The notes beneath the pieces were generated by a model, which was not told the DNA's origin, did not search any database, and was given only the letters and a program-made list of their open reading frames with translations. A stretch of 55,389 bases of DNA, from assembly GCA_904420465.1 (NCBI GenBank), contig CAJFVL010000004.1, forward strand, positions 1-55,389, given 5' to 3'. Positions 1-55,389 of the stretch are shown in pieces (position 1 is the stretch's first letter; each line of letters begins with the position of its first letter). The stretch comes from an uncultured Clostridium sp. Its GTDB lineage: Bacteria > Bacillota > Clostridia > Oscillospirales > Oscillospiraceae. The translations under genes were made by a program, and so were the position numbers.

Positions 1-872
1 TCCAGATTTTCCTTGATGGGCGCAAACTGGCCGGGGTACTCCCGGTCGATCGAGGTAGTCAGGTTCCCGTCGGCCAGCTTCTGCGTGGCCTCCACAATAT
101 CGCCCACGATGCTGCTGACAATCTCCTGGGAGTCACGGACCGCCTGGCACAGCGTCCCGATCTCATTTTCAGCAGCGTAGTCCACACCGTAGGACAAATC
201 GCCGTGGCTGAATGCCACCACAGCCTCCTCCGCCTGCTTCAGCGGCTTTACCGTGCTGCGTATCGTTCTCAGATTCATCAGGATGCTGATCACGCAGGCC
301 GCCGCCAGCAGGGCGATCATGACAACGCGGTCCCGGGCAATCCGGCCTTCCACCTGTGCGATCTGTTCGTTTCCGTTCTGCTGCACCTGCTGCTTCAGCT
401 CATCTCCCTGCGCCACCGCCGTCTCCAGCCGCGGCGTGCACTGGGTCTGAATCAGCTGCCGGGCCTGCTCCAGGTCCCCCGCCTCCAGAGCGGCGCAGAT
501 ATCAGCAAAGGTGGATTCCCAGTTCCGCACCGCATTCACATAGGCCTCATCCAGGCCGTCTGTCCCGCTGTATAACTTCTCAATGGTGGCCAGCGCGGTC
601 TCAATCTCCGCCTCCGCGGCCTCGATCTCCGCCACCTGCGCGGCATCATACCCGGAAAGCGCCATGTCCCGGATCTGCCGGGCGATGGAGTTGACCTCCT
701 CTGAACTGGTCTGCACCGCGTCTGTAATCGCCACCGCTCCGCTCAGAATCTCTTCGTATCCGCTTCTTACGCTGCCCGTGCTCCAAATGGATACCGCCGT
801 CAGCACGATCATCAGGACCAGTGTGATCACCATGGATGTGATCAATCGCGTACCGAATTTCATGTTCTTCAT
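1..872 (-). CDS. Methyl-accepting chemotaxis protein, N-terminal part (cut by window edge)
   Basis: Transmembrane chemoreceptor that passes ligand information to the CheA/CheW array. About 290 residues are present. A short basic start (MKNMKFGTRL) leads into a first membrane helix at about residues 10-30. A helical extracellular region of about 150 residues follows, of the four-helix-bundle kind, then a second membrane helix at about 183-200 and a HAMP-like linker starting with the TVKPL proline motif near 209. The cytoplasmic signalling hairpin lies beyond base 1. The ATG at 872 is chosen because GGAGG lies 8 bases upstream. It follows the ABC ATPase gene by about 40 bp on the same strand, with no obvious promoter between. 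The ligand cannot be inferred. Family assignment is confident from architecture, although the diagnostic C-terminal hairpin is outside the window. Confidence 0.88.
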   Translation of the reverse strand, partial: MKNMKFGTRLITSMVITLVLMIVLTAVSIWSTGSVRSGYEEILSGAVAITDAVQTSSEEVNSIARQIRDMALSGYDAAQVAEIEAAEAEIETALATIEKLYSGTDGLDEAYVNAVRNWESTFADICAALEAGDLEQARQLIQTQCTPRLETAVAQGDELKQQVQQNGNEQIAQVEGRIARDRVVMIALLAAACVISILMNLRTIRSTVKPLKQAEEAVVAFSHGDLSYGVDYAAENEIGTLCQAVRDSQEIVSSIVGDIVEATQKLADGNLTTSIDREYPGQFAPIKENL

Positions 873-911
873 ACATTCTACCTCCTAAAGCTTCCTTCTG
901 TCCGCCGGCAG

Positions 912-1616
912 CTACATCACATCTCCATACCGGCCCTTCTGCACATCCCCAAGGATCCGGCCGTCCACCAAGGTGATCACCCGCTTGCGCATCAGATTTA
1001 CAAACTGCCTGGCATGGGTGGCCATGATAACCGTGGTGCCCCGGTGGTTCAGCTCATCAATCAAATGAAACAGATCCCATATTGTATCCTCATCCAGGCT
1101 GGCGGTCAGCTCATCCAGCACCAGAATCGGCGGGCTGTTGACAATGGCCCGGGCCAACTCCACCCGCCGGCACTCCCCCAAAGAGAGCTCCACCGGATAC
1201 TTCTCCCCGACGTGCTTCAGCCCCACCATGTCCAAAGACTTCTGAATCCGCTCCTCCATGGAGCCTTTGCTCCGCCTGCGTCCCAGCAGGGCCGCCATGG
1301 ACAGATTTTCCCGTATGGTGCGCTTGCGCATCAGCTGGGAAATCTGCGGGACATACCCAATGTCGTTGGCCCGCTGTCGCTGGCTGAAGCGGTAGCGGGC
1401 GTTGATATCCTCGTGCTCGAAATAAACCCTGCCGCCGGTCGGCCTGATGACTCCGGCAATCAGCTGCAGCAGGGTGCTCTTCCCCGCTCCGCTGCTGCCT
1501 GTGACAAACACAAATTCCTGCTGCTCAATGGTCAGGTCAATCTCCTGCACCGCCGGCACATTTCTTTTTTCCTGCCGGTAGTATTTGCTCACCTTTTCCA
1601 ACCGGATCTGCGGCAT
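912..1616 (-). CDS. FtsE-like ABC transporter ATP-binding protein
   Basis: ATPase subunit of an ABC system, 234 residues, of the FtsE/LolD/MacB type that works with an FtsX-like membrane protein. Visible motifs are Walker A GSSGAGKST at residues 40-48, a Q-loop glutamine near 91, the signature LSLGE at 144-148, Walker B ILVLDE at 164-169 and the H-loop histidine near 201. Walker B is followed by Leu where Pro is usual. No FtsX or other permease gene lies next to it; the neighbours are a chemoreceptor downstream and a divergent peptidase. FtsE/FtsX normally controls peptidoglycan hydrolases during division, but without a partner the role is open. The ATG at 1616 has a GAGAGG-like ribosome site upstream. 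Confidence 0.85.
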   Translation of the reverse strand: MPQIRLEKVSKYYRQEKRNVPAVQEIDLTIEQQEFVFVTGSSGAGKSTLLQLIAGVIRPTGGRVYFEHEDINARYRFSQRQRANDIGYVPQISQLMRKRTIRENLSMAALLGRRRSKGSMEERIQKSLDMVGLKHVGEKYPVELSLGECRRVELARAIVNSPPILVLDELTASLDEDTIWDLFHLIDELNHRGTTVIMATHARQFVNLMRKRVITLVDGRILGDVQKGRYGDVM

Positions 1617-1634
1617 AGTCCGCTTCCTCTCTAC

Positions 1635-1663
1635 TATACAGCCGAGTCAATCTCTGATATAAT
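1635..1663 (+). promoter_or_regulatory. Vegetative-type promoter for the C39-like peptidase gene
   Basis: A perfect TATAAT (1658-1663) is preceded by TGA, giving an extended -10. TATACA (1635-1640, four of six matches to TTGACA) lies 17 bp upstream. The predicted start near 1670 falls almost on the ribosome site, so the leader would be very short. Prediction from sequence only. Confidence 0.5.
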
Positions 1664-1686
1664 CCTCCAAGGAGGAGTTGATCCCA

Positions 1687-2571
1687 TTGTCCCGTCAAAA
1701 AAATTCCCGCCGCAGGCACCGGCTGGCGCCGTGGCTTCTGCTGGCCCTTCTGTGTATCGGCGCGGCTGAACTGGCCGTCTGCCGGTTTGCCGACCCGGCC
1801 CTGTTCCGGCGCATCACCGCTCCGGTAACCGGGCTGTTCCGGTCCGTCCGGTCGGCTGGGACTCAGCTGGCCGAGCAGGCCGCCGGACTGCTTTCTTCCC
1901 CGGCAGAGGAGCCTTATGAGGAGGCCCCCGTCCAGCAGCTGGCCGGAGATCCCGCCATTCAGCAGACGCCTCCCGCCCAGGACCCGGCCATCACCGAGCT
2001 GATTGACCTCCACGGCCGGGAAATCCTCACCGGCGGAGTGGTCGATATTGTCTATTACAATCAGGGCGAGGAGCCCTGGGCCAGCCAATCCTTCGGCCCC
2101 GATCCCATTGCCGGCTACGGCTGCGGGCCCACGGCCCTCGCCATGCTGATCTCTTCTCTCACCGACCAGGACACGGACCCCGCTCAAATGGCCCAATGGG
2201 CCTACGAGGAGGGGTACTGCGCCCCGGGCAGCGGCTCTTACCTGTCCATTGTGGAGGGTACAGCCAGCGCATACGGGCTGGAGGCCGTGCCCTGCCGGGA
2301 CTTCAGCGCCGACACCCTGTGTCAGGAGCTGTCCTCTGGCCATATTTTTGTGGCTTTGATGGGGCCGGGACATTTCACCAGCTCCGGCCACTTCATCCTG
2401 CTGCGGGGGGTAACCCTCCGGGGCGAGGTTCTGGTTGCGGACCCCAACAGCCGGGATCGCAGCCTGGCCGCCTGGGACCCGCAGCTCATTCTGGACGAGC
2501 TGTCAGCCAGCCGGTCCTCCGGCGCTCCTCTCTGGCGCTTTTCCACACTGGAGCCAGTCCCTTTGTCCTGA
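1687..2571 (+). CDS. Membrane-anchored or secreted C39-like cysteine peptidase family protein
   Basis: Papain-fold protein of the peptidase C39-like group, probably acting outside the membrane. A basic N-terminus is followed by a hydrophobic segment at about residues 14-32, then a low-complexity Pro/Glu/Ala linker to about residue 100. The C-terminal domain shows YNQGEEPW, the nucleophile motif GYGCGPTA (Cys near 146), a GHFTSSGHF histidine motif (His near 235) and DPNS (Asp near 252), the expected Cys-His-Asp order. The TTG at 1687 is preferred because AAGGAGG lies 11 bases upstream; the TTG at 1678 is only 2 bases from it. No transporter with an N-terminal C39 domain is nearby, so it is a stand-alone enzyme of unknown substrate. 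The gene ends before a convergent terminator hairpin. Confidence 0.78.
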   Translation: MSRQKNSRRRHRLAPWLLLALLCIGAAELAVCRFADPALFRRITAPVTGLFRSVRSAGTQLAEQAAGLLSSPAEEPYEEAPVQQLAGDPAIQQTPPAQDPAITELIDLHGREILTGGVVDIVYYNQGEEPWASQSFGPDPIAGYGCGPTALAMLISSLTDQDTDPAQMAQWAYEEGYCAPGSGSYLSIVEGTASAYGLEAVPCRDFSADTLCQELSSGHIFVALMGPGHFTSSGHFILLRGVTLRGEVLVADPNSRDRSLAAWDPQLILDELSASRSSGAPLWRFSTLEPVPLS

Positions 2572-2597
2572 GCTCCAATTCCCTTCGCGGCATCAAG

Positions 2598-2630
2598 TTC
2601 CCTCTGCCAGCCCGGCGCCGGCAGAGGGAA
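2598..2630. terminator. Terminator hairpin between convergent genes
   Basis: An 11-bp perfect stem (2598-2608 with 2620-2630, TTCCCTCTGCC and its complement) surrounds an 11-base loop. It lies between the plus-strand peptidase gene and the minus-strand fliD-fliS operon, which both end here. The following T-run is weak (TATTTC on the plus strand). Confidence 0.6.
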
Positions 2631-2640
2631 TATTTCAGCT

Positions 2641-3051
2641 TTACCGCGCCTCATGTTCCGCAGCTCCATAAAAGGAGCGGCCGCCGGCCAGCCGCCGGTT
2701 CAGCCGGCGGTCCGCCTGGATCACCCGATCCAGCAGAGCCCGGTTTTTATTTACCAGGGCGGACAGCACACGGCCGTCCCCCTCTTCCCTCCGCTGGCCG
2801 GACAGCACCTGGCGCAGCCGCTCTCCGTCCTCCCTGGGCAGGGCGGCGCACTGCTTCCGAAGCAGCTCCTTCCACTCCTGCAGACGGTTGATCTGCTCCT
2901 GGCGCATCCCCAAAAACATCTGTGCCGATACCTGGTCCCGGCGGTCCAGGGCAGAGGACAGTTCTGCGGTAAGGTCCTGCACCTCGGTCAGCTCCAAATA
3001 CATCTTCCGCTCCAGAGCGGCGGCGGCATCCCAATCCCGCTTGCTCAGCAT
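2641..3051 (-). CDS. FliT/FlgN-like small flagellar chaperone candidate
   Basis: A 136-residue, highly charged, helical protein directly downstream of fliS. I do not recognise a specific family motif. Length, predicted all-helical character (many Glu, Arg, Leu and Gln) and position after fliD-fliS match FliT-type export chaperones, which hold FliD before secretion. The ATG at 3051 is chosen because GAGGTGG lies 6 bases upstream. The start lies inside the end of fliS, suggesting translational coupling. A GTG 15 bases upstream would also keep the frame. The assignment rests on context more than sequence, and FlgN is an equal possibility. Confidence 0.6.
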   Translation of the reverse strand: MLSKRDWDAAAALERKMYLELTEVQDLTAELSSALDRRDQVSAQMFLGMRQEQINRLQEWKELLRKQCAALPREDGERLRQVLSGQRREEGDGRVLSALVNKNRALLDRVIQADRRLNRRLAGGRSFYGAAEHEAR

Positions 3052-3062
3052 ATCCGGCCACC

Positions 3063-3437
3063 TCACCGCTCGGTCTGATTCTTGTCCGCCTGCCGGAAGC
3101 TGTCCCGCAGCTCGGAGGCCATTCCCTTCACCCGGGCCAGCTCGGTGGCGTTTCGCCCCGCCTTCACCCGGCTGAGCTCATAGCAGAAATACTCGTACAG
3201 CTGGCTGAGATTTTGGCTGATGGGATATTTCCGGTCCAGGGTGCTGTCAAGATAGCGGATAATCTCCAGGCTTCTGTCCACCGCCCCTTCAAAAACGGGG
3301 TACTGCTCCCGCCTCAGCTCCAGCTCCGCCTGGGTCAGGCGCTTGATCAGCTCGTCATAGAGCAGCAGAAGCAGCTCCCCCTGCGTCATGGTGTTCAAGG
3401 AGTTTTCCCGGTAGCGCTGATACCCTCTCATATCCAT
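3063..3437 (-). CDS. fliS: Flagellar export chaperone FliS
   Basis: Cytoplasmic chaperone that binds the C-terminus of flagellin and keeps it unfolded until export. The 124-residue length is typical. The family features are a YQRYRENSLNT start, the TQGELLLLLYDELIKRL helix, and the central helix containing YLDSTLDRKYPISQNL followed by LYEYFCYEL. The gene sits about 30 bp after fliD, the classic late operon arrangement. AAAGGA precedes the ATG at 3437; a second in-frame ATG two codons later is also possible. Flagellin itself is not in this window. Confidence 0.95.
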   Translation of the reverse strand: MDMRGYQRYRENSLNTMTQGELLLLLYDELIKRLTQAELELRREQYPVFEGAVDRSLEIIRYLDSTLDRKYPISQNLSQLYEYFCYELSRVKAGRNATELARVKGMASELRDSFRQADKNQTER

Positions 3438-3468
3438 AGGCGCCCAGTTCCTTTCTCAGACTGCCCCA

Positions 3469-6051
3469 TCAATAGCCGCCCATCAAGCCGGCCAGGGAGG
3501 AGCTCTGCGCATTCATCTGATTGATCAGCACCTCCAGCCGGGTAAACTGGTTGGTGTAGTAGTCCACCCGGTCAGAGATCTTGTCCTGCCACTTTTCAAT
3601 CTGCTCGTCGATCTCGTTCATCCGGTCCAGCATGGTGTTGTCCAGCGCCGCTGTGGGCGCATACTGGGAACCGGCCTTTTCAATCAGAATTCCCTTGGTG
3701 GCCCCGGTGGTGGACGCATAGCGGTCCGTAATCTCCTGAATGGAGGCCATCAGGCCGTCGGTGGCCGCGCCGTTCTCCTGGCTTTTGGTAAAGGCGTCCC
3801 GCACCTGGTCCGGATTGCTCTCCAGTGCCTGACGCAGGGCCGTCTCGTCCAGGCTGATGGTGGTCAGCCCATCCTCGTAGCTGGTCTGAATCCCGATGGA
3901 GCGGAGAGCGGCGCCGTCCGCCCCGCCGGGCGTCACCGCGCTGCGCAGGGCGCTGTACAGGGAGGACAGGTCGCTGTCCATGAACAAAATGCCGGTTTTG
4001 GCCTTTTCCTCATAGGCCTCGATGGCGCTCTCGCTCATGTCCGCCCGGTCCTCGTCCGTCAGGGGATCATAAGGATTCCCATTGGACTGCTCCAGCGGCA
4101 TGTCGGAGTAGGCCTTCTTGACCTCGCTGACGATGGCGTTGTAGTCCTCCACCATCTGCTTGACCGCGTCCACAATGGTGTCAGCGTCAGTCTTGCTGGT
4201 AAAGGTGACGGCCTCCCCCCCGGTAAAGAAAGAACCGGCGTTCCTGGTACCGGCAGCCTCGTCCGCCACGGACTGAGACACCTCGTCGCTGGTGATGGGA
4301 CCATCATCCGGGTCCCGCTCGGCGGCGTTGAAGGTGCCGCTGATGGTCACTGTCATGCCGTCCAGGTCAAAGGTGTTGCTGCTGCGGGAGTAGGTGCGGG
4401 TCTCTCCATTGATGGTGGCCTGGAACACCGCGTCCTGGCCGGCGGTATAGCCGGTGAGCGTCTTGTCATCCGGGTCCACGGCCTTTCCTCCGAAAAGGAC
4501 GGCGGCCAGGTCGCTGGCCTTCCCCTGCTCATCCACAGTGCCGTACTCAATACGGCCTCCCTCGCCGGTCTCTTTGGCGGTGAATACGAACTGGTTGGTG
4601 AGCTGGGAGTAGCTGACGCTGACCCCGGCGTCGGCGTTGGAGTTGATGGCGTTCATCACCGTCTCCATGGCGGTGTCAGCGGTATAGCGGCCCACCTCCA
4701 CCCCGTTGATGGTCAGGCTGTACAGCTTCTTGCCGTCGGCATTGAGCAGATTGCCCTGGGCGTCGGTGCGGTTGCCCGCCTCGTCGTGCCAGGTGCCGTC
4801 GGCCCCCTCGGTGATGGCCCCCGTGCCCTGCACCGCTTTCAGGCCGCCCATGTCCTCCCCCAGCAGGTCCGCCAGGGATTTGCTGGTGTCCAGATAGGAG
4901 GTCAGGGCCCCGTCCTCCATCCCCATCAGCTCGCCGGCGGTGGAGGAGACGGAGAAGGTATTCCCCTCGGCCGCGGTGAAGCTCAGCTTCTTATCCACGG
5001 TGAGCGCCGCTGTGATTTTCCCGCTGCCGAAGGCGTCGCCCAGCTTTTCATTGAGGAGCGTGACAAAATCACCGGCAAAGTCAGTGGAATCCTTGGGCAG
5101 CCCGTCCAGCTTGATCTGCTTGGTCTGGCCGTTGAGGGTGACGCTGACCGTCTTGTCGGACAGGTACTCGGCGGTGTTTACCTCTTTGACCGCAGGTCCT
5201 TTGACCTGGATGGAGAACGTGTCCGCGTCGTTTTTCACGGCGTCACTCAGGTTGTTCACCCGGTCGGCAAAGTTTCCGCTGGCACCGCTGATGGCGACCT
5301 TGTTGCCCGCACCCAGCTTGTCCGTCAAGGTGACCTCGCCCTTGTCGTTGATGTCAAAGCCGATCACCTCGTCGGCAGAGTACAGGGTGCCGCCGATGGA
5401 GACCTCCTGTTCAGCCAGCTTCTCGTTGACCGCCTTCTTGAACGCCTCCACATCCAGTCCGTCATTCAGCTCGCCGAATTTCTCCAGCTCACCGAAATTC
5501 AGGGTCACGTTCTGGTTTCCATAGCTCAAGGTCAGCGAGCCGTCCATGGTGCTCACCTTTGTGGTGTCGCCCAGGTCCACCGGGTCGCCGGAGACGGTGA
5601 CCTTCCCTCCCTGAGACTGTGCGCCCAGGGTATTGTTTACGGAATACCGGGCGGCCGTGGCCAGCTGGGCCACCGCGTTGAGCGTCACGTCGCTGTTGGT
5701 CTTGCCCACGGCGCTGACCAGGCCGGCAAACTCGCCGGCGGTGGTGGTGATCACCGCGTTATTAAAAAAGGTATTGCTGAGCAGGTTCGTGGCGGAGGTG
5801 TAGGAGGTATATTTCCGCGCAAACTCCACCAGTTTATCCGAAATGCTCTGGTATGCCTCCTGCTGCCACTGCAGCACCGTGCGGTCCTGCTCCAGCTGGG
5901 TAATCTTCTGCTGGTAGCCCTGAACCATTCCCTCAATCAGAGCCTCCGTATCCAGGCCGCTTGCCAGCCCGGAGATAATATTGGTGGTCCGATTCCCATA
6001 GATGCTGCTGGTGGAGGAGTTGCTCCCCGTCAGGCTGCCAATGGACGCCAT
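3469..6051 (-). CDS. fliD: Flagellar hook-associated protein 2 (filament cap FliD), enlarged
   Basis: Forms the cap at the tip of the filament and folds flagellin as it emerges. The N-terminal domain is conserved (SGLASGLDTEALIEGMV, then a coiled coil around KITQLEQDRTVLQWQQEAYQ), and so is the C-terminal coil (DRVDYYTNQFTRLEVLINQM). At 860 residues it is well above the usual roughly 450-700, owing to long surface-exposed middle domains rich in Asp, Gly and Thr. The ATG at 6051 has AAAGGAG upstream. The gene leads the fliD-fliS-FliT-like operon behind a sigma-28-type promoter at 6172-6197, as expected for a late gene. The extra middle region is probably antigenically variable; this is inference. 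Confidence 0.95.
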   Translation of the reverse strand: MASIGSLTGSNSSTSSIYGNRTTNIISGLASGLDTEALIEGMVQGYQQKITQLEQDRTVLQWQQEAYQSISDKLVEFARKYTSYTSATNLLSNTFFNNAVITTTAGEFAGLVSAVGKTNSDVTLNAVAQLATAARYSVNNTLGAQSQGGKVTVSGDPVDLGDTTKVSTMDGSLTLSYGNQNVTLNFGELEKFGELNDGLDVEAFKKAVNEKLAEQEVSIGGTLYSADEVIGFDINDKGEVTLTDKLGAGNKVAISGASGNFADRVNNLSDAVKNDADTFSIQVKGPAVKEVNTAEYLSDKTVSVTLNGQTKQIKLDGLPKDSTDFAGDFVTLLNEKLGDAFGSGKITAALTVDKKLSFTAAEGNTFSVSSTAGELMGMEDGALTSYLDTSKSLADLLGEDMGGLKAVQGTGAITEGADGTWHDEAGNRTDAQGNLLNADGKKLYSLTINGVEVGRYTADTAMETVMNAINSNADAGVSVSYSQLTNQFVFTAKETGEGGRIEYGTVDEQGKASDLAAVLFGGKAVDPDDKTLTGYTAGQDAVFQATINGETRTYSRSSNTFDLDGMTVTISGTFNAAERDPDDGPITSDEVSQSVADEAAGTRNAGSFFTGGEAVTFTSKTDADTIVDAVKQMVEDYNAIVSEVKKAYSDMPLEQSNGNPYDPLTDEDRADMSESAIEAYEEKAKTGILFMDSDLSSLYSALRSAVTPGGADGAALRSIGIQTSYEDGLTTISLDETALRQALESNPDQVRDAFTKSQENGAATDGLMASIQEITDRYASTTGATKGILIEKAGSQYAPTAALDNTMLDRMNEIDEQIEKWQDKISDRVDYYTNQFTRLEVLINQMNAQSSSLAGLMGGY

Positions 6052-6171
6052 ATCTGTCTCACTCCTTTTGATAAGGAACCTTGTAAGCGGTCCTTTCTTT
6101 CATTGACATTCCACACATTTTTGAGTAAAATTGATTTGTTCCATGCTTTACTCCTTACTTCCTCACTTTTT

Positions 6172-6197
6172 ATATCGTCCCGGTTGATCAAAAATTA
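6172..6197 (-). promoter_or_regulatory. Sigma-28 (FliA/SigD)-type promoter for fliD-fliS
   Basis: On the minus strand, TAAT (6194-6197) and GACGATAT (6172-6179) are separated by 14 bp. The Bacillus SigD consensus is TAAA, about 15 bp, GCCGATAT; the -10 matches at seven of eight positions. The cheA promoter at 50369-50394 has the same layout, which supports both. Confidence 0.7.
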
Positions 6198-6275
6198 AGA
6201 GGCGGACCTGTATTTTCTTGCAGACGGGTCTGCTTGTTTGTCTTGCCGGCGGCGTTGAAAGGAGAAGCAGGGATT

Positions 6276-7070
6276 ATGTCCACCTCGATCATTGCCGTTA
6301 CCAACCAAAAAGGCGGCGTTGGGAAAACCACAACCGCCTGTGCTCTTTTGTCCTGTCTGCACCACCGGGGGGCCAGGGTGCTCGGCGTGGACCTGGACCC
6401 GCAGGGGAGCCTGAGCTTCAGTCTGGGGCTGGACATCGAGCACTGCACCACCGTCTACGATGTGTTCCGCGGGACTGCGGCCCCCGAGCAGGCGCTCGTC
6501 CATACCGAGACCTGCGACGTGCTGCCCGCCAACATTCTGCTGTCGGCGGCGGAGCTGGAGTTCAACAAGCCCGGGCGGGAGTTTCTGCTGAAAACCGCCC
6601 TATCCAAGATTCAGGACCGCTACGATTTCATTGTCATTGACACGCCCCCCGCCCTGAACATCCTGACCGTAAACGCCTATGTCTGTACCGACGGACTGAT
6701 CATCCCCATGGCCCCGGAGGTACTCAGCCTGCTGGGGGTCTCCCAGATCAAGGAGACCATTGACAGCGTCCGGGATTACTACAACTCCCGGCTCAGGGTA
6801 ATGGGCATTCTGCTCACGCGCTTCAACGCCCGCCTCAATCTGAACCGTGAGATGCTGGACCTGTCCCAGCAGATGGCCGCTCAGCTGGGCACCAAGGTCT
6901 TTCAGGCCAAAATTCACAGCAGCGTTTCGGTGGCTGCCGCCCCCGCCCACGGCATCAGCATCATCGACTATGCCCCGGCCTCAAAGCCCGCCCAGGACTA
7001 TGAGCAGCTGTGTGACGAGATTCTGGGGCCGGCCTTCCCCCGCCGGACTGACGCCGGGAGGGATGCGTAA
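6276..7070 (+). CDS. ParA/Soj-family ATPase
   Basis: A 264-residue P-loop ATPase of the ParA/MinD superfamily, which positions DNA or protein cargo by ATP-dependent dimerisation. The deviant Walker A KGGVGKTT is at residues 12-19, the DLDPQG motif follows at about 40-45, and Walker B is in FIVIDTPP. The ATG at 6276 is preferred, with AAAGGAG 11 bases upstream. There is no ParB gene and no FlhF; the next gene, overlapping by one base, is a ComFB-domain protein. It is closer to Soj/ParA than to FlhG/YlxH in motif spelling. In a flagellar and chemotaxis locus its cargo could be a chemoreceptor array or the motor, but that is inference. Confidence 0.85.
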   Translation: MSTSIIAVTNQKGGVGKTTTACALLSCLHHRGARVLGVDLDPQGSLSFSLGLDIEHCTTVYDVFRGTAAPEQALVHTETCDVLPANILLSAAELEFNKPGREFLLKTALSKIQDRYDFIVIDTPPALNILTVNAYVCTDGLIIPMAPEVLSLLGVSQIKETIDSVRDYYNSRLRVMGILLTRFNARLNLNREMLDLSQQMAAQLGTKVFQAKIHSSVSVAAAPAHGISIIDYAPASKPAQDYEQLCDEILGPAFPRRTDAGRDA

Positions 7071-7918
7071 TGGCGGGAAAGTCCAGCAAGGGAAACCGGA
7101 GCAGCAAGACGGCCCATGTTCTCAATCTTCTCTCCGGCGCACCGTCTCAGGAGCATCCGCCCCAGGCCGCGCCGGAACAGCCCGTCCCCTCCCCGGAGTC
7201 CCGGGAGACGGCGGCGGAGACGGCGCCTCCCCCGCCCCCTGAGCCTTCCCTGTCTCAGCCCTCTGCCCGCCGCCTCTCTCCCCCCATTCTGGAGGTGGCC
7301 CGCAGCAACAACGAGGCCCTGTCCGAGCAGATCCGCCAGGCCCTGGAGCGCTCCCTGGAGGAGGATCTGGGGGAGCTGCCCCAGGAGGAAGCCACTCCCG
7401 ACCCGTCCATCCAGGCGGAGGAGGACGGCCCTTCCCCTTTGGAGCCGGAGCCTGACCTGGAAGCGGACAAGATATTCCCCCAGAACCCCGCCCCCGCTGC
7501 GGAATCCCCGGCTTCCCCTTCGGAGGGAGCATCCTCTCCCCAGTCCCCGGTCCAGCCCCCGGAAAACGTACCGGCCGCCCCTCCTCAGGAGGCCGCCTCT
7601 CCCGGCCTGCAGCCCGGAATGGAGGCACTGAACGTCATGGAGCTGCTGGTGGACGAAAAGCTGGATCGCTATGTGAAGCTGTTCGGTCTGTGCCACTGTC
7701 CCCGCTGTCTGGCCGACACCAAGGCGCTGGCTTTGACCCGCCTGCCCGCCAAATATGTGGTTCTGTCCTCCTCCGTCAAGCCCCCGCGTCTGAGCCTGTA
7801 CCGCTCCCGGTACGACTCGGAGGTCACCACCCAGATCATTTACGCCTGCAAATCGGTTCTGGACAGCCCCCGGCACACCCCGGAGGATTTAGGCCAGCAG
7901 CCGTCCAGTGAAAATTGA
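7070..7918 (+). CDS. Disordered protein with C-terminal ComFB domain
   Basis: A 282-residue protein. Residues 1-180 are mostly low complexity (Pro, Glu, Ala, Ser), with one likely amphipathic helix at about 70-100. Residues 185-268 match the ComFB (late competence) domain: NVMELLVDEKLDRYVKLF, a CHCPRC cysteine cluster (C208, C210, C213), DTKALALTRLPAKYV, and a final helix ending SPRH. ComFB proteins have been reported in recent years as cyclic-dinucleotide receptors; that is external knowledge. The start overlaps the ParA stop (TAATG), so the two are almost certainly co-translated. The disordered arm could tether ParA. A strong terminator follows. Confidence 0.72.
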   Translation: MAGKSSKGNRSSKTAHVLNLLSGAPSQEHPPQAAPEQPVPSPESRETAAETAPPPPPEPSLSQPSARRLSPPILEVARSNNEALSEQIRQALERSLEEDLGELPQEEATPDPSIQAEEDGPSPLEPEPDLEADKIFPQNPAPAAESPASPSEGASSPQSPVQPPENVPAAPPQEAASPGLQPGMEALNVMELLVDEKLDRYVKLFGLCHCPRCLADTKALALTRLPAKYVVLSSSVKPPRLSLYRSRYDSEVTTQIIYACKSVLDSPRHTPEDLGQQPSSEN

Positions 7919-7920
7919 AG

Positions 7921-7964
7921 CCGCCGCACCGGAGCAGCTGTCTCCGGTGCGGCGGTCCCTTTTT
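7921..7964. terminator. Strong Rho-independent terminator, also closing the motility operon
   Basis: A 14-bp perfect stem (7921-7934 with 7942-7955) with a 7-base loop is followed by CCTTTTTC on the plus strand. It ends the parA-comFB pair. From the other side, the same stem follows the PilZ gene at the end of the 33-gene minus-strand operon. Confidence 0.85.
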
Positions 7965-8615
7965 CTATTTTCGGTTGATATCCCGCTTCTGCAGGGCGAA
8001 GATGTCCCGGCAGAGCTCATCCTCCTGCCACAGCCGCAGCCCCAGAAAGCTGCACCCGTATGTGTGGATTCCCTTTCCTTCCATATCCGGCCCCACCCGC
8101 CGGACCAGACAGGACAGGCTGTGGACCGGCCCGCCGGGCCGCAGCCGAAAGCCGGACAGCAGCAGGGTTTCTCCCTCCATATAGACAGCCTCGGTATGAA
8201 AGCGCACGCCGCTCAGGCTGATGTCATCCAGCTCACACTCACTCTGTTCCCCCCGGGAGTTCATCACATTTCCGTGGGCCCTGACCCGCTGGCGGAAGTG
8301 TTCCCGGCGCTCCGCGGTGGATATCACATGCTCCACCTCGATCCACCAGTATTCCGCGGCATTGCGGGATACCCGGCCATAGAGGACAACCACCCGGTCT
8401 TTTCCATTTCCTTCCCGATAACGGATCTTGACCGGCGCATGGTAGAGCACGCCCCGGGGCGTGCTTTCCCGCTTTCGCAGCTCCACCTGAACCTCGTTGC
8501 GCGCTCTGCTGTACTGCTGAATGACCCCCACAAAGAGGATCTGATTCTCTGCCCCGAGCACCTCGCAGATTGTACCCAGGGCGCCGCGCAGCTCCTCCGC
8601 GTATTCGGGGTTCAT
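7965..8615 (-). CDS. PilZ-domain c-di-GMP effector (YcgR-like)
   Basis: A 216-residue protein with an N-terminal beta-rich domain (about 1-98) and a C-terminal PilZ domain. The c-di-GMP-binding signatures are intact: RREHFR (R104 and R108 of the RxxxR motif) and DISLSG (D131, S133, G136 of the D/NxSxxG motif). The two-domain layout is that of YcgR/DgrA, which brakes the flagellar motor or interferes with MotA when c-di-GMP is high. It is the last gene of the motility operon, and its ATG overlaps the stop of the GGDEF-EAL gene (ATGA), so it is translationally coupled to a c-di-GMP enzyme. The motor-brake role is inferred from family and context. Confidence 0.88.
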   Translation of the reverse strand: MNPEYAEELRGALGTICEVLGAENQILFVGVIQQYSRARNEVQVELRKRESTPRGVLYHAPVKIRYREGNGKDRVVVLYGRVSRNAAEYWWIEVEHVISTAERREHFRQRVRAHGNVMNSRGEQSECELDDISLSGVRFHTEAVYMEGETLLLSGFRLRPGGPVHSLSCLVRRVGPDMEGKGIHTYGCSFLGLRLWQEDELCRDIFALQKRDINRK

Positions 8616-11600
8616 GAATGAGTCACCTCTTTTTCCTTCCGCTTGAAACCCGGCCCTTCCGCCTTCTGCTCCAGCGTGTGCTCCAGGTCATCCCAGCTCA
8701 TCGGTTTATAAAAGTAAAATCCCTGGATGAAATCACAGTCTGTTTTCCGGATTACATCCAGCTCCTCCCTGGTCTCCACACCCTCCATGCAGACTCTGCG
8801 CTTGAATTGGTGGCAGGCATAGACCAGGCTCTTGATGAAGCGCTGCTTCTCCTTGGAGGACGTAACCTCCTGCATCAGGGTCCGGTCCAGCTTGATCAGA
8901 TCGGCCGGATAGCGCAGGAGCATCTGCAGTCCGGAATAGGCGCTGCCAAAGTCATCCAGGGCAAATCGCACCCCGATCTGCTTGCACTGCTGGACAAACT
9001 GCTGAAGATGGTCCGGCATCTCGTCAAAGTGGGTCTCGGTCAATTCAATAAACAGGTTCTGGGGCGGCATGTGGTGCCGCCTCAGCGTTTCCTCCAGAAA
9101 GGGGAAGAAGTTCCGGTCCACCACCTGGAGGTAGCTGACGTTGACCGAAATTTCAAAGTTCGGCCAGCGCTTTACCACCCGGCCTCCCCTTTGGATCGTC
9201 TGGTCCAGAACCCATTTCCCAACCGGAACAATCAGTCCTGTCTGCTCCAATACCGGGATAAACTTGCCCGGGGAAATTTCCTCTCCCCCGTTGTTCCAGC
9301 GCAGCAGCACCTCGCCCCCGAAGATTCTGCCGCTTTTTGCCTCCACCTGCGGCTGGATCATGGTGCGGAACCCCTGGAATCCGCGCTCCACACAGGCATT
9401 AAGCGCAATATTGAAGTTGGTCTGCTCCCGGAACACACGTCCGGAATGGGGGGCTGTCTCCAGATAGCTCAGCCCGGGAAAGGCCTTGGCGGTGCGCGCC
9501 GTTCCGATGGCGTTGTCAATCAGCATCTGGGCGGATACCTTCTCCTCTCTGCCATGGACCACACCGATGGCACAGGGGGACACCATGTGAATGGTGAAGC
9601 GGCGGAACGCCCCCTTCACAATATCCTGAATATGCCCGGCCGGTTCCCCCGGCTCCAGCACGGTTTGGGAGAGCAGCAGGAAACGGGCCCCGTCCATGCG
9701 GTAGCAGCTGAACTGGCTGCCCAGGTCCCGCTCGATCTGTCCGCCGATCTCCTTGAGCAGCTCATCGCCGATATCCCGCCCATAAACCCGGTTGATGTCG
9801 GCAAAATCCCGGAAGGTCACGCACATCAGCATCATGCTGACTCCCAGGTTGTTCAGCTCCTCCACCCGCTTAAGGGCGAGGTTCAGCTTCAAAAGCCCGG
9901 TGATGGGGTCCACTTCCAACTCATTTTTCAGGCTGACCATGCTCCCGGAGAAGAACAGCGGCTCCCGCTTCTCCTCATCCCACTTCATGATGCCCCGGCA
10001 GTGCAGCCAGCCCAGCTCCCCGTTTTTATCATAAATGCGGTAGCGGATGCTGTGGATCTCCCGCTTCTCCCGAACCATCCTCTGGGTCTCCTCCACATGC
10101 ATCGCCTGGTCCGGGCCGTAGATGCGCTGCTCCAGACGAGACACGAAATCTGTGACCAGATTTCCGGAAAATCCAAAGTCCTCCTTCAGGTTATCGGAGA
10201 TGTAGTAGAGGTTTTTCCGCATATCCCCAAAGTAGATATAGTAATTGGACCGCCCTGTGGTCTGGGAGCGGATAAAGGAGTCCACATCAAAATAGTAGTC
10301 CTGGATAAAGCGCTGGACCGCCGCGCTGGACTGGCTGCACTGCAGGGCATCTTCCTGCGTCTCCCCCCCTTCATTTCGCCCCGCCGAATCCAGGTGCAGG
10401 TGATAAAGGCGCTTCTCCTGATACATCTGTTCGTCGGCCCGGTCAAGAAGCGTGCTGAACTGGGTGTCTCCCGCTCCGGCCCAGGCGCTGCCAATGGACA
10501 TTCCGCATCCGGCGCCCACCGCCATTCTGCGCAGGCGCTCCACCCTTTCATCCAGCTGCCCCTTGTCAATCTGCTCACAGACCACCAGAAACTCGTCGCC
10601 CCCCATACGGAAAATCTGGTCGCTGATGAACACGCTCCCCAGGATGTGATACGCCTGGATCAGCAGCCGGTCTCCGCTGGAGTGTCCATACTGGTCATTG
10701 GTCCTTTTCAATCCGTTCAGGTCGCAATAAATCAGCCCTGTATTCTGCTCCAAATGCGTCTTGGCCATATAGGTATTGAGGGCGTAGCGGTTCAGCGCGC
10801 CGGTCAGCTGATCATGAAAGCTGATTTCCGCCAGGTTTTTCACCAGGTCGCGCTGCCGGATGATTGAGACAATAAAGTGGGACAGCAGCTGGCACAGGTC
10901 GGCCACCAGCCCCAGATGACTCTTTTCCGGATTATCCACCTGCCAGAAGCCTATGGCCTTGTCATTGCTCAGCAGGGGCAGCAGAATCGCCCGCTCCACC
11001 GATTCCGGCGGAATTATGGCGTGCATCTCCGGATACTTCTCACAAAACTCCGTCGTATTTGTCAGAATCAGGGGCTGGTTGTGGGCAAATACCTCATACC
11101 ACTGGATGAGGGGTTTCCCGAAGCTGATGGAAATCAGCTTCGGGTCTGGCGAGCCGCCAGACCGGGCCCAGCTGTATGTATTGACCACCCACTCCTCCGC
11201 CCGAAGCTCATAGACGTTCAGCGCCGAGCAGTGAATGTGGGGACCCAGATACGCCAGCATCTTCTTCAGAGCCACATCCTGATCGGCGCTGGAGTGGGCG
11301 ATCAAAAGGCACTCATTCACCAAATTTTCATAGTGCCGGAGCGCGGCAGCTCCCAAATTCACCTCTTTGTCCCAGCCTTCCTCCGCGTCCCGGGCAAACT
11401 CCATCCGGTACTGCCTGCCTTCGTACTCAAGCAGTGTGTCCTGAATGGAATAATACCGGCGCGTCAGCGGATTGCGGTAGGGCCACTTCAGGAATTTTCC
11501 CATTTTCAGCCGGTCATTGGTACAGAAAGGACACGGTCCGCTGTATCCCTGAAGGACCTCATAGCACTTCTTTCCCCTGTACTCTTCCCGGTTCTTGATC

Positions 11601-11710
11601 AGAAAGGCGTCCCGGCCGCACTTATTCAGGTAAACCAGCTCATACGTCTCGGCATCTGCCACATACACGATCTCTTCCAGGTCCTCAAAATACTCCCAAA
11701 TGGGTGTCAC
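8612..11710 (-). CDS. PAS-GAF-GGDEF-PAS-GGDEF(degenerate)-EAL c-di-GMP enzyme
   Basis: A soluble 1032-residue sensor enzyme. In order: a PAS-like region (about 1-110) with a CPFC pair, a GAF-like region (about 125-290), a first GGDEF domain with intact MGGDEF at 369-374, a second PAS-like region (about 465-595), a second GGDEF domain degenerate at its active site (RMDGARF, 671-677), and an EAL domain (about 760-1015). The EAL domain keeps E800 (EVL), N857, E889, the DDFG pair 919-920, K940, E976 (EGVET) and Q996, so phosphodiesterase activity is likely. The first GGDEF lacks the RxxD inhibitory site (FISD instead). Both synthesis and breakdown of c-di-GMP are therefore possible. The start is GTG with GGGAGG 9 bases upstream. 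Confidence 0.9.
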   Translation of the reverse strand: MTPIWEYFEDLEEIVYVADAETYELVYLNKCGRDAFLIKNREEYRGKKCYEVLQGYSGPCPFCTNDRLKMGKFLKWPYRNPLTRRYYSIQDTLLEYEGRQYRMEFARDAEEGWDKEVNLGAAALRHYENLVNECLLIAHSSADQDVALKKMLAYLGPHIHCSALNVYELRAEEWVVNTYSWARSGGSPDPKLISISFGKPLIQWYEVFAHNQPLILTNTTEFCEKYPEMHAIIPPESVERAILLPLLSNDKAIGFWQVDNPEKSHLGLVADLCQLLSHFIVSIIRQRDLVKNLAEISFHDQLTGALNRYALNTYMAKTHLEQNTGLIYCDLNGLKRTNDQYGHSSGDRLLIQAYHILGSVFISDQIFRMGGDEFLVVCEQIDKGQLDERVERLRRMAVGAGCGMSIGSAWAGAGDTQFSTLLDRADEQMYQEKRLYHLHLDSAGRNEGGETQEDALQCSQSSAAVQRFIQDYYFDVDSFIRSQTTGRSNYYIYFGDMRKNLYYISDNLKEDFGFSGNLVTDFVSRLEQRIYGPDQAMHVEETQRMVREKREIHSIRYRIYDKNGELGWLHCRGIMKWDEEKREPLFFSGSMVSLKNELEVDPITGLLKLNLALKRVEELNNLGVSMMLMCVTFRDFADINRVYGRDIGDELLKEIGGQIERDLGSQFSCYRMDGARFLLLSQTVLEPGEPAGHIQDIVKGAFRRFTIHMVSPCAIGVVHGREEKVSAQMLIDNAIGTARTAKAFPGLSYLETAPHSGRVFREQTNFNIALNACVERGFQGFRTMIQPQVEAKSGRIFGGEVLLRWNNGGEEISPGKFIPVLEQTGLIVPVGKWVLDQTIQRGGRVVKRWPNFEISVNVSYLQVVDRNFFPFLEETLRRHHMPPQNLFIELTETHFDEMPDHLQQFVQQCKQIGVRFALDDFGSAYSGLQMLLRYPADLIKLDRTLMQEVTSSKEKQRFIKSLVYACHQFKRRVCMEGVETREELDVIRKTDCDFIQGFYFYKPMSWDDLEHTLEQKAEGPGFKRKEKEVTHS

Positions 11711-11793
11711 GGCAGCTCGCCTCCCAATTTATCCTTTCCTGACTGCCGGAACCGGCGCGGAGCGGCCGGCAGATCTGACGGCCGCTCCCTCCC

Positions 11794-13089
11794 TTATGTC
11801 TGTTCCGGCTCTTTCCCTGCCTCCGGCTGTTCCGCCACCTGGCCCGGCGTCGGCTGCATCATCTCCGCCCAGACCCGGTTGACCTCCTCCATACAGCTGA
11901 AGTACAGACTGGTCAGCAAGTTGGTGGGAATTCCAAGCCCGCCGGCCAGCTCGTCAATCTTCGCCCAGTTTGCCCGCTCGTAGGACAACGCCAGGTCGTA
12001 GAGCATCCCGCAGCGGCCGCTGTGCTTGAGCAGGGCATCCTTTACCTCCTGGCGCAGGGGAATCTGGTCCAGAATCTCCTCCAGGGGAGCGTCAATCAGA
12101 TAGTTCAGGGTGGAGAACATCCCCATCAGATAGGCCTCCGGCTTGGAGATGGGCATATCCTTGGCATAGTTCATCAGGCTGCTGCAGAAGTTGGCCCGCA
12201 TAAAGGACAGCCGCAGGAACTCCTCGGCCCCTTCCTCCATCTTGTTCTCCGCGTTGCTGGCGCTGAGGAGGTAGACCCACTGCTTCAGCTCGTTCAGGCC
12301 CATGGTCATGATGGCCTGACGCACCGTGTTGACCCGGTGGCGCATGGCAAAGTAGCAGGAGTTGGCCATCTTCAGAATATTATAAGTCAGGGTGGCGTCC
12401 ACCGAAATAATCCGCTCGATCTCCTCCACGTCGGGCTCGTCCCGGGTCACCGCCACCATCAGACGGAAGAAGTTGCTCTGCAGATAGCCGCTGCTGTGGG
12501 TTTTCGTGGTCAGCTTTTCGGCCACATAGGTCCCCTCCAGGGCGTCCGCCTTCAGCTTCAGGGCCTTCTGGTACAGCTCCTCCCGGTCGACGCCCACCGC
12601 GATGCACTGCTTTTTCATGCTGTGGGCAATCTCGATGATATTCTTCAGAGTCAGCTCCGGGGTGCTTTGGAAGTTAAGTTTGATGTAATCAATGCCGTCC
12701 AGGATACCCAGGTAGCGGGGGGCAAACTGAAACTCATTTACCGCGATCTTGTAGCCGTCCTTGGCATACTGCTGGACCATGCGCATGGCCAGGGGGTGAA
12801 TGATCACACTGTCGTCAATCTGGATGACCAGCTCCCCCTTGTCAAACAGGCGTGGGGTCTTTTTCATCAGCAGGGTGGTGGTAAAGGTCATGAAATTCAA
12901 GGAGCCCCGCAGCAGCTTGTCGGTATTCATGGTCAGGAAATTGTAGATGGTATCCGCCGCCGCGAAGTCGCTGGCTGTGCTGTCTCCGCCGCCGAAGGCC
13001 TGGTTCTCCCCATGATACTGAATCTCATATCCGATGATCTTGTTCTGTCCATCCTTGATGGGCTGGCGCACAATGTACTTGCTGCTCAT
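11794..13089 (-). CDS. EAL-HDOD domain signalling protein (CdgJ/YuxH type)
   Basis: A 431-residue protein with an N-terminal degenerate EAL domain and a C-terminal HDOD domain. It begins KYIVRQPIKDGQNKIIGYEIQY, the family opening in which the catalytic EAL is replaced (YEIQY). Further EAL remnants are VIQIDDS, DYIKLNF and ALEGTYVAEKL. The HDOD half has the helical IISVDATLTYNILKMANS block and the QWVYLLSA segment. Such proteins usually do not hydrolyse c-di-GMP and are linked to motility control. The ATG at 13089 is preferred, with GGGAGG in the overlapping end of cheV. The gene is nearly abutting cheV in the motility operon. Confidence 0.87.
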   Translation of the reverse strand: MSSKYIVRQPIKDGQNKIIGYEIQYHGENQAFGGGDSTASDFAAADTIYNFLTMNTDKLLRGSLNFMTFTTTLLMKKTPRLFDKGELVIQIDDSVIIHPLAMRMVQQYAKDGYKIAVNEFQFAPRYLGILDGIDYIKLNFQSTPELTLKNIIEIAHSMKKQCIAVGVDREELYQKALKLKADALEGTYVAEKLTTKTHSSGYLQSNFFRLMVAVTRDEPDVEEIERIISVDATLTYNILKMANSCYFAMRHRVNTVRQAIMTMGLNELKQWVYLLSASNAENKMEEGAEEFLRLSFMRANFCSSLMNYAKDMPISKPEAYLMGMFSTLNYLIDAPLEEILDQIPLRQEVKDALLKHSGRCGMLYDLALSYERANWAKIDELAGGLGIPTNLLTSLYFSCMEEVNRVWAEMMQPTPGQVAEQPEAGKEPEQT

Positions 13090-13093
13090 GTTC

Positions 13094-14029
13094 TTATCCC
13101 TCCCGCTCTCTTCTGCTGCGGTCCAGCAGGTGGTCCACAATTCCGATCAAATGTCCGATCTCCGGCTTACTCAGCTGCTCGTCCGCGCCGACCTCTTTGC
13201 CCTTGCGGCGCATCTCCTCGGTAATCAGGGAGGAAAAGATGACCACCGGGATCTTCCGCAGGCTGGCGTCCGTTTTGATCAGCTTGGTCAGCCGGTGGCC
13301 ATCCATCTGGGGCATCTCCAGATCGGTGATGACCAGCCCTACATGGTGGAACAGGTCCTTGTCCTCCTTCCAGGGCTGCAGGGCATCCCACAGCTCCCCG
13401 CCATTGGAAAACATCTGCACATTCACATACCCGGCCTTGGTGAGGGCGCTGCGGATCATCTGGGTGAGCAGGATGGAGTCCTCCGCCACCCAGATGGGCG
13501 TCTCGTCCCGGCTCCGTGGCCCCATCTCCTCCACCTCGGACAGCTGGATGCCGGTCTCCGGCGCGATTTCAGCCACGATCTTTTCAAAGTCCAAAATGGT
13601 GACCAGATCCTCCCCGCACTGGGCGATGCCGGTGGCCACCCCCTCCGGTCCTCCGGACACTGTCTTGTCCGGCTTTTGGATGTCAGTCCAGGAGATGCGG
13701 CTGATCCCCACCACGGTATGGACCCGGAAGGCAATATAGACCTGGTTGAAATTAGTGATGATGAACAGGTCCTTCGGGCGGGGCTCCTCTTCGCGGCCGC
13801 TGAGATATTTGGGCAGGTCCACCACGGTGATCACAGTATCCCTGGGCTTGAAGATGCCCTCCACCGCCGGATGGGAATGGGGCATGGGGTGCACCGGCGC
13901 GGACATCATAATTTCCCGCACCTTGGCCACGTTGATTCCGTACAGGATACCGTCGATGGTAAATTCCATGATTTCGATCTCGTTGGTTCCGGTCTCCAGT
14001 AAAATTTCCTGCTTGTGTTTTTCCGCCAT
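13094..14029 (-). CDS. cheV: Chemotaxis coupling protein CheV (CheW-REC fusion)
   Basis: Couples receptors to CheA and allows phosphorylation-dependent adaptation. About 311 residues: a CheW-like domain at about 1-165, with the VREIMMSAPVHPMPHSHP and VITVVDLPKYL blocks, and a receiver domain at about 178-305. The receiver has D184, the phospho-acceptor D236 in ITDLEMPQMDG, a conserved Ser and a Lys in SKPE. The ATG at 14029 follows a GGGGGAT ribosome site; a GTG-like extension of six codons is less likely. It lies downstream of cheC-cheD, forming the Bacillus-type adaptation set. Confidence 0.93.
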   Translation of the reverse strand: MAEKHKQEILLETGTNEIEIMEFTIDGILYGINVAKVREIMMSAPVHPMPHSHPAVEGIFKPRDTVITVVDLPKYLSGREEEPRPKDLFIITNFNQVYIAFRVHTVVGISRISWTDIQKPDKTVSGGPEGVATGIAQCGEDLVTILDFEKIVAEIAPETGIQLSEVEEMGPRSRDETPIWVAEDSILLTQMIRSALTKAGYVNVQMFSNGGELWDALQPWKEDKDLFHHVGLVITDLEMPQMDGHRLTKLIKTDASLRKIPVVIFSSLITEEMRRKGKEVGADEQLSKPEIGHLIGIVDHLLDRSRREREG

Positions 14030-14070
14030 GCCGATCCCCCACTTCAAAATTTGATAGATTTCTTTGGATA

Positions 14071-14562
14071 TTAAAAAATCAGATCCGGCTTTCCGTAGCT
14101 TCGCACGCAGGCATCTCCGCTGGCCACCTCGAACAGCAGCGTTCGGGCCACCGTCCCGCCCACATCCTCGTGCAGCAGCCGGACCCCTTCGTTCTTCAGC
14201 GTGATGTGGACGCTCTCAATATTCCGCTGACCAATGTTGCCCAGCGTGCCGCCCGCGCTGCCGCCCGGCACGTCGAACATTCGGGCGCCTCCGGCGATTT
14301 TAGCTGTAATCCGGCTGCGCCTGGCCCCCCAGGCCTCCATCTGGCGCAGCGTCTCCCGGATGCCGGTATCCGCGTATTTCATGGGCGATCTGCGCCCCGT
14401 CTCCATGTTCAAGGGCAGCATGACATGGACCAGGGCGGCCAGCTTCAGCACCGGGTCCCGCAGGCAGATGCCGATGCAGGAGCCCAGGGCGTACGTCACC
14501 AGCATCCCCTCATTCTGCGCCATTTTCATATCCGCGATCCCAACTACCAGCTTATCATTCAT
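14071..14562 (-). CDS. cheD: Chemoreceptor glutamine deamidase CheD
   Basis: Deamidates receptor glutamines and stimulates CheC. A 163-residue protein with the catalytic triad visible: T23 and C29 in VTYALGSC and H46 in VHVMLP. The motifs KYADTGI and KIAGGARMF are also conserved. The ATG at 14562 overlaps the end of cheC by 8 bases (ATGAATGA), so CheC and CheD are translationally coupled, which fits their known complex. An AT-rich gap of about 40 bases follows before cheV. Confidence 0.95.
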   Translation of the reverse strand: MNDKLVVGIADMKMAQNEGMLVTYALGSCIGICLRDPVLKLAALVHVMLPLNMETGRRSPMKYADTGIRETLRQMEAWGARRSRITAKIAGGARMFDVPGGSAGGTLGNIGQRNIESVHITLKNEGVRLLHEDVGGTVARTLLFEVASGDACVRSYGKPDLIF

Positions 14563-15175
14563 CCAGCACACCCAGCTTCTTTAAAAGATAATTCAAAGAG
14601 CGGATATCCGGTGAAAGCAGCAGCCGGCAGGGCACCTCCTGACCGTGGCAGATGAAATTCGCGCCCACAGTCATGATGTAGTCCGACTGCCCCCCATACT
14701 CCGCCATGGGGACGGTGAGAATAGCCCCCTGCATATCCACCGCAAAGGCGGGGACCGTGAGCTGGATGGTAATGTCCGCCAGCCCGGACAGGGCGTTGAT
14801 AAAGGTGGAGATCATAATGTTGCCCACCTCCACCAGGGCGGAGCGGTCCAGCTCATCCAGTTCCTCATAGGAGGAGACCTCCCTTCCCACCATGTGGCGC
14901 AGCACCAGATCCACAAACTCCATCTGCTGCACTGAGAGCATGATGCCGCTGATTTCGCCCCCTAGTCGGACCAGCACCCCGGCGGTGATGACCTCCGGTC
15001 CGCCGATCCAGTCGATGGCCTCGTTATACCCCATGATGCGCACCTCGGGCACGCTGATGCGCACCTCGCACCCCAGGATGCTGGACAGGGCGGTGGCCGC
15101 GTTTCCGGTGCCGATGCTGCCGATCTCCCGGATGGTATCCAGCTCCAGGCCGTTCAAATCCTCAAAACGCTTCAT
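14555..15175 (-). CDS. cheC: CheY-P phosphatase CheC
   Basis: Dephosphorylates CheY-P and partners CheD. A 206-residue protein with the two pseudo-symmetric phosphatase helices of the family. The second site is intact (S112, E116, N119 in SALVEVGN). The first has D13 and E17 but Ser at position 20 (REIGSIG), where Asn is usual, so one active centre is probably weak or dead. GGTGAGAG precedes the ATG at 15175. It is encoded right after the rod genes and overlaps cheD. Confidence 0.93.
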   Translation of the reverse strand: MKRFEDLNGLELDTIREIGSIGTGNAATALSSILGCEVRISVPEVRIMGYNEAIDWIGGPEVITAGVLVRLGGEISGIMLSVQQMEFVDLVLRHMVGREVSSYEELDELDRSALVEVGNIMISTFINALSGLADITIQLTVPAFAVDMQGAILTVPMAEYGGQSDYIMTVGANFICHGQEVPCRLLLSPDIRSLNYLLKKLGVLDE

Positions 15176-15189
15176 TTTCTCTCACCGCC

Positions 15190-15921
15190 TTATCCGTTGG
15201 GCAGATTGTTCACGGTGGTCTCCACCTCATCCGCAGTGGTGACCATGCGCAGGGCGTAGCTGTAAGAGCGCTGGGCCTCGATCACCTTGCCGATCTCATG
15301 GGCCAGGTCGGCGTTGGAGCTCTCCAGGCAGCCCTGGAGGACAGGGGAATCCCCCATCCACACGCTGCCGGCCGCCGCCGGAGCCAGAAACCGGCTCCCG
15401 TCCAGGTGCTGCAGCCCCTCCTGATACTGAATCTCAAAGACGCCCACCGGCTGCCTTGCCTCAGCGTCCTCCACCTGGATGGGATAGCCGCCGGTGTTCA
15501 GCACCTGCCGGCCGTCGCCGTCGGACAGATACCACACCGACTGCCAGTTGCCCTCATCGTCCTGCTCCTGAAATTCGGCAATGGTGAAGGAGCCGTCCCG
15601 GGTAAAGGACACCTCGTTCAGGGCCGGGTCGTACAGGGCAAAAAACCCGTCGCCTGAGATAGCGTAGTCCTGCTTCCGCCCCGTCTCCTCCACCGCCGAC
15701 TGGCGGAAGTCGGTTGTGCTGGCGGCGATGCGGGTACCGGTGCCCTTGGGCAGCTGCTCCCCGTCAATACCATTGACCATCCGGTACATCAGGGCCTCGA
15801 ACACCGGCTGCTCCGCCCGGAAGCCGGTGGTATTCACATTGGAGATATTGTTGGCATGGGCGTTCAGCCGCTCCATCTGCTGCTGGGCCCCCACCGCCGC
15901 GCTGTAAAATGCCTGAATCAT
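15190..15921 (-). CDS. flgG: Flagellar hook-basal body (distal rod) protein, FlgG/FlhP-like
   Basis: Rod protein linking basal body and hook. A 243-residue protein with the conserved N-terminal MIQAFYSAAVGAQQQM and ANNISNVNTTGF motif, the central ISGDGFFAL core, and the C-terminal ESSNADLAHEIGKVIEAQRSY helix. In Bacillus the equivalent pair is FlhO/FlhP. The assignment of this copy as FlgG and the upstream copy as FlgF is by order, not by a decisive motif. Both follow fliA directly, as in clostridial operons. GGGAGG precedes the ATG at 15921. Confidence 0.85.
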   Translation of the reverse strand: MIQAFYSAAVGAQQQMERLNAHANNISNVNTTGFRAEQPVFEALMYRMVNGIDGEQLPKGTGTRIAASTTDFRQSAVEETGRKQDYAISGDGFFALYDPALNEVSFTRDGSFTIAEFQEQDDEGNWQSVWYLSDGDGRQVLNTGGYPIQVEDAEARQPVGVFEIQYQEGLQHLDGSRFLAPAAAGSVWMGDSPVLQGCLESSNADLAHEIGKVIEAQRSYSYALRMVTTADEVETTVNNLPNG

Positions 15922-15942
15922 ACTGAATCTGCCTCCCTTGCC

Positions 15943-16698
15943 TTACATCCGGGCGATCTCGCCGGTGGCCCGGGTCAGCAGCTCGTTATACAGCTGCAGC
16001 ACCTGGGCGGCGCTCTGCAGAGCCCGCTCGGCTGTCATCATGTTGCTCATCTCCTGAATCATATCCACGTTGGAGTTCTCCACCCAGCGCCACTGCACCT
16101 CCGCCGCAGTGGGAACGGCCTGCTGACCGCCGGGTCCGAACAGGCCGCTGGTATTTTTCACCAGCTGGCCGTTGTCGGCAAAGGTGAACACGCCGATCTG
16201 CCCCAGGTAGTAGTTCCCGTCCTGGGTGTAGATCCGCCCCTCCCCGTCGGCCCGGATCAGGTCGGTGGTCAGCTGGATGGGCTGCCCGTCCATTCCCAGC
16301 ACCCGGCCCTGGCTTGCGAGACAGAGGAAGCCCTCCCCGTCCAGGGTGAAGCTGCCGCTGCGGGTGTACTCCACCCCGTTCTCCGTCTGGATGGCGAAGA
16401 AGCCGTCCCCCACAATGGCAAAGTCCAGGTTCAGCCCGGTCTCCTCCGGAATGCCCTGGTCAAAGTTCACATACAGCTGGTCGGGGGCCAGAATATAGCT
16501 CTGTTCTCCAATCACCTGGGCGCCGCTTTTATCCTTGTTGCCGATGCGGCTGTAGAGCACCTCCTCAAAGGTGCTGTCGGTGTAGCGCTCCGCCTTATAT
16601 CCAGGGGTGGCCAGATTGGTCATGTTGTTGGCCACTACATCCAGCCGCCTGCTCTGGGAGAGCATCCCGGAGGTCAGGTTGTAAAATCCCTTGGTCAT
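15943..16698 (-). CDS. flgF: Flagellar hook-basal body (proximal rod) protein, FlgF/FlhO-like
   Basis: Rod protein of 251 residues. It has MTKGFYNLTSGMLSQSRRLD, the ANNMTNLATPGYK motif, the IVGDGFFAI core and the C-terminal ENSNVDMIQEMSNMMTAERA helix typical of the flagellar rod/hook family. It lies 21 bp downstream of fliA and just before a second paralogue. It might equally be named FlhO after the Bacillus pair. Export is by the flagellar type III apparatus, with no signal peptide, as expected. Confidence 0.83.
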   Translation of the reverse strand: MTKGFYNLTSGMLSQSRRLDVVANNMTNLATPGYKAERYTDSTFEEVLYSRIGNKDKSGAQVIGEQSYILAPDQLYVNFDQGIPEETGLNLDFAIVGDGFFAIQTENGVEYTRSGSFTLDGEGFLCLASQGRVLGMDGQPIQLTTDLIRADGEGRIYTQDGNYYLGQIGVFTFADNGQLVKNTSGLFGPGGQQAVPTAAEVQWRWVENSNVDMIQEMSNMMTAERALQSAAQVLQLYNELLTRATGEIARM

Positions 16699-16719
16699 AC
16701 TTCTTCAACCGCCTTTCTT

Positions 16720-17544
16720 TTACCCTTCCATATACTGCTTCATGTAGAGGCGCAGGTGTCCGATGGCCTTGCTGTGGATCTGAGAGACCCGGGGGGCGCT
16801 TACATGGAGCACCTGGGCAATCTCCTTCATGCTCAGATCCTTCTCGTAGTACAGGGAGAGGACCAGCCGCTCCTTCTCCCGCAGGGAGGCGATCCCCTTT
16901 TTCAGGGTCTCGTGAAGCTCCTGCTCCTCATACCGCTCCTCCGGCGGGTTCTCTCCCCCGCCGGGCAGGCGCTGGCTGGCCACCTGGCCGGAGGAGCTGT
17001 CCAGCAGCGCCTCGAAGGACAGCAGGCCGGACACCGCGGTTTCGGAGAGCAGCTCGTCGTACTCCTCCTTGCTGATCCCAAGGTGGTCGGCCATCTCCTG
17101 GCTGGTGGGGGTCCGGCCCAGCTGGCTGGCCAGCTCCTCCATGGCCCGGTTGAGGCGGATGGACTTCTGCCGCAGCTGCCGGGGCACCCAGTCCTGCCTG
17201 CGGGCCAGGTCCACAATCATGCCCCGCAGCCGCTTGGAGACATAGGTCTCAAATTTAACGCCCTTGTCCGGGTCGTATTTATCCACCGCATTGAGGAGGA
17301 CCAGGATTCCCTCCTCCACAATGTCATCCAGCTGGGCAAAGCTGCTGTAGAGGCCCCACACCTGGGAGGCAATGGCCCGCACCATGCCGGTCATGCGCAG
17401 CACAAGCTCCCACTTCACGCGCTCGTCCCCGGTCTCCCGGTAGAGGGCAAGCAGCTCCTGGGTGCCGGCCTGCTTTTGTTCCCCCGGCGGCCTCGGCTCC
17501 GGCCCCCGCCTGGGCTCCAAATCCTGGTTGATATATGTTTCCAT
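16720..17544 (-). CDS. fliA: RNA polymerase sigma-28 factor FliA/SigD
   Basis: Sigma factor for late flagellar and chemotaxis genes. A 274-residue protein of the FliA/WhiG family. Region 2 includes QLDDIVEEGILVLLNAVDKYDP and GVKFETYVSKRLRGMIVDLARRQDW. Region 3 has LGRTPTSQEMADHLGIS, and region 4 has REKERLVLSLYYEKDLSMKEIA with an APRVSQIHSKA recognition helix. The ATG at 17544 is chosen because GAGGGA lies 8 bases upstream; a GTG two codons earlier is less well placed. Being inside the main operon, its synthesis depends on the promoter upstream of flgB, so the two sigma-28-type promoters in this window depend indirectly on that promoter. No flgM gene is present here. Confidence 0.95.
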   Translation of the reverse strand: METYINQDLEPRRGPEPRPPGEQKQAGTQELLALYRETGDERVKWELVLRMTGMVRAIASQVWGLYSSFAQLDDIVEEGILVLLNAVDKYDPDKGVKFETYVSKRLRGMIVDLARRQDWVPRQLRQKSIRLNRAMEELASQLGRTPTSQEMADHLGISKEEYDELLSETAVSGLLSFEALLDSSSGQVASQRLPGGGENPPEERYEEQELHETLKKGIASLREKERLVLSLYYEKDLSMKEIAQVLHVSAPRVSQIHSKAIGHLRLYMKQYMEG

Positions 17545-17560
17545 CCGCACTGTCCCTCAC

Positions 17561-19654
17561 CTACGCCGGCTGCTCCTGCTGCTGAAGCATGATGTTTCCA
17601 ATGGCCTGGATCTGCACATTACTGGTAATCTCGTTGAAGGAGAGCACATAAAAGTCGGGATAGAACTGGGCGATCAGCCGGCTGAGATAGACCCGGATGA
17701 TCTGGCTGGTAAGCACAATGGGAGTCTGGGAGAGCTCGTTGAATTTCTTTCGCATTTCGCCCAGCTGGGTTACAATCTGCTGCATCACATCGGGACTCAG
17801 CGCCAGATAGAGGCCCCGCTCATTTTTGGTCAGGGAGGCCAGTATCTTCTTCTCCACCTCGGCGTCCAGGGTGACCACCCGCAGCTGGCCGTTCTCACAG
17901 AACCGGCGGGTGATGGTGCGGCTCAAGGCGCTGCGCACCTGCTCGGTGATCATGTCGATATCGTGGGTGGTGGCGCTGGCGTCCACAATGGCCTCCAGAA
18001 TGGTGCCCAAGTCCTTGATGGGAATTCCCTCCCGCAGCAGGCTCTTCAGAATCTTCTCCAGGTTGGCGTAGGTCACCGCATTGGGAATGGCGTCCTCCAC
18101 CAGCTCGGGCTCAGTCTGCTTCAGGTGCTCCACCAGCTGCATGGTCTCGGACCGGTTGAGCAGCTCGTAGGCATATTTCTTCACCGTCTCGGACAGGTGG
18201 GTGAGCATGACCGTGAGGGGGGTGATGACGGTGTAGCCGTAGATTTCGGCCATCTCCTTGTTCTCGGGAAGAATCCACCGGGAGGGGATGCCGTAGGCAG
18301 GCTCCACCGTCTCGATGCCGTCGATCTCCCCGGCCGGGCTGGCCGGCTCCAAAGCCAGGTAGTAGTCCACCAGGATCTCTCCCCGGGCCACCTCTTCCCC
18401 CCGGATTTTGATGATGTACTGGTTGGTGCCCAGAGAGGCGCCGTCGTGAAGGCGGATGGAGGGGATGACAAAGCCCATGTCCTGGGCGTACTGCCGGCGA
18501 AAGATGACGATGCGGCTGATCAGCTTGCCGCCGCTGGCCTCGTCCACCAGGGGAATCAGGCTGTAGCCAAATTCCATCTCAATGGGCTCCACCGTCAGCA
18601 GGGAGTAAACGTGGCTGATGTCCTTGTAGTAGTCGGCCTCGCTGGCCGCCTGAGTCTCCGGCTGGGGGACAGCCGCCTGCTCGGCCCTGGCCTGCTCCAG
18701 CCGCTGCATCCGGTCCATCTTCCGGCTGCCGTAAAACCCGCCGCCGGACAGGACGCCTCCCACCAGCAGAAGGGGGACAGTGGGCGTTCCGGGAATGACG
18801 GCCAGCACCAGCAGGATGATCCCCGTGCTGAAGATGGCCCGGGGCTGGGCCTTGAACTGGCTGATTACGTCGGTGTTCAGGCTGCCGTCAGACACTGACC
18901 GGGTGACAATCATACCGGTGGCGGTGGAGATCATCAGGGCAGGCAGCTGGGACACCAGTCCATCTCCGATGGTGGCGATGGAGTAGGTGGTGAGCACCGT
19001 GCCCAGGTCGCCGCCCCCCTGGACGATACCGATGATCAATCCGGCCACAAAATTGATGACCGTAATGATCAGGGACATGACCGCGTCGCCCTTGACGATC
19101 TTGGTGGCGCCGTCCATGGCTCCATAGAAGTCCGCTTCCTTCTGAATCTTCTGCCGGCGCGCCCGGGCCTCCTGCTCGTTGATGAGACCGGAGCTGAGGT
19201 CGGCGTCAATGGCCATCTGCTTGCCCGGCATGGCGTCCAGGGTAAAGCGGGCGGCTACCTCGGAGACGCGCTCGGCTCCCTTGGTGATCACGATAAACTG
19301 CACCAGCACAATGATCAGAAAGATCAGAATTCCGATGACAATGTTTCCCTGGGTGATCAGATTGCCGAAGGCCTCGATCACCACGCCGGCATAGCCCTGG
19401 TTGGACAGGATCAGCCGGGTGGAGGAAACATTCAGCCCCAGCCGGAACAGGGTTGTGATGAGCAGCAGGGATGGAAAGATGGAGAACTCCAGCGCCTCGG
19501 AGATATTCATGGTGATCATCAGAATCATCACCGACAGGGAGATATTCAGAATGATCAGCACATCCAGCGCCTGGGGAGGCAGGGGGATCACCAGGAACAG
19601 GACGATGACCACCACCATCAGCGATATGCCTAAATTTTTGAAAATTCGTCTCAT
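17561..19654 (-). CDS. flhA: Flagellar type III export gate protein FlhA
   Basis: Core of the flagellar export gate. A 697-residue protein with eight predicted membrane helices in about the first 330 residues. The conserved cytoplasmic FHIPEP-type loop includes [46 protein letters not shown]-like blocks and DADL. The large C-terminal cytoplasmic domain from about 350 docks chaperone-substrate complexes. The length is standard. It sits between flhB and fliA; flhF and flhG, which usually lie here in Bacillus and many clostridia, are missing. Confidence 0.97.
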   Translation of the reverse strand: [697 protein letters not shown]

Positions 19655-19675
19655 ATCTTGCTCCTGTGGATACCT

Positions 19676-20743
19676 TTACCTGTCATGACCGCTTTTCCCC
19701 ATCCGGTACAGATAGACCAGCACCTCGGCCACCGCGTTGTACAGCTCAGGGGGAATAAACTGATTCAGATCGGTGGAGGCGTACAGGGCCCGGGCCAGGG
19801 ACACATTCTCCACCACCGCCACCTTATGCTCCTGGGCCACCCGGACGATGCGGGCGGCCATCTCATCCTGGCCCTTGGCCAGCACCATGGGGGCCGGGTC
19901 CTTGTCCGCCCGGTAGCGCAGGGCCACGGCGAAATGGGTGGGGTTCCGGATGACCACGTCGGCCTTGGGCACCTGCTGCATCATCCGGGACTGGGCAAGC
20001 CTGCGCTGGGCCTGCTTGATCTTCCCCTTCACCTGGGGGTCGCCCTCGGTCTGCTTGTACTCCTCCTTGATCTCCTGCTTGGACATGCGGATCTGCCGCT
20101 CGTACTCCCACCACTGGTAAAAGATGTCCGCCCCTGCCAGCACGGCAAAGGCCAGTCCAATCTGCATGGCCAGCAGAAAGCTCTCCTGAAACAGGTGGGT
20201 GCAGGCGGCCAGCAGGTCGGTATGGAGATAGCGGGTGAACTGGTCCACCACACTGGCGATATAGCGGTAGATCAAAAACAAAAGAACAGAGATTTTTAAA
20301 AGGCCCTTCAGCGCCTCCACAATACTGCGCATGGAGAACAGCCTCCGGAAGCCCTGGATGGGACTGATCCGGCTCATCTTGGGGCGGATGGACTCTCCTG
20401 AGACCAGCATTCTGGTCTGGAAGAGGGTAACCGCCACCCCCACCACGGCGACAGCGGCCATCAGCGGCACCGCGGCCCGGGCAAAGGCCCACAGAAACTG
20501 GGTAAACAGCGCACCTGCCTCCACCGGCATCCCCGGCTCCGGGTTCCCGATCAGCTCCAGACAGCAGCGGAACAGTTCATGGACCGCGTCCACGATCCAC
20601 CCCGCGGTCAGACGCAGCACGGCAAAGCCGGTCAGCAGCACAAGCACAGAGACGGCGTCGTTGCTGAAAAACACGTTGCCCTTTTTCCGCTCGTCCCGCC
20701 GCTTTTTCGGCGTTGCCTTTTCCGTCTTTTGGCTGTCCGCCAC
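19676..20743 (-). CDS. flhB: Flagellar type III export protein FlhB
   Basis: Export-gate component that sets substrate specificity. A 355-residue protein with a basic N-terminus (QKTEKATPKKRRDERKKG), four membrane helices between about 28 and 210, and a cytoplasmic domain with the autocleavage site N267-P-T-H270 in an intact VIRNPTHFAVALRY context. The start is GTG at 20743 with GAGGTG upstream. The order fliR-flhB-flhA is standard. A second, separate FlhB C-domain-like protein is encoded at 48528-48872. Confidence 0.96.
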   Translation of the reverse strand: MADSQKTEKATPKKRRDERKKGNVFFSNDAVSVLVLLTGFAVLRLTAGWIVDAVHELFRCCLELIGNPEPGMPVEAGALFTQFLWAFARAAVPLMAAVAVVGVAVTLFQTRMLVSGESIRPKMSRISPIQGFRRLFSMRSIVEALKGLLKISVLLFLIYRYIASVVDQFTRYLHTDLLAACTHLFQESFLLAMQIGLAFAVLAGADIFYQWWEYERQIRMSKQEIKEEYKQTEGDPQVKGKIKQAQRRLAQSRMMQQVPKADVVIRNPTHFAVALRYRADKDPAPMVLAKGQDEMAARIVRVAQEHKVAVVENVSLARALYASTDLNQFIPPELYNAVAEVLVYLYRMGKSGHDR

Positions 20744-20782
20744 CGCGCATCACCTCACCCTGGCACCGGACCTTCTCCCGGC

Positions 20783-21556
20783 CTATCCTCCTCCGCCCAG
20801 CACCACAAGGGCATGGCTCAGATTGGTCAGCATCTCTCCCTCGATCTCCAGCAGAAACTCGTTGATTGGCGTGAGGAAGAACAGCAGCAGAACCAGGCCG
20901 ATGATCACCTTCAGCTCGATGTTGATGACAAAGGCGTTGATCTGGGGGATGGCCTTCATCAGCACCCCCATCCCCAGCTCGCCCAGCAGCTCGGCCGCCA
21001 GAATGGGCATGGCCAGCTTGACGGCCAGCACCATGCCGGCCAGAAAGATCTCCACCACATAGTCGGCTGCGTCCCGGCCCAGAGACACCGTCCCGAAAGG
21101 GAGCACCTGGCCGGAGGCCATCAGAATCCGCATCAGGGTGTAGATCCCATTCTCCGCGAAAAAGTTCAGGTAAAACAAAATATTCAGCAGCGAGGCGGTC
21201 ACCGTCATGTTGATCTGGCTGCTGCTGTCATAGGTCTGGGCCATATTCAGCCCCATCTGAAGGTCGATGACCTCGCCCCCCACCTGGATCACCATGACGC
21301 ACAGCTGCATCAGAAAGCCCAGCACAAAGCCCACGCCAAACTCCAGCAGCAGCGTAACTGCCAGCCGGATCAGGGTGTCCGGCGGCTCCACCGGAGGAAC
21401 TCCCAGTCCATAGCAGAAAACAGAGAGCACCATGATGAAGCCCGCCCGGGCATAACCCGGCACATTGCTCCGCCCGAACACAGGGCTGAACAGAACAAAT
21501 CCGCTCACCCGCATCAGAACCAGCTCAAAGGCAAACAATTCATCCCAGCCGATCAT
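20783..21556 (-). CDS. fliR: Flagellar type III export protein FliR
   Basis: Export-gate membrane protein of 257 residues with six or so hydrophobic helices. Conserved segments are the N-terminal FELVLMRVSGFVLFSPVFG, the GGEVIDLQMGLNMAQTYD loop, and the AAELLGELGMGVLMKAIPQINAF stretch. It lies between fliQ and flhB as expected and ends with a glycine-rich tail. No unusual feature was seen. Confidence 0.95.
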   Translation of the reverse strand: MIGWDELFAFELVLMRVSGFVLFSPVFGRSNVPGYARAGFIMVLSVFCYGLGVPPVEPPDTLIRLAVTLLLEFGVGFVLGFLMQLCVMVIQVGGEVIDLQMGLNMAQTYDSSSQINMTVTASLLNILFYLNFFAENGIYTLMRILMASGQVLPFGTVSLGRDAADYVVEIFLAGMVLAVKLAMPILAAELLGELGMGVLMKAIPQINAFVINIELKVIIGLVLLLFFLTPINEFLLEIEGEMLTNLSHALVVLGGGG

Positions 21557-21567
21557 GGGTCAGCCCC

Positions 21568-21813
21568 CTACATCAGGGTAAACAGATAGCGGGTAAAGTC
21601 CATCAGAGTCTCCAGCATCCAGCCGCCGGCCACCAGCAGAACGATCACCACCACAATCAGCTTTAAAATGAAGGAGAGCGACTGCTCGTGAATTTGGGTG
21701 ACCGCCTGAAAGATGGCCACCAGAATTCCCACCAGCATACTCAGCAGCAGCACGGGGGCGCCCAGCCGAAGGGCCACTCCAATGCCCTCCCGCATAATAT
21801 CCACTACTTCCAC
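21568..21813 (-). CDS. fliQ: Flagellar type III export protein FliQ
   Basis: Small export-gate protein of 81 residues with two membrane helices joined by a short loop (TQIHEQSLSFILKL), the FliQ signature. The start codon is GTG with GGGGGG about 6 bases upstream. It sits between fliP and fliR with intergenic gaps of about 15 and 11 bases, consistent with coupled translation. Confidence 0.95.
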   Translation of the reverse strand: MEVVDIMREGIGVALRLGAPVLLLSMLVGILVAIFQAVTQIHEQSLSFILKLIVVVIVLLVAGGWMLETLMDFTRYLFTLM

Positions 21814-21828
21814 GCCTGTCCCCCCTTG

Positions 21829-22491
21829 CTACTGAAAGCTCCGCACCAAGCTGGAAAACAGCAGCTGCCAGCCGTCCAGAGCGATAAAGAGGAGCAGCTT
21901 AAAGGGCATGGAGATCATGGACGGGGGCAGCATGATCATACCCATGGCCATCAGCGTGGAGGCCACCACCACGTCGATGAGGACAAAGGGGATGTACAGG
22001 TAAAAGCCGATGAGAAAGGCGTGCTTCAGCTCGCTGGTCATAAAGGAGGGGACCACAATCCGCATGGGCAGCTGGTCGGCCTCCGCCCGGGTCTGGGGCA
22101 TCGCCGTCCCCGACAGGTCGCAGAACAGCTCCAGTGAGCTGTCCTCCGTCTGGTCCAGCATGAACTCCCGCAGGGGGACCGCCGCCCGGCTGAAAAACTC
22201 CTCCTGGGTAATCTCTTCGGCCACATAGGGCTCGTAGGCCTGGGTCTGAATGTCGCTGAGGACCGGCGCCATCGTGAAAAGAGTCAGAAACAGGGAGATG
22301 CCCACCAGCACCATGTTGGGCGGATTCTGCTGCAGGCCGATGGCCGAGCGCAGGAAGGACAGGGAGATGATATACCGGGTAAAGGAGGTCATCATCACCA
22401 CGATGGAGGGCAGCAGGGTAATGAGGGTGGTGAGGAAAAGGATCTGGAGCGTTTGGAAATTTTCTCCGTTTACATTGATCAGCGCGTCCAA
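21829..22491 (-). CDS. fliP: Flagellar type III export protein FliP
   Basis: Forms the core pore of the export gate with FliQ and FliR. A 220-residue protein with four membrane helices. The conserved parts are LLPSIVVMMTSFTRYIISLSFLRSA, the GISLFLTLFTMAPV helix, and the C-terminal FVLIDVVVASTLMAMGMIMLPP region. As in Bacillus, there is no cleavable signal peptide. The start codon is TTG, with GGGAGGG a few bases upstream. Confidence 0.95.
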   Translation of the reverse strand: MDALINVNGENFQTLQILFLTTLITLLPSIVVMMTSFTRYIISLSFLRSAIGLQQNPPNMVLVGISLFLTLFTMAPVLSDIQTQAYEPYVAEEITQEEFFSRAAVPLREFMLDQTEDSSLELFCDLSGTAMPQTRAEADQLPMRIVVPSFMTSELKHAFLIGFYLYIPFVLIDVVVASTLMAMGMIMLPPSMISMPFKLLLFIALDGWQLLFSSLVRSFQ

Positions 22492-22504
22492 CTCCGGCCC
22501 TCCC

Positions 22505-22870
22505 CTATTTTTTTCTCTGCTGAAGCACCCGATGCAGCGCCTCGGAAAAGCTCAGACGCCCATCCTCCGGCTGCCGCCCGTCGGGCGTGCTCCACGCCTC
22601 CGCCTCCTGCGGGGTCAGCGTGCGCAGACAGGTGATGCCGCCCGGCGAGGCCCCCAGCAGCTGAATGGTCTCCCCCACCCGGACCAGAAGCAGCTTCTGA
22701 TCCTTTCCGACGGGGATCTCCTCCAGAAGCTGGATCTGCCTCCCCCGGGGCCGCCCGGCGGAAGCACGCCCCGCCACATACCGGGTGAACCAGTAGGACA
22801 GGGCCAGCACCCCGCAGATGACCGCCAGGGCCCAGACCAGCGAGACGATTTCGTCCAGTCCGTCTAGCAT
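22505..22870 (-). CDS. fliO: Flagellar biosynthetic protein FliO
   Basis: Small bitopic membrane protein that helps assemble the FliP ring. 121 residues: one membrane helix at about 10-28, then a short cytoplasmic domain with IQLLEEIPVGKDQKLLLVRVGE, the conserved FliO block. There is no clear ribosome site before the ATG at 22870, only 12 bases after the cheY stop, so translation is probably coupled to cheY. Sequence conservation in this family is low; context gives most of the confidence. Confidence 0.88.
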   Translation of the reverse strand: MLDGLDEIVSLVWALAVICGVLALSYWFTRYVAGRASAGRPRGRQIQLLEEIPVGKDQKLLLVRVGETIQLLGASPGGITCLRTLTPQEAEAWSTPDGRQPEDGRLSFSEALHRVLQQRKK

Positions 22871-22882
22871 GGCGGGACGGGA

Positions 22883-23248
22883 TCAGGGCTGTCCCAGGAT
22901 GGAGTACACTGTTTTCATCAGCCGGTCATCCTTGAAGGGCTTGACGATGAAGTCCTTGATGCCCGCCTGAACAGCCTCCATAACCATGGCCTCCTGGCCC
23001 ATGGCGGAGCACATCACCACATTGGCGTTGCTGTCCTTGGCCCGAATGGCCTTCAGCGCCTCCAGTCCGTCCATGTTGGGCATGGTGATGTCCATCAGCA
23101 CCAGATCGGGGTGGATCTCGAAATACTTGTCCACCGCGTCCTTGCCGTCCACCGCCTCGCAGATGTCGGTGAAGCCGTTCTTGGTCAGGGTATCCCGGAT
23201 CACCTTTCTCATGAACGCCGCGTCGTCTACAACCAAAATCTTTGCCAT
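22883..23248 (-). CDS. cheY: Chemotaxis response regulator CheY
   Basis: Single receiver domain of 121 residues that carries the CheA signal to the motor. Key residues are D8 and D9, the phospho-acceptor D53 in LVLMDITMPNMDG, S81 and K103 in IVKPF. It is encoded between fliY and fliO, the Bacillus/Clostridium arrangement next to its phosphatase. AGGGTGA precedes the ATG. Confidence 0.96.
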   Translation of the reverse strand: MAKILVVDDAAFMRKVIRDTLTKNGFTDICEAVDGKDAVDKYFEIHPDLVLMDITMPNMDGLEALKAIRAKDSNANVVMCSAMGQEAMVMEAVQAGIKDFIVKPFKDDRLMKTVYSILGQP

Positions 23249-23282
23249 GTCAATTCACCCTTTTAGTCCTTTCATGTATTGG

Positions 23283-24632
23283 TCAATCCGCCCGGGTCAG
23301 CTCAGAGACCTCCGGACGCTTTAACACTTCTGTAATGCGGACGCCGAAGTTGTCATCCACCACCACCACGTCGCCCTTGGCCACGCACAGCCCGTTGACG
23401 AACAGGTCCACCTGGTCGCCCGCCAGCTTGTCCAGCACCACCAGAGACCCCTTGGAGAGGGTGAGGATGTCCTCCACCTTCCGCCGGGTCCGGCCAATTT
23501 CCACCGAGACCTCCAGGGGAACTGACATGATGAGCTCCAGGTTCTCGGCCTGCTCCTTGCCCAGCTTTTCAGCCACATCCAGCTCGGGCAGCTGAACCGG
23601 CTTGGCCGAAACCAGCTTGGGGCTGGGTGCGTAGACGGGCTGGGGCACATATTGAGGCGGCTGCTGATAAGCAGGCTGCCCGGGCTGCTGGTACTGGGGT
23701 TCCGGCCGGGGCTGATACTGCGGGGCAGACTGCTGATATTGGGACTGCGGAATGGGTACGGGCTCCGGCTGGGGCGCGGCGGCGGTCGGGCCTCCTGCTC
23801 CGGCCATCAGCCGTTCGATCTCCTCCTGGCTCAGCTTGCCGCCTGAACCGCCGTCTGCCGCGGCAGGGGAAGGGGCTGGCTGGGGCGCGGCGGCGGGCGC
23901 TCCGCCCGCCCCGGCCATCAGCCGCTCGATCTCCTCCTGGCTCAGCTTGCCGCCCGGGCCGCTGTCCGCCGCGGCCGCCGGGGCCGGCCCGGGCTGGGGC
24001 TGAGGCGCGGCCTGCTGGGGCTGCTCTTCGCCGCTCAGGTCAATGCCGAAGCCCGCAATCAATTCCCGGGCCAGGTCCACCGACATCACGTTGACAAATT
24101 CACTTTTCAGGACGTGCTCGATGCTCAATTCAAAGCGAACCACCACCAGCAGCCCGTTCTCATACTGGAAATGCTCCTTCTTGAATTGATCCAGGTTGTC
24201 CATGGTAAAGGATTGGGGGGTGGAGATGTTCACCGGCCGGCCCAGGAAATCGGACAGAGCGGTGGAGGCTGCCCCCATCATCTGGTTCATAACCTCGCAC
24301 ACCGCGCTGACCGTCAGATCGTTGAGCTCAAACTCCTCGTCAGAGATCTGGGTCCCCATCAGGATCTCCACGATGGTCTTGACGTCGTTGCGCTTGAGGA
24401 GCATGATATTGCTCCCCTCCAGTCCGGCGACGTACTTGATCTCCACGCCGATGGCGGGCTCCAGTTCGCCCAGCGTGAAGTCATCCACCGGCACCACCGA
24501 CACAGATGGAGTCGTGATATCCACCCGGTGGTCCAGCATGTTGGAGACCGCGGTGGCGGAGGACCCCAAGCTGATATTCATGATCTCGCCGATGGCATCC
24601 AGCTCCATCGGGCTGAATACGTTCTGTTTCAT
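23283..24632 (-). CDS. fliY: Motor switch phosphatase FliY with FliN C-domain and two internal CheY-binding-like motifs
   Basis: Switch-complex protein that removes phosphate from CheY-P at the motor. 449 residues: a CheC-like domain (about 1-200) with two intact phosphatase sites (D12/E16/N19 and S109/E113/N116), a long Ala/Pro/Gln linker (about 201-350), and a SpoA/FliN domain (about 365-438). The N-terminus begins MKQNVFSPMELDAIGE and lacks the FliM-type LSQ.EIDALL motif that Bacillus FliY carries there. Instead the linker has two copies of LSQEEIERLM, at 230-239 and 267-276, encoded by a 111-bp direct repeat. A YQQ/PQY-rich stretch follows. The gene starts 4 bases after fliM ends. Confidence 0.94.
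   Translation of the reverse strand: MKQNVFSPMELDAIGEIMNISLGSSATAVSNMLDHRVDITTPSVSVVPVDDFTLGELEPAIGVEIKYVAGLEGSNIMLLKRNDVKTIVEILMGTQISDEEFELNDLTVSAVCEVMNQMMGAASTALSDFLGRPVNISTPQSFTMDNLDQFKKEHFQYENGLLVVVRFELSIEHVLKSEFVNVMSVDLARELIAGFGIDLSGEEQPQQAAPQPQPGPAPAAAADSGPGGKLSQEEIERLMAGAGGAPAAAPQPAPSPAAADGGSGGKLSQEEIERLMAGAGGPTAAAPQPEPVPIPQSQYQQSAPQYQPRPEPQYQQPGQPAYQQPPQYVPQPVYAPSPKLVSAKPVQLPELDVAEKLGKEQAENLELIMSVPLEVSVEIGRTRRKVEDILTLSKGSLVVLDKLAGDQVDLFVNGLCVAKGDVVVVDDNFGVRITEVLKRPEVSELTRAD
23767..23988 (-). repeat. Two tandem 111-bp repeats inside fliY
   Basis: Two adjacent copies (about 23767-23877 and 23878-23988) match closely, with the block CGGCCATCAGCCG at 23801 and again at 23912. A third, degenerate fragment may start near 23998. 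Each full copy encodes 37 residues with one LSQEEIERLM motif. Because 111 is divisible by three, copy-number changes would keep the frame. Confidence 0.8.
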
Positions 24633-24636
24633 GCCC

Positions 24637-25650
24637 TTACTCGTCCCTTCTTCCCTGATTGTGGCAGGTCTCTCCTATTTTCACAGCCATGCTGTTGTTC
24701 ATCGTCCCCATTTTTCCGCTGAACCAAGGCCTTCCCCCCACATAGAGGTAGATCGGTTCACTGGTGGGGTGGCCCAGGTCAATCACATCCCCCGGATGCA
24801 GCCGGTACACATCCTGCAGCCGGAGGCGGGTGCGGCCCAGCTCGGCGGTGAGCTCCAGCTCAGAGCCCTTCAGGATATCCAGAATGTTTTCCGAGTTGTC
24901 CTCGCCGCTCCCCCGCCCCGCCTGGTTGGCGGCCGCGATCCGCGCAAAAATGGTGCTCAGCATGGAGCCCTGCAGACAGAAATTCATCTGTCCCGAGCAG
25001 TTGGGAAACTGGACGTTGATGCCCACAATGACCACTGTCTCGTCCAGGCCGATCAGCTGGACCAGGGTGGGATTGGTCTCCATCCTGTGGAAGGAAAACT
25101 GCAGGTCGATGTAATTTTCCCAGCTGCTGCCCAGCATGCCCACCAGGTCACGCACAATGCTCTCATACAGCTTCAGCTCCAGGTCAGTGAAGTTGTAGCC
25201 GTCCGGGAGAGAGGAATCCACATCTCCCTCGCCCCCCATCAGCCGGTCCATCATGCTCAGCATCAGGGAAGTGGAAAAATGGATCAGCACGGACTGCTCC
25301 TCCAGCTGGCTGTCCTGCTCCACCTTCACATCGGCCAGCGCCAGCACGTCCCCCTCTGACAGGGCATTGGAGAATTCGTAGTACCGCTGTTCCTCCACCG
25401 ACTCCACTGAGATCTCGCAGGTGGTGTGCAGCAGACCGTTGATCCTGGAATTGATAATCCGGGTGTAATTTTCAAAGACGCCGCTGATCATCTTCATGCG
25501 GTCCTTGGTAAATTTCCGCGGACTGTAAAAGTCATATTTACGGTATTTCTTTTCCGCCTTGTTCTCCGCTGAGGCCGTGACATTCATCTCACCGCTGCGG
25601 GCCGCGCTCAGCAGGGCGTCAATTTGGCTTTGTGACAGAACTTCTGCCAT
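24637..25650 (-). CDS. fliM: Flagellar motor switch protein FliM
   Basis: C-ring protein that binds CheY-P and sets rotation direction. 337 residues with the N-terminal CheY-binding motif VLSQSQIDALLSA at residues 4-16, the central CheC-like fold including ISGVFENYTRIINSRINGLL and the NPTLVQLIGLDETVV segment, and a C-terminal SpoA domain (ELTAELGRTRLRLQDVYRL...). GGGAGGG lies 6 bases before the ATG. It lies directly after motB; fliL, often between them, is absent. Confidence 0.96.
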   Translation of the reverse strand: MAEVLSQSQIDALLSAARSGEMNVTASAENKAEKKYRKYDFYSPRKFTKDRMKMISGVFENYTRIINSRINGLLHTTCEISVESVEEQRYYEFSNALSEGDVLALADVKVEQDSQLEEQSVLIHFSTSLMLSMMDRLMGGEGDVDSSLPDGYNFTDLELKLYESIVRDLVGMLGSSWENYIDLQFSFHRMETNPTLVQLIGLDETVVIVGINVQFPNCSGQMNFCLQGSMLSTIFARIAAANQAGRGSGEDNSENILDILKGSELELTAELGRTRLRLQDVYRLHPGDVIDLGHPTSEPIYLYVGGRPWFSGKMGTMNNSMAVKIGETCHNQGRRDE

Positions 25651-25677
25651 TCTTTTCCCTCCCTGGCCAAGCTTGCG

Positions 25678-26499
25678 TCAACGCTCTGTTTCCTCTGCTT
25701 CTGTCTCTGCTCCCTGTCCGGACATCTCCGGCGGATTGGAGAGCAGTCCGGTATCCTGCCGCATGGTGTAATACTCCTCAATCTCATCTCCGGCCACATC
25801 GTCCAGATCCAGGCCGGTGACAATCAGCTCCACCCGGCGGTTGTGGGCCCGCTCGTCAGGCGTATCGTTGCCGTCCACCGGCCGCCACTGGCCGTAGCCC
25901 ACGCTGACCAGCCGGGCCGGGTCGATGATGTTTTTCTCCTGAAGATATACCGTCACCACCGTGGCCCGGTTGGAGGCCAGGAAGCGGTCCTGAGTGACAG
26001 GGTTTGCTTCGTCCGCGACGGCCTGGGCTGTGTGGCCCAGAACCCGAATCTCGTTGATGGAGTCGCTGGCCGGCGCAATGGCATCGGCCACCGCGTCCAG
26101 CACCTCCTGCCCCTCTTCCCGCAGGGTGTAGCTGTCTCCGCTGAAAAAGACGGTATCGTCAAAGGAAATAAAAACGTATCCGTTTCCCCGGCCGATGCTG
26201 ACCTGACCGGACATTCCGCTGCTTTGAATATAGGACTCCAGCGACTCGTAAAGCTGCTCCATGTCCTGGTCGATGTCCTGCTGCGTCACCACACTCCCGT
26301 CGGGAGGAACGGACTCCGAGGTTCCATTGGCCACCACCGCCGTGGGGTTCAGGGCCTGAACCAGAGCAATCCACTTGGCCTGGTCTGTGGTGGACATGGA
26401 GTAGAGCATGACGAAAAAGCACAGCAGCAGGGTCACCATGTCTCCATAGGTGTCCATCCAGTTGGCGCCGCCGCTTCCGCTCTTTTTTTTGATCTTCAT
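25678..26499 (-). CDS. motB: Flagellar stator protein MotB
   Basis: Stator subunit that anchors MotA to peptidoglycan and carries the proton-binding aspartate. 273 residues: a basic N-terminus, then WMDTYGDMVTLLLCFFVMLYSMS with the channel aspartate at D20, a plug/linker region, and an OmpA-like domain (about 115-235) ending in RVLGHTAQ and SVGYGQWRPV...NRRVELIV. The C-terminal tail is acidic. Whether ions are H+ or Na+ cannot be decided from sequence by eye. motA precedes it by about 33 bp. Confidence 0.95.
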   Translation of the reverse strand: MKIKKKSGSGGANWMDTYGDMVTLLLCFFVMLYSMSTTDQAKWIALVQALNPTAVVANGTSESVPPDGSVVTQQDIDQDMEQLYESLESYIQSSGMSGQVSIGRGNGYVFISFDDTVFFSGDSYTLREEGQEVLDAVADAIAPASDSINEIRVLGHTAQAVADEANPVTQDRFLASNRATVVTVYLQEKNIIDPARLVSVGYGQWRPVDGNDTPDERAHNRRVELIVTGLDLDDVAGDEIEEYYTMRQDTGLLSNPPEMSGQGAETEAEETER

Positions 26500-26532
26500 G
26501 GTGCAGCCTCCTCCCAGCCTCAGGGCGCGGCA

Positions 26533-27396
26533 TTACTTCTTCCGGCCGCGGCGCCGCCGCTTGCCGTCTGCCTCGCCGGAGCCGGCACCGGAAGCGCCGT
26601 CCCGCTTGCTTTCATTCATAAAGGTCAGCAGCCGCTCCCGGAGAAATTTGGGATTCTCGCCCGCCTGGATGGCCATAATGCCCTCCATGATGATCTGGCG
26701 GCACAACACCTCCTCCTCATCCCGGGCGGTGAGGTTGGCCGCGATGGGGTTGAACACCACATGGGCCATCAGAGAGCCGTAAAAGGTGGTGACCAGAGCC
26801 ACCGACATATTGGGACCCAGAGAGTTCATGTCCGCCCCATCCAAAGACCGCAGCATATTGATCAATCCAATCAGCGTGCCGATCATGCCGAAGGCGGGGG
26901 CGGCGTTGGAGCCCCGCTCATACATGGCCACCACCTCCTGGTGGCGGCTGGAGGTCTGCTCGATCTCGTTCTCCAGGATGGAGCGCACCTGCTCCGGGTC
27001 GTTGTTGTCCACCACCAGCATGATGGCCTGCTTGAAGAAGGCGTTCTCCTGCTCGTTGCCCTTCTCCTCCAGGGCCAGCAGGCCGTTTTTCCGGGCAATC
27101 TGGGCCAGCTCGGTGAGCTGGTCGATGTAGATGGTGGGGTCAAAGGCGTTGACCCGCAGCAGAATGCGGAAATGCTTGATGAAATCCTTGGCCTGCTTGG
27201 GATAGCAGGCCACCACCACCGCGATGGTGCCGCCGATGACGATCAGAATACTGGACACATCGACGAAGTTGAACAGCGCCCCGGGGTTGAACGAGATATC
27301 CGGGGCCTGTCCCGGCGTCAGGGTGATGGTGACGATGATGCCGAAGGCGGTGAATCCAAACGCCAGCAGCAATCCGATCAAGTATACGATATTCAT
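26533..27396 (-). CDS. motA: Flagellar stator protein MotA
   Basis: Stator channel subunit of 287 residues. Four hydrophobic helices are visible, at about 3-24, 45-64, 167-187 and 199-220. The cytoplasmic loop contains the charged LARKNGLLALEE-like block (here IARKNGLLALEEKGN), and AAPAFGMIGTLIGLINML is the family signature. The C-terminus is strongly basic (KRRRRGRKK). It is encoded between flbD and motB within the main operon rather than in a separate stator operon. Confidence 0.95.
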   Translation of the reverse strand: MNIVYLIGLLLAFGFTAFGIIVTITLTPGQAPDISFNPGALFNFVDVSSILIVIGGTIAVVVACYPKQAKDFIKHFRILLRVNAFDPTIYIDQLTELAQIARKNGLLALEEKGNEQENAFFKQAIMLVVDNNDPEQVRSILENEIEQTSSRHQEVVAMYERGSNAAPAFGMIGTLIGLINMLRSLDGADMNSLGPNMSVALVTTFYGSLMAHVVFNPIAANLTARDEEEVLCRQIIMEGIMAIQAGENPKFLRERLLTFMNESKRDGASGAGSGEADGKRRRRGRKK

Positions 27397-27449
27397 AGTC
27401 GCGCTTTCCTTCCGTCTCTCTCTAGCTGGGCCTTACGCCGGCCCGCTGT

Positions 27450-27668
27450 TTATCCCCGCTTATCCACCACACTGATCTCCCGGTGGATGTCCTGAACCTT
27501 GGCGTTGTACTCGGCGATCTTTTGGATGATCTCCTCCGCCGTATCCCGAACCAGATAGTAGTCGTGATTCATCATAACCACCTTGCACTCGGGGATCAGC
27601 TCGATACATTCGATCTGATTGTGATTGACCAGAAAACGCTCGTTATTCATCTTTCTCAGTACAATCAT
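27450..27668 (-). CDS. flbD: Flagellar protein FlbD/SwrD family
   Basis: A 72-residue protein beginning MIVLRKMNNERFLVNHNQIE, which with ECKVVMMNHDYYLVRDTAEE is the FlbD/SwrD signature. In Bacillus subtilis SwrD raises flagellar torque and lies in the fla/che operon next to flgE. The position between flgE and motA fits. GGAGAG precedes the ATG. A long GC-rich hairpin lies between it and flgE. Confidence 0.92.
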   Translation of the reverse strand: MIVLRKMNNERFLVNHNQIECIELIPECKVVMMNHDYYLVRDTAEEIIQKIAEYNAKVQDIHREISVVDKRG

Positions 27669-27685
27669 GGTCTCTCTCCTTCCCC

Positions 27686-27713
27686 GGCCCCCGGGGAGGA
27701 CCCCCCGGGGGCC
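27686..27713. other. GC-rich hairpin between flgE and flbD
   Basis: An 11-bp perfect stem (27686-27696 with 27703-27713, GGCCCCCGGGG and its complement) has a 6-base loop and no U-run. It probably does not terminate transcription by itself. It could protect the 3' end of the flgE message or set relative expression of hook and downstream genes. Confidence 0.55.
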
Positions 27714-27738
27714 GCGTGCCGTCAGCTTGCTGGTTTGT

Positions 27739-28875
27739 TTACCGCTTCATGTTCACCAGCTCTTCCAGCATGGTGTCGGTGACGGTGACGATGCGGGTAT
27801 TGGCCTGGTAGCCGCGCTGGTAGACGATCATGTTGGCAAACTCCTGGGCCAGGTCGGTGCCCGAGGCCTCCAGGAAGCCGGGCTGCAGGCCCACCGGGTT
27901 GTTGGCCAGCAGCATATTGCCAATCTCCAAATTGTCAGTGTTGCCATTTGCCAAATCATCCTGATTGTTCAGATATCCGGGAATCGAGCTGTTGGGCGTG
28001 CCGATGGTCAGCGTCCCGGCCGCGTCGCCGGCGGTGAAATAGGGGCCCTCGGTGTGCTGCAGGCCTCCGGGATTGACCACGTTGCCCAGCGCCACATAGC
28101 CCACCACCACCGGGTCGCCGGTGTCGCTGTTCACCCCGGTGATCATGCCGTTGGCATCAATGGATACGCTCTCCAGCTGGACAAATTGATTCTCAACCGC
28201 TCCAGAATTGGCGGAATTTTCAGGATTGATATTTCTTCCGCTGTCCTGATCGACGCCCGGATAAACCGCAGTGCCTGGTGCGATATACCCCGGATCTTCC
28301 GGATCATCCACATTTGCCCCCTCATGCTTCAAAGGAAGGCGAATAGGTACCAGCGCGGTGCTGACACCGGACCCATTTGTTCCTGCCTCTTCAAGCAGCT
28401 CACCGTTCTCATCCACATTACAGGTCAAAAACCCGTACACCACATTCCCGTGGCCGTCGGTGAGGTAGCCGTCGGGGCCGAACTCGAAGTCGCCCACCCG
28501 GGACAGGGAGAGGGCCTTGGCGTCCTCCGCGCTGTTTACAATAACATTCTTGGGGCCCACCAGGAAGAAGCCGTCTCCCTGAATGAACAGGTCGGTGGCA
28601 ATGCCGGTGTTCTCCAGGGACTGGGTGGACATATCCAGGTCGATGGTGCCGATGCTGCAGCCGTAGCCCGTCTGTTTGGGGTTGGTGCTGCCCACGGTGG
28701 CCGTGCCGCCGGAGCCGGCGTCCTGGGTGGAGTACATGCTCTCCGAGAAAATGACCCGCCCGGGCTTATAGCCGTAGGTGTTCACGTTGGCAATGTTGTT
28801 GCCCACCACGTTCAGGGCCTCCATGTGGGTCTTTAAGCCGGAAATTCCCGCGCTCATTGCGCCTGTCAATGCCAT
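27739..28875 (-). CDS. flgE: Flagellar hook protein FlgE
   Basis: Subunit of the hook. 378 residues with N-terminal MALTGAMSAGISGLKTHMEAL and VVGNNIANVNTYGYK, the core IQGDGFFLVG, and the C-terminal LAQEFANMIVYQRGYQANTRIVTVTD helix. The central region is variable and slightly AT-richer (around 28150-28420), as expected for the exposed hook domain. AAAAGGAG precedes the ATG at 28875. It follows flgD and the small flagellar-operon gene. Confidence 0.95.
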   Translation of the reverse strand: MALTGAMSAGISGLKTHMEALNVVGNNIANVNTYGYKPGRVIFSESMYSTQDAGSGGTATVGSTNPKQTGYGCSIGTIDLDMSTQSLENTGIATDLFIQGDGFFLVGPKNVIVNSAEDAKALSLSRVGDFEFGPDGYLTDGHGNVVYGFLTCNVDENGELLEEAGTNGSGVSTALVPIRLPLKHEGANVDDPEDPGYIAPGTAVYPGVDQDSGRNINPENSANSGAVENQFVQLESVSIDANGMITGVNSDTGDPVVVGYVALGNVVNPGGLQHTEGPYFTAGDAAGTLTIGTPNSSIPGYLNNQDDLANGNTDNLEIGNMLLANNPVGLQPGFLEASGTDLAQEFANMIVYQRGYQANTRIVTVTDTMLEELVNMKR

Positions 28876-28976
28876 AAGTAAGATCTCCTTTTGCGATTGC
28901 TGTTTTGCTCAGCGCCGCCGGAGGTCCGCCAGTCGGGCGGCCTCCAGGACATCCGGAATGGTCCTGCCCTCTGTGT

Positions 28977-29375
28977 TCACAGGATCACGGCGCCGTCAAT
29001 GTTGGTGAATACGTTCTCTTTCATTTCATCCTGGGACAGGGTGGTGATAACCCGCTGATTGGGCACGTTGATGATGAAGGCCAGACTGCGGTCCAGGGCC
29101 AGAATGTTGGTGGCCCCCTTGGCCTCCGCCCGCTCCACTGAGTCGGTCAGCCGGTCCAGCAGGGTGGGGGTCACTTCGATGCCCCGCTCCTCCGCCCGGG
29201 CCAGGGCGTGCTTGGAAAATGCCACCTGCCTGCCCTCGGTCCGGTCCAGCTCCTGCTGGAATGCCTGGGCAAATCCGTTCCTCTGTCCGGTCTGGAACTG
29301 CTGCCCTGTCCGGCGCTGTTCCGCCGCCGTCTGGGCCACACCTTGAAAAGACACCCCGTGAATCGGGTCGATCAC
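28977..29375 (-). CDS. Conserved small flagellar operon protein (TIGR02530-like)
   Basis: A 132-residue protein found between flgD and flgE in many Firmicutes. It has the recognisable block FSKHALARAEERGIEVTP and a C-terminal FIINVPNQRVITTLSQDEMKENVFTNIDGAVI. Its exact role is unknown; co-occurrence suggests hook assembly. The start is read as GTG at 29375, since GGAGG lies 8 bases upstream; the GTG three codons earlier overlaps the ribosome site itself. A gap of about 100 bases with an imperfect stem (near 28920-28944) separates it from flgE. Confidence 0.83.
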   Translation of the reverse strand: MIDPIHGVSFQGVAQTAAEQRRTGQQFQTGQRNGFAQAFQQELDRTEGRQVAFSKHALARAEERGIEVTPTLLDRLTDSVERAEAKGATNILALDRSLAFIINVPNQRVITTLSQDEMKENVFTNIDGAVIL

Positions 29376-29428
29376 ATTTTTCACCTCCTTCTTCTCCCGC
29401 GGACTGTCTCAAATCCCGGGGCTTGTGC

Positions 29429-30001
29429 TCAGACCTCGGGCGTCTCCGTTCCCTGGTCTCCATCTCCGCCTGATCCCTCTTCCGGGGGTTCTTCGGGAGC
29501 CTCCGGCACTTCGGGCAGGCGGCCGATGGCCATAATGTCGCTCAAGGCGTACATCTCTCCGTCCACGAAGATCACCTGGACCCCCTGGTAAGTTCCGGTC
29601 CCGGTCACCTCGCCCACGATCTCCTGCAGGTTGCCCTCGTCATCGTAGCGTCCGACCGTCACCGTCTGGCCCACCAGAGAAGCCGCATAGGTGAGCGTGT
29701 TGGCGTCCACCAGGGTGTCAATGCTGGTTTTGACCGTGGTCATCATCTGAACCACTGACATCTGGACCAGCTGGTTGAGCATATCCGAGGTGTCGGTTGT
29801 ATTGTCAATGGTCTGATTCTGCAGCTGCTGCACCATCAGCTGGAGGTAGTCGGTGAACTCCAGGCCCAGGTCCTCGCCCGGGTTGTTGATCTCATAGTCC
29901 TCCATCCAGCTGGTATCCGAGGAGCCGCTGGTCCGCCCGCTGGACAAGCTGGGCGAGGTGCTGTAAAAACGCTCCAGCTCCAGGGGCATAAAATCGCTCA
30001 T
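29429..30001 (-). CDS. flgD: Hook-capping protein FlgD
   Basis: Cap scaffold for hook assembly. 190 residues with the conserved N-terminal block LGLEFTDYLQLMVQQLQNQ, followed by NTTDTSDMLNQLVQMSVVQMM, the FlgD hallmark. The middle has LVGQTVTVGRYDDEGN and a short beta-rich region; the C-terminus is an acidic, glycine- and proline-rich tail. The order fliK-flgD-(small gene)-flgE is conserved. GGAGC precedes the ATG. Confidence 0.92.
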   Translation of the reverse strand: MSDFMPLELERFYSTSPSLSSGRTSGSSDTSWMEDYEINNPGEDLGLEFTDYLQLMVQQLQNQTIDNTTDTSDMLNQLVQMSVVQMMTTVKTSIDTLVDANTLTYAASLVGQTVTVGRYDDEGNLQEIVGEVTGTGTYQGVQVIFVDGEMYALSDIMAIGRLPEVPEAPEEPPEEGSGGDGDQGTETPEV

Positions 30002-30020
30002 GCTTTCCTGCTCCTTTCTC

Positions 30021-31166
30021 TCACAGGGGGCTCGCCTGCTGCCCCGCCAGTCCCAGACGAAGCTGGTGGAGAAAATCCTCCGCCTCCCGCCGGGGCTGCT
30101 CCCGCCGCTGGTCTTGGGAGCGGCCCTCCTGCCGGCCCTGCCCGCCGTCCTGGTCGGGCTGCCGCCAGGGCTGCTGCTGGCTCTCCTGAGAGCGGGTCAC
30201 CTCCACCCGCACCTCCCCCTGGCCGCTGCTCTGGAGCATCAGGCCCAGGGTGCTGGCGTGCTCCCGCAGAAGGCTGAGGGTGTGCTCGCTCTCGGCCCGC
30301 AGGGCCACATGGAGAACGCCGCTGCCGTCCCGGGTCATCTCCACCACCAGATTCCCCAGGTGCTCGGGGGACAGGGCGATCTGGATCTTCTCCGCCCCCT
30401 GGCTTGCGGCATTGAGGATGGTCTGGCTCAGCCTGCTGTCAAACCGGGGCTCGGCGGTGTCCAGCACGGGGCTGTCGCCCACCTTCACGGGAACCGCCTC
30501 CAGCTCTCCGAAGAGGGGCTGGGACAGGCTGCCCTGGACCTTCACCTCCTCCAGGCCGTCGGGCTGTCCGCCCCCCGCCTGGGTCTGGGACTGGGGCCGG
30601 CCCTCCTCCCCCTGGCTCTGCCGGGGCTGGATCTGAACGGGCTGAACGGGCTGGCTGTCCGCCTGAACCGGGGCCTCCTGGGCCTGAGTCTGCGCGCCCT
30701 GTGTCTGGATCTCGGGGGCCGCCTGCTGCGCGGGAAGGGTCTGGACCTGTTCCCCGGCTGAAGGCTGCACGGGGACCGCCTGGGCCTCCCCCTGGACCAT
30801 CACGGCCTGGGACATGGCCTGGATGGGCTGTCCGGTCTCGGGCACAGGTTCCGCTGTCTGGGGCGCCGCCAGGCTGATTCCTATCATCGCGGCCAGCTGG
30901 GCCGCCGGGTCCGCCTGAGGCTGTAAAGCAGGCCGCTCCTCATCCTGAACAGGCTGGGTCTCGTCAGTCTGGTCCTGGGGACGGTCCAGCCGCCCGGCCT
31001 GGCCGCTCTGGCCGGCCTGCGCCCTTTTGTCCTCCAGCATGGACTGGAAGTCGCTCTTTCCACCCGTCTGCCCGGTGCTCTGGGATGGGGCGGGCAGGGT
31101 GCTCTGGGCAATCCGCCCGGCCACCAGGGCCATCTGCATCAGCAGCTGGGTTGTATCGGTTGTCAT
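30021..31166 (-). CDS. fliK: Flagellar hook-length control protein FliK
   Basis: Secreted molecular ruler that ends hook growth and switches export specificity through FlhB. About 381 residues: a long Gln/Pro/Ala-rich N-terminal region (about 25-245) and a compact C-terminal domain with KIQIALSPEHLGNLVVEMT and LREHASTLGLMLQSSG, the FliK hook-control signature. The ATG at 31166 is preferred, with AAAGGAGG 8 bases upstream. A second FliK-like protein is encoded far upstream at 48859-50301. Confidence 0.9.
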   Translation of the reverse strand: MTTDTTQLLMQMALVAGRIAQSTLPAPSQSTGQTGGKSDFQSMLEDKRAQAGQSGQAGRLDRPQDQTDETQPVQDEERPALQPQADPAAQLAAMIGISLAAPQTAEPVPETGQPIQAMSQAVMVQGEAQAVPVQPSAGEQVQTLPAQQAAPEIQTQGAQTQAQEAPVQADSQPVQPVQIQPRQSQGEEGRPQSQTQAGGGQPDGLEEVKVQGSLSQPLFGELEAVPVKVGDSPVLDTAEPRFDSRLSQTILNAASQGAEKIQIALSPEHLGNLVVEMTRDGSGVLHVALRAESEHTLSLLREHASTLGLMLQSSGQGEVRVEVTRSQESQQQPWRQPDQDGGQGRQEGRSQDQRREQPRREAEDFLHQLRLGLAGQQASPL

Positions 31167-31208
31167 GGTTCTCACCTCCTTTCAAGGGATCAATGGAATT
31201 TCTATCGT

Positions 31209-31658
31209 TCACGACAGGCTGGCCGCCGCGCGGGTGTTAGACACCAGCTCGTCGATGAACTGCTCCTCCTGCTTCTGGACGGCCTTCTGGTAGTCGTCCC
31301 ACTGGTGCTCCCGCAGCTTTTCCAGGGCGGCGGCGTCCTGCCGGGCGGCTACCAGCCGCAGGCGGCGCTCCTCGGCCTCCTGCCGCATCTGCTCCAGCTT
31401 CGCTTCCGCCCGCTGGATCTCCCCCTCCAGCACCCGCAGGCCCATCTCATAGCCCATGGCGTCGGCCACGGTGATGCCTGCCGCCTCCGCTTCCCGGAAC
31501 CCGGCGTTCAGATCCCGGTAGCGGCCTTCCAGGGCCGCCAGTATCCCCTCCTGGTCCCGGACCCGGGCCAGGGCGGCGGCATACTCGTTCTGCATGTTGT
31601 CCAGTACCTGCTGCTTGTACCGGAGCACGGTATCCAGATTAAACTGAAACTTTTTCAT
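31209..31658 (-). CDS. fliJ: Flagellar export chaperone/ATPase stalk FliJ
   Basis: A 149-residue, nearly all coiled-coil protein beginning MKKFQFNLDTVLRYKQQVLD, the standard FliJ start. FliJ inserts in the FliI hexamer like the gamma subunit of F1-ATPase and helps escort chaperones. It lies directly after fliI in the operon. Confidence 0.9.
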   Translation of the reverse strand: MKKFQFNLDTVLRYKQQVLDNMQNEYAAALARVRDQEGILAALEGRYRDLNAGFREAEAAGITVADAMGYEMGLRVLEGEIQRAEAKLEQMRQEAEERRLRLVAARQDAAALEKLREHQWDDYQKAVQKQEEQFIDELVSNTRAAASLS

Positions 31659-31705
31659 CTGTGATCCACCCCTGGATTTTCGTTTCCTGCTTCTCCGGCG
31701 GGGCT

Positions 31706-33007
31706 TTACAGCAGCCCCCGCATGATGTTCAGGTCCTCCTCGTAGGAGAAGGCCTCGTTGATCCCCTGGGTCAGAAACTGGTTGATGCCGTCAATCTTGC
31801 TCAAGGCGTAGTCCAGCCGGGGGTTGGTCCCCGCCTTGTAGGCCCCGATGGACACCAGGTCGGAATTCTTTTCGTAGATGCTCAGCACGTCCCGCACCCG
31901 GGCGGCCAGGGTACGGTGCTCCTGGGAGACGATGTCGGTCATCAGACGGGAGATGCTGGCGCTGACGTCGATGGCCGGGAAGTGGTTGCTGTTGGCCAGC
32001 CGGCGGGAGAGGACAATGTGTCCGTCCAGAATGCCGCGAACGGTGTCGGCGATGGGCTCGTTGGTGTCATCGCCCTCCACCAGCACGGTGTACACCCCGG
32101 TGATGGAGCCTCTCTGGAAGTTGCCGCTGCGCTCCAGCAGCTTGGGCAGCTCGGAGTAGATGGAGGGGGTGTAGCCCCGGGCCACCGGGGGCTCTCCCAC
32201 CGCTAGCCCGATCTCCCGCTGGGCCATGGCAAACCGGGTGAGAGAGTCCATCATCAGCAGAACGTCCAGCCCCTGGTCCCGGAAGTACTCCGCGATGCCG
32301 GTGGCCACCGAGGGGCACTGCTTGCGCAGCATGGCCGGCTGGTCGGAGGTGGCCACCACCAGCACCGAGCGGCGCATGCCCTCCTCCCCCAGATCCTTTT
32401 CCATGAACTCCAGCACCTCGCGGCCGCGCTCGCCCACCAGGGCGATGACGTTGATGTCCGCCTTGACGTTCTTGGCGATCATGCCCATCAGGGTGCTCTT
32501 GCCCACGCCGGAGCCGGCAAAAATTCCGATACGCTGACCCTTGCCGATGGTGAGCATGCTGTCAATGGCCTTGACTCCGAATTCCATGCGCTCCCGGATG
32601 GGGGGACGGGCCATGGGGTTGATGTACTGGCCGCCCTCCACACAGAAGGGCACGCCGGCGGGAAAAGGGCCCTTGCCGTCAATGGGCTGCCCCAGGGCGT
32701 TGATAACCCGGCCCTTCAGAAAGGGGCCCATTCTCAAGCTCAGGCGCCGGCCGGTATTCCGGACAAAGTTGCCCGCCGAAATGCCGCTCATATCCGAATA
32801 AGGCATGAGGAGCATGTGGTCATTTTTGAAGCCCACCACCTCGGCCATCACCTGGCCTCCGGCCTGGCCGCTGTAGATCTGGCAGATATCTCCCACCGCT
32901 CCCCGGCCGCCGGAGGCCTCGATGGACATGCCCACGATGTTCTCGATCTTGCCGGTGTAGCTGATGGTCTCCGCCTTTTGGATCAGTTGAATTTTGTCTT
33001 TAAACAT
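31706..33007 (-). CDS. fliI: Flagellum-specific ATPase FliI
   Basis: Hexameric ATPase of the export apparatus. 433 residues; Walker A GSGVGKST is at 165-172, Walker B is in LDVLLMMDSLTR, and the family block SIYSELPKLLERSG is present. The N-terminal barrel begins after a short basic helix. It is preceded by fliH and followed by fliJ, the expected complex. AGAGGA precedes the ATG. Confidence 0.97.
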   Translation of the reverse strand: MFKDKIQLIQKAETISYTGKIENIVGMSIEASGGRGAVGDICQIYSGQAGGQVMAEVVGFKNDHMLLMPYSDMSGISAGNFVRNTGRRLSLRMGPFLKGRVINALGQPIDGKGPFPAGVPFCVEGGQYINPMARPPIRERMEFGVKAIDSMLTIGKGQRIGIFAGSGVGKSTLMGMIAKNVKADINVIALVGERGREVLEFMEKDLGEEGMRRSVLVVATSDQPAMLRKQCPSVATGIAEYFRDQGLDVLLMMDSLTRFAMAQREIGLAVGEPPVARGYTPSIYSELPKLLERSGNFQRGSITGVYTVLVEGDDTNEPIADTVRGILDGHIVLSRRLANSNHFPAIDVSASISRLMTDIVSQEHRTLAARVRDVLSIYEKNSDLVSIGAYKAGTNPRLDYALSKIDGINQFLTQGINEAFSYEEDLNIMRGLL

Positions 33008-33030
33008 GGGCTTTTCCTCTTGGATGCCGG

Positions 33031-33846
33031 TCAGCCGCTTTTCAAGACATCCCGGATGTTGTTCATCTGGGTGGACGCGCTGGCGTCGATGATCTCGTCC
33101 GGCATCTCGATAATCAGCGTACCCAGCTCGTCATCGGCCATGGGGATCAGCTTGATGTGGTCGGACAGCCCGGCCAGGGTGCGGGTCAGTTCAGGGGCCA
33201 GCTGGGCAAGCTCCCTGGCCTCGCAGCCCCCCACATAGATGTGGACCCACTCCCGCCGCCGCAGCTTCTCAGTGGCCACCTGGATCATCCGGACCACCAC
33301 CTCCCGGCTGGTACGCAGGCTGATGTGGATGATCTTCTCTGCCGCCGCCAGGGCCAGCTCGCACAGCTCCTCTCGGGTCTGCTCCAGCATGTCCTCCCGG
33401 GCCGCCGAGACCTTCTCCAGCACACCGCGCAGCCGGTCCGCGTCCTGGCGCAGCTGCCGCTCCAACTGGGCGGAGCCCTCCACCCGGGCCTGCTGCAGGC
33501 CCTCGGCATAGCCTTGGCGGTAGCCCTCGTCGCGGGCCTGTGCCCGGGCCTCCTCGGCCTGCTGCCGAATCTTCTCCCTCTCCTGTTCCAGCAGCTGATC
33601 GGCCTGCCGCCGGGCATCCTTCAGAATCTCGTCGGCCTGAATCCTGGCATACTCCAGAATGGCCGGGGCCCCCTGCTCCTGCTCCCCCTCCTCCCGGTGA
33701 GGAGCCGCGCCCTCCTCCTCGGGGGACGGGGAGGGATCGGCAGCCTCCTCCGGAGCCGGGTCCTCGTCCACAGGAATGCTCTCCGCATCGGGGAACACAT
33801 AATTGCTGACCGAGGGACGCAGGAAACTTTTGAAAATGTTAGGCAA
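33031..33846 (-). CDS. fliH: Flagellar assembly protein FliH
   Basis: Regulator and peripheral stalk of the FliI ATPase. 271 residues: a Pro/Glu-rich N-terminus, a long Gln/Arg/Ala coiled coil (about 65-165) and a C-terminal domain with ALAAAEKIIHISLRTSREVVVRMIQ and DDELGTLIIEMPDEIIDASASTQ. The start is a TTG at 33846 overlapping the fliG stop (ATTGCCTAA), with AAAGGA about 8 bases upstream, indicating coupling. Confidence 0.9.
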   Translation of the reverse strand: MPNIFKSFLRPSVSNYVFPDAESIPVDEDPAPEEAADPSPSPEEEGAAPHREEGEQEQGAPAILEYARIQADEILKDARRQADQLLEQEREKIRQQAEEARAQARDEGYRQGYAEGLQQARVEGSAQLERQLRQDADRLRGVLEKVSAAREDMLEQTREELCELALAAAEKIIHISLRTSREVVVRMIQVATEKLRRREWVHIYVGGCEARELAQLAPELTRTLAGLSDHIKLIPMADDELGTLIIEMPDEIIDASASTQMNNIRDVLKSG

Positions 33847-34864
33847 TGATATCGTCCTTTCCGCCCTTGAGGATGATCAGCTCGTTGCGCTCCTCCAGGT
33901 CGCGGATAATGCCCACAATGCGCTGCTGGGCGTCCTCCACATCCCGGATCCGGACATTGGTGGTAATCTCCAGGTCGTCCCGGATGCTCTGGGCCATTCG
34001 GGCGGACATGTTGGTGAAAATCTTGTTGGCCACCTCGCTGTTGGCTCCCTTGAGGGCCAGCACCAGATCTCTGGGATCGCAGTCCCGGATAAAGCGCTGC
34101 ACCGAACGATCGTCCATGGTGATGATGTCCTCGAAAACGAACATCCGCTTGCGGATCTCGTCGGCCAGCTCCCCGTTGTGCTCGGACAGCCGGTCGAAGA
34201 TGTTCTTCTCGCTGGAGCGGTCCAGGTTGTTCATCACATCGGCCACAAAGTCCACGCCGCCCACCTTGACGTTGTTGGAGGTCATCAGACTGGAGAACTT
34301 CTTTTCCATCTCCGCCTCGATGATCTTCACCGCCGTGGGAGAGGCGCTCTCCATATTGGCCATATTCTCAATGACCTTGACCTGCCGGTCGTCGTCCAGC
34401 TCCTCGATGACGGCGGCCGACTTCTCCGCGTCCACATAGGAGAGGACCAGGGCGATGGTCTGGGGCCGCTCGTGCTGAAGGGCTGCGTACAGAGACTTCT
34501 CATCCGCCTTGTTCAGGAAGGAGAACTCCCGGTTCTTCAGGGATTTGGTCACCTTTTCCAGCAGGCTGGCCGCAGCCTGCTGTCCAAAGGCCTTCTCCAG
34601 CACGGCCCGGGCGTATTCCAGACCCCCTTCCGTCACCGCCTTGTTGGTCATGCACATCTGGTAGTACTCGTTGAGCACCTCCTCGGTGGAGGCCGAGTCC
34701 AGATATCCCAGCTTGGCCACCTCCAGCGTGATCTGCTCCACGTCCTCGGGGTCCATGTACTGATAGAGCTGGGAGGCCTTGTCCGTCCCCAGAGAGACGA
34801 TGACGGTGGCCGCCTTCTGCTGGCGGGTCAGCTTGGGTCGGGGGGCAGCTGCCGTTTCACTCAT
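33839..34864 (-). CDS. fliG: Flagellar motor switch protein FliG
   Basis: C-ring protein that contacts the MS ring and the stator. 341 residues. The N-terminal domain includes KLTRQQKAATVIVSLGTDKAS, the middle domain has the EHPQTIALVLS-like motif (HERPQTIALVLSYVDAEKSA), and the C-terminal domain carries FVFEDIITMDDRSVQRFIRDCD and LVLALKGANSEVANKIFTNMS, the torque-helix region. Its ATG overlaps the fliF stop (ATGA at 34861-34864). Confidence 0.97.
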   Translation of the reverse strand: MSETAAAPRPKLTRQQKAATVIVSLGTDKASQLYQYMDPEDVEQITLEVAKLGYLDSASTEEVLNEYYQMCMTNKAVTEGGLEYARAVLEKAFGQQAAASLLEKVTKSLKNREFSFLNKADEKSLYAALQHERPQTIALVLSYVDAEKSAAVIEELDDDRQVKVIENMANMESASPTAVKIIEAEMEKKFSSLMTSNNVKVGGVDFVADVMNNLDRSSEKNIFDRLSEHNGELADEIRKRMFVFEDIITMDDRSVQRFIRDCDPRDLVLALKGANSEVANKIFTNMSARMAQSIRDDLEITTNVRIRDVEDAQQRIVGIIRDLEERNELIILKGGKDDIIA

Positions 34865-36453
34865 TCTCCGTCATCCCCCTCCCTCAGCCAGCTCTTCACC
34901 ATCTGAGCCGCGATCTCCGGGTTCTCCTCGGCAAATTTACGGATGTCCCGGCGCAGCTCCATGCTCTTTTCCGTTTTCATCTCCATGATGTCCGCCCCTT
35001 CGGCCGCAGGCGCCGGCGCTGCCAGCACCACGCCCGCCGGCTCGCCGTCCTCCCGGGCCAGCAGGGCCGCCTTTTTCCGTCTGCGCCGCCGGACCAGCAG
35101 GATAATCAGCATCAGCACCAGGAACAGCAGCAGGCCTCCCGCCGCCGCAGCCAGGACCCAGACAGGCACTCCCTCCGGCACCGGGATGGGCGCGGCATTC
35201 TCCTCATAGAAGGGGGCGACCAGGATGGAGACCTTCTCCCCCTGCACATCCTGGCTGATGCCGGCGGCCCGGGCCACATGGGCATACAGGTCCTGCGTGG
35301 CGGCCGCCCCGGCGGTATCCTGATTGATGGTCACCGCCACCATGACGTCGGCCACGGTGCCGGCAAGGTGCTCCACCTGAGTCTGCTGGGTGTCCACCAG
35401 GTTGTGCTCCTCACCGCTGTTTTGAATCAGCTCCTCGTCCCCCTGGATCTGCAGCTCATTTTCCACATAAGTATTGAGATCCGCGTTGGATGGGGTGCCC
35501 ACCACGCCGCCCACGGCGCCGTCATCCCCCCGGATAATGGTTTGGTCATAAATCCGGTCTCCGATGATTTCTTCGTCGGCGCCCTCCTCCAGGGAGTAGT
35601 CGGTGGAATCTGTATAGGTGCGGTCCACATCCACCACGCTGTTGACGCTGACCCGCACGTTGTCCTCCCCAAAGAGAGGGATCAGCGCCTGGAGCACCTG
35701 GGTGCGCACCTTATTGTTCGTCTGCTCCTCCAGCCGCAGCTTCAGCTGGGAGACATCCTGAATATCCGTGAAGGTGCCGCCCGCGGTGTAGTCGTTGCCG
35801 TATTGGTCATCAATGGACACATTTTCAATGGACAGACCCTGGACCGCATGGCTTACCGCGCTGCGGATGGCATTCACCTGCCCCTCCTCCAGCGTGCGGC
35901 CCTCCTCCATCATCACAAACACGGAAGCGGTTGCCTCCACCACATTGCCGCTGTCCAGCACATAGGTGTGGTCCTCCCCCGGAGAGATGCTGACGGTGGC
36001 CTCCCGGACCCCCTCAAAGTTCCGGATCACCCCGGCCAGCCGGTCCTGGGTGTCGTACAGGATCAGCTGACGGCGCTCGGACTCAGTGGTCAGGCTGCTT
36101 ACGTTGTCCAGATACATGGAGTAGTCCGACCCGGAGCTGGGATACCCCTCCACCAGCAAAGCGGCCTGCAGCTGAGCCGCCTGACCCTCCGGAACCAGAA
36201 TGGTGTCGTTCCCCTGAATGCGGTAGTCGGTCACACCGCTCTCCGACAGGTAGGTCACGATCTGAGACAGGTCGGTCTGGCTCAGCCGGGTAAACAATAC
36301 CGTGTAGGGCTGATTCATGCTGACAGCCGCCGCAAGAATGATGATGACCAGCACCGCTGCCGCACCGGCCCCCATCAGGATCTTGACCTTTTTCCCGATG
36401 GAGCCCCACCATTTTTTAACCTTGTTCCAAATTTCCTTAAGCTTCTCTTGCAC
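34861..36453 (-). CDS. fliF: Flagellar MS-ring protein FliF
   Basis: Forms the MS ring in the cytoplasmic membrane. 530 residues with one membrane helix at about 28-48 and another at about 425-450 (VWVLAAAAGGLLLFLVLMLI). Between them are the ring-building motifs, including YTVLFTRLSQTDLSQIVTYL and DTQDRLAGVIRNFEGVREATVSISPG. The C-terminal tail (about 490-530) is the FliG-binding segment. The start is GTG with GGGAGGGG upstream. Confidence 0.96.
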   Translation of the reverse strand: MQEKLKEIWNKVKKWWGSIGKKVKILMGAGAAAVLVIIILAAAVSMNQPYTVLFTRLSQTDLSQIVTYLSESGVTDYRIQGNDTILVPEGQAAQLQAALLVEGYPSSGSDYSMYLDNVSSLTTESERRQLILYDTQDRLAGVIRNFEGVREATVSISPGEDHTYVLDSGNVVEATASVFVMMEEGRTLEEGQVNAIRSAVSHAVQGLSIENVSIDDQYGNDYTAGGTFTDIQDVSQLKLRLEEQTNNKVRTQVLQALIPLFGEDNVRVSVNSVVDVDRTYTDSTDYSLEEGADEEIIGDRIYDQTIIRGDDGAVGGVVGTPSNADLNTYVENELQIQGDEELIQNSGEEHNLVDTQQTQVEHLAGTVADVMVAVTINQDTAGAAATQDLYAHVARAAGISQDVQGEKVSILVAPFYEENAAPIPVPEGVPVWVLAAAAGGLLLFLVLMLIILLVRRRRRKKAALLAREDGEPAGVVLAAPAPAAEGADIMEMKTEKSMELRRDIRKFAEENPEIAAQMVKSWLREGDDGE

Positions 36454-36484
36454 TGTTACCCCTCCCGGCCCCTGTGCCGCACGC

Positions 36485-36787
36485 TTACACGCTCAGGCGC
36501 ATGAGCTCGTTATAGGCGTCCAGTGCCCCGTTCCGGAGCTGAATCAGCATGCTGACCGAGATCTCCCACTGACTGCTGGCGATGGACAGCTCCGCCGGGT
36601 TGTCCAGCTGTCCGGTGGCCAGGCGGTACTCCGCATCGTTTTTAGCCGTCTCGGTCTGCTTCACATTGTTGATCGCCGATTGAAAAATGTCCGCGAACAA
36701 GGTGCTTTGTTCCCGGACTGTCTGAATTCCGCCCTCGTCTCCGGCGGACAGATCGCTCCACAGCGGCTGGATCGGCTGAAAGTTCAT
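36485..36787 (-). CDS. fliE: Flagellar hook-basal body protein FliE
   Basis: A 100-residue MS-ring/rod junction protein. The C-terminal half is typical: ELSIASSQWEISVSMLIQLRNGALDAYNELMRLSV. It sits between flgC and fliF as in Bacillus and clostridia. AAAGGAG precedes the ATG. Confidence 0.93.
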   Translation of the reverse strand: MNFQPIQPLWSDLSAGDEGGIQTVREQSTLFADIFQSAINNVKQTETAKNDAEYRLATGQLDNPAELSIASSQWEISVSMLIQLRNGALDAYNELMRLSV

Positions 36788-36847
36788 GGCGGTTTCACTC
36801 CTTTAGATCTCCCGGGGCCATATCCCGGCCTGTGCTTCCTTTTCCTT

Positions 36848-37297
36848 CTATCTTCCAATCTCCAGGCCGCGCTCGCACATCTGCTTGAGCACATTGAAAG
36901 CGGTCACGTTGGCTGAATAAGCCTGGCTGGCCGCCATGGCGTCAGCCATCTCCTGAATCAGGTCCACATTTGGCATCTCCACATAGCCATCCGCGTTGGC
37001 GTCCGGATGAGTGGGGTCATACACCAGCTTGAAGTCAGAGGGGTCCTCCACAATCTGAGTCACCTGAACGCCGCCCTCCAGTCCCCGTGAGGTTCGGCCC
37101 AGCGCCCGGTTCAGTGCCGTCTGAAAGGGGCTGCGCTCTCCTTCCGCCTGGAACACCACCATCTTCCGGCGGTATGGGCCGCCCCCTTCCGTGCGGGTGG
37201 TGGTGCGGTTGGTCACATTTTCAGAGACTACATCAAGCCGCAGCTGCTGGGCGGTCAGTCCGGAACCCACTACATTCATCGAGCTTAAAAAGGCCAT
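36848..37297 (-). CDS. flgC: Flagellar basal-body rod protein FlgC
   Basis: Proximal rod subunit of 149 residues. The N-terminal helix (SSMNVVGSGLTAQQLRLDVVSENVTNRTT) and the C-terminal NVDLIQEMADAMAASQAYSANVTAF are the conserved rod motifs. AAAAGGAGG precedes the ATG. It is the second gene of the operon behind the invertible promoter. Confidence 0.95.
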   Translation of the reverse strand: MAFLSSMNVVGSGLTAQQLRLDVVSENVTNRTTTRTEGGGPYRRKMVVFQAEGERSPFQTALNRALGRTSRGLEGGVQVTQIVEDPSDFKLVYDPTHPDANADGYVEMPNVDLIQEMADAMAASQAYSANVTAFNVLKQMCERGLEIGR

Positions 37298-37318
37298 GGC
37301 GCTTCTCCTCCTTTTCCA

Positions 37319-37705
37319 TCAGCCCTGGATCACAGTGCGCAGCACAGAGAGGTCCCTGGAAATGGCGCTCATCACATAGGACATCTGGTAGCCGTTTCGT
37401 GCCAGCTCCACCGACTGCTCCGTGATGTTCACCCCGTTGTCATCCATCCGCGTGCTCTCCTGAGCCTCGCGGACCCGCACCGGAGTATTTTCAATGGCCT
37501 CCCGCATCCGGGCCACGGGGGTGCTGCTCCCCTCCCGGGCTGTTCGGACGGCCGCGTCCAGCGCCTCTTCAAAGGTAGCGTATTTCACCTTATATCCCGG
37601 CGTCTCCGCATTGGCGATGTTGTCCAGGATGCAGGACTGCTTGCTCCACAGAAAATCCAGGGATCGCTGCATCAGCTGCATGGAATTGCTGTTCCAAACA
37701 TCCAT
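37319..37705 (-). CDS. flgB: Flagellar basal-body rod protein FlgB, first gene of the motility operon
   Basis: Proximal rod subunit of 128 residues, with SLDFLWSKQSCILDNIANAETPGYK, the VKYATFEEAL block, and the C-terminal DDNGVNITEQSVELARNGYQMSYVMSAI. The frame is open upstream as far as 37867 and through the left inverted repeat, but the homologous part starts at the ATG at 37705, with GGGAGG 12 bases upstream, a slightly long gap. The predicted transcript begins near 37876, giving a leader of about 170 bases that contains the left repeat as an RNA hairpin. Expression should depend on the orientation of the invertible segment. Confidence 0.95.
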   Translation of the reverse strand: MDVWNSNSMQLMQRSLDFLWSKQSCILDNIANAETPGYKVKYATFEEALDAAVRTAREGSSTPVARMREAIENTPVRVREAQESTRMDDNGVNITEQSVELARNGYQMSYVMSAISRDLSVLRTVIQG

Positions 37706-37801
37706 TTGGTAATCAAACCTCCCACAAGAAAATGTACATCCGCACCGTGCTTTTCGACGGAAGAAAAGCAAATTCGACACCGCAGCCGGCAGATCCCGCA
37801 T

Positions 37802-37830
37802 TGAAACAACATAATGATACGTTATGTTGT
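37802..37830. repeat. Left 29-bp inverted repeat (recombination site, flgB side)
   Basis: Exact reverse complement of 38098-38126 over 29 bp. Inside it, two 9-bp half-sites, ACAACATAA and TTATGTTGT, are perfect complements around an asymmetric 7-bp spacer TGATACG. This is the geometry of a tyrosine-recombinase core site. It lies in the leader of flgB. The bases just outside (GCAT on the left, CCAA inside) differ from those of the other copy, marking the repeat ends. Confidence 0.9.
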
Positions 37831-37882
37831 CCAAATAAGGACCGAGGCTGAAAGAAACTTGAAGCATTTACACTTTCATCAT

Positions 37883-37911
37883 ATTTTATCTCTACTCTGT
37901 TCTTTTTTCAA
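37883..37911 (-). promoter_or_regulatory. Strong vegetative promoter of the flgB operon, inside the invertible segment
   Basis: On the minus strand, TTGAAA (37906-37911) and TAAAAT (37883-37888) are separated by exactly 17 bp, each matching the sigma-A consensus at five of six positions (TTGACA, TATAAT). Transcription would start near 37876 and read through the left repeat into flgB. I see no comparable promoter between the left repeat and flgB, so this is the likely main promoter of the 33-gene operon. Confidence 0.78.
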
Positions 37912-38020
37912 GGATTATTTTTTATTATTCTCCTACTTAAATAAAACTGCAATATTGGTGCTTTTCTCCAGAATTGACCTCTTTCAGCGGGGTTTTTTCC
38001 AGTTAATTTCCATGTCTGGA

Positions 38021-38051
38021 TAGGGGAGGCGCGCTCTGCGCGCCTCCCCTA
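38021..38051. terminator. Hairpin terminator inside the invertible segment
   Basis: A 14-bp perfect stem (38021-38034 with 38038-38051) has a 3-base loop. On the plus strand it is followed by CTTTATGTATATATT, a fair U-rich tail; on the minus strand the tail is poor. In this orientation it separates the end of the recombinase gene from the flgB promoter. After inversion the good-tail strand would face flgB. Confidence 0.65.
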
Positions 38052-38073
38052 CTTTATGTATATATTAGCTATA

Positions 38074-39024
38074 CTACCAAAGTTTAACGCTGCACAAACA
38101 ACATAACGTATCATTATGTTGTTTCATCAAGCAAAGCTCCTCCAGACTGTGTCCTTCCGGGATAAACAGGTTTAAAGACTCAATCTGCGCCCGGTGGAGT
38201 TCCCCTCCCGACAAGGTATAGATCCGGGTTGTATTGATATTTTTATGTCCCAGGATATCCGCCAGGTGCAGGATATCCTTTTCTTTTTCGTAAAATGTGC
38301 AGGCGAACAGATGGCGCAGATTATGGGGGTGGGCCTTCAGAGGCGACACTCCGGCCTCTCTGCAAAGGCCCTGCATGGCCCGCCAGATATTGCTCCGGTT
38401 CAGCGGGTTCCCTGTCCGGGTAATAAAAATGGGCCCGCTCTGAATTGTTTTCCAGGCAGCGTACTGGCACAGCACCTCGCACAGCCTTCTCGGAATCAGA
38501 ATCATTCTGCTTTTCCCCTTGTTCCGCACCACAGTGCGCCCCTCCCGCACACCTTCCACTGTGACATATTTCAGCTCGCTGATCCGGATTCCCGTGGTGC
38601 AGAGAGTCAGCAGCAGCAGATACAGACGGATCTGCTTTTTGCTCCGGGCTGCGTCCAGCAGCCGTTTGTACTCCTCCCGCGTCAGCTCTCTGTTCTGGTC
38701 GCAGAAGGTCTGATACTGAAGCTTAAAGGGCTTGACACAGCAGCTTTCTGCTCCAATAAATTTTAAAAATTGATTCAGCGCCGTCAGCATGGAGTTTGCG
38801 CTCCTCACCGCGTACCGCTCCGCCAGCCAGCTTTTATATTCGATTACCTGCTCCTTTCCAAAATATGTCCGGTTTTGCTGGAAATCCAGAAACACCTCCA
38901 CATCGTGCAGATATTTGCGGATGGTGGCGCCCTCCTTCTCGTCCAGCTCCAGATAACGGCGGAATGACGCAATGGTGTCCGGTGCAATGCGAAATACATG
39001 CTTTTTGACTGTGCTCACGCTCAT
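38074..39024 (-). CDS. Tyrosine site-specific recombinase, candidate invertase of the flagellar switch
   Basis: A 316-residue integrase/XerC-type recombinase with an N-terminal SAM-like core-binding domain (about 12-95) and a C-terminal catalytic domain. The catalytic residues are all visible: R147 (TTGIRISEL), K171, H234 and R237 (HNLRH), H260 (LGH) and the nucleophile Y269 (TRIYT). M300 to C309 are encoded by the right inverted repeat and residues 310-316 (LCSVKLW) by invertible DNA. After inversion the frame would continue PNKDRG and stop, giving 315 residues. GGGGGG precedes the ATG. Adjacency to the repeats makes it the obvious invertase, similar in role to RecV of C. difficile; the partnership is inferred. 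Confidence 0.92.
   Translation of the reverse strand: MSVSTVKKHVFRIAPDTIASFRRYLELDEKEGATIRKYLHDVEVFLDFQQNRTYFGKEQVIEYKSWLAERYAVRSANSMLTALNQFLKFIGAESCCVKPFKLQYQTFCDQNRELTREEYKRLLDAARSKKQIRLYLLLLTLCTTGIRISELKYVTVEGVREGRTVVRNKGKSRMILIPRRLCEVLCQYAAWKTIQSGPIFITRTGNPLNRSNIWRAMQGLCREAGVSPLKAHPHNLRHLFACTFYEKEKDILHLADILGHKNINTTRIYTLSGGELHRAQIESLNLFIPEGHSLEELCLMKQHNDTLCCLCSVKLW
38098..38126. repeat. Right 29-bp inverted repeat (recombination site, inside the recombinase gene end)
   Basis: Exact reverse complement of 37802-37830. It lies within the recombinase coding sequence, in frame as codons 300 (last two bases) to 309. The half-sites and 7-bp spacer are as in the left copy but in opposite direction, so recombination between the two should invert rather than delete the DNA between them. 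Confidence 0.9.
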
Positions 39025-39046
39025 ACTTGTCCCCCCAAAAATAATT

Positions 39047-39074
39047 CAATCGCTCTGGCGATTGTTTTATTTTA
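39047..39074 (+). terminator. Small hairpin with T-tail upstream of the recombinase gene
   Basis: A 7-bp stem CAATCGC/GCGATTG (39047-39053 with 39058-39064) with loop TCTG is followed on the plus strand by TTTTATTTTA. No plus-strand gene precedes it in this orientation. It is well placed to end an antisense transcript from the flipped promoter; it could instead act in the recombinase leader. Confidence 0.45.
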
Positions 39075-39151
39075 CCCACATTCCCGTGACCCACTTGATC
39101 TCTTTTCGCTCTTTCCCCTCTTTTTCTCTCTTCCCTCCCCGTAAAATTCCA

Positions 39152-39196
39152 AAGGTCTCCACCGGCATCCAAATATTGGATGCCGGTGGAGACCTT
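39152..39196. terminator. Strong hairpin terminator after the S-layer repeat protein gene
   Basis: A 19-bp perfect stem (39152-39170 with 39178-39196) with a 7-base loop lies just after the stop of the 1232-residue surface protein. It should isolate the recombinase gene from that gene. The T-tail on the minus strand is interrupted (TTTGGAATTTT). No convincing separate recombinase promoter was found in 39025-39150. Confidence 0.75.
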
Positions 39197-39208
39197 AACC
39201 CGTTATGC

Positions 39209-42200
39209 TCAGATTGTCAGCGCACTGGCCAGCATTACGGCCATTTCCGCCCGCGTTGTGGTCTGAAGGGGACTGATGGTATTCTGCTGGGTGCCTGACA
39301 TGATGCCGTACTCAAGCATCAGCGCCAACGCATCCCGGGCGTAAGCGTCAATCTGCCAGCTGTCTGTGTAGCGGTCCAGCAGGCCCTGATTCCCGCTGCC
39401 CAGGCTCCAGCCGTTTGCCTGCATGGCCCGCAGCAGCATGACCGCCGCGTCCTGCCGGCTCACCGGGTCCATGGGATGAAAGCCGCCGTCCGGGTAACCG
39501 CCGGCCACCCCCAGCGCCTGGGCAGTGGAGACTGCCTGGGCATAATAGCTGTCTGCCGGCACATCCCAGAAGCCGCTTCCGCTGCGGCCGGACAGGTCAA
39601 ACGCCTGGCAGAGCATCAGCACAAAATCTCCCCGGGTGATCCGCCGGTCTGGACCGAACTGGCCCGCGCCCACACCGCTGACCACTTCGTTTTCATACAG
39701 AAAGTCCACCGCCGAGGCCGCCCACCCGTAACTGCCCATGTCCGTAAAATGGCGGGAGCTGCCGCTGTTCTGCACCGTGATCCTCACCTGCCCGTGAAGC
39801 GTTTCGCCCCGCTCGTCCCGGGCGGTATAGGGGATGGAAACCGTTCCCAGATACCCCACGCGGGGCACAAAGGACACCTCGGCGATCCGGGGGGATCTGC
39901 TGGGATAATAGTTGGTGGAGGAGCGCACCTCGGACGCACTTCCTCCCACTCCGTCGTAGCGGTAGTACAGGTGTCCCGCCGAGCTGCCGGGCGGCGTGAA
40001 GCGGACATAGTCCAGATCGTCCAGTCCCGCATCCTGACAGGCGTCCTCAAAATCCTGGACTCGGAAGGTCACCGGGCTGTAGGAGGTGGTATAGGAGAGA
40101 TTGGAGGAGCCGGTCCCCTCCACCTCAATTTCCACCTCGCCCTCAAAGCTCTCGTTTCCGGTGGAACGGCCGGTAAACTGGATGCGCACCGTACCCTGGT
40201 AGCTCCGGCTGGCCTCAAAGGACACCCGGTCCAGGTAGGGGCTGGAGGAACGGTAGTAGCTGCGGGAGGAGGTAACCCGGTGGGTGTAATCTCCGCCATC
40301 GTACTCATAGTACAGGACTCCCCGGGACGAGCTGGGCAGGGTGAAGCGCACATAGCGCAGCCGGTCCCCTGTCAGGTCCTGGCACAGATCATCAAAGTCA
40401 TCCACATCAAATTCCACCGCGTCCCCGGCCCTCACCTGGTAGCGGATGGCGTCGCCGCCATCCTCCACCCGGATCACCACCGTTCCGGTGAAGCTCTCGT
40501 CATCCACACTCTCCCCTCTAAAGGAGATCTCCACTGTGCCGGTGTAGTCCTCGTCCGGGACAAAGGCCACCCGGTCCAGGCGGTAGGTTCGGGTTCCATA
40601 ATAATAATTTCTGTTCTCCCTCACCTCATGGTCATAATCTCCATCGTCCTCGTCGTAGTTGTAGTAGAGGTCTCCCTGAGAGGACCGTGGGAGTTCAAAG
40701 CGGACATAGTCCAGGGTGCTGCCGGTGACGTCCCGGCACAGGGCATTGAAGTCGGCGTCATCAAAGGTGACCGATCCGTTCCGGCGTACGCTGTAGCGGA
40801 TATCTCCGCCGTCCGAGCTGCCCACCCGGATCTCCACCACGCCGGAAAAGCGGTTGCCCCGGGTGTCCCAGGCGGTAAATTCCACCTCCGCCGTGCCTGT
40901 GAAATCCTCATCGGCCACAAAGGTGACCCGACGCAGGTAGGGGGAGGAGTCCATATAGTAGCTGTCGTCATCATCCACCGGCTCCCCCCGGTTTCCGGAG
41001 CTGGTGTAGTTGTAGTAGAGGCTGCCTTCGCCGGCACTGGGGAGCTCAAAGCGGACATAGTCCAGAGCACTGCCCGTCACATCCCGGCACAGATCGTCAA
41101 AGTCATCGTCATCAAAGGTGATGCGGCCTCCCTGGCTGATGGAATAGCTCAGGTCGCCGGTCCCGCCGGCAGGCTCGTTGACCCGTACGGTGACCCTGCC
41201 CCGGAAGGTTACGCCATTCACATCGCAGGCGGTGTAGGAGATCACCGCCTGCCCGGTAAATCCCGGGTCTGGGACAAAGTAGACCTCAGAGAGGCTGGGC
41301 GTGCCGTTGAGGCGGTATTCCCGGGAGGGGTCCACCTGGGTGCCCGGGTTGGATTCGGAAATGTAGTGATAATAGAGCGTCCCGCGGCTGCTGTCCGGCT
41401 GGGAGAACATGACCCAGCGCAGTTCCCGGCCGGTCTGATCCCGGCACACCCGGCTGAAGTCATCCGCGCTGAGCTGGAGGGCCTGATCGGCGGAGGTGGT
41501 GTAGGAGATGCCGTCGGGGGCCTCCACATCCACCTCAATGGTGCCCTGGAAGGTGCCGCCGCCCGAAGCATAGCCGATATAAGAGATGACGGCGGTGCCG
41601 CTGAAGTCGCTGTTGGGCACAAAGGTCAGGTCATCCAGATCCCACTGTCCGGAGCGCGGAGCGCGGTAAAACGTGTCGCCCGCACCCACCCCGGCTCCGG
41701 TGTCGCTCTCCGACTGGTAACGGTAGTAGAGGGTGCCCTGGCTGGTGGGAACGCTGACGCTGCCGATGTAGGACAGGCTCCCGCCCAGCACGCTGCGGCA
41801 CTCGCTGTCCAGGTCACTGGAGATGCTGGAGAAGGACAGCGGATCGCCCACCTGGGCGTCGGCGGGGATGGGATCGGCCTGATTGGAGGTAATGGTGACG
41901 GAACAGGAGTCCTCATATACTCTGCTGTTGACTGCAACCCGTGCGGTGACTGTCACCGGAGATGTGGTGGGCATCTCCGGATAGACGAATCCCTGATCCA
42001 CTGTCAAAAAGCCTGCCGGATCACAAGACCAGGCGACGCTTCGGTCGGCCGCCGCTTCAATCAGATCTCCAAATCCTCTCACATAGAGCATGCCATTCTG
42101 ATTTTCCCGGAAGGTAAAGGAATTAACCGGCCGCGTCCCATTCTCACTGTCCGTAATGATGATGCCCCGGACGGTGATGGTGCAGGTTTCCTCCATTCCT

Positions 42201-42907
42201 CCGGACGCCCGTCCGGTAATCGTCGCTGTACCGGGCTGATCCCCGGCCTTGACCTCTCCGGTTTCTCTATCCACGGACACAATGTCAGGGCTGTCACTTG
42301 TCCAGGTGATGGTCTGCTCCGCCGCCCCCTCTGGGGTAAATGAGGCGATCATCTGACCGGTGCTGTCCGGCTCCAGCTCATTGTTGCTGCTGCCGCTGAG
42401 GCGGATGGACATACCGGTCGGCTGACCGGCGGTGATGCGCCTGATCTCACATCGGCCCTGATTGCTCCTCGGCACGGCGCCTTCCATCAGCTGCACCGTA
42501 ACGACCACATTATCTTCCAATTCTTCCTGGGACGTAAGCAGGCGGAGGGCACTTACCGTGGCTTTGAAGGGGTCGCCCGGGTCCTGTGTTACCCTTACGG
42601 CTGGACTGCTTTCAGGATCGCCGTTATAGCCGTAATCCCAGACAATCTCCATGCCGTCCGGCACTTCTGTAACCGGAGTGCCGTCCAATTCCAGGCTAAC
42701 CGTCAGCGGCTGGCTGTCTCCATCCACGACCAATTCATTCACATCGGTCGGGGTAACCGTCAGATCATACTGCTCGGTTGGCTGCCCTCCCCCATCGCTT
42801 CCGTCTCCGCCCCCCTCCTCCGCAGCAAGGACAGCGGGGGTCAGGGAGGACAGCAGGGCAGCCGACAGCAGCAGAGAGAACAGCCTGCGCTTCCATGTTG
42901 TTTTCAT
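39209..42907 (-). CDS. S-layer-homology surface protein with Ig-like domain and six tandem ~117-residue repeats
   Basis: A secreted, cell-wall-bound protein of 1232 residues. A signal peptide (basic MKTTWKRR, hydrophobic stretch, ending near VLAAE at 30) is followed by Gly/Asp-rich linker and a bacterial Ig-like (BIG2) domain around 160-250 (IVSVDRETGEVKAGDQPGTATI). Six tandem repeats follow, at about 350-466, 467-585, 586-702, 703-820, 821-937 and 938-1047. Each has a DDFxxxCxD motif, a LYYxY motif and a FTGTxxIxFTA-type end. Three SLH domains (about 1053-1230) anchor it to wall polymer. It lies between the recombinase and a second SLH protein. Function is unknown; adhesion or S-layer assembly is plausible. 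Confidence 0.85.
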   Translation of the reverse strand: MKTTWKRRLFSLLLSAALLSSLTPAVLAAEEGGGDGSDGGGQPTEQYDLTVTPTDVNELVVDGDSQPLTVSLELDGTPVTEVPDGMEIVWDYGYNGDPESSPAVRVTQDPGDPFKATVSALRLLTSQEELEDNVVVTVQLMEGAVPRSNQGRCEIRRITAGQPTGMSIRLSGSSNNELEPDSTGQMIASFTPEGAAEQTITWTSDSPDIVSVDRETGEVKAGDQPGTATITGRASGGMEETCTITVRGIIITDSENGTRPVNSFTFRENQNGMLYVRGFGDLIEAAADRSVAWSCDPAGFLTVDQGFVYPEMPTTSPVTVTARVAVNSRVYEDSCSVTITSNQADPIPADAQVGDPLSFSSISSDLDSECRSVLGGSLSYIGSVSVPTSQGTLYYRYQSESDTGAGVGAGDTFYRAPRSGQWDLDDLTFVPNSDFSGTAVISYIGYASGGGTFQGTIEVDVEAPDGISYTTSADQALQLSADDFSRVCRDQTGRELRWVMFSQPDSSRGTLYYHYISESNPGTQVDPSREYRLNGTPSLSEVYFVPDPGFTGQAVISYTACDVNGVTFRGRVTVRVNEPAGGTGDLSYSISQGGRITFDDDDFDDLCRDVTGSALDYVRFELPSAGEGSLYYNYTSSGNRGEPVDDDDSYYMDSSPYLRRVTFVADEDFTGTAEVEFTAWDTRGNRFSGVVEIRVGSSDGGDIRYSVRRNGSVTFDDADFNALCRDVTGSTLDYVRFELPRSSQGDLYYNYDEDDGDYDHEVRENRNYYYGTRTYRLDRVAFVPDEDYTGTVEISFRGESVDDESFTGTVVIRVEDGGDAIRYQVRAGDAVEFDVDDFDDLCQDLTGDRLRYVRFTLPSSSRGVLYYEYDGGDYTHRVTSSRSYYRSSSPYLDRVSFEASRSYQGTVRIQFTGRSTGNESFEGEVEIEVEGTGSSNLSYTTSYSPVTFRVQDFEDACQDAGLDDLDYVRFTPPGSSAGHLYYRYDGVGGSASEVRSSTNYYPSRSPRIAEVSFVPRVGYLGTVSIPYTARDERGETLHGQVRITVQNSGSSRHFTDMGSYGWAASAVDFLYENEVVSGVGAGQFGPDRRITRGDFVLMLCQAFDLSGRSGSGFWDVPADSYYAQAVSTAQALGVAGGYPDGGFHPMDPVSRQDAAVMLLRAMQANGWSLGSGNQGLLDRYTDSWQIDAYARDALALMLEYGIMSGTQQNTISPLQTTTRAEMAVMLASALTI

Positions 42908-42939
42908 TCGGAATCCACCTTCTGTTTTGTGTGAAATGC

Positions 42940-42965
42940 GGGGGCGGGCAGGCCTGCCCGCCCCC
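42940..42965. terminator. Perfect GC palindrome between the two S-layer protein genes
   Basis: A 26-bp perfect palindrome (13 bp each side, GGGGGCGGGCAGG and its complement) lies just after the stop of the 1650-residue gene. A TTTTA tail follows on the plus strand. It probably ends or attenuates transcription between the two surface-protein genes. Confidence 0.6.
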
Positions 42966-42976
42966 TTTTAATACAC

Positions 42977-45900
42977 TTAAGCGTCTGTCTCGTCCCAATC
43001 CCCTTCAATTTTACCTCCGGAAATTACAAAGGCACCGCTAGAGATGAAGTCCATAACTCCAGTTCCTTGATCCCGGAAAGTCAATGTGATAGTACTGGGA
43101 CGTCCATGCATACCATCGTCACTGACTAAAGCATCATTAAAAAGTGTAATTGTGTCATTTGGAGACACATTTTCAAATATAAACGTAAAGGAGGAATTGA
43201 CTGTAGTAGACCCATTTCCATCCACGCTCAGTTTTCCCCTGGCTGACCCACCAATCACATCCAGGAAATTCACCGCACTTCCCACATAAGAGCCTGTTGG
43301 GTCAGTAGTCCAAACTGGCAGCAGTGTATACTGGTCAGAACTAAGCCAGTACAATCCTTCGCTAAAGGTCAACGTGACAGTTCCCCAATAAGTGCCATTC
43401 GCCCCCTCGTGAGCCACAGTGTCTACTCGCAGTGTGGGTGGGTCCAGGTCAGGAATATTAATATCTCCTATCGCCTTAAAACCATCTAAATTCCCACTCT
43501 GATGATGTGCAACTGCAAAGAAATAATAATTAGTGCCCTCTCGCATATTATCCTCAAAATCTTCTACATTGGGGACATCACGCAACGTTGTGGTTTCTCC
43601 TTTTGCTGCCCAGCGGATGGAATCATTACTCTGATTTTGCCGGATAAATTCGCCCACACGGTTTTTGATTGACTCATTGGCATACAGATCAAACACAGAA
43701 GGTCCGCGATTAGCTGCACCTTGGGGAATTGTTGTCATTAAAGCGTCCAAGATGCTCATGTTGCGTTCTTCTGAATCTTCGTCGTACCGCTCATCAAACC
43801 TGTCCATTGCTTCAGCATCCATGAAGTCATCGCTACGGAATGTTTGGTGTAAAAAATTTGTTTGTCTAATTTCATCATACGCCACTAAAATGTAAGACAA
43901 TTCAGAATTCTGAGAGGTAGTAAACTGCACACTTGGACTTTGATTGTTCAGGGTAATATAAGGTGTTTCCACAGATGTGGTGGTAAACCTATAACACTGC
44001 AATTCAGAATATCTCTGCGCCGTGTTCTGAAGTACAAAATAAACTGTATAATTCTGTTGAGGTATCAACCCCTCCATCGTGATATGAACCACAGACGCAT
44101 CATAATCCGCATTACCATACTGTATATTGGGATTATCTCTAAAGTAATTTTCTGGATTAAGGATGCCAACGGTCAAAGGGCGGTCGAACAATGGCATCTT
44201 ATCATTTCCTATCGGCCCATCAGGGAGATCGTCCCAGTATTTACGATCAGGATCGGGTGACTCTGGTTTCCTGACTCCATAATTATCTAACCCTGAAAAT
44301 GTCTCAATTTCTCCTATAGGTGCCACCACATAGTAGATAGTACCCGGACGGGTGAGTGCCAAATCCATAGTCACTGTAGTCGCTCCCGCTGTAAAGGTTG
44401 GGTACATAGCAGAAAACTCTGGGGCACTTTGGTCACTGAATGGAATGATAATAGTAAAATCTTCGGGAATCCCGATATTCATTATTGTGTTGTCTGCTAT
44501 ACACTGATCCCAATTTTCCTCTGTGACGCTGCTGGCCATTACGCGCAATCCGGAGTCATTTCCCGCAATTACGTTCGCCCTTATATTGACTCTGCCGTTC
44601 CAAGCCTCTTCGTTCGGTTCCCCGTTTACTGTGGTAAACTCCATTGCATAGTAATAGGTTTTCCCCTCTTCCATGCTGGTTTTCAGCGAGTCAAATTCAG
44701 TCAATGTCTCAGTCACTTTTGTAATGCCCTGAGTGAGGCTGACCCCGCGATATCCCTGAGTGGAAGAAATGGTAACCGTAATCGGATCGCCGCCATTCGC
44801 TGTGTTCAGCTTTTCCCAAGATGCCCCATCCTCACTGCGATAAAGATTGAAGCTTAAGTTTGTATCTGTCCAGATGAGCATATCCCACTTTACAGTTTCA
44901 CTTACCTTATCTGTGGAAACAGGGTCCAAACGCCAGGCTGCATGGACATCAACCTGCCCGCCGTCAACCGTAATAGCCGAAATATTTCCTGTTGACAGAT
45001 TCACCGTGGCAAACACTGTCGTAAAGGGGTCCAGCTGCAGCCTGCTGCTGATAACATTGTGAGCAGCAGAAGTATCAGCAATGGTATTGGGCTGAATCTC
45101 AAAGTAATAGGTGGCTCCGCTGGCCAGATTCAGAGCGCTGCTTGTCAGGCGGTCCTCTGTTGGGAAGGTGATGACTGTCTGACCGTTTTCGGTGGTGACC
45201 CGGGCATAGCGGTAGTCGATGACCCAATCTCCCGCAGCCTTTTCAGACTCTTCCACCGGAGCCTCAATCACCAGCTGGGCCGGGCCGTTTCCCGTATCCA
45301 CATACATCCGGATGCTGTTGCGCAGCACATTGGCCAGAGCCTCCCTGGCCGCGCTCTGCTCGTCGCCGGTGGACTGGGTCACCCGGTCGTAATACTCCTG
45401 GAATGTGATATTGGTGCCGCTGTCCTGAACCGTCTCGCTGAACACCAGGCGGATGTCGGTACTGGGCAGGGGGTGGTCCGTGTCATCGCCGTTGTACTCG
45501 GTAAATTCCTGGGTGACGGTGGGGGCGCTGCTGTCCAGGGTGTGTATGGTCATTTTCCCCACAGTCCTGGAGTAGTTGCCCGCCTCGTCCTGGGCCACAT
45601 AGTACAGGTCGTAGGCGGTCTCCGCCTCCAGGCCGCTGATGGTAAAGCTCACATCCCGGCCCTCCCGCATGTTCACCCGGCCGCTGTCCAGGGCATTCAT
45701 GCCGTTGGCCACCTGCAGCTTGGCGGTGTCGCTGGCCAGGTCCACCGGACCGCTCTGGCCCGCCAGGGGCTTGGGGTAAACCTCCCCCTCCCGGACCACA
45801 ACCCAGTACAGGGTGCCGTCCTCGTTCAGATTGGCGTACAGCCCCACCGAACGGGCCGCCACATCATTGACGGTAGGCTCAGTATTAAACTCAGGAGGCG

Positions 45901-47929
45901 TTCCGTCCACGGTGGTGAAGTCCAGAGACTCCACCCGGGAGCTCTGGGCCCCGTCCACGTCGGTCAGCCACAGATAGAGCACATAATCCTCCAGCTCCTC
46001 CAGCGCCTGATCATTGACCCGGAAGGAGACCGGCTCGTTCCGGGTCACATCCCGGGAGCCGAAGCCCAGGTTTCCGCTGACCGCATTGGTCCGGAAATCC
46101 TGGGGAGTGGGCGCCTCCGCCCCGTCCCGCAGCACGGCCCAGTAAAGGCGGCAGGTCTTGGTGGTCATAACAGTCACCTGCGCCGAGTTGCTGGTCACCC
46201 GGGACATGTAGGGATATCCATCGGCAAAATCAGGCACCGAGTTATCCGGAGTGGTGAAGGAGATGACCTTCAGGGGGCTCTGGTCCTGGCGGGCATCCAC
46301 CATGACACAGGACAGGTAGTAGGAGCCGTCAGAGGTCAGCCCGGTCACCCTGGCGGTAGCAGGCTGGCCGGAGCCGGACAGAGTCACCGTGCCGCTGCGC
46401 ACGATATTCGCGGCGTAGGAGGGCGGATTGATCAAATCGCCCGGCTCCACCGAGCCGTCAGCCAGGGCGGTAACCGCCCAGTAGACGGTCCCCCGCTTGT
46501 TTCCGGTAAACTGTACCGTGGCGCTGGTGGGCGCCAGATCCGTGATGGAGGGCGAGCCGGCCAGCAGCCGCGGGTCCGAGGAGGACTCGGCGGCGGCGGC
46601 GCTGTCCATGGTCTCCCCGTCAATGTCGGCAGAAATGCCGGGCCGGATGACAATTTCGTCCGGCAGCATGGAGATGATGCAGCCGGGGGCGTTGACCACC
46701 AGCTCTCCAATATCTCCGTCGCCGGTGACACGGGCGGCCACATCCAGGTTCACACGGTCCACCTCCGCCCCGGAAGCAATCTCCAGAACGGTGTCGGTGG
46801 CGGTCTCGTCCACCGTGATGGTGTCCACCCTGCCCCGGTTGACGCTGAGTGTGGAGCCGGGCGTGCGGTTGATCACTTCCTTCACGTTGCCGGACAGCCC
46901 CAGGGTCAGTCCCTCCTCGCCATTGAGCTCCAGCTGGCTGATCCCGCAGCCGGAGGAGGTGTTGTCCGCCAGAAAGGCGTTGGTACGCACACTGGCCTGC
47001 TGGATGACGCCGTCTCCCTCCACCCGGAGAGAGACCTGCTGGTTGGTCAGGCTGTCCACAATCAGCATGGGCGCGTCCACATTGCGCAGGACAATGCTGT
47101 CATCGCCGGCCTCGCTGACGCCGCCGCCGCTGATCACAATCTCGCCCAGAACGCGCACGTTCTCCAGCACCACATCGCCAAGCTCAACGCCCGCCGTCAC
47201 ATACAGGTTGCCGGCAATGACAGTATCCCGCAGGGTGACCCCCGAGGCGGTGATGGTCACATTGCCCCATACGCTGCCCAGGGTGGTGGTTCCGGGCTGG
47301 CTGACCGTGGTGCCGATGGCATTGAGCAGAATGATGGAGGCCTCGCCCCGGGTAATGTTCTGCTGGGGCTGGAAGCTTCCGTCCGGATAGCCGCTGACCA
47401 GGCCGTACCGTGCCGCCGTGGTCACCAGCCCGCGGCTCCAGGTGCTGATCTCCCGGCTGTCGGTAAAGGTGTCATCCGCACCCACGGCAGACTGCATCAT
47501 CAGGTTGCGGGCCAGGATAAAGGCCGCCTCCTCCCGGGTGATGCTCTGCTCCGGAGAAAACGTGGTGGGCGTGGTGCCCGCTATGTAGCCCTCGGTGTAG
47601 GCAATGTCCACATCCTCGGCATACCATGCACTCTCCGGCACATCCCGGAAGGGAATTCCCGCGGTCCTGTGATAGCCGAAGGCCCGGTTGATGATGGTGA
47701 CAAACTCCGCTCTTGTGATGGGATCATTGGGGCGCAGGTCGCCGTTCTCGTCGCCGCTCATCAGCCCCAGACTGACCATCCTCTGCATGTAGGGATCTGT
47801 GTAGTCTGCCGCCTGGCCCCGGATTGACGCCGCCCAAAAGGCCGCCAGGGCCGCCAACAGCAGCAGAAGGCACAATCCGTATTGTCCAAACCGCCCCAGG
47901 AGACGGCGCTGCATTGTTTTCATGCTCAT
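42977..47929 (-). CDS. Giant S-layer-homology protein with beta-helix-like and FN3-like domains
   Basis: A secreted protein of 1650 residues. A signal-peptide-like N-terminus with hydrophobic run at about 16-35 is followed by three SLH domains at about 42-87, 95-147 and 155-206, which bind wall polymer. A repetitive beta-structured region (about 210-450, with phrases such as VTLRDTVIAGNLYVTAGVEL) follows. Then come several FN3/Ig-like modules with repeated TVYWAV, LYWAVLRD and YYVAQDEAGN-type strands. The C-terminal third (encoded below about 45060) is clearly AT-richer than the rest. A GGAAAGGAAG site precedes the ATG. It follows the PilZ gene closely. Function is unknown; a large surface adhesin or S-layer protein is likely. 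Confidence 0.82.
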   Translation of the reverse strand: MSMKTMQRRLLGRFGQYGLCLLLLLAALAAFWAASIRGQAADYTDPYMQRMVSLGLMSGDENGDLRPNDPITRAEFVTIINRAFGYHRTAGIPFRDVPESAWYAEDVDIAYTEGYIAGTTPTTFSPEQSITREEAAFILARNLMMQSAVGADDTFTDSREISTWSRGLVTTAARYGLVSGYPDGSFQPQQNITRGEASIILLNAIGTTVSQPGTTTLGSVWGNVTITASGVTLRDTVIAGNLYVTAGVELGDVVLENVRVLGEIVISGGGVSEAGDDSIVLRNVDAPMLIVDSLTNQQVSLRVEGDGVIQQASVRTNAFLADNTSSGCGISQLELNGEEGLTLGLSGNVKEVINRTPGSTLSVNRGRVDTITVDETATDTVLEIASGAEVDRVNLDVAARVTGDGDIGELVVNAPGCIISMLPDEIVIRPGISADIDGETMDSAAAAESSSDPRLLAGSPSITDLAPTSATVQFTGNKRGTVYWAVTALADGSVEPGDLINPPSYAANIVRSGTVTLSGSGQPATARVTGLTSDGSYYLSCVMVDARQDQSPLKVISFTTPDNSVPDFADGYPYMSRVTSNSAQVTVMTTKTCRLYWAVLRDGAEAPTPQDFRTNAVSGNLGFGSRDVTRNEPVSFRVNDQALEELEDYVLYLWLTDVDGAQSSRVESLDFTTVDGTPPEFNTEPTVNDVAARSVGLYANLNEDGTLYWVVVREGEVYPKPLAGQSGPVDLASDTAKLQVANGMNALDSGRVNMREGRDVSFTISGLEAETAYDLYYVAQDEAGNYSRTVGKMTIHTLDSSAPTVTQEFTEYNGDDTDHPLPSTDIRLVFSETVQDSGTNITFQEYYDRVTQSTGDEQSAAREALANVLRNSIRMYVDTGNGPAQLVIEAPVEESEKAAGDWVIDYRYARVTTENGQTVITFPTEDRLTSSALNLASGATYYFEIQPNTIADTSAAHNVISSRLQLDPFTTVFATVNLSTGNISAITVDGGQVDVHAAWRLDPVSTDKVSETVKWDMLIWTDTNLSFNLYRSEDGASWEKLNTANGGDPITVTISSTQGYRGVSLTQGITKVTETLTEFDSLKTSMEEGKTYYYAMEFTTVNGEPNEEAWNGRVNIRANVIAGNDSGLRVMASSVTEENWDQCIADNTIMNIGIPEDFTIIIPFSDQSAPEFSAMYPTFTAGATTVTMDLALTRPGTIYYVVAPIGEIETFSGLDNYGVRKPESPDPDRKYWDDLPDGPIGNDKMPLFDRPLTVGILNPENYFRDNPNIQYGNADYDASVVHITMEGLIPQQNYTVYFVLQNTAQRYSELQCYRFTTTSVETPYITLNNQSPSVQFTTSQNSELSYILVAYDEIRQTNFLHQTFRSDDFMDAEAMDRFDERYDEDSEERNMSILDALMTTIPQGAANRGPSVFDLYANESIKNRVGEFIRQNQSNDSIRWAAKGETTTLRDVPNVEDFEDNMREGTNYYFFAVAHHQSGNLDGFKAIGDINIPDLDPPTLRVDTVAHEGANGTYWGTVTLTFSEGLYWLSSDQYTLLPVWTTDPTGSYVGSAVNFLDVIGGSARGKLSVDGNGSTTVNSSFTFIFENVSPNDTITLFNDALVSDDGMHGRPSTITLTFRDQGTGVMDFISSGAFVISGGKIEGDWDETDA

Positions 47930-47946
47930 TTTCTTCCTTTCCCCGA

Positions 47947-48531
47947 TCAGTTTCCGGCGCCTCCGCTCAGCTGAAGGCTGAACACCGCTTCCCGGACCAT
48001 CATTTCCTCCTCATGGAGCAGCTCCACAAACTCCGACGCATACAGGGGAATCGGCTCCCCCGACGGCCGCTGCCGCAGCACCTTGACTGTCAGCAGCAGG
48101 GGCTGGCTGGTAATGGGAACAACAATCTGCGCCAGCTCCCCGACCTGGAGGGGCCGGGCACAGAAAAAGGCAATCCCGCCGCAGCTCAGGTCATTGCTCA
48201 GCGCCGGGGCCCGGCCCTTCCAGTCCCCGGAAATGGGGTAGAGGAAGGTCTCAAAGCGAACCGGCATACGCAGGTTGCGCCGCACCTCCCCGTCCAGCTG
48301 CCGCACCGCCTCAACGGTAATGGTGCGGTCCTGGCAGCCGATGATCCGCCCCTCCATGGCGGGCCGGTCCTCGGCGGTGCTGACCAGGCTGACGTATTCG
48401 TGAGACAGCACCCGCTTCAAATCCCCGCTGTCCACCTCAATGCGCCAGACCGGCTGTCCCGGCCCATCCTCTGAAATGCCGTGGGCCACCGGAGCCCCCC
48501 GGCTGTCCACCATCAAATATTTGTAGCTCAC
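47947..48531 (-). CDS. PilZ-domain protein, second copy
   Basis: A 194-residue protein with an N-terminal YcgR-like beta domain (about 1-80) and a C-terminal PilZ domain. The c-di-GMP motifs are R84 and R88 (RRNLR) and D114-L-S116 with G119 (DLSCGG), all intact. The GTG start at 48531 overlaps the stop of the FlhB C-domain gene (GTGA), so it is translationally coupled to it. It differs clearly from the PilZ protein at 7965-8615. Its position between a flagellar export gene and surface-protein genes suggests c-di-GMP control of export or of the surface; this is inference. Confidence 0.85.
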   Translation of the reverse strand: MSYKYLMVDSRGAPVAHGISEDGPGQPVWRIEVDSGDLKRVLSHEYVSLVSTAEDRPAMEGRIIGCQDRTITVEAVRQLDGEVRRNLRMPVRFETFLYPISGDWKGRAPALSNDLSCGGIAFFCARPLQVGELAQIVVPITSQPLLLTVKVLRQRPSGEPIPLYASEFVELLHEEEMMVREAVFSLQLSGGAGN

Positions 48532-48872
48532 GGCTGTTCACCTCCCGCTGACGCCCCATTCCGCTTGGCCCGCTCCCGGCGGTATTTCTCCGGGTCCCTG
48601 GGATCAAAGTTCAAAAAATAGACATAGATCTCCACAATAGCCTGGTACAGCTCCTCCGGGATCTCCTTGCCCAGCTCCATCTGAGAAAGTACAGTGGCCA
48701 GGGAGTTGTCCTCGTAGACGGGCACGCCGCTGTCCAGGGCAACCTCCACCATTTTTTCGGCCAGGTAGCCCGCCCCGGCGGCCACAACAACCGGGGCCCC
48801 GTCCCCGCCATACCGCAGGGCCGCCGCCCGCGCCCCCCCACCCCGGGCAGGCGCCGCTTCAGACTTTGACAT
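48528..48872 (-). CDS. FlhB C-terminal-domain-like protein (YlqH/FlhX type)
   Basis: A 114-residue soluble protein resembling only the cytoplasmic domain of FlhB: ALRYGGDGAPVVVAAGAGYLAEKMVEVALDSGVPVYEDNSLATVLSQMELGKEIPEELYQAIVEIYVY matches the post-NPTH part of FlhB, in two blocks. The NPTH cleavage site and the membrane part are absent. Bacillus YlqH is similar and also follows a FliK-like gene (ylqG). The ATG at 48872 follows GAGGAG by 5 bases and overlaps the end of the upstream gene. Confidence 0.85.
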   Translation of the reverse strand: MSKSEAAPARGGGARAAALRYGGDGAPVVVAAGAGYLAEKMVEVALDSGVPVYEDNSLATVLSQMELGKEIPEELYQAIVEIYVYFLNFDPRDPEKYRRERAKRNGASAGGEQP

Positions 48873-50301
48873 TGACACTCCTCTTTCCGTCAAACAGCTG
48901 GGGAAATACCTCTGTCAGGGTCAGAGGCTTCTCCCGTTTTTCCACCCGAACGCTTTTTCCCGTCAGTCCGTGGGAGGCCAGAATATCCCGCAGGTCCTCG
49001 GCCACCACACCGCCCGACTCGGTCAGGGCGTCCGGACCGTATACGTCCAGGCTCACCTGGTCCTTCCGGGCAGACAGGGTCATCTCCAGATAGCCCAGGG
49101 ACTGAATGTCCATCTTGAACAGAAACTGAATCTTGTCCTGGCCGGACTGGCGCGAGCCCCGCTCCTGATCCTCCGCGTCCGGGTCCACCCAAAGCTCGGA
49201 GTACATCATCTTTCCATTCCACTCCAGGGGAATGACCATGTGGCTGACCGGCATGAACACACTTTCGTTCAGCAGCAGGGAGCGCACAATCTCCTGAAAG
49301 CCGTCCCGCACATCGGCGCCATACTGCCCCCGCAGGGCCTGGGCCGCCGTATGGGCCAGCTGCCGGGCAAACTGGTCCGCCTGTGCCGCCTGGGTAAAGC
49401 TGTTCTCCCGCAGCAGGCGGAGCAGCGCCGCATCGTCCAGCTGGTTGAGCCCGGACAGCACCTCACCGTAGCCGCCCAGCTGCCGGAACGCAGCCAGAAG
49501 CCCCTCCTCCCCGCCGTTTTCATAACGGGTCATGTTCAGCGTCAGCAGGCCGATGAGGGTGCGCACCTTCCCCAGGTCGTGTGTCCGCTCCACATAGGAG
49601 CTCAGATAGGGCAGAATCTGCCCCTGAAGCAGCTTCAGATTATCCGCCCGGGCGCCCGCCTGAAGTCCGTTTTCCAGCTGGGCGGTCATCTGGGCCAGCT
49701 GGCCCCGCCAGCTCCGGGGCAGATAGTCGGACATCTGCCGCAGCAGGGAGAGCATGCTCTCTCCAATGTGCCCGGTGGAGGAGAAGTCGCTGTAGCGCTT
49801 GGCAAAATTCAGGATGGCCTCTCTCAGGTTATCGCTGGACGTCCCCTGGTAGGCCTGCCGCAGCAGAGAAAACAGGGGGCCGGAGAAACGGTTGCCCGCC
49901 TGCATCTGATTGAGGAAGAACTGTGCAAAGGCCCCCTGATCCATCTGAAGCATCTGGAGCAGGCCGGCAATTTCTTCCGCCGTTCCGGCGGACAGTCCGG
50001 GCGCGGACACCACCCCGCGCAGCCACACCACTGACTTGGCCAGCACACTGGCCAGGTCGGGAGCGTCCCGCAGGGCTTGAAGGAATGTTTGAAGGTTGGA
50101 ATCGTACCGCAGATTGTTGGCGGCAAGATGATTGTCCGCCCCCTGCCGTTCTGTCCGCCCGTCCGCCCGGCTGACCCGGGTGGGGTCCGGCACATTCTGG
50201 ACCCGCGGGTCCTGGTTTTGAGCAGCAGCGGGGACTGTTCTGTTTTGACTGGCGCTGTCATAGCCCGGAACCGGGTTGGTTGCGCCCAGCAGATCTGCCA
50301 T
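48859..50301 (-). CDS. FliK-like/YlqG-like protein paired with the FlhB C-domain protein
   Basis: A 480-residue soluble protein. It has a Pro/Asn/Asp-rich start (about 1-75), a long helical middle (about 75-345), and a C-terminal beta-rich region (IPLEWNGKMMYSELWVDPD, then FLFKMDIQSLGYLEMTLSARKDQVSLDVY) resembling FliK C-domains. The pairing with an FlhB C-domain gene is the ylqG-ylqH arrangement of Bacillus. The ATG at 50301 follows a GAGAGGTGA site. It is divergent from cheA. It could be a second length or specificity control protein, or an adaptor for a subset of exported proteins. Confidence 0.75.
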   Translation of the reverse strand: MADLLGATNPVPGYDSASQNRTVPAAAQNQDPRVQNVPDPTRVSRADGRTERQGADNHLAANNLRYDSNLQTFLQALRDAPDLASVLAKSVVWLRGVVSAPGLSAGTAEEIAGLLQMLQMDQGAFAQFFLNQMQAGNRFSGPLFSLLRQAYQGTSSDNLREAILNFAKRYSDFSSTGHIGESMLSLLRQMSDYLPRSWRGQLAQMTAQLENGLQAGARADNLKLLQGQILPYLSSYVERTHDLGKVRTLIGLLTLNMTRYENGGEEGLLAAFRQLGGYGEVLSGLNQLDDAALLRLLRENSFTQAAQADQFARQLAHTAAQALRGQYGADVRDGFQEIVRSLLLNESVFMPVSHMVIPLEWNGKMMYSELWVDPDAEDQERGSRQSGQDKIQFLFKMDIQSLGYLEMTLSARKDQVSLDVYGPDALTESGGVVAEDLRDILASHGLTGKSVRVEKREKPLTLTEVFPQLFDGKRSVNVKV

Positions 50302-50368
50302 ATTGGAAAGCTCACCTCTCTGTCCGGCCCTTGGCCGCACACTTGAACGCCTTTTCTCACCAGCGCCT

Positions 50369-50394
50369 TAATTTTGATCCAATTCGGTCGATAT
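50369..50394 (+). promoter_or_regulatory. Sigma-28 (FliA/SigD)-type promoter for cheA-cheW-cheR-cheB
   Basis: TAAT (50369-50372) and GTCGATAT (50387-50394) are separated by 14 bp; the -10 matches the SigD consensus at seven of eight positions. Surrounding bases (CTTAATTTT, GATC, then CGG before the -10) recur in the fliD promoter. The distance to the cheA start is about 40 bases. Confidence 0.72.
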
Positions 50395-50434
50395 AATAAG
50401 GTGAATGATAAACTGAAAAGGAAGGGTGCGGCTT

Positions 50435-52507
50435 ATGAGCAGTGGGAACGACAGCATCTTAGACGCCTATCTTTACGAGACCAATACGCTCTTGGAGCAG
50501 CTGGACAGCATCGTCCTGGCCTCAGAGGAGCAGGACACATTTTCTGAGGAGGATATCAACACCATCTTCCGCATCATGCATACCATCAAGGGCTCCTCCG
50601 CCATGATGGAGTTCAACTCCATGATGACCATCGCCCACCGGGCCGAGGACCTGTTTTCCATTATCCGGGAAAAATCCATCGACATTGTCCCGGAGGACAA
50701 GCGGCCCGCCCTGTTTGAGCTGCTCTTTCAGATCATCGACTTTTTCCGGCAGGAAACCCAGCGCATTGAAAACGAGCAGCCCCTTTCTGAGAATATCGAC
50801 GGTTTGCTGCAAAAAGTTAATACCCTGATCGAGCAAATTCAGGGCGGAGGCGCACAGGCGGCCGGACAGGCCGGGCAGCCCCCCCAGCCGGCCGGGCAGC
50901 CGGAGCACCCCGGATTCCCCTACTCCCTCCAGATCTTTTTTGACGAGGGGTGCGGCATGGAGAATGTGCGGGCGGTCATGCTGGTCAACGCCGTCAAGGA
51001 CATCTGTCCTGAAACCGATTTTCAGTATGTTCCCGCTGACGTGGCCTCCAACTCCAATTCCGCCGCCCAGATTGCGGATTCCGGCTTCCTGCTCTGCTTC
51101 CGGCGCAGGGAGGACCGGGACAGCGCCATTCACGCGGTGACAGGGGCCGGCTCGGTCCGCACCTATCAGGCCTTTGACGGCCAGGACGGCCAGCAGCCTC
51201 CCGCGCCGGCCGCGGAGTCCCAAACCGCCCCCGCCCCCTCTGCCCAGCCGGCGGAGAAGCCCGCCGCAGCCCCGGAGCGCCCCGCCGCTCAAGGGTCCGC
51301 TCCCTCCGAACCCACCGCCCACCACCGCGAGAGCCTGATCAGCGTCAACCTGAGCAAGCTGGACCAGCTGGCCGCCGTGGTGGGAGAGATTGTGATCACC
51401 GAGTCCATGGTCACCTCCTCCCCTGACCTGAAAGGCGTGAAGCTGGACGCTTTCACCAAATCGGCCCGGCAGCTGCGCAAGCTCACCGATGAGCTGCAGG
51501 ATGTGACGATGTCCCTGCGCATGGTCCCCGTCTCGGGCACCTTTCAGAAGATGCACCGCATCGTCCGGGACATGTGCAAGAAGCTGAACAAGCAGGCCAG
51601 GCTCACCCTGGTGGGTGAGGATACCGAGGTGGACAAGACCATCGTGGACAGCATCAGCGACCCCATCATGCACATTGTGCGCAACTCCATGGACCACGGC
51701 ATTGAGGAGAACGTCCAGGACCGCATCGACGCGGGCAAGGACCCGGTGGGGGAGATTGTGCTCTCCGCCCGGCACACAGGCAGCGAGGTCATCATCGAAA
51801 TCAAGGATGACGGCCAGGGGGTCAGCTACGACGCCGTTCTGAACAAGGCCATCCGCAACGGCCTGGCCTACCCCGACGTGGAGTACTCCCACAAGGACAT
51901 TCTCAACTTCCTCATGGCCCCCGGCTTCTCCACCAACACAGAGGTCACAGAGTACTCCGGCCGCGGCGTGGGCATGGATGTGGTAAAGCGGAACGTGGAG
52001 GATGTGGGCGGCACCGTCACCATCACCAGCGAGCCCGGTCAGGGCATGACCACCACGCTGAAGATCCCCCTGACCATGGCCATTATGGACGGAATGGAGG
52101 TCTCGGTGGGGTCCTCCATCTTCACCATCCCCATCCACAACATCCGCCAGTCCTTCCGCGTGCGGGACGAGGACCTGATCCACGACGCCTCAGGCGGCGA
52201 GCTGTTCAAATGCATGGGCAACTTCTATCCGGTGGTGCGGATGCGGGACCGCTATCAGCTGGAGGGCGGCTGCACCAGCATCAGCGACGGCATTCTCATC
52301 TGGCTGGAATCCGGCGAGCTGTCCTACTGCCTGTTTGTGGACGAGCTTCTGGGAGAGCAGCAAGTGGTGGTCAAGCCCCTGCCCGCATACCTGGCCCAGT
52401 TCAACATCAAGCAGAGCGGCATCGCCGGCTGCACCATCCTGGGGGACGGCAATATCAGCATCATCCTGGATGTGGCCAACCTGTATTCCCCCAGCCAGAC
52501 CATGTGA
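50435..52507 (+). CDS. cheA: Chemotaxis histidine kinase CheA
   Basis: Central kinase of the chemotaxis array. 690 residues: P1 domain with phospho-accepting H49 in MHTIKGSS, a P2-like region (about 165-250) for CheY/CheB docking, a Pro/Ala linker, P3 dimerisation (about 300-365, SVNLSKLDQLAAVVGEIVI), P4 kinase domain with NSMDHGIE, DDGQGV, GRGVGMDVV and GQGMTT nucleotide-binding boxes, and a P5 CheW-like C-terminus. The ATG at 50435 is preferred, with GGAAGGG 8 bases upstream. First gene of the operon behind the sigma-28-type promoter. Confidence 0.97.
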   Translation: MSSGNDSILDAYLYETNTLLEQLDSIVLASEEQDTFSEEDINTIFRIMHTIKGSSAMMEFNSMMTIAHRAEDLFSIIREKSIDIVPEDKRPALFELLFQIIDFFRQETQRIENEQPLSENIDGLLQKVNTLIEQIQGGGAQAAGQAGQPPQPAGQPEHPGFPYSLQIFFDEGCGMENVRAVMLVNAVKDICPETDFQYVPADVASNSNSAAQIADSGFLLCFRRREDRDSAIHAVTGAGSVRTYQAFDGQDGQQPPAPAAESQTAPAPSAQPAEKPAAAPERPAAQGSAPSEPTAHHRESLISVNLSKLDQLAAVVGEIVITESMVTSSPDLKGVKLDAFTKSARQLRKLTDELQDVTMSLRMVPVSGTFQKMHRIVRDMCKKLNKQARLTLVGEDTEVDKTIVDSISDPIMHIVRNSMDHGIEENVQDRIDAGKDPVGEIVLSARHTGSEVIIEIKDDGQGVSYDAVLNKAIRNGLAYPDVEYSHKDILNFLMAPGFSTNTEVTEYSGRGVGMDVVKRNVEDVGGTVTITSEPGQGMTTTLKIPLTMAIMDGMEVSVGSSIFTIPIHNIRQSFRVRDEDLIHDASGGELFKCMGNFYPVVRMRDRYQLEGGCTSISDGILIWLESGELSYCLFVDELLGEQQVVVKPLPAYLAQFNIKQSGIAGCTILGDGNISIILDVANLYSPSQTM

Positions 52508-52525
52508 AAAAGGAGGTCCGCCGCC

Positions 52526-52996
52526 ATGGTACAAGAGACCGTTTTGTCCCCCGAGGAGGAAGTGGAGCTCCCTTCTCCCTCTGAACCCACAAGTGAAAAA
52601 TACCTGCTTTTCATGTCCAGCCAGCTTCTGTTCGGCGTCAAGGCGGAGTATGTGGTGGAGATCATCACCAATCACGCCATTACCCCCCTCCCCCTGGTGC
52701 CCGGCTACATTCTCGGAATCATTAACCTTCGGGGACAGATCATCCCCATTGTGGACATCCGTCTGCTTTTGGGCCAGCAGGCCCGGGACGACACCTGCAT
52801 CATCATTCTCAACATCAACGAGACCATGGTGGGCATTCTGGTGGACGGCGTGCAGAAAATGGTAGACATCGAACAGTCCGCCATCATTCCCGCCCCCGCC
52901 CAGCGGGCCAAGGACATGGTCTCCGGCATGTGTTCGCTGGAGGACGGACAGACCATGCTGGTCTTTGACTGCCCTCAGATCCTGACGCACAGCTGA
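52526..52996 (+). CDS. cheW: Chemotaxis coupling protein CheW
   Basis: Adaptor between receptors and CheA, 156 residues. After an acidic N-terminus come the conserved KYLLFMSSQLLFGVKAEYVVEII, PLPLVPGYILGIINLRGQIIPIVDIR and ILVDGVQKMVDI blocks. It begins 18 bases after cheA, with AGGAGG upstream. One of two CheW-type couplers here, the other being CheV. Confidence 0.96.
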   Translation: MVQETVLSPEEEVELPSPSEPTSEKYLLFMSSQLLFGVKAEYVVEIITNHAITPLPLVPGYILGIINLRGQIIPIVDIRLLLGQQARDDTCIIILNINETMVGILVDGVQKMVDIEQSAIIPAPAQRAKDMVSGMCSLEDGQTMLVFDCPQILTHS

Positions 52997-53017
52997 TTGG
53001 GAAGGATTTGGTGAAAT

Positions 53018-53842
53018 TTGGAGCAGTTTTTACATGATTTTTCCATTACGGACGAGGACTTCCGCACACTGGTCCAGTTCATGCACAAAAACTACGGCAT
53101 TGACCTGAGCAAGAAGCGGCAGCTGATCTCCAGCCGCCTGACCAATTCCCTGCGGGAGCGCGGCTACCAGGATTTCCGCTCCTTTCTGAACCACCTTCTG
53201 AAAAAGCAGGACCCCGCCGACCTGGAGCTGGTGCTCAACAAGCTGACCACCAACTACACCTTTTTCATGCGGGAGAAGGAGCACTTCACCTACTTTCACG
53301 ACCAGATTCTGCCGGAGCTGTCCAAGCGGCACCAGAACGACCGGGTGCTGTCCATTTGGAGCGCCGGTTGCTCCAGCGGAGAGGAGCCCTACACCCTCTC
53401 CATCTACCTGAAGGAGTTCTTCGGGCCCCAGTCCTCTTACTGGGACACCCGTGTTCTGGCCACCGACATTTCTCAGCAGGCCCTGTCCAAGGCCATGGCG
53501 GGCGTCTACCAGCGTCCGGCGGACATGCCGGAGTCCTGGCTGCAGCGCTACTTCACCCTGGACAAAGGCACCGGGCTGTACACCGTCTCCAAGCCCATCC
53601 GGGACAACGTCATCTTCCGGACCTTCAATCTGATGGACCCCATCCGGTTCAAGCTGAAGTTTGATGTGATTTTCTGCCGGAACGTGATGATCTATTTCGA
53701 CCAGCCCACCCGGGACGCTCTGGTCCAGCGCTTTTATGACGCCATGACGCCCGGCGGCTGGTTTTTCATCAGCCACTCGGAATCCCTGGGGCAAAGCCCG
53801 CTGTTTCAGATGGCGGCGCCCGCCGTTTACCGAAAAAAATAA
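53018..53842 (+). CDS. cheR: Chemoreceptor methyltransferase CheR
   Basis: Methylates receptor glutamates with S-adenosylmethionine. 274 residues: an N-terminal helical domain (about 1-80), then the SAM-binding WSAGCSSGEEPY, the LATDIS motif, FNLMDP and IFCRNVMIYFD, all diagnostic. The start is a TTG at 53018, about 11 bases after GAAGGA; the GTG at 53011 is out of frame. No frameshift or truncation seen. Confidence 0.95.
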   Translation: MEQFLHDFSITDEDFRTLVQFMHKNYGIDLSKKRQLISSRLTNSLRERGYQDFRSFLNHLLKKQDPADLELVLNKLTTNYTFFMREKEHFTYFHDQILPELSKRHQNDRVLSIWSAGCSSGEEPYTLSIYLKEFFGPQSSYWDTRVLATDISQQALSKAMAGVYQRPADMPESWLQRYFTLDKGTGLYTVSKPIRDNVIFRTFNLMDPIRFKLKFDVIFCRNVMIYFDQPTRDALVQRFYDAMTPGGWFFISHSESLGQSPLFQMAAPAVYRKK

Positions 53843-53876
53843 CGGAAGCCGAGGGGCTTCCTGGAAGGACGATATC

Positions 53877-54950
53877 ATGCACGCACTGAAACGGAACGTT
53901 CGCGTTCTGGTGGTGGACGACTCCGCCGTGGCCCGCACCTTCCTGACCCGCGGGCTGGCCGCCTGCCCCAATATCGAGGTGGCGGGCTATGCCATCAACG
54001 CCCAGGACGCCAAGAGCAAAATCGCACGGCTCAATCCCGACGTCATGACCTTGGACGTGGAGATGCCGGGCACCAACGGCATTGACTTTCTGAAGGAGCT
54101 TCTGCCTGTTCATCCCCTGCCGGTCATTCTGGTCTCCTCCCTTGATATCAAGGTGTTCGACGCCCTGGCAGCCGGAGCGGTGGATTTTGTACGCAAGCCG
54201 GATGGGACGGAAAACAATCAATCCTTTCTCAATGCCCTGGCCAGCAAAATCCTGACGGCCTCCTGCGCCAGGGTCAGGCCCCGCCGCCCTGCTCCGGCCG
54301 TCTCTCCCGCCGCCCCGGCGGCGAAGCCCTCCCCGGCCCCCGCCCTGCTGGGGCACCCCCTCGGTGTGGACCCGGACCGCACCATCATCGGTCTGGGGGC
54401 CTCCACCGGAGGCACCGAGGCCACCCTGGAGGTACTCAAGCGCCTGCCCGCCGATATCCCCGGGATGCTCATTGTGCAGCACATGCCCACCGGCTTTACC
54501 AGGATGTACGCCGAGCGCCTCAACCGCCTGTGCGCCATGGAGGTGCGGGAGGCCAAAAACGGCGACGAGATTCACAGGGGCCTGGCCCTGATCGCCCCGG
54601 CGGACCTGCAGATGCGGGTGGTGCGGATGGGCAGCCGGTACACCGTCTCCTGTCTGCCGGGGGAGAAGGTCAGCGGCCACCGCCCCTCGGTAGACGCGCT
54701 GTTCACCTCCATGGCCTCCCAGGTGAAGTGCCAGATGGTGGGCATCATCATGACCGGAATGGGTCGGGACGGAGCGGACGGCCTGCTCCAGATGCGGAGA
54801 GCCGGGGCCTACACCATCGGTCAGGACAAGGAATCCTGTGTGGTGTATGGGATGCCCATGGTGGCATACGACATCGGGGCGGTGGCGATTCAGGCCTCCT
54901 GTGAGAATATCGCGGGGGTGCTGATGACACACCTGAAATCAGGAAAATAA
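53877..54950 (+). CDS. cheB: Chemotaxis methylesterase/deamidase CheB
   Basis: Removes receptor methyl groups when phosphorylated. 357 residues: a receiver domain (1-125) with the phospho-acceptor D60 in MTLDVEMPG, a Pro/Ala-rich linker (about 132-163) and the esterase domain with S176 (GASTGG), H202 (QHMP) and D298 (GMGRDGADG). The gene closes the che operon and is followed by a strong terminator. CheB together with CheD and CheR gives a complete receptor modification set. Confidence 0.97.
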   Translation: MHALKRNVRVLVVDDSAVARTFLTRGLAACPNIEVAGYAINAQDAKSKIARLNPDVMTLDVEMPGTNGIDFLKELLPVHPLPVILVSSLDIKVFDALAAGAVDFVRKPDGTENNQSFLNALASKILTASCARVRPRRPAPAVSPAAPAAKPSPAPALLGHPLGVDPDRTIIGLGASTGGTEATLEVLKRLPADIPGMLIVQHMPTGFTRMYAERLNRLCAMEVREAKNGDEIHRGLALIAPADLQMRVVRMGSRYTVSCLPGEKVSGHRPSVDALFTSMASQVKCQMVGIIMTGMGRDGADGLLQMRRAGAYTIGQDKESCVVYGMPMVAYDIGAVAIQASCENIAGVLMTHLKSGK

Positions 54951-54955
54951 GAAAT

Positions 54956-54985
54956 CCGGACGCGGGGCGCGTCCGGTTTTTTATT
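54956..54985 (+). terminator. Rho-independent terminator of the cheA operon
   Basis: A 9-bp perfect GC-rich stem (54956-54964 with 54968-54976, CCGGACGCG and complement) with a GGG loop is followed by TTTTTTATT. It lies just after the cheB stop codon. Confidence 0.9.
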
Positions 54986-55389
54986 GGGATCGGGGCTATC
55001 GGGCCGATGGCATTTTTTGAATTGTTGGAGAATTTCGCCGCCCGCGGGCGGCGAGTTTCTTTTGCAGCGATGCAAAAGAAACCAAAAAATCGCCGGGGGC
55101 ATGGGTCGAAAGAAAGTCCTCGGCTGCGCCTCGGGCTTTCGCTCCCCATTCCCCCGGTCCCCCTGTTTTACGGGGGTGTAGAAGGGGTACCCCGGCACTT
55201 GCGGCCGGCGCGGAAGCCTCTTGAACGGTGTCTAATCTTTATCGCTGCCGCTCTGCTCAGTCGACGACCCTCTCACTTCTACAGGATAACATGCGCCTGA
55301 GTGGTGCAGCATACACCGTGGGCGGTGATCGGCGAGCGGGACCGCTTTTCGTGTGTAGGGGCCGATGTCTCATCGGCCCGAGGGCGGCC
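54986..55389. repeat. Non-coding, repeat-like intergenic region at the right edge
   Basis: About 400 bp without a convincing gene. It holds an 18-bp perfect GC palindrome (55036-55053), an adjacent 12-bp stem (55055-55066 with 55071-55082, GTTTCTTTTGCA and complement), and near the edge a 9-bp stem (55359-55367 with 55371-55379, GGGCCGATG and complement). These resemble repeated intergenic elements common in Oscillospiraceae genomes; only one copy of each is visible here, so repetition is an inference. Short open frames in the region lack ribosome sites and homology. Confidence 0.5.

Follow-up and report, generated by a model that had tools for sequence, protein, structure and literature searches.

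The window, that is the whole stretch of 55,389 nucleotides analysed here from a contig of an uncultured Clostridium sp. belonging to a gut-associated group, carries directly upstream of the flagellar gene flgB what is very probably a self-contained ON/OFF switch of the flagellar operon that works by inverting a promoter (we put the probability at roughly 0.88). Its parts, and the genes that it would control, are as follows.

37802-37830, inverted-repeat arm on the flgB side, with a 25-bp core at 37806-37830 consisting of half-sites 37806-37814 and 37822-37830 around the 7-bp spacer TGATACG
38098-38126, inverted-repeat arm on the recombinase side, with its core at 38098-38122
37831-38097, the 267-bp segment between the arms, predicted to be invertible
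37883-37911, minus strand, sigma-A-type promoter TTGAAA-17-TAAAAT toward flgB (ON state), its -10 end 52 bp from the arm
38021-38051, strong GC hairpin, predicted terminator of the OFF state, with a T-rich tail (5 T in 8) on the plus-strand side only
38074-39024, minus strand, XerC/D-like tyrosine recombinase of 316 aa, reading through the arm and ending inside the segment
37319-37705, minus strand, flgB, first gene of the motility series (TIGR01396, above cut-off)
36848-37297, minus strand, flgC, by family search
17561-36787, minus strand, the rest of the early flagellar series, as closely spaced same-strand frames
16720-17550, minus strand, fliA, the flagellar sigma factor gene (TIGR02479, above cut-off), in the same series

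A reading made earlier from the sequence alone had described a perfect 29-bp inverted repeat around 267 bp, and a scan of 8 kb confirmed it: the arms are 29 nt each and 100% complementary, with 267 nt between them, and form the longest perfect pair among the 23 listed. Even a far lower repeat score than the window's was reached in 0 of 122 shuffled regions downstream of related recombinase genes (single-base shuffles, one per region) and in 0 of 60 upstream regions, so a chance origin of the repeats is negligible. Within each arm lies a near-palindromic 25-bp core of 9 + 7 + 9 positions, ACAACATAA-7 bp-TTATGTTGT, which has the form expected of a tyrosine-recombinase crossover site. In the window's own assembly (2.35 Mb in 133 contigs, 88.6% complete) the exact pattern AACATAA-N7-TTATGTT is confined to the two arms, although the sites of the Clostridioides difficile recombinase RecV share no clear sequence (available text of PMC5386303), so a search by core pattern may pass over further sites for the window recombinase. 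The exact arm was absent from the viral contigs searched, and a search for arm relics in relatives lacking the unit gave isolated one-mismatch matches and no pairs.

The promoter that had been placed inside the segment and aimed at flgB was found there on the minus strand (37911..37883); it agrees with the consensus at 10 of 12 positions and is the strongest among the 4 sites of a 3-kb region, where shuffled sequences average 1.7. Its direction suggests that the captured sequence is in the ON state, as had also been proposed. Inverted repeats around a short segment with an internal promoter, the arrangement by which invertons are recognised, are thus present in the window, the promoter being called by its sequence. 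The T-rich tail of the hairpin lies on the plus-strand side only and would therefore point toward flgB once the segment had flipped to OFF, a state that would then combine the loss of the promoter with a terminator.

The neighbouring tyrosine recombinase looks intact: it matches PF00589 (Phage_integrase) with 99 bits against a cut-off of 27, and alignment to solved XerA/XerD-type structures places R, K, H, R, H and Y at the positions that we take to be its catalytic residues. Its second-best match in its own assembly is only 30% identical. Three distant relatives emerged from a scan of genome contigs and one, at 40%, from phage records; none was confirmed in the viral contigs searched. Directly upstream of the recombinase gene and on the same strand, positions 39209-42907 encode a large protein with C-terminal repeats that look SLH-like by eye.

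On the other side, family searches within 17561-36787 identified fliY, a cheY-like gene, fliP, flhB and flhA, with matches to fliO and fliR slightly under cut-off, and from about 24.6 to 36.8 kb the frames are, judging by sequence and order, presumably fliE to fliK, flgD, flgE, motA, motB and fliM. The fliA gene belongs to this closely spaced series, in agreement with the claim that the motility operon includes it. Further downstream of the flagellar genes, on the same strand, lies a gene for a 1032-aa protein with GGDEF and EAL domains (8612-11710).

From these parts we infer that the window recombinase acts on the window arms, that the segment inverts in this species and that its promoter drives flgB. 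The recombinase would bind the near-palindromic cores of both arms, and strand exchange in the 7-bp spacer would invert the segment. In the captured orientation the segment promoter would serve flgB, and transcription reading on from there would take in the early flagellar series with fliA; the late genes should then follow. After inversion the promoter would be directed at the recombinase gene, entering it from its 3′ side and leaving flgB with no other evident promoter, and the hairpin would turn its T-rich side to flgB and block read-through from the recombinase gene. That antisense transcription in the OFF state might feed back on the recombinase is only an idea.

A search of 400 family genomes for FlgB gave a match in 72, the window's own included. 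The 48 loci closest to the window, together with those in the genera of the window, G339 and G078, made up 79 distinct flgB loci, leaving aside 23 more distant FlgB matches and 7 further flgB places, the latter with no recombinase match listed on the same contig. Four of the 79 have less than 1300 bp of upstream sequence (1175, 558, 547 and 314), so a recombinase could be missed there. The order of recombinase, repeats and flgB is found at 5 of the 79 loci, in genera g1, g23 and g78, always with a core of the same kind between recombinase and flgB. Besides the window these are G751 of the same genus (recombinase 69–73% identical to the window's), G339 and G811 of genus g23 (58% and 54%) and G078 of genus g78 (51%). 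In the window's genus, 35 of 64 genomes have flgB, and 2 of these were seen to have the unit beside it. Among 46 flgB loci without the unit (first set), a strong promoter points toward flgB in 33 and away in 9, with 5 after shuffling, and the unit thus occupies the place of the fixed promoter of its relatives. At one such locus (L089, in G250) the region upstream of flgB has several copies of TAGGGCTTGTTTGAAA and, enclosed by 29-bp inverted repeats, an IS-like stretch of 1.5 kb; the best flgB promoter there scores only 6.2.

Promoter scores for the window, the flgB loci and the wider family used generic consensus frequencies as weights. By these scores the promoter faces flgB in four of the five flgB-linked units (the window, G751, G811 and G078) and faces away in G339. 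The call is weak for G078 (a difference of 3.0 near the arms and 1.5 over the whole segment), and G339 also has a weak flgB-facing site (8.9, with a 19-bp spacer) that starts in the arm. Between the arm and flgB the best scores are low, at 5.1 in the window, -0.5 in G078 and -2.1 in G339. An attempt to recognise the OFF state of G339 as a sequence inversion failed, the segments of the window, L160, L161 and L087 having no significant similarity in either direct or inverted orientation; as the segments of the window, G751, G339 and G078 are not alignable, the OFF call of G339 is one of promoter score.

The recombinase frame crosses the arm and stops inside the segment at 38074 in the window and runs similarly through the arm in G751, G339 and G811, while that of G078 stops before the arm. 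A stop more than 20 bp inside the segment was seen in 4 of 108 rows (G811 not among them, the double entry L157/L205 included), three of them flagellar. For the arm-encoded residues, the window, G339 and G811 all have QHN..LCC; G751 has QRN..LCC in its captured orientation, which inversion in silico turns into QHN..LCC. The same operation on the window exchanges the last residues of the recombinase, LCSVKLW for PNKDRG. We considered a function for such an orientation-dependent tail and find it doubtful, since residues beyond the arm show no conservation.

Among 76 units with clear cores, the 25-bp core form with a 9-bp centre is confined to the window, G751 and G339, and by eye G811 has it as well. 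In G751 a third, degenerate arm-like copy lies by the flgB-side arm (L160:6758-6784), and doubled arms are also seen in L007, L119, L136 and L142. A quick tree had set G078 apart, with two changes, as though its unit had been recruited to flgB separately. However, a tree in which four flgB-linked recombinases were held together scored better, with a p-AU of 0.731 (G811 not included; L157/L205 counted twice). On these trees the flgB-linked recombinases may form a single flagellar lineage, which is not rejected, or may have two origins.

The flgB-linked units belong to a wider family. Related recombinases, mostly 40–53% identical, are present in 50 of 200 genomes of the family (E up to 1e-40) and in 87 of 394 of the order (E up to 1e-72), the window's own genome being included in both. 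We examined 135 recombinase loci, of which 122 have at least 330 bp downstream, corresponding to 120 distinct places (L157/L205 and L159/L207 are each one place entered twice). Just 3′ of the recombinase gene an inverted repeat with a score of at least 13 is present at 107 of the 120 and missing at 13, compared to 0/122 in shuffled regions (both double entries included) and 0/60 in upstream regions. The segments have a median length of 229 bp (quartiles 217 and 249). When considering the better promoter 18–110 bp from the arms, 28 of the 107 units have it facing the downstream gene and 72 the recombinase, with 7 undecided; a scan of the whole segment requiring a difference above 3 gives 23, 62 and 22, respectively. 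In 25 of the 28 and 67 of the 72, the -10 end lies 20–60 bp from the arm that the promoter faces.

The genes downstream of these units are varied. The first downstream frame was taken to be one that reaches 90 aa, or 60 aa where the sequence ends before the frame does. Thirty such frames were scanned by Pfam, and 12 gave nothing at 1e-4. Among the rest are regulators and sensors (response regulators, one with GGDEF, a histidine kinase, a Cache-domain sensor, Rrf2 and TetR), SLH and leucine-rich surface proteins, Wzz, an ABC transporter, SPFH, VWA, a helicase, treble-clef proteins and another recombinase. For instance, in five genomes of the window's genus (L147, L149, L150, L151 and L152) a response regulator follows the unit and the promoter faces the recombinase in all; that of L150 has a GGDEF domain by Pfam and the other four are similar at the start. 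Family units also occur on records labelled as plasmids, from Subdoligranulum and Monoglobus (labels as recorded). Of five relatives on plasmid records, the repeats are clear in three (L222, L223 and L225), different and mismatched in L224 and absent from L226, and a strong promoter is present only in L222 and L225, facing the recombinase. In L224, on the Pusillibacter faecalis plasmid pMM59_01 (typed conjugative), the family recombinase lies upstream of a gene for an S-layer homology protein; the repeats are imperfect and the promoter has no clear preferred direction. The sequence-only reading had seen in the window a self-contained module for flagellar phase variation: the pairing of recombinase and promoter segment stands, but it is not special to motility, the window being one case of a widespread unit.

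Within this family the inversion itself can be seen. The single-contig genome G370, of the same genus, has two copies of one unit (L218 and L219) that are identical in the recombinase gene (over the 839 nt compared) and in 400 nt of downstream sequence but carry the 218-bp segment in opposite orientations, as an exact inversion; promoter direction in this pair is undecided by score (a difference of 1.2). By eye, the gene downstream of this unit resembles the N-terminal part of another tyrosine recombinase. Across species, alignable segments are inverted where the promoter calls are opposite, as in L141/L162, L127/L162 and L132/L133. The similarity of the arms rises with recombinase identity, weakly (r = 0.28), to an extent seen in 0 of 2000 permutations (L157/L205 counted twice). 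Assemblies tend to break at the family repeats: contig ends within 150 bp of the recombinase match were found downstream in 11/121 and upstream in 0/107 (p = 0.0009), leaving out eight short or partial matches. Restoring these gives 11/125 and 2/111 (p = 0.022), and removing in addition a genome with 11 recombinase copies gives 9/118 and 2/107 (p = 0.062), so this line is sensitive to what is counted and only suggestive. Taken with both promoter orientations at the five flgB-linked units and the conserved spacing and promoter position of about 100 units, the G370 inversion supports by comparison the proposal that the window promoter is invertible.

The switch might instead act mainly after initiation, like that of C. 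difficile, with transcription coming from a promoter of the recombinase gene or from further upstream and the orientation of the hairpin deciding whether it terminates before flgB. The one-sided T-rich tail, facing flgB only when flipped, would suit this. So would the finding that, of 101 oriented family segments, 33 have an OFF-state terminator facing the cargo, compared to 1 in shuffles; those facing the other way number 23, compared to 3 (one place, L157/L205, is entered twice in these counts). However, the best near-arm promoter scores at least 10 in 99 of the 107 family segments, compared to 8 of 108 shuffled ones, and no terminator was detected in L160 and L161, two of the four flgB-linked segments tested. 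We consider this account improbable. Somewhat less probable still is a relic, a switch that once inverted and is now locked ON in this species. Consistent with this are the contig, which is intact at the recombinase-promoter unit, the ON state captured in four of the five flgB-linked units and a changed base in the core of one G751 arm, but the window repeats are perfect over 29 bp, and the recombinase frame is open, has all catalytic positions and is 69–73% identical to that of G751. That the repeats serve a mobile element for integration or resolution, with the promoter there incidentally, is very unlikely: relatives on plasmid-labelled records and the duplicated unit of G370 would fit, but the repeats are inverted rather than direct, about 100 units share a promoter at a conserved distance from the arm, and the downstream genes differ widely.

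The promoter-inverting switch that we favour has counterparts in known systems. In the E. coli fim switch, neighbouring tyrosine recombinases invert a promoter, which in the OFF state points toward a recombinase gene. The window unit resembles it in the predicted inversion of a promoter by an adjacent tyrosine recombinase, and differs in its target, in having a single recombinase and in the relationships of that enzyme, which scores 137 bits on the XerA model of NCBIfam compared to 47–56 on PRK09870 and PRK09871, two models named ‘tyrosine-type DNA invertase’ that we take to be Fim-type invertases (all scores are below cut-off). In C. difficile, recV lies elsewhere in the genome, away from the flagellar switch. 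That switch (Cdi4) is described in the available text of PMC5386303 as a 154-bp segment just upstream of the flgB operon with 21-bp imperfect repeats, in which reporter tests revealed no promoter, regulation taking place after initiation; RecV, identified among eight conserved recombinases with a two-plasmid test, has the cwpV switch as a further target. The same text and that of PMC5903667 mention the fim switch. The window is thus like the C. difficile system, as far as that account goes, in having a segment upstream of flgB, a tyrosine recombinase and (here predicted) ON/OFF control of flagella including the sigma factor, and unlike it in its 29-bp perfect repeats, its 267-bp length, the promoter sequence inside and the adjoining recombinase gene. 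Of the parallel drawn earlier with C. difficile, place and outcome hold; the mechanism does not, as the C. difficile segment has no promoter by reporters (PMC5386303, as available).

Invertons of Clostridia tied to a group of tyrosine recombinases have already been published. The available text of PMC11892184 (2025) reports 33 invertons (group 139), 32 of them in Clostridia and nearly all near a tyrosine-type recombinase, which were linked to invertase group 35 and detected by reads in a gut community; likened by description, these may belong to the same general family as the window unit. The term ‘flagell’ is absent from the main text of that paper. Inversions near signalling and chemotaxis genes of Clostridia, based on reads, are described in the available portion of PMC5903667, and Jiang et al., cited in the text seen of PMC11868660, worked on invertible promoters. 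No promoter inversion upstream of a flgB operon was found in the open-access literature searched, a scope outside which Jiang et al. falls. What appears to be new here is a motility operon placed behind a promoter inverter that brings its own recombinase.

More tentatively, and at odds that we would place nearer one in three than one in two, the family may represent a portable cassette of recombinase, sites, promoter and often terminator that is spreading in Clostridia, perhaps with plasmids, and replaces fixed promoters so as to make any operon phase-variable. One lineage would have specialised on flgB; in its members (the window, G751, G339 and G811) the crossover site doubles as recombinase coding sequence, so that each flip would swap the last residues of the enzyme and might give the switch a way to sense which state it is in.

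In the gut, flagellin acts as a strong immune signal, and to our knowledge motility in commensal Clostridia is usually regarded as regulated rather than genetically switched. If the reading given here is true, a dedicated switch sits on the main motility operon, and clonal populations may mix motile and non-motile cells. The sites, promoter and recombinase together span about 1.3 kb, so that the ON or OFF state should be scorable from existing metagenomes, by which the selection of one state by hosts, diets or phages would become directly testable. The wider family additionally provides a list of genes that are likely to be phase-variable, among them a c-di-GMP gene, a chemosensor and surface proteins.
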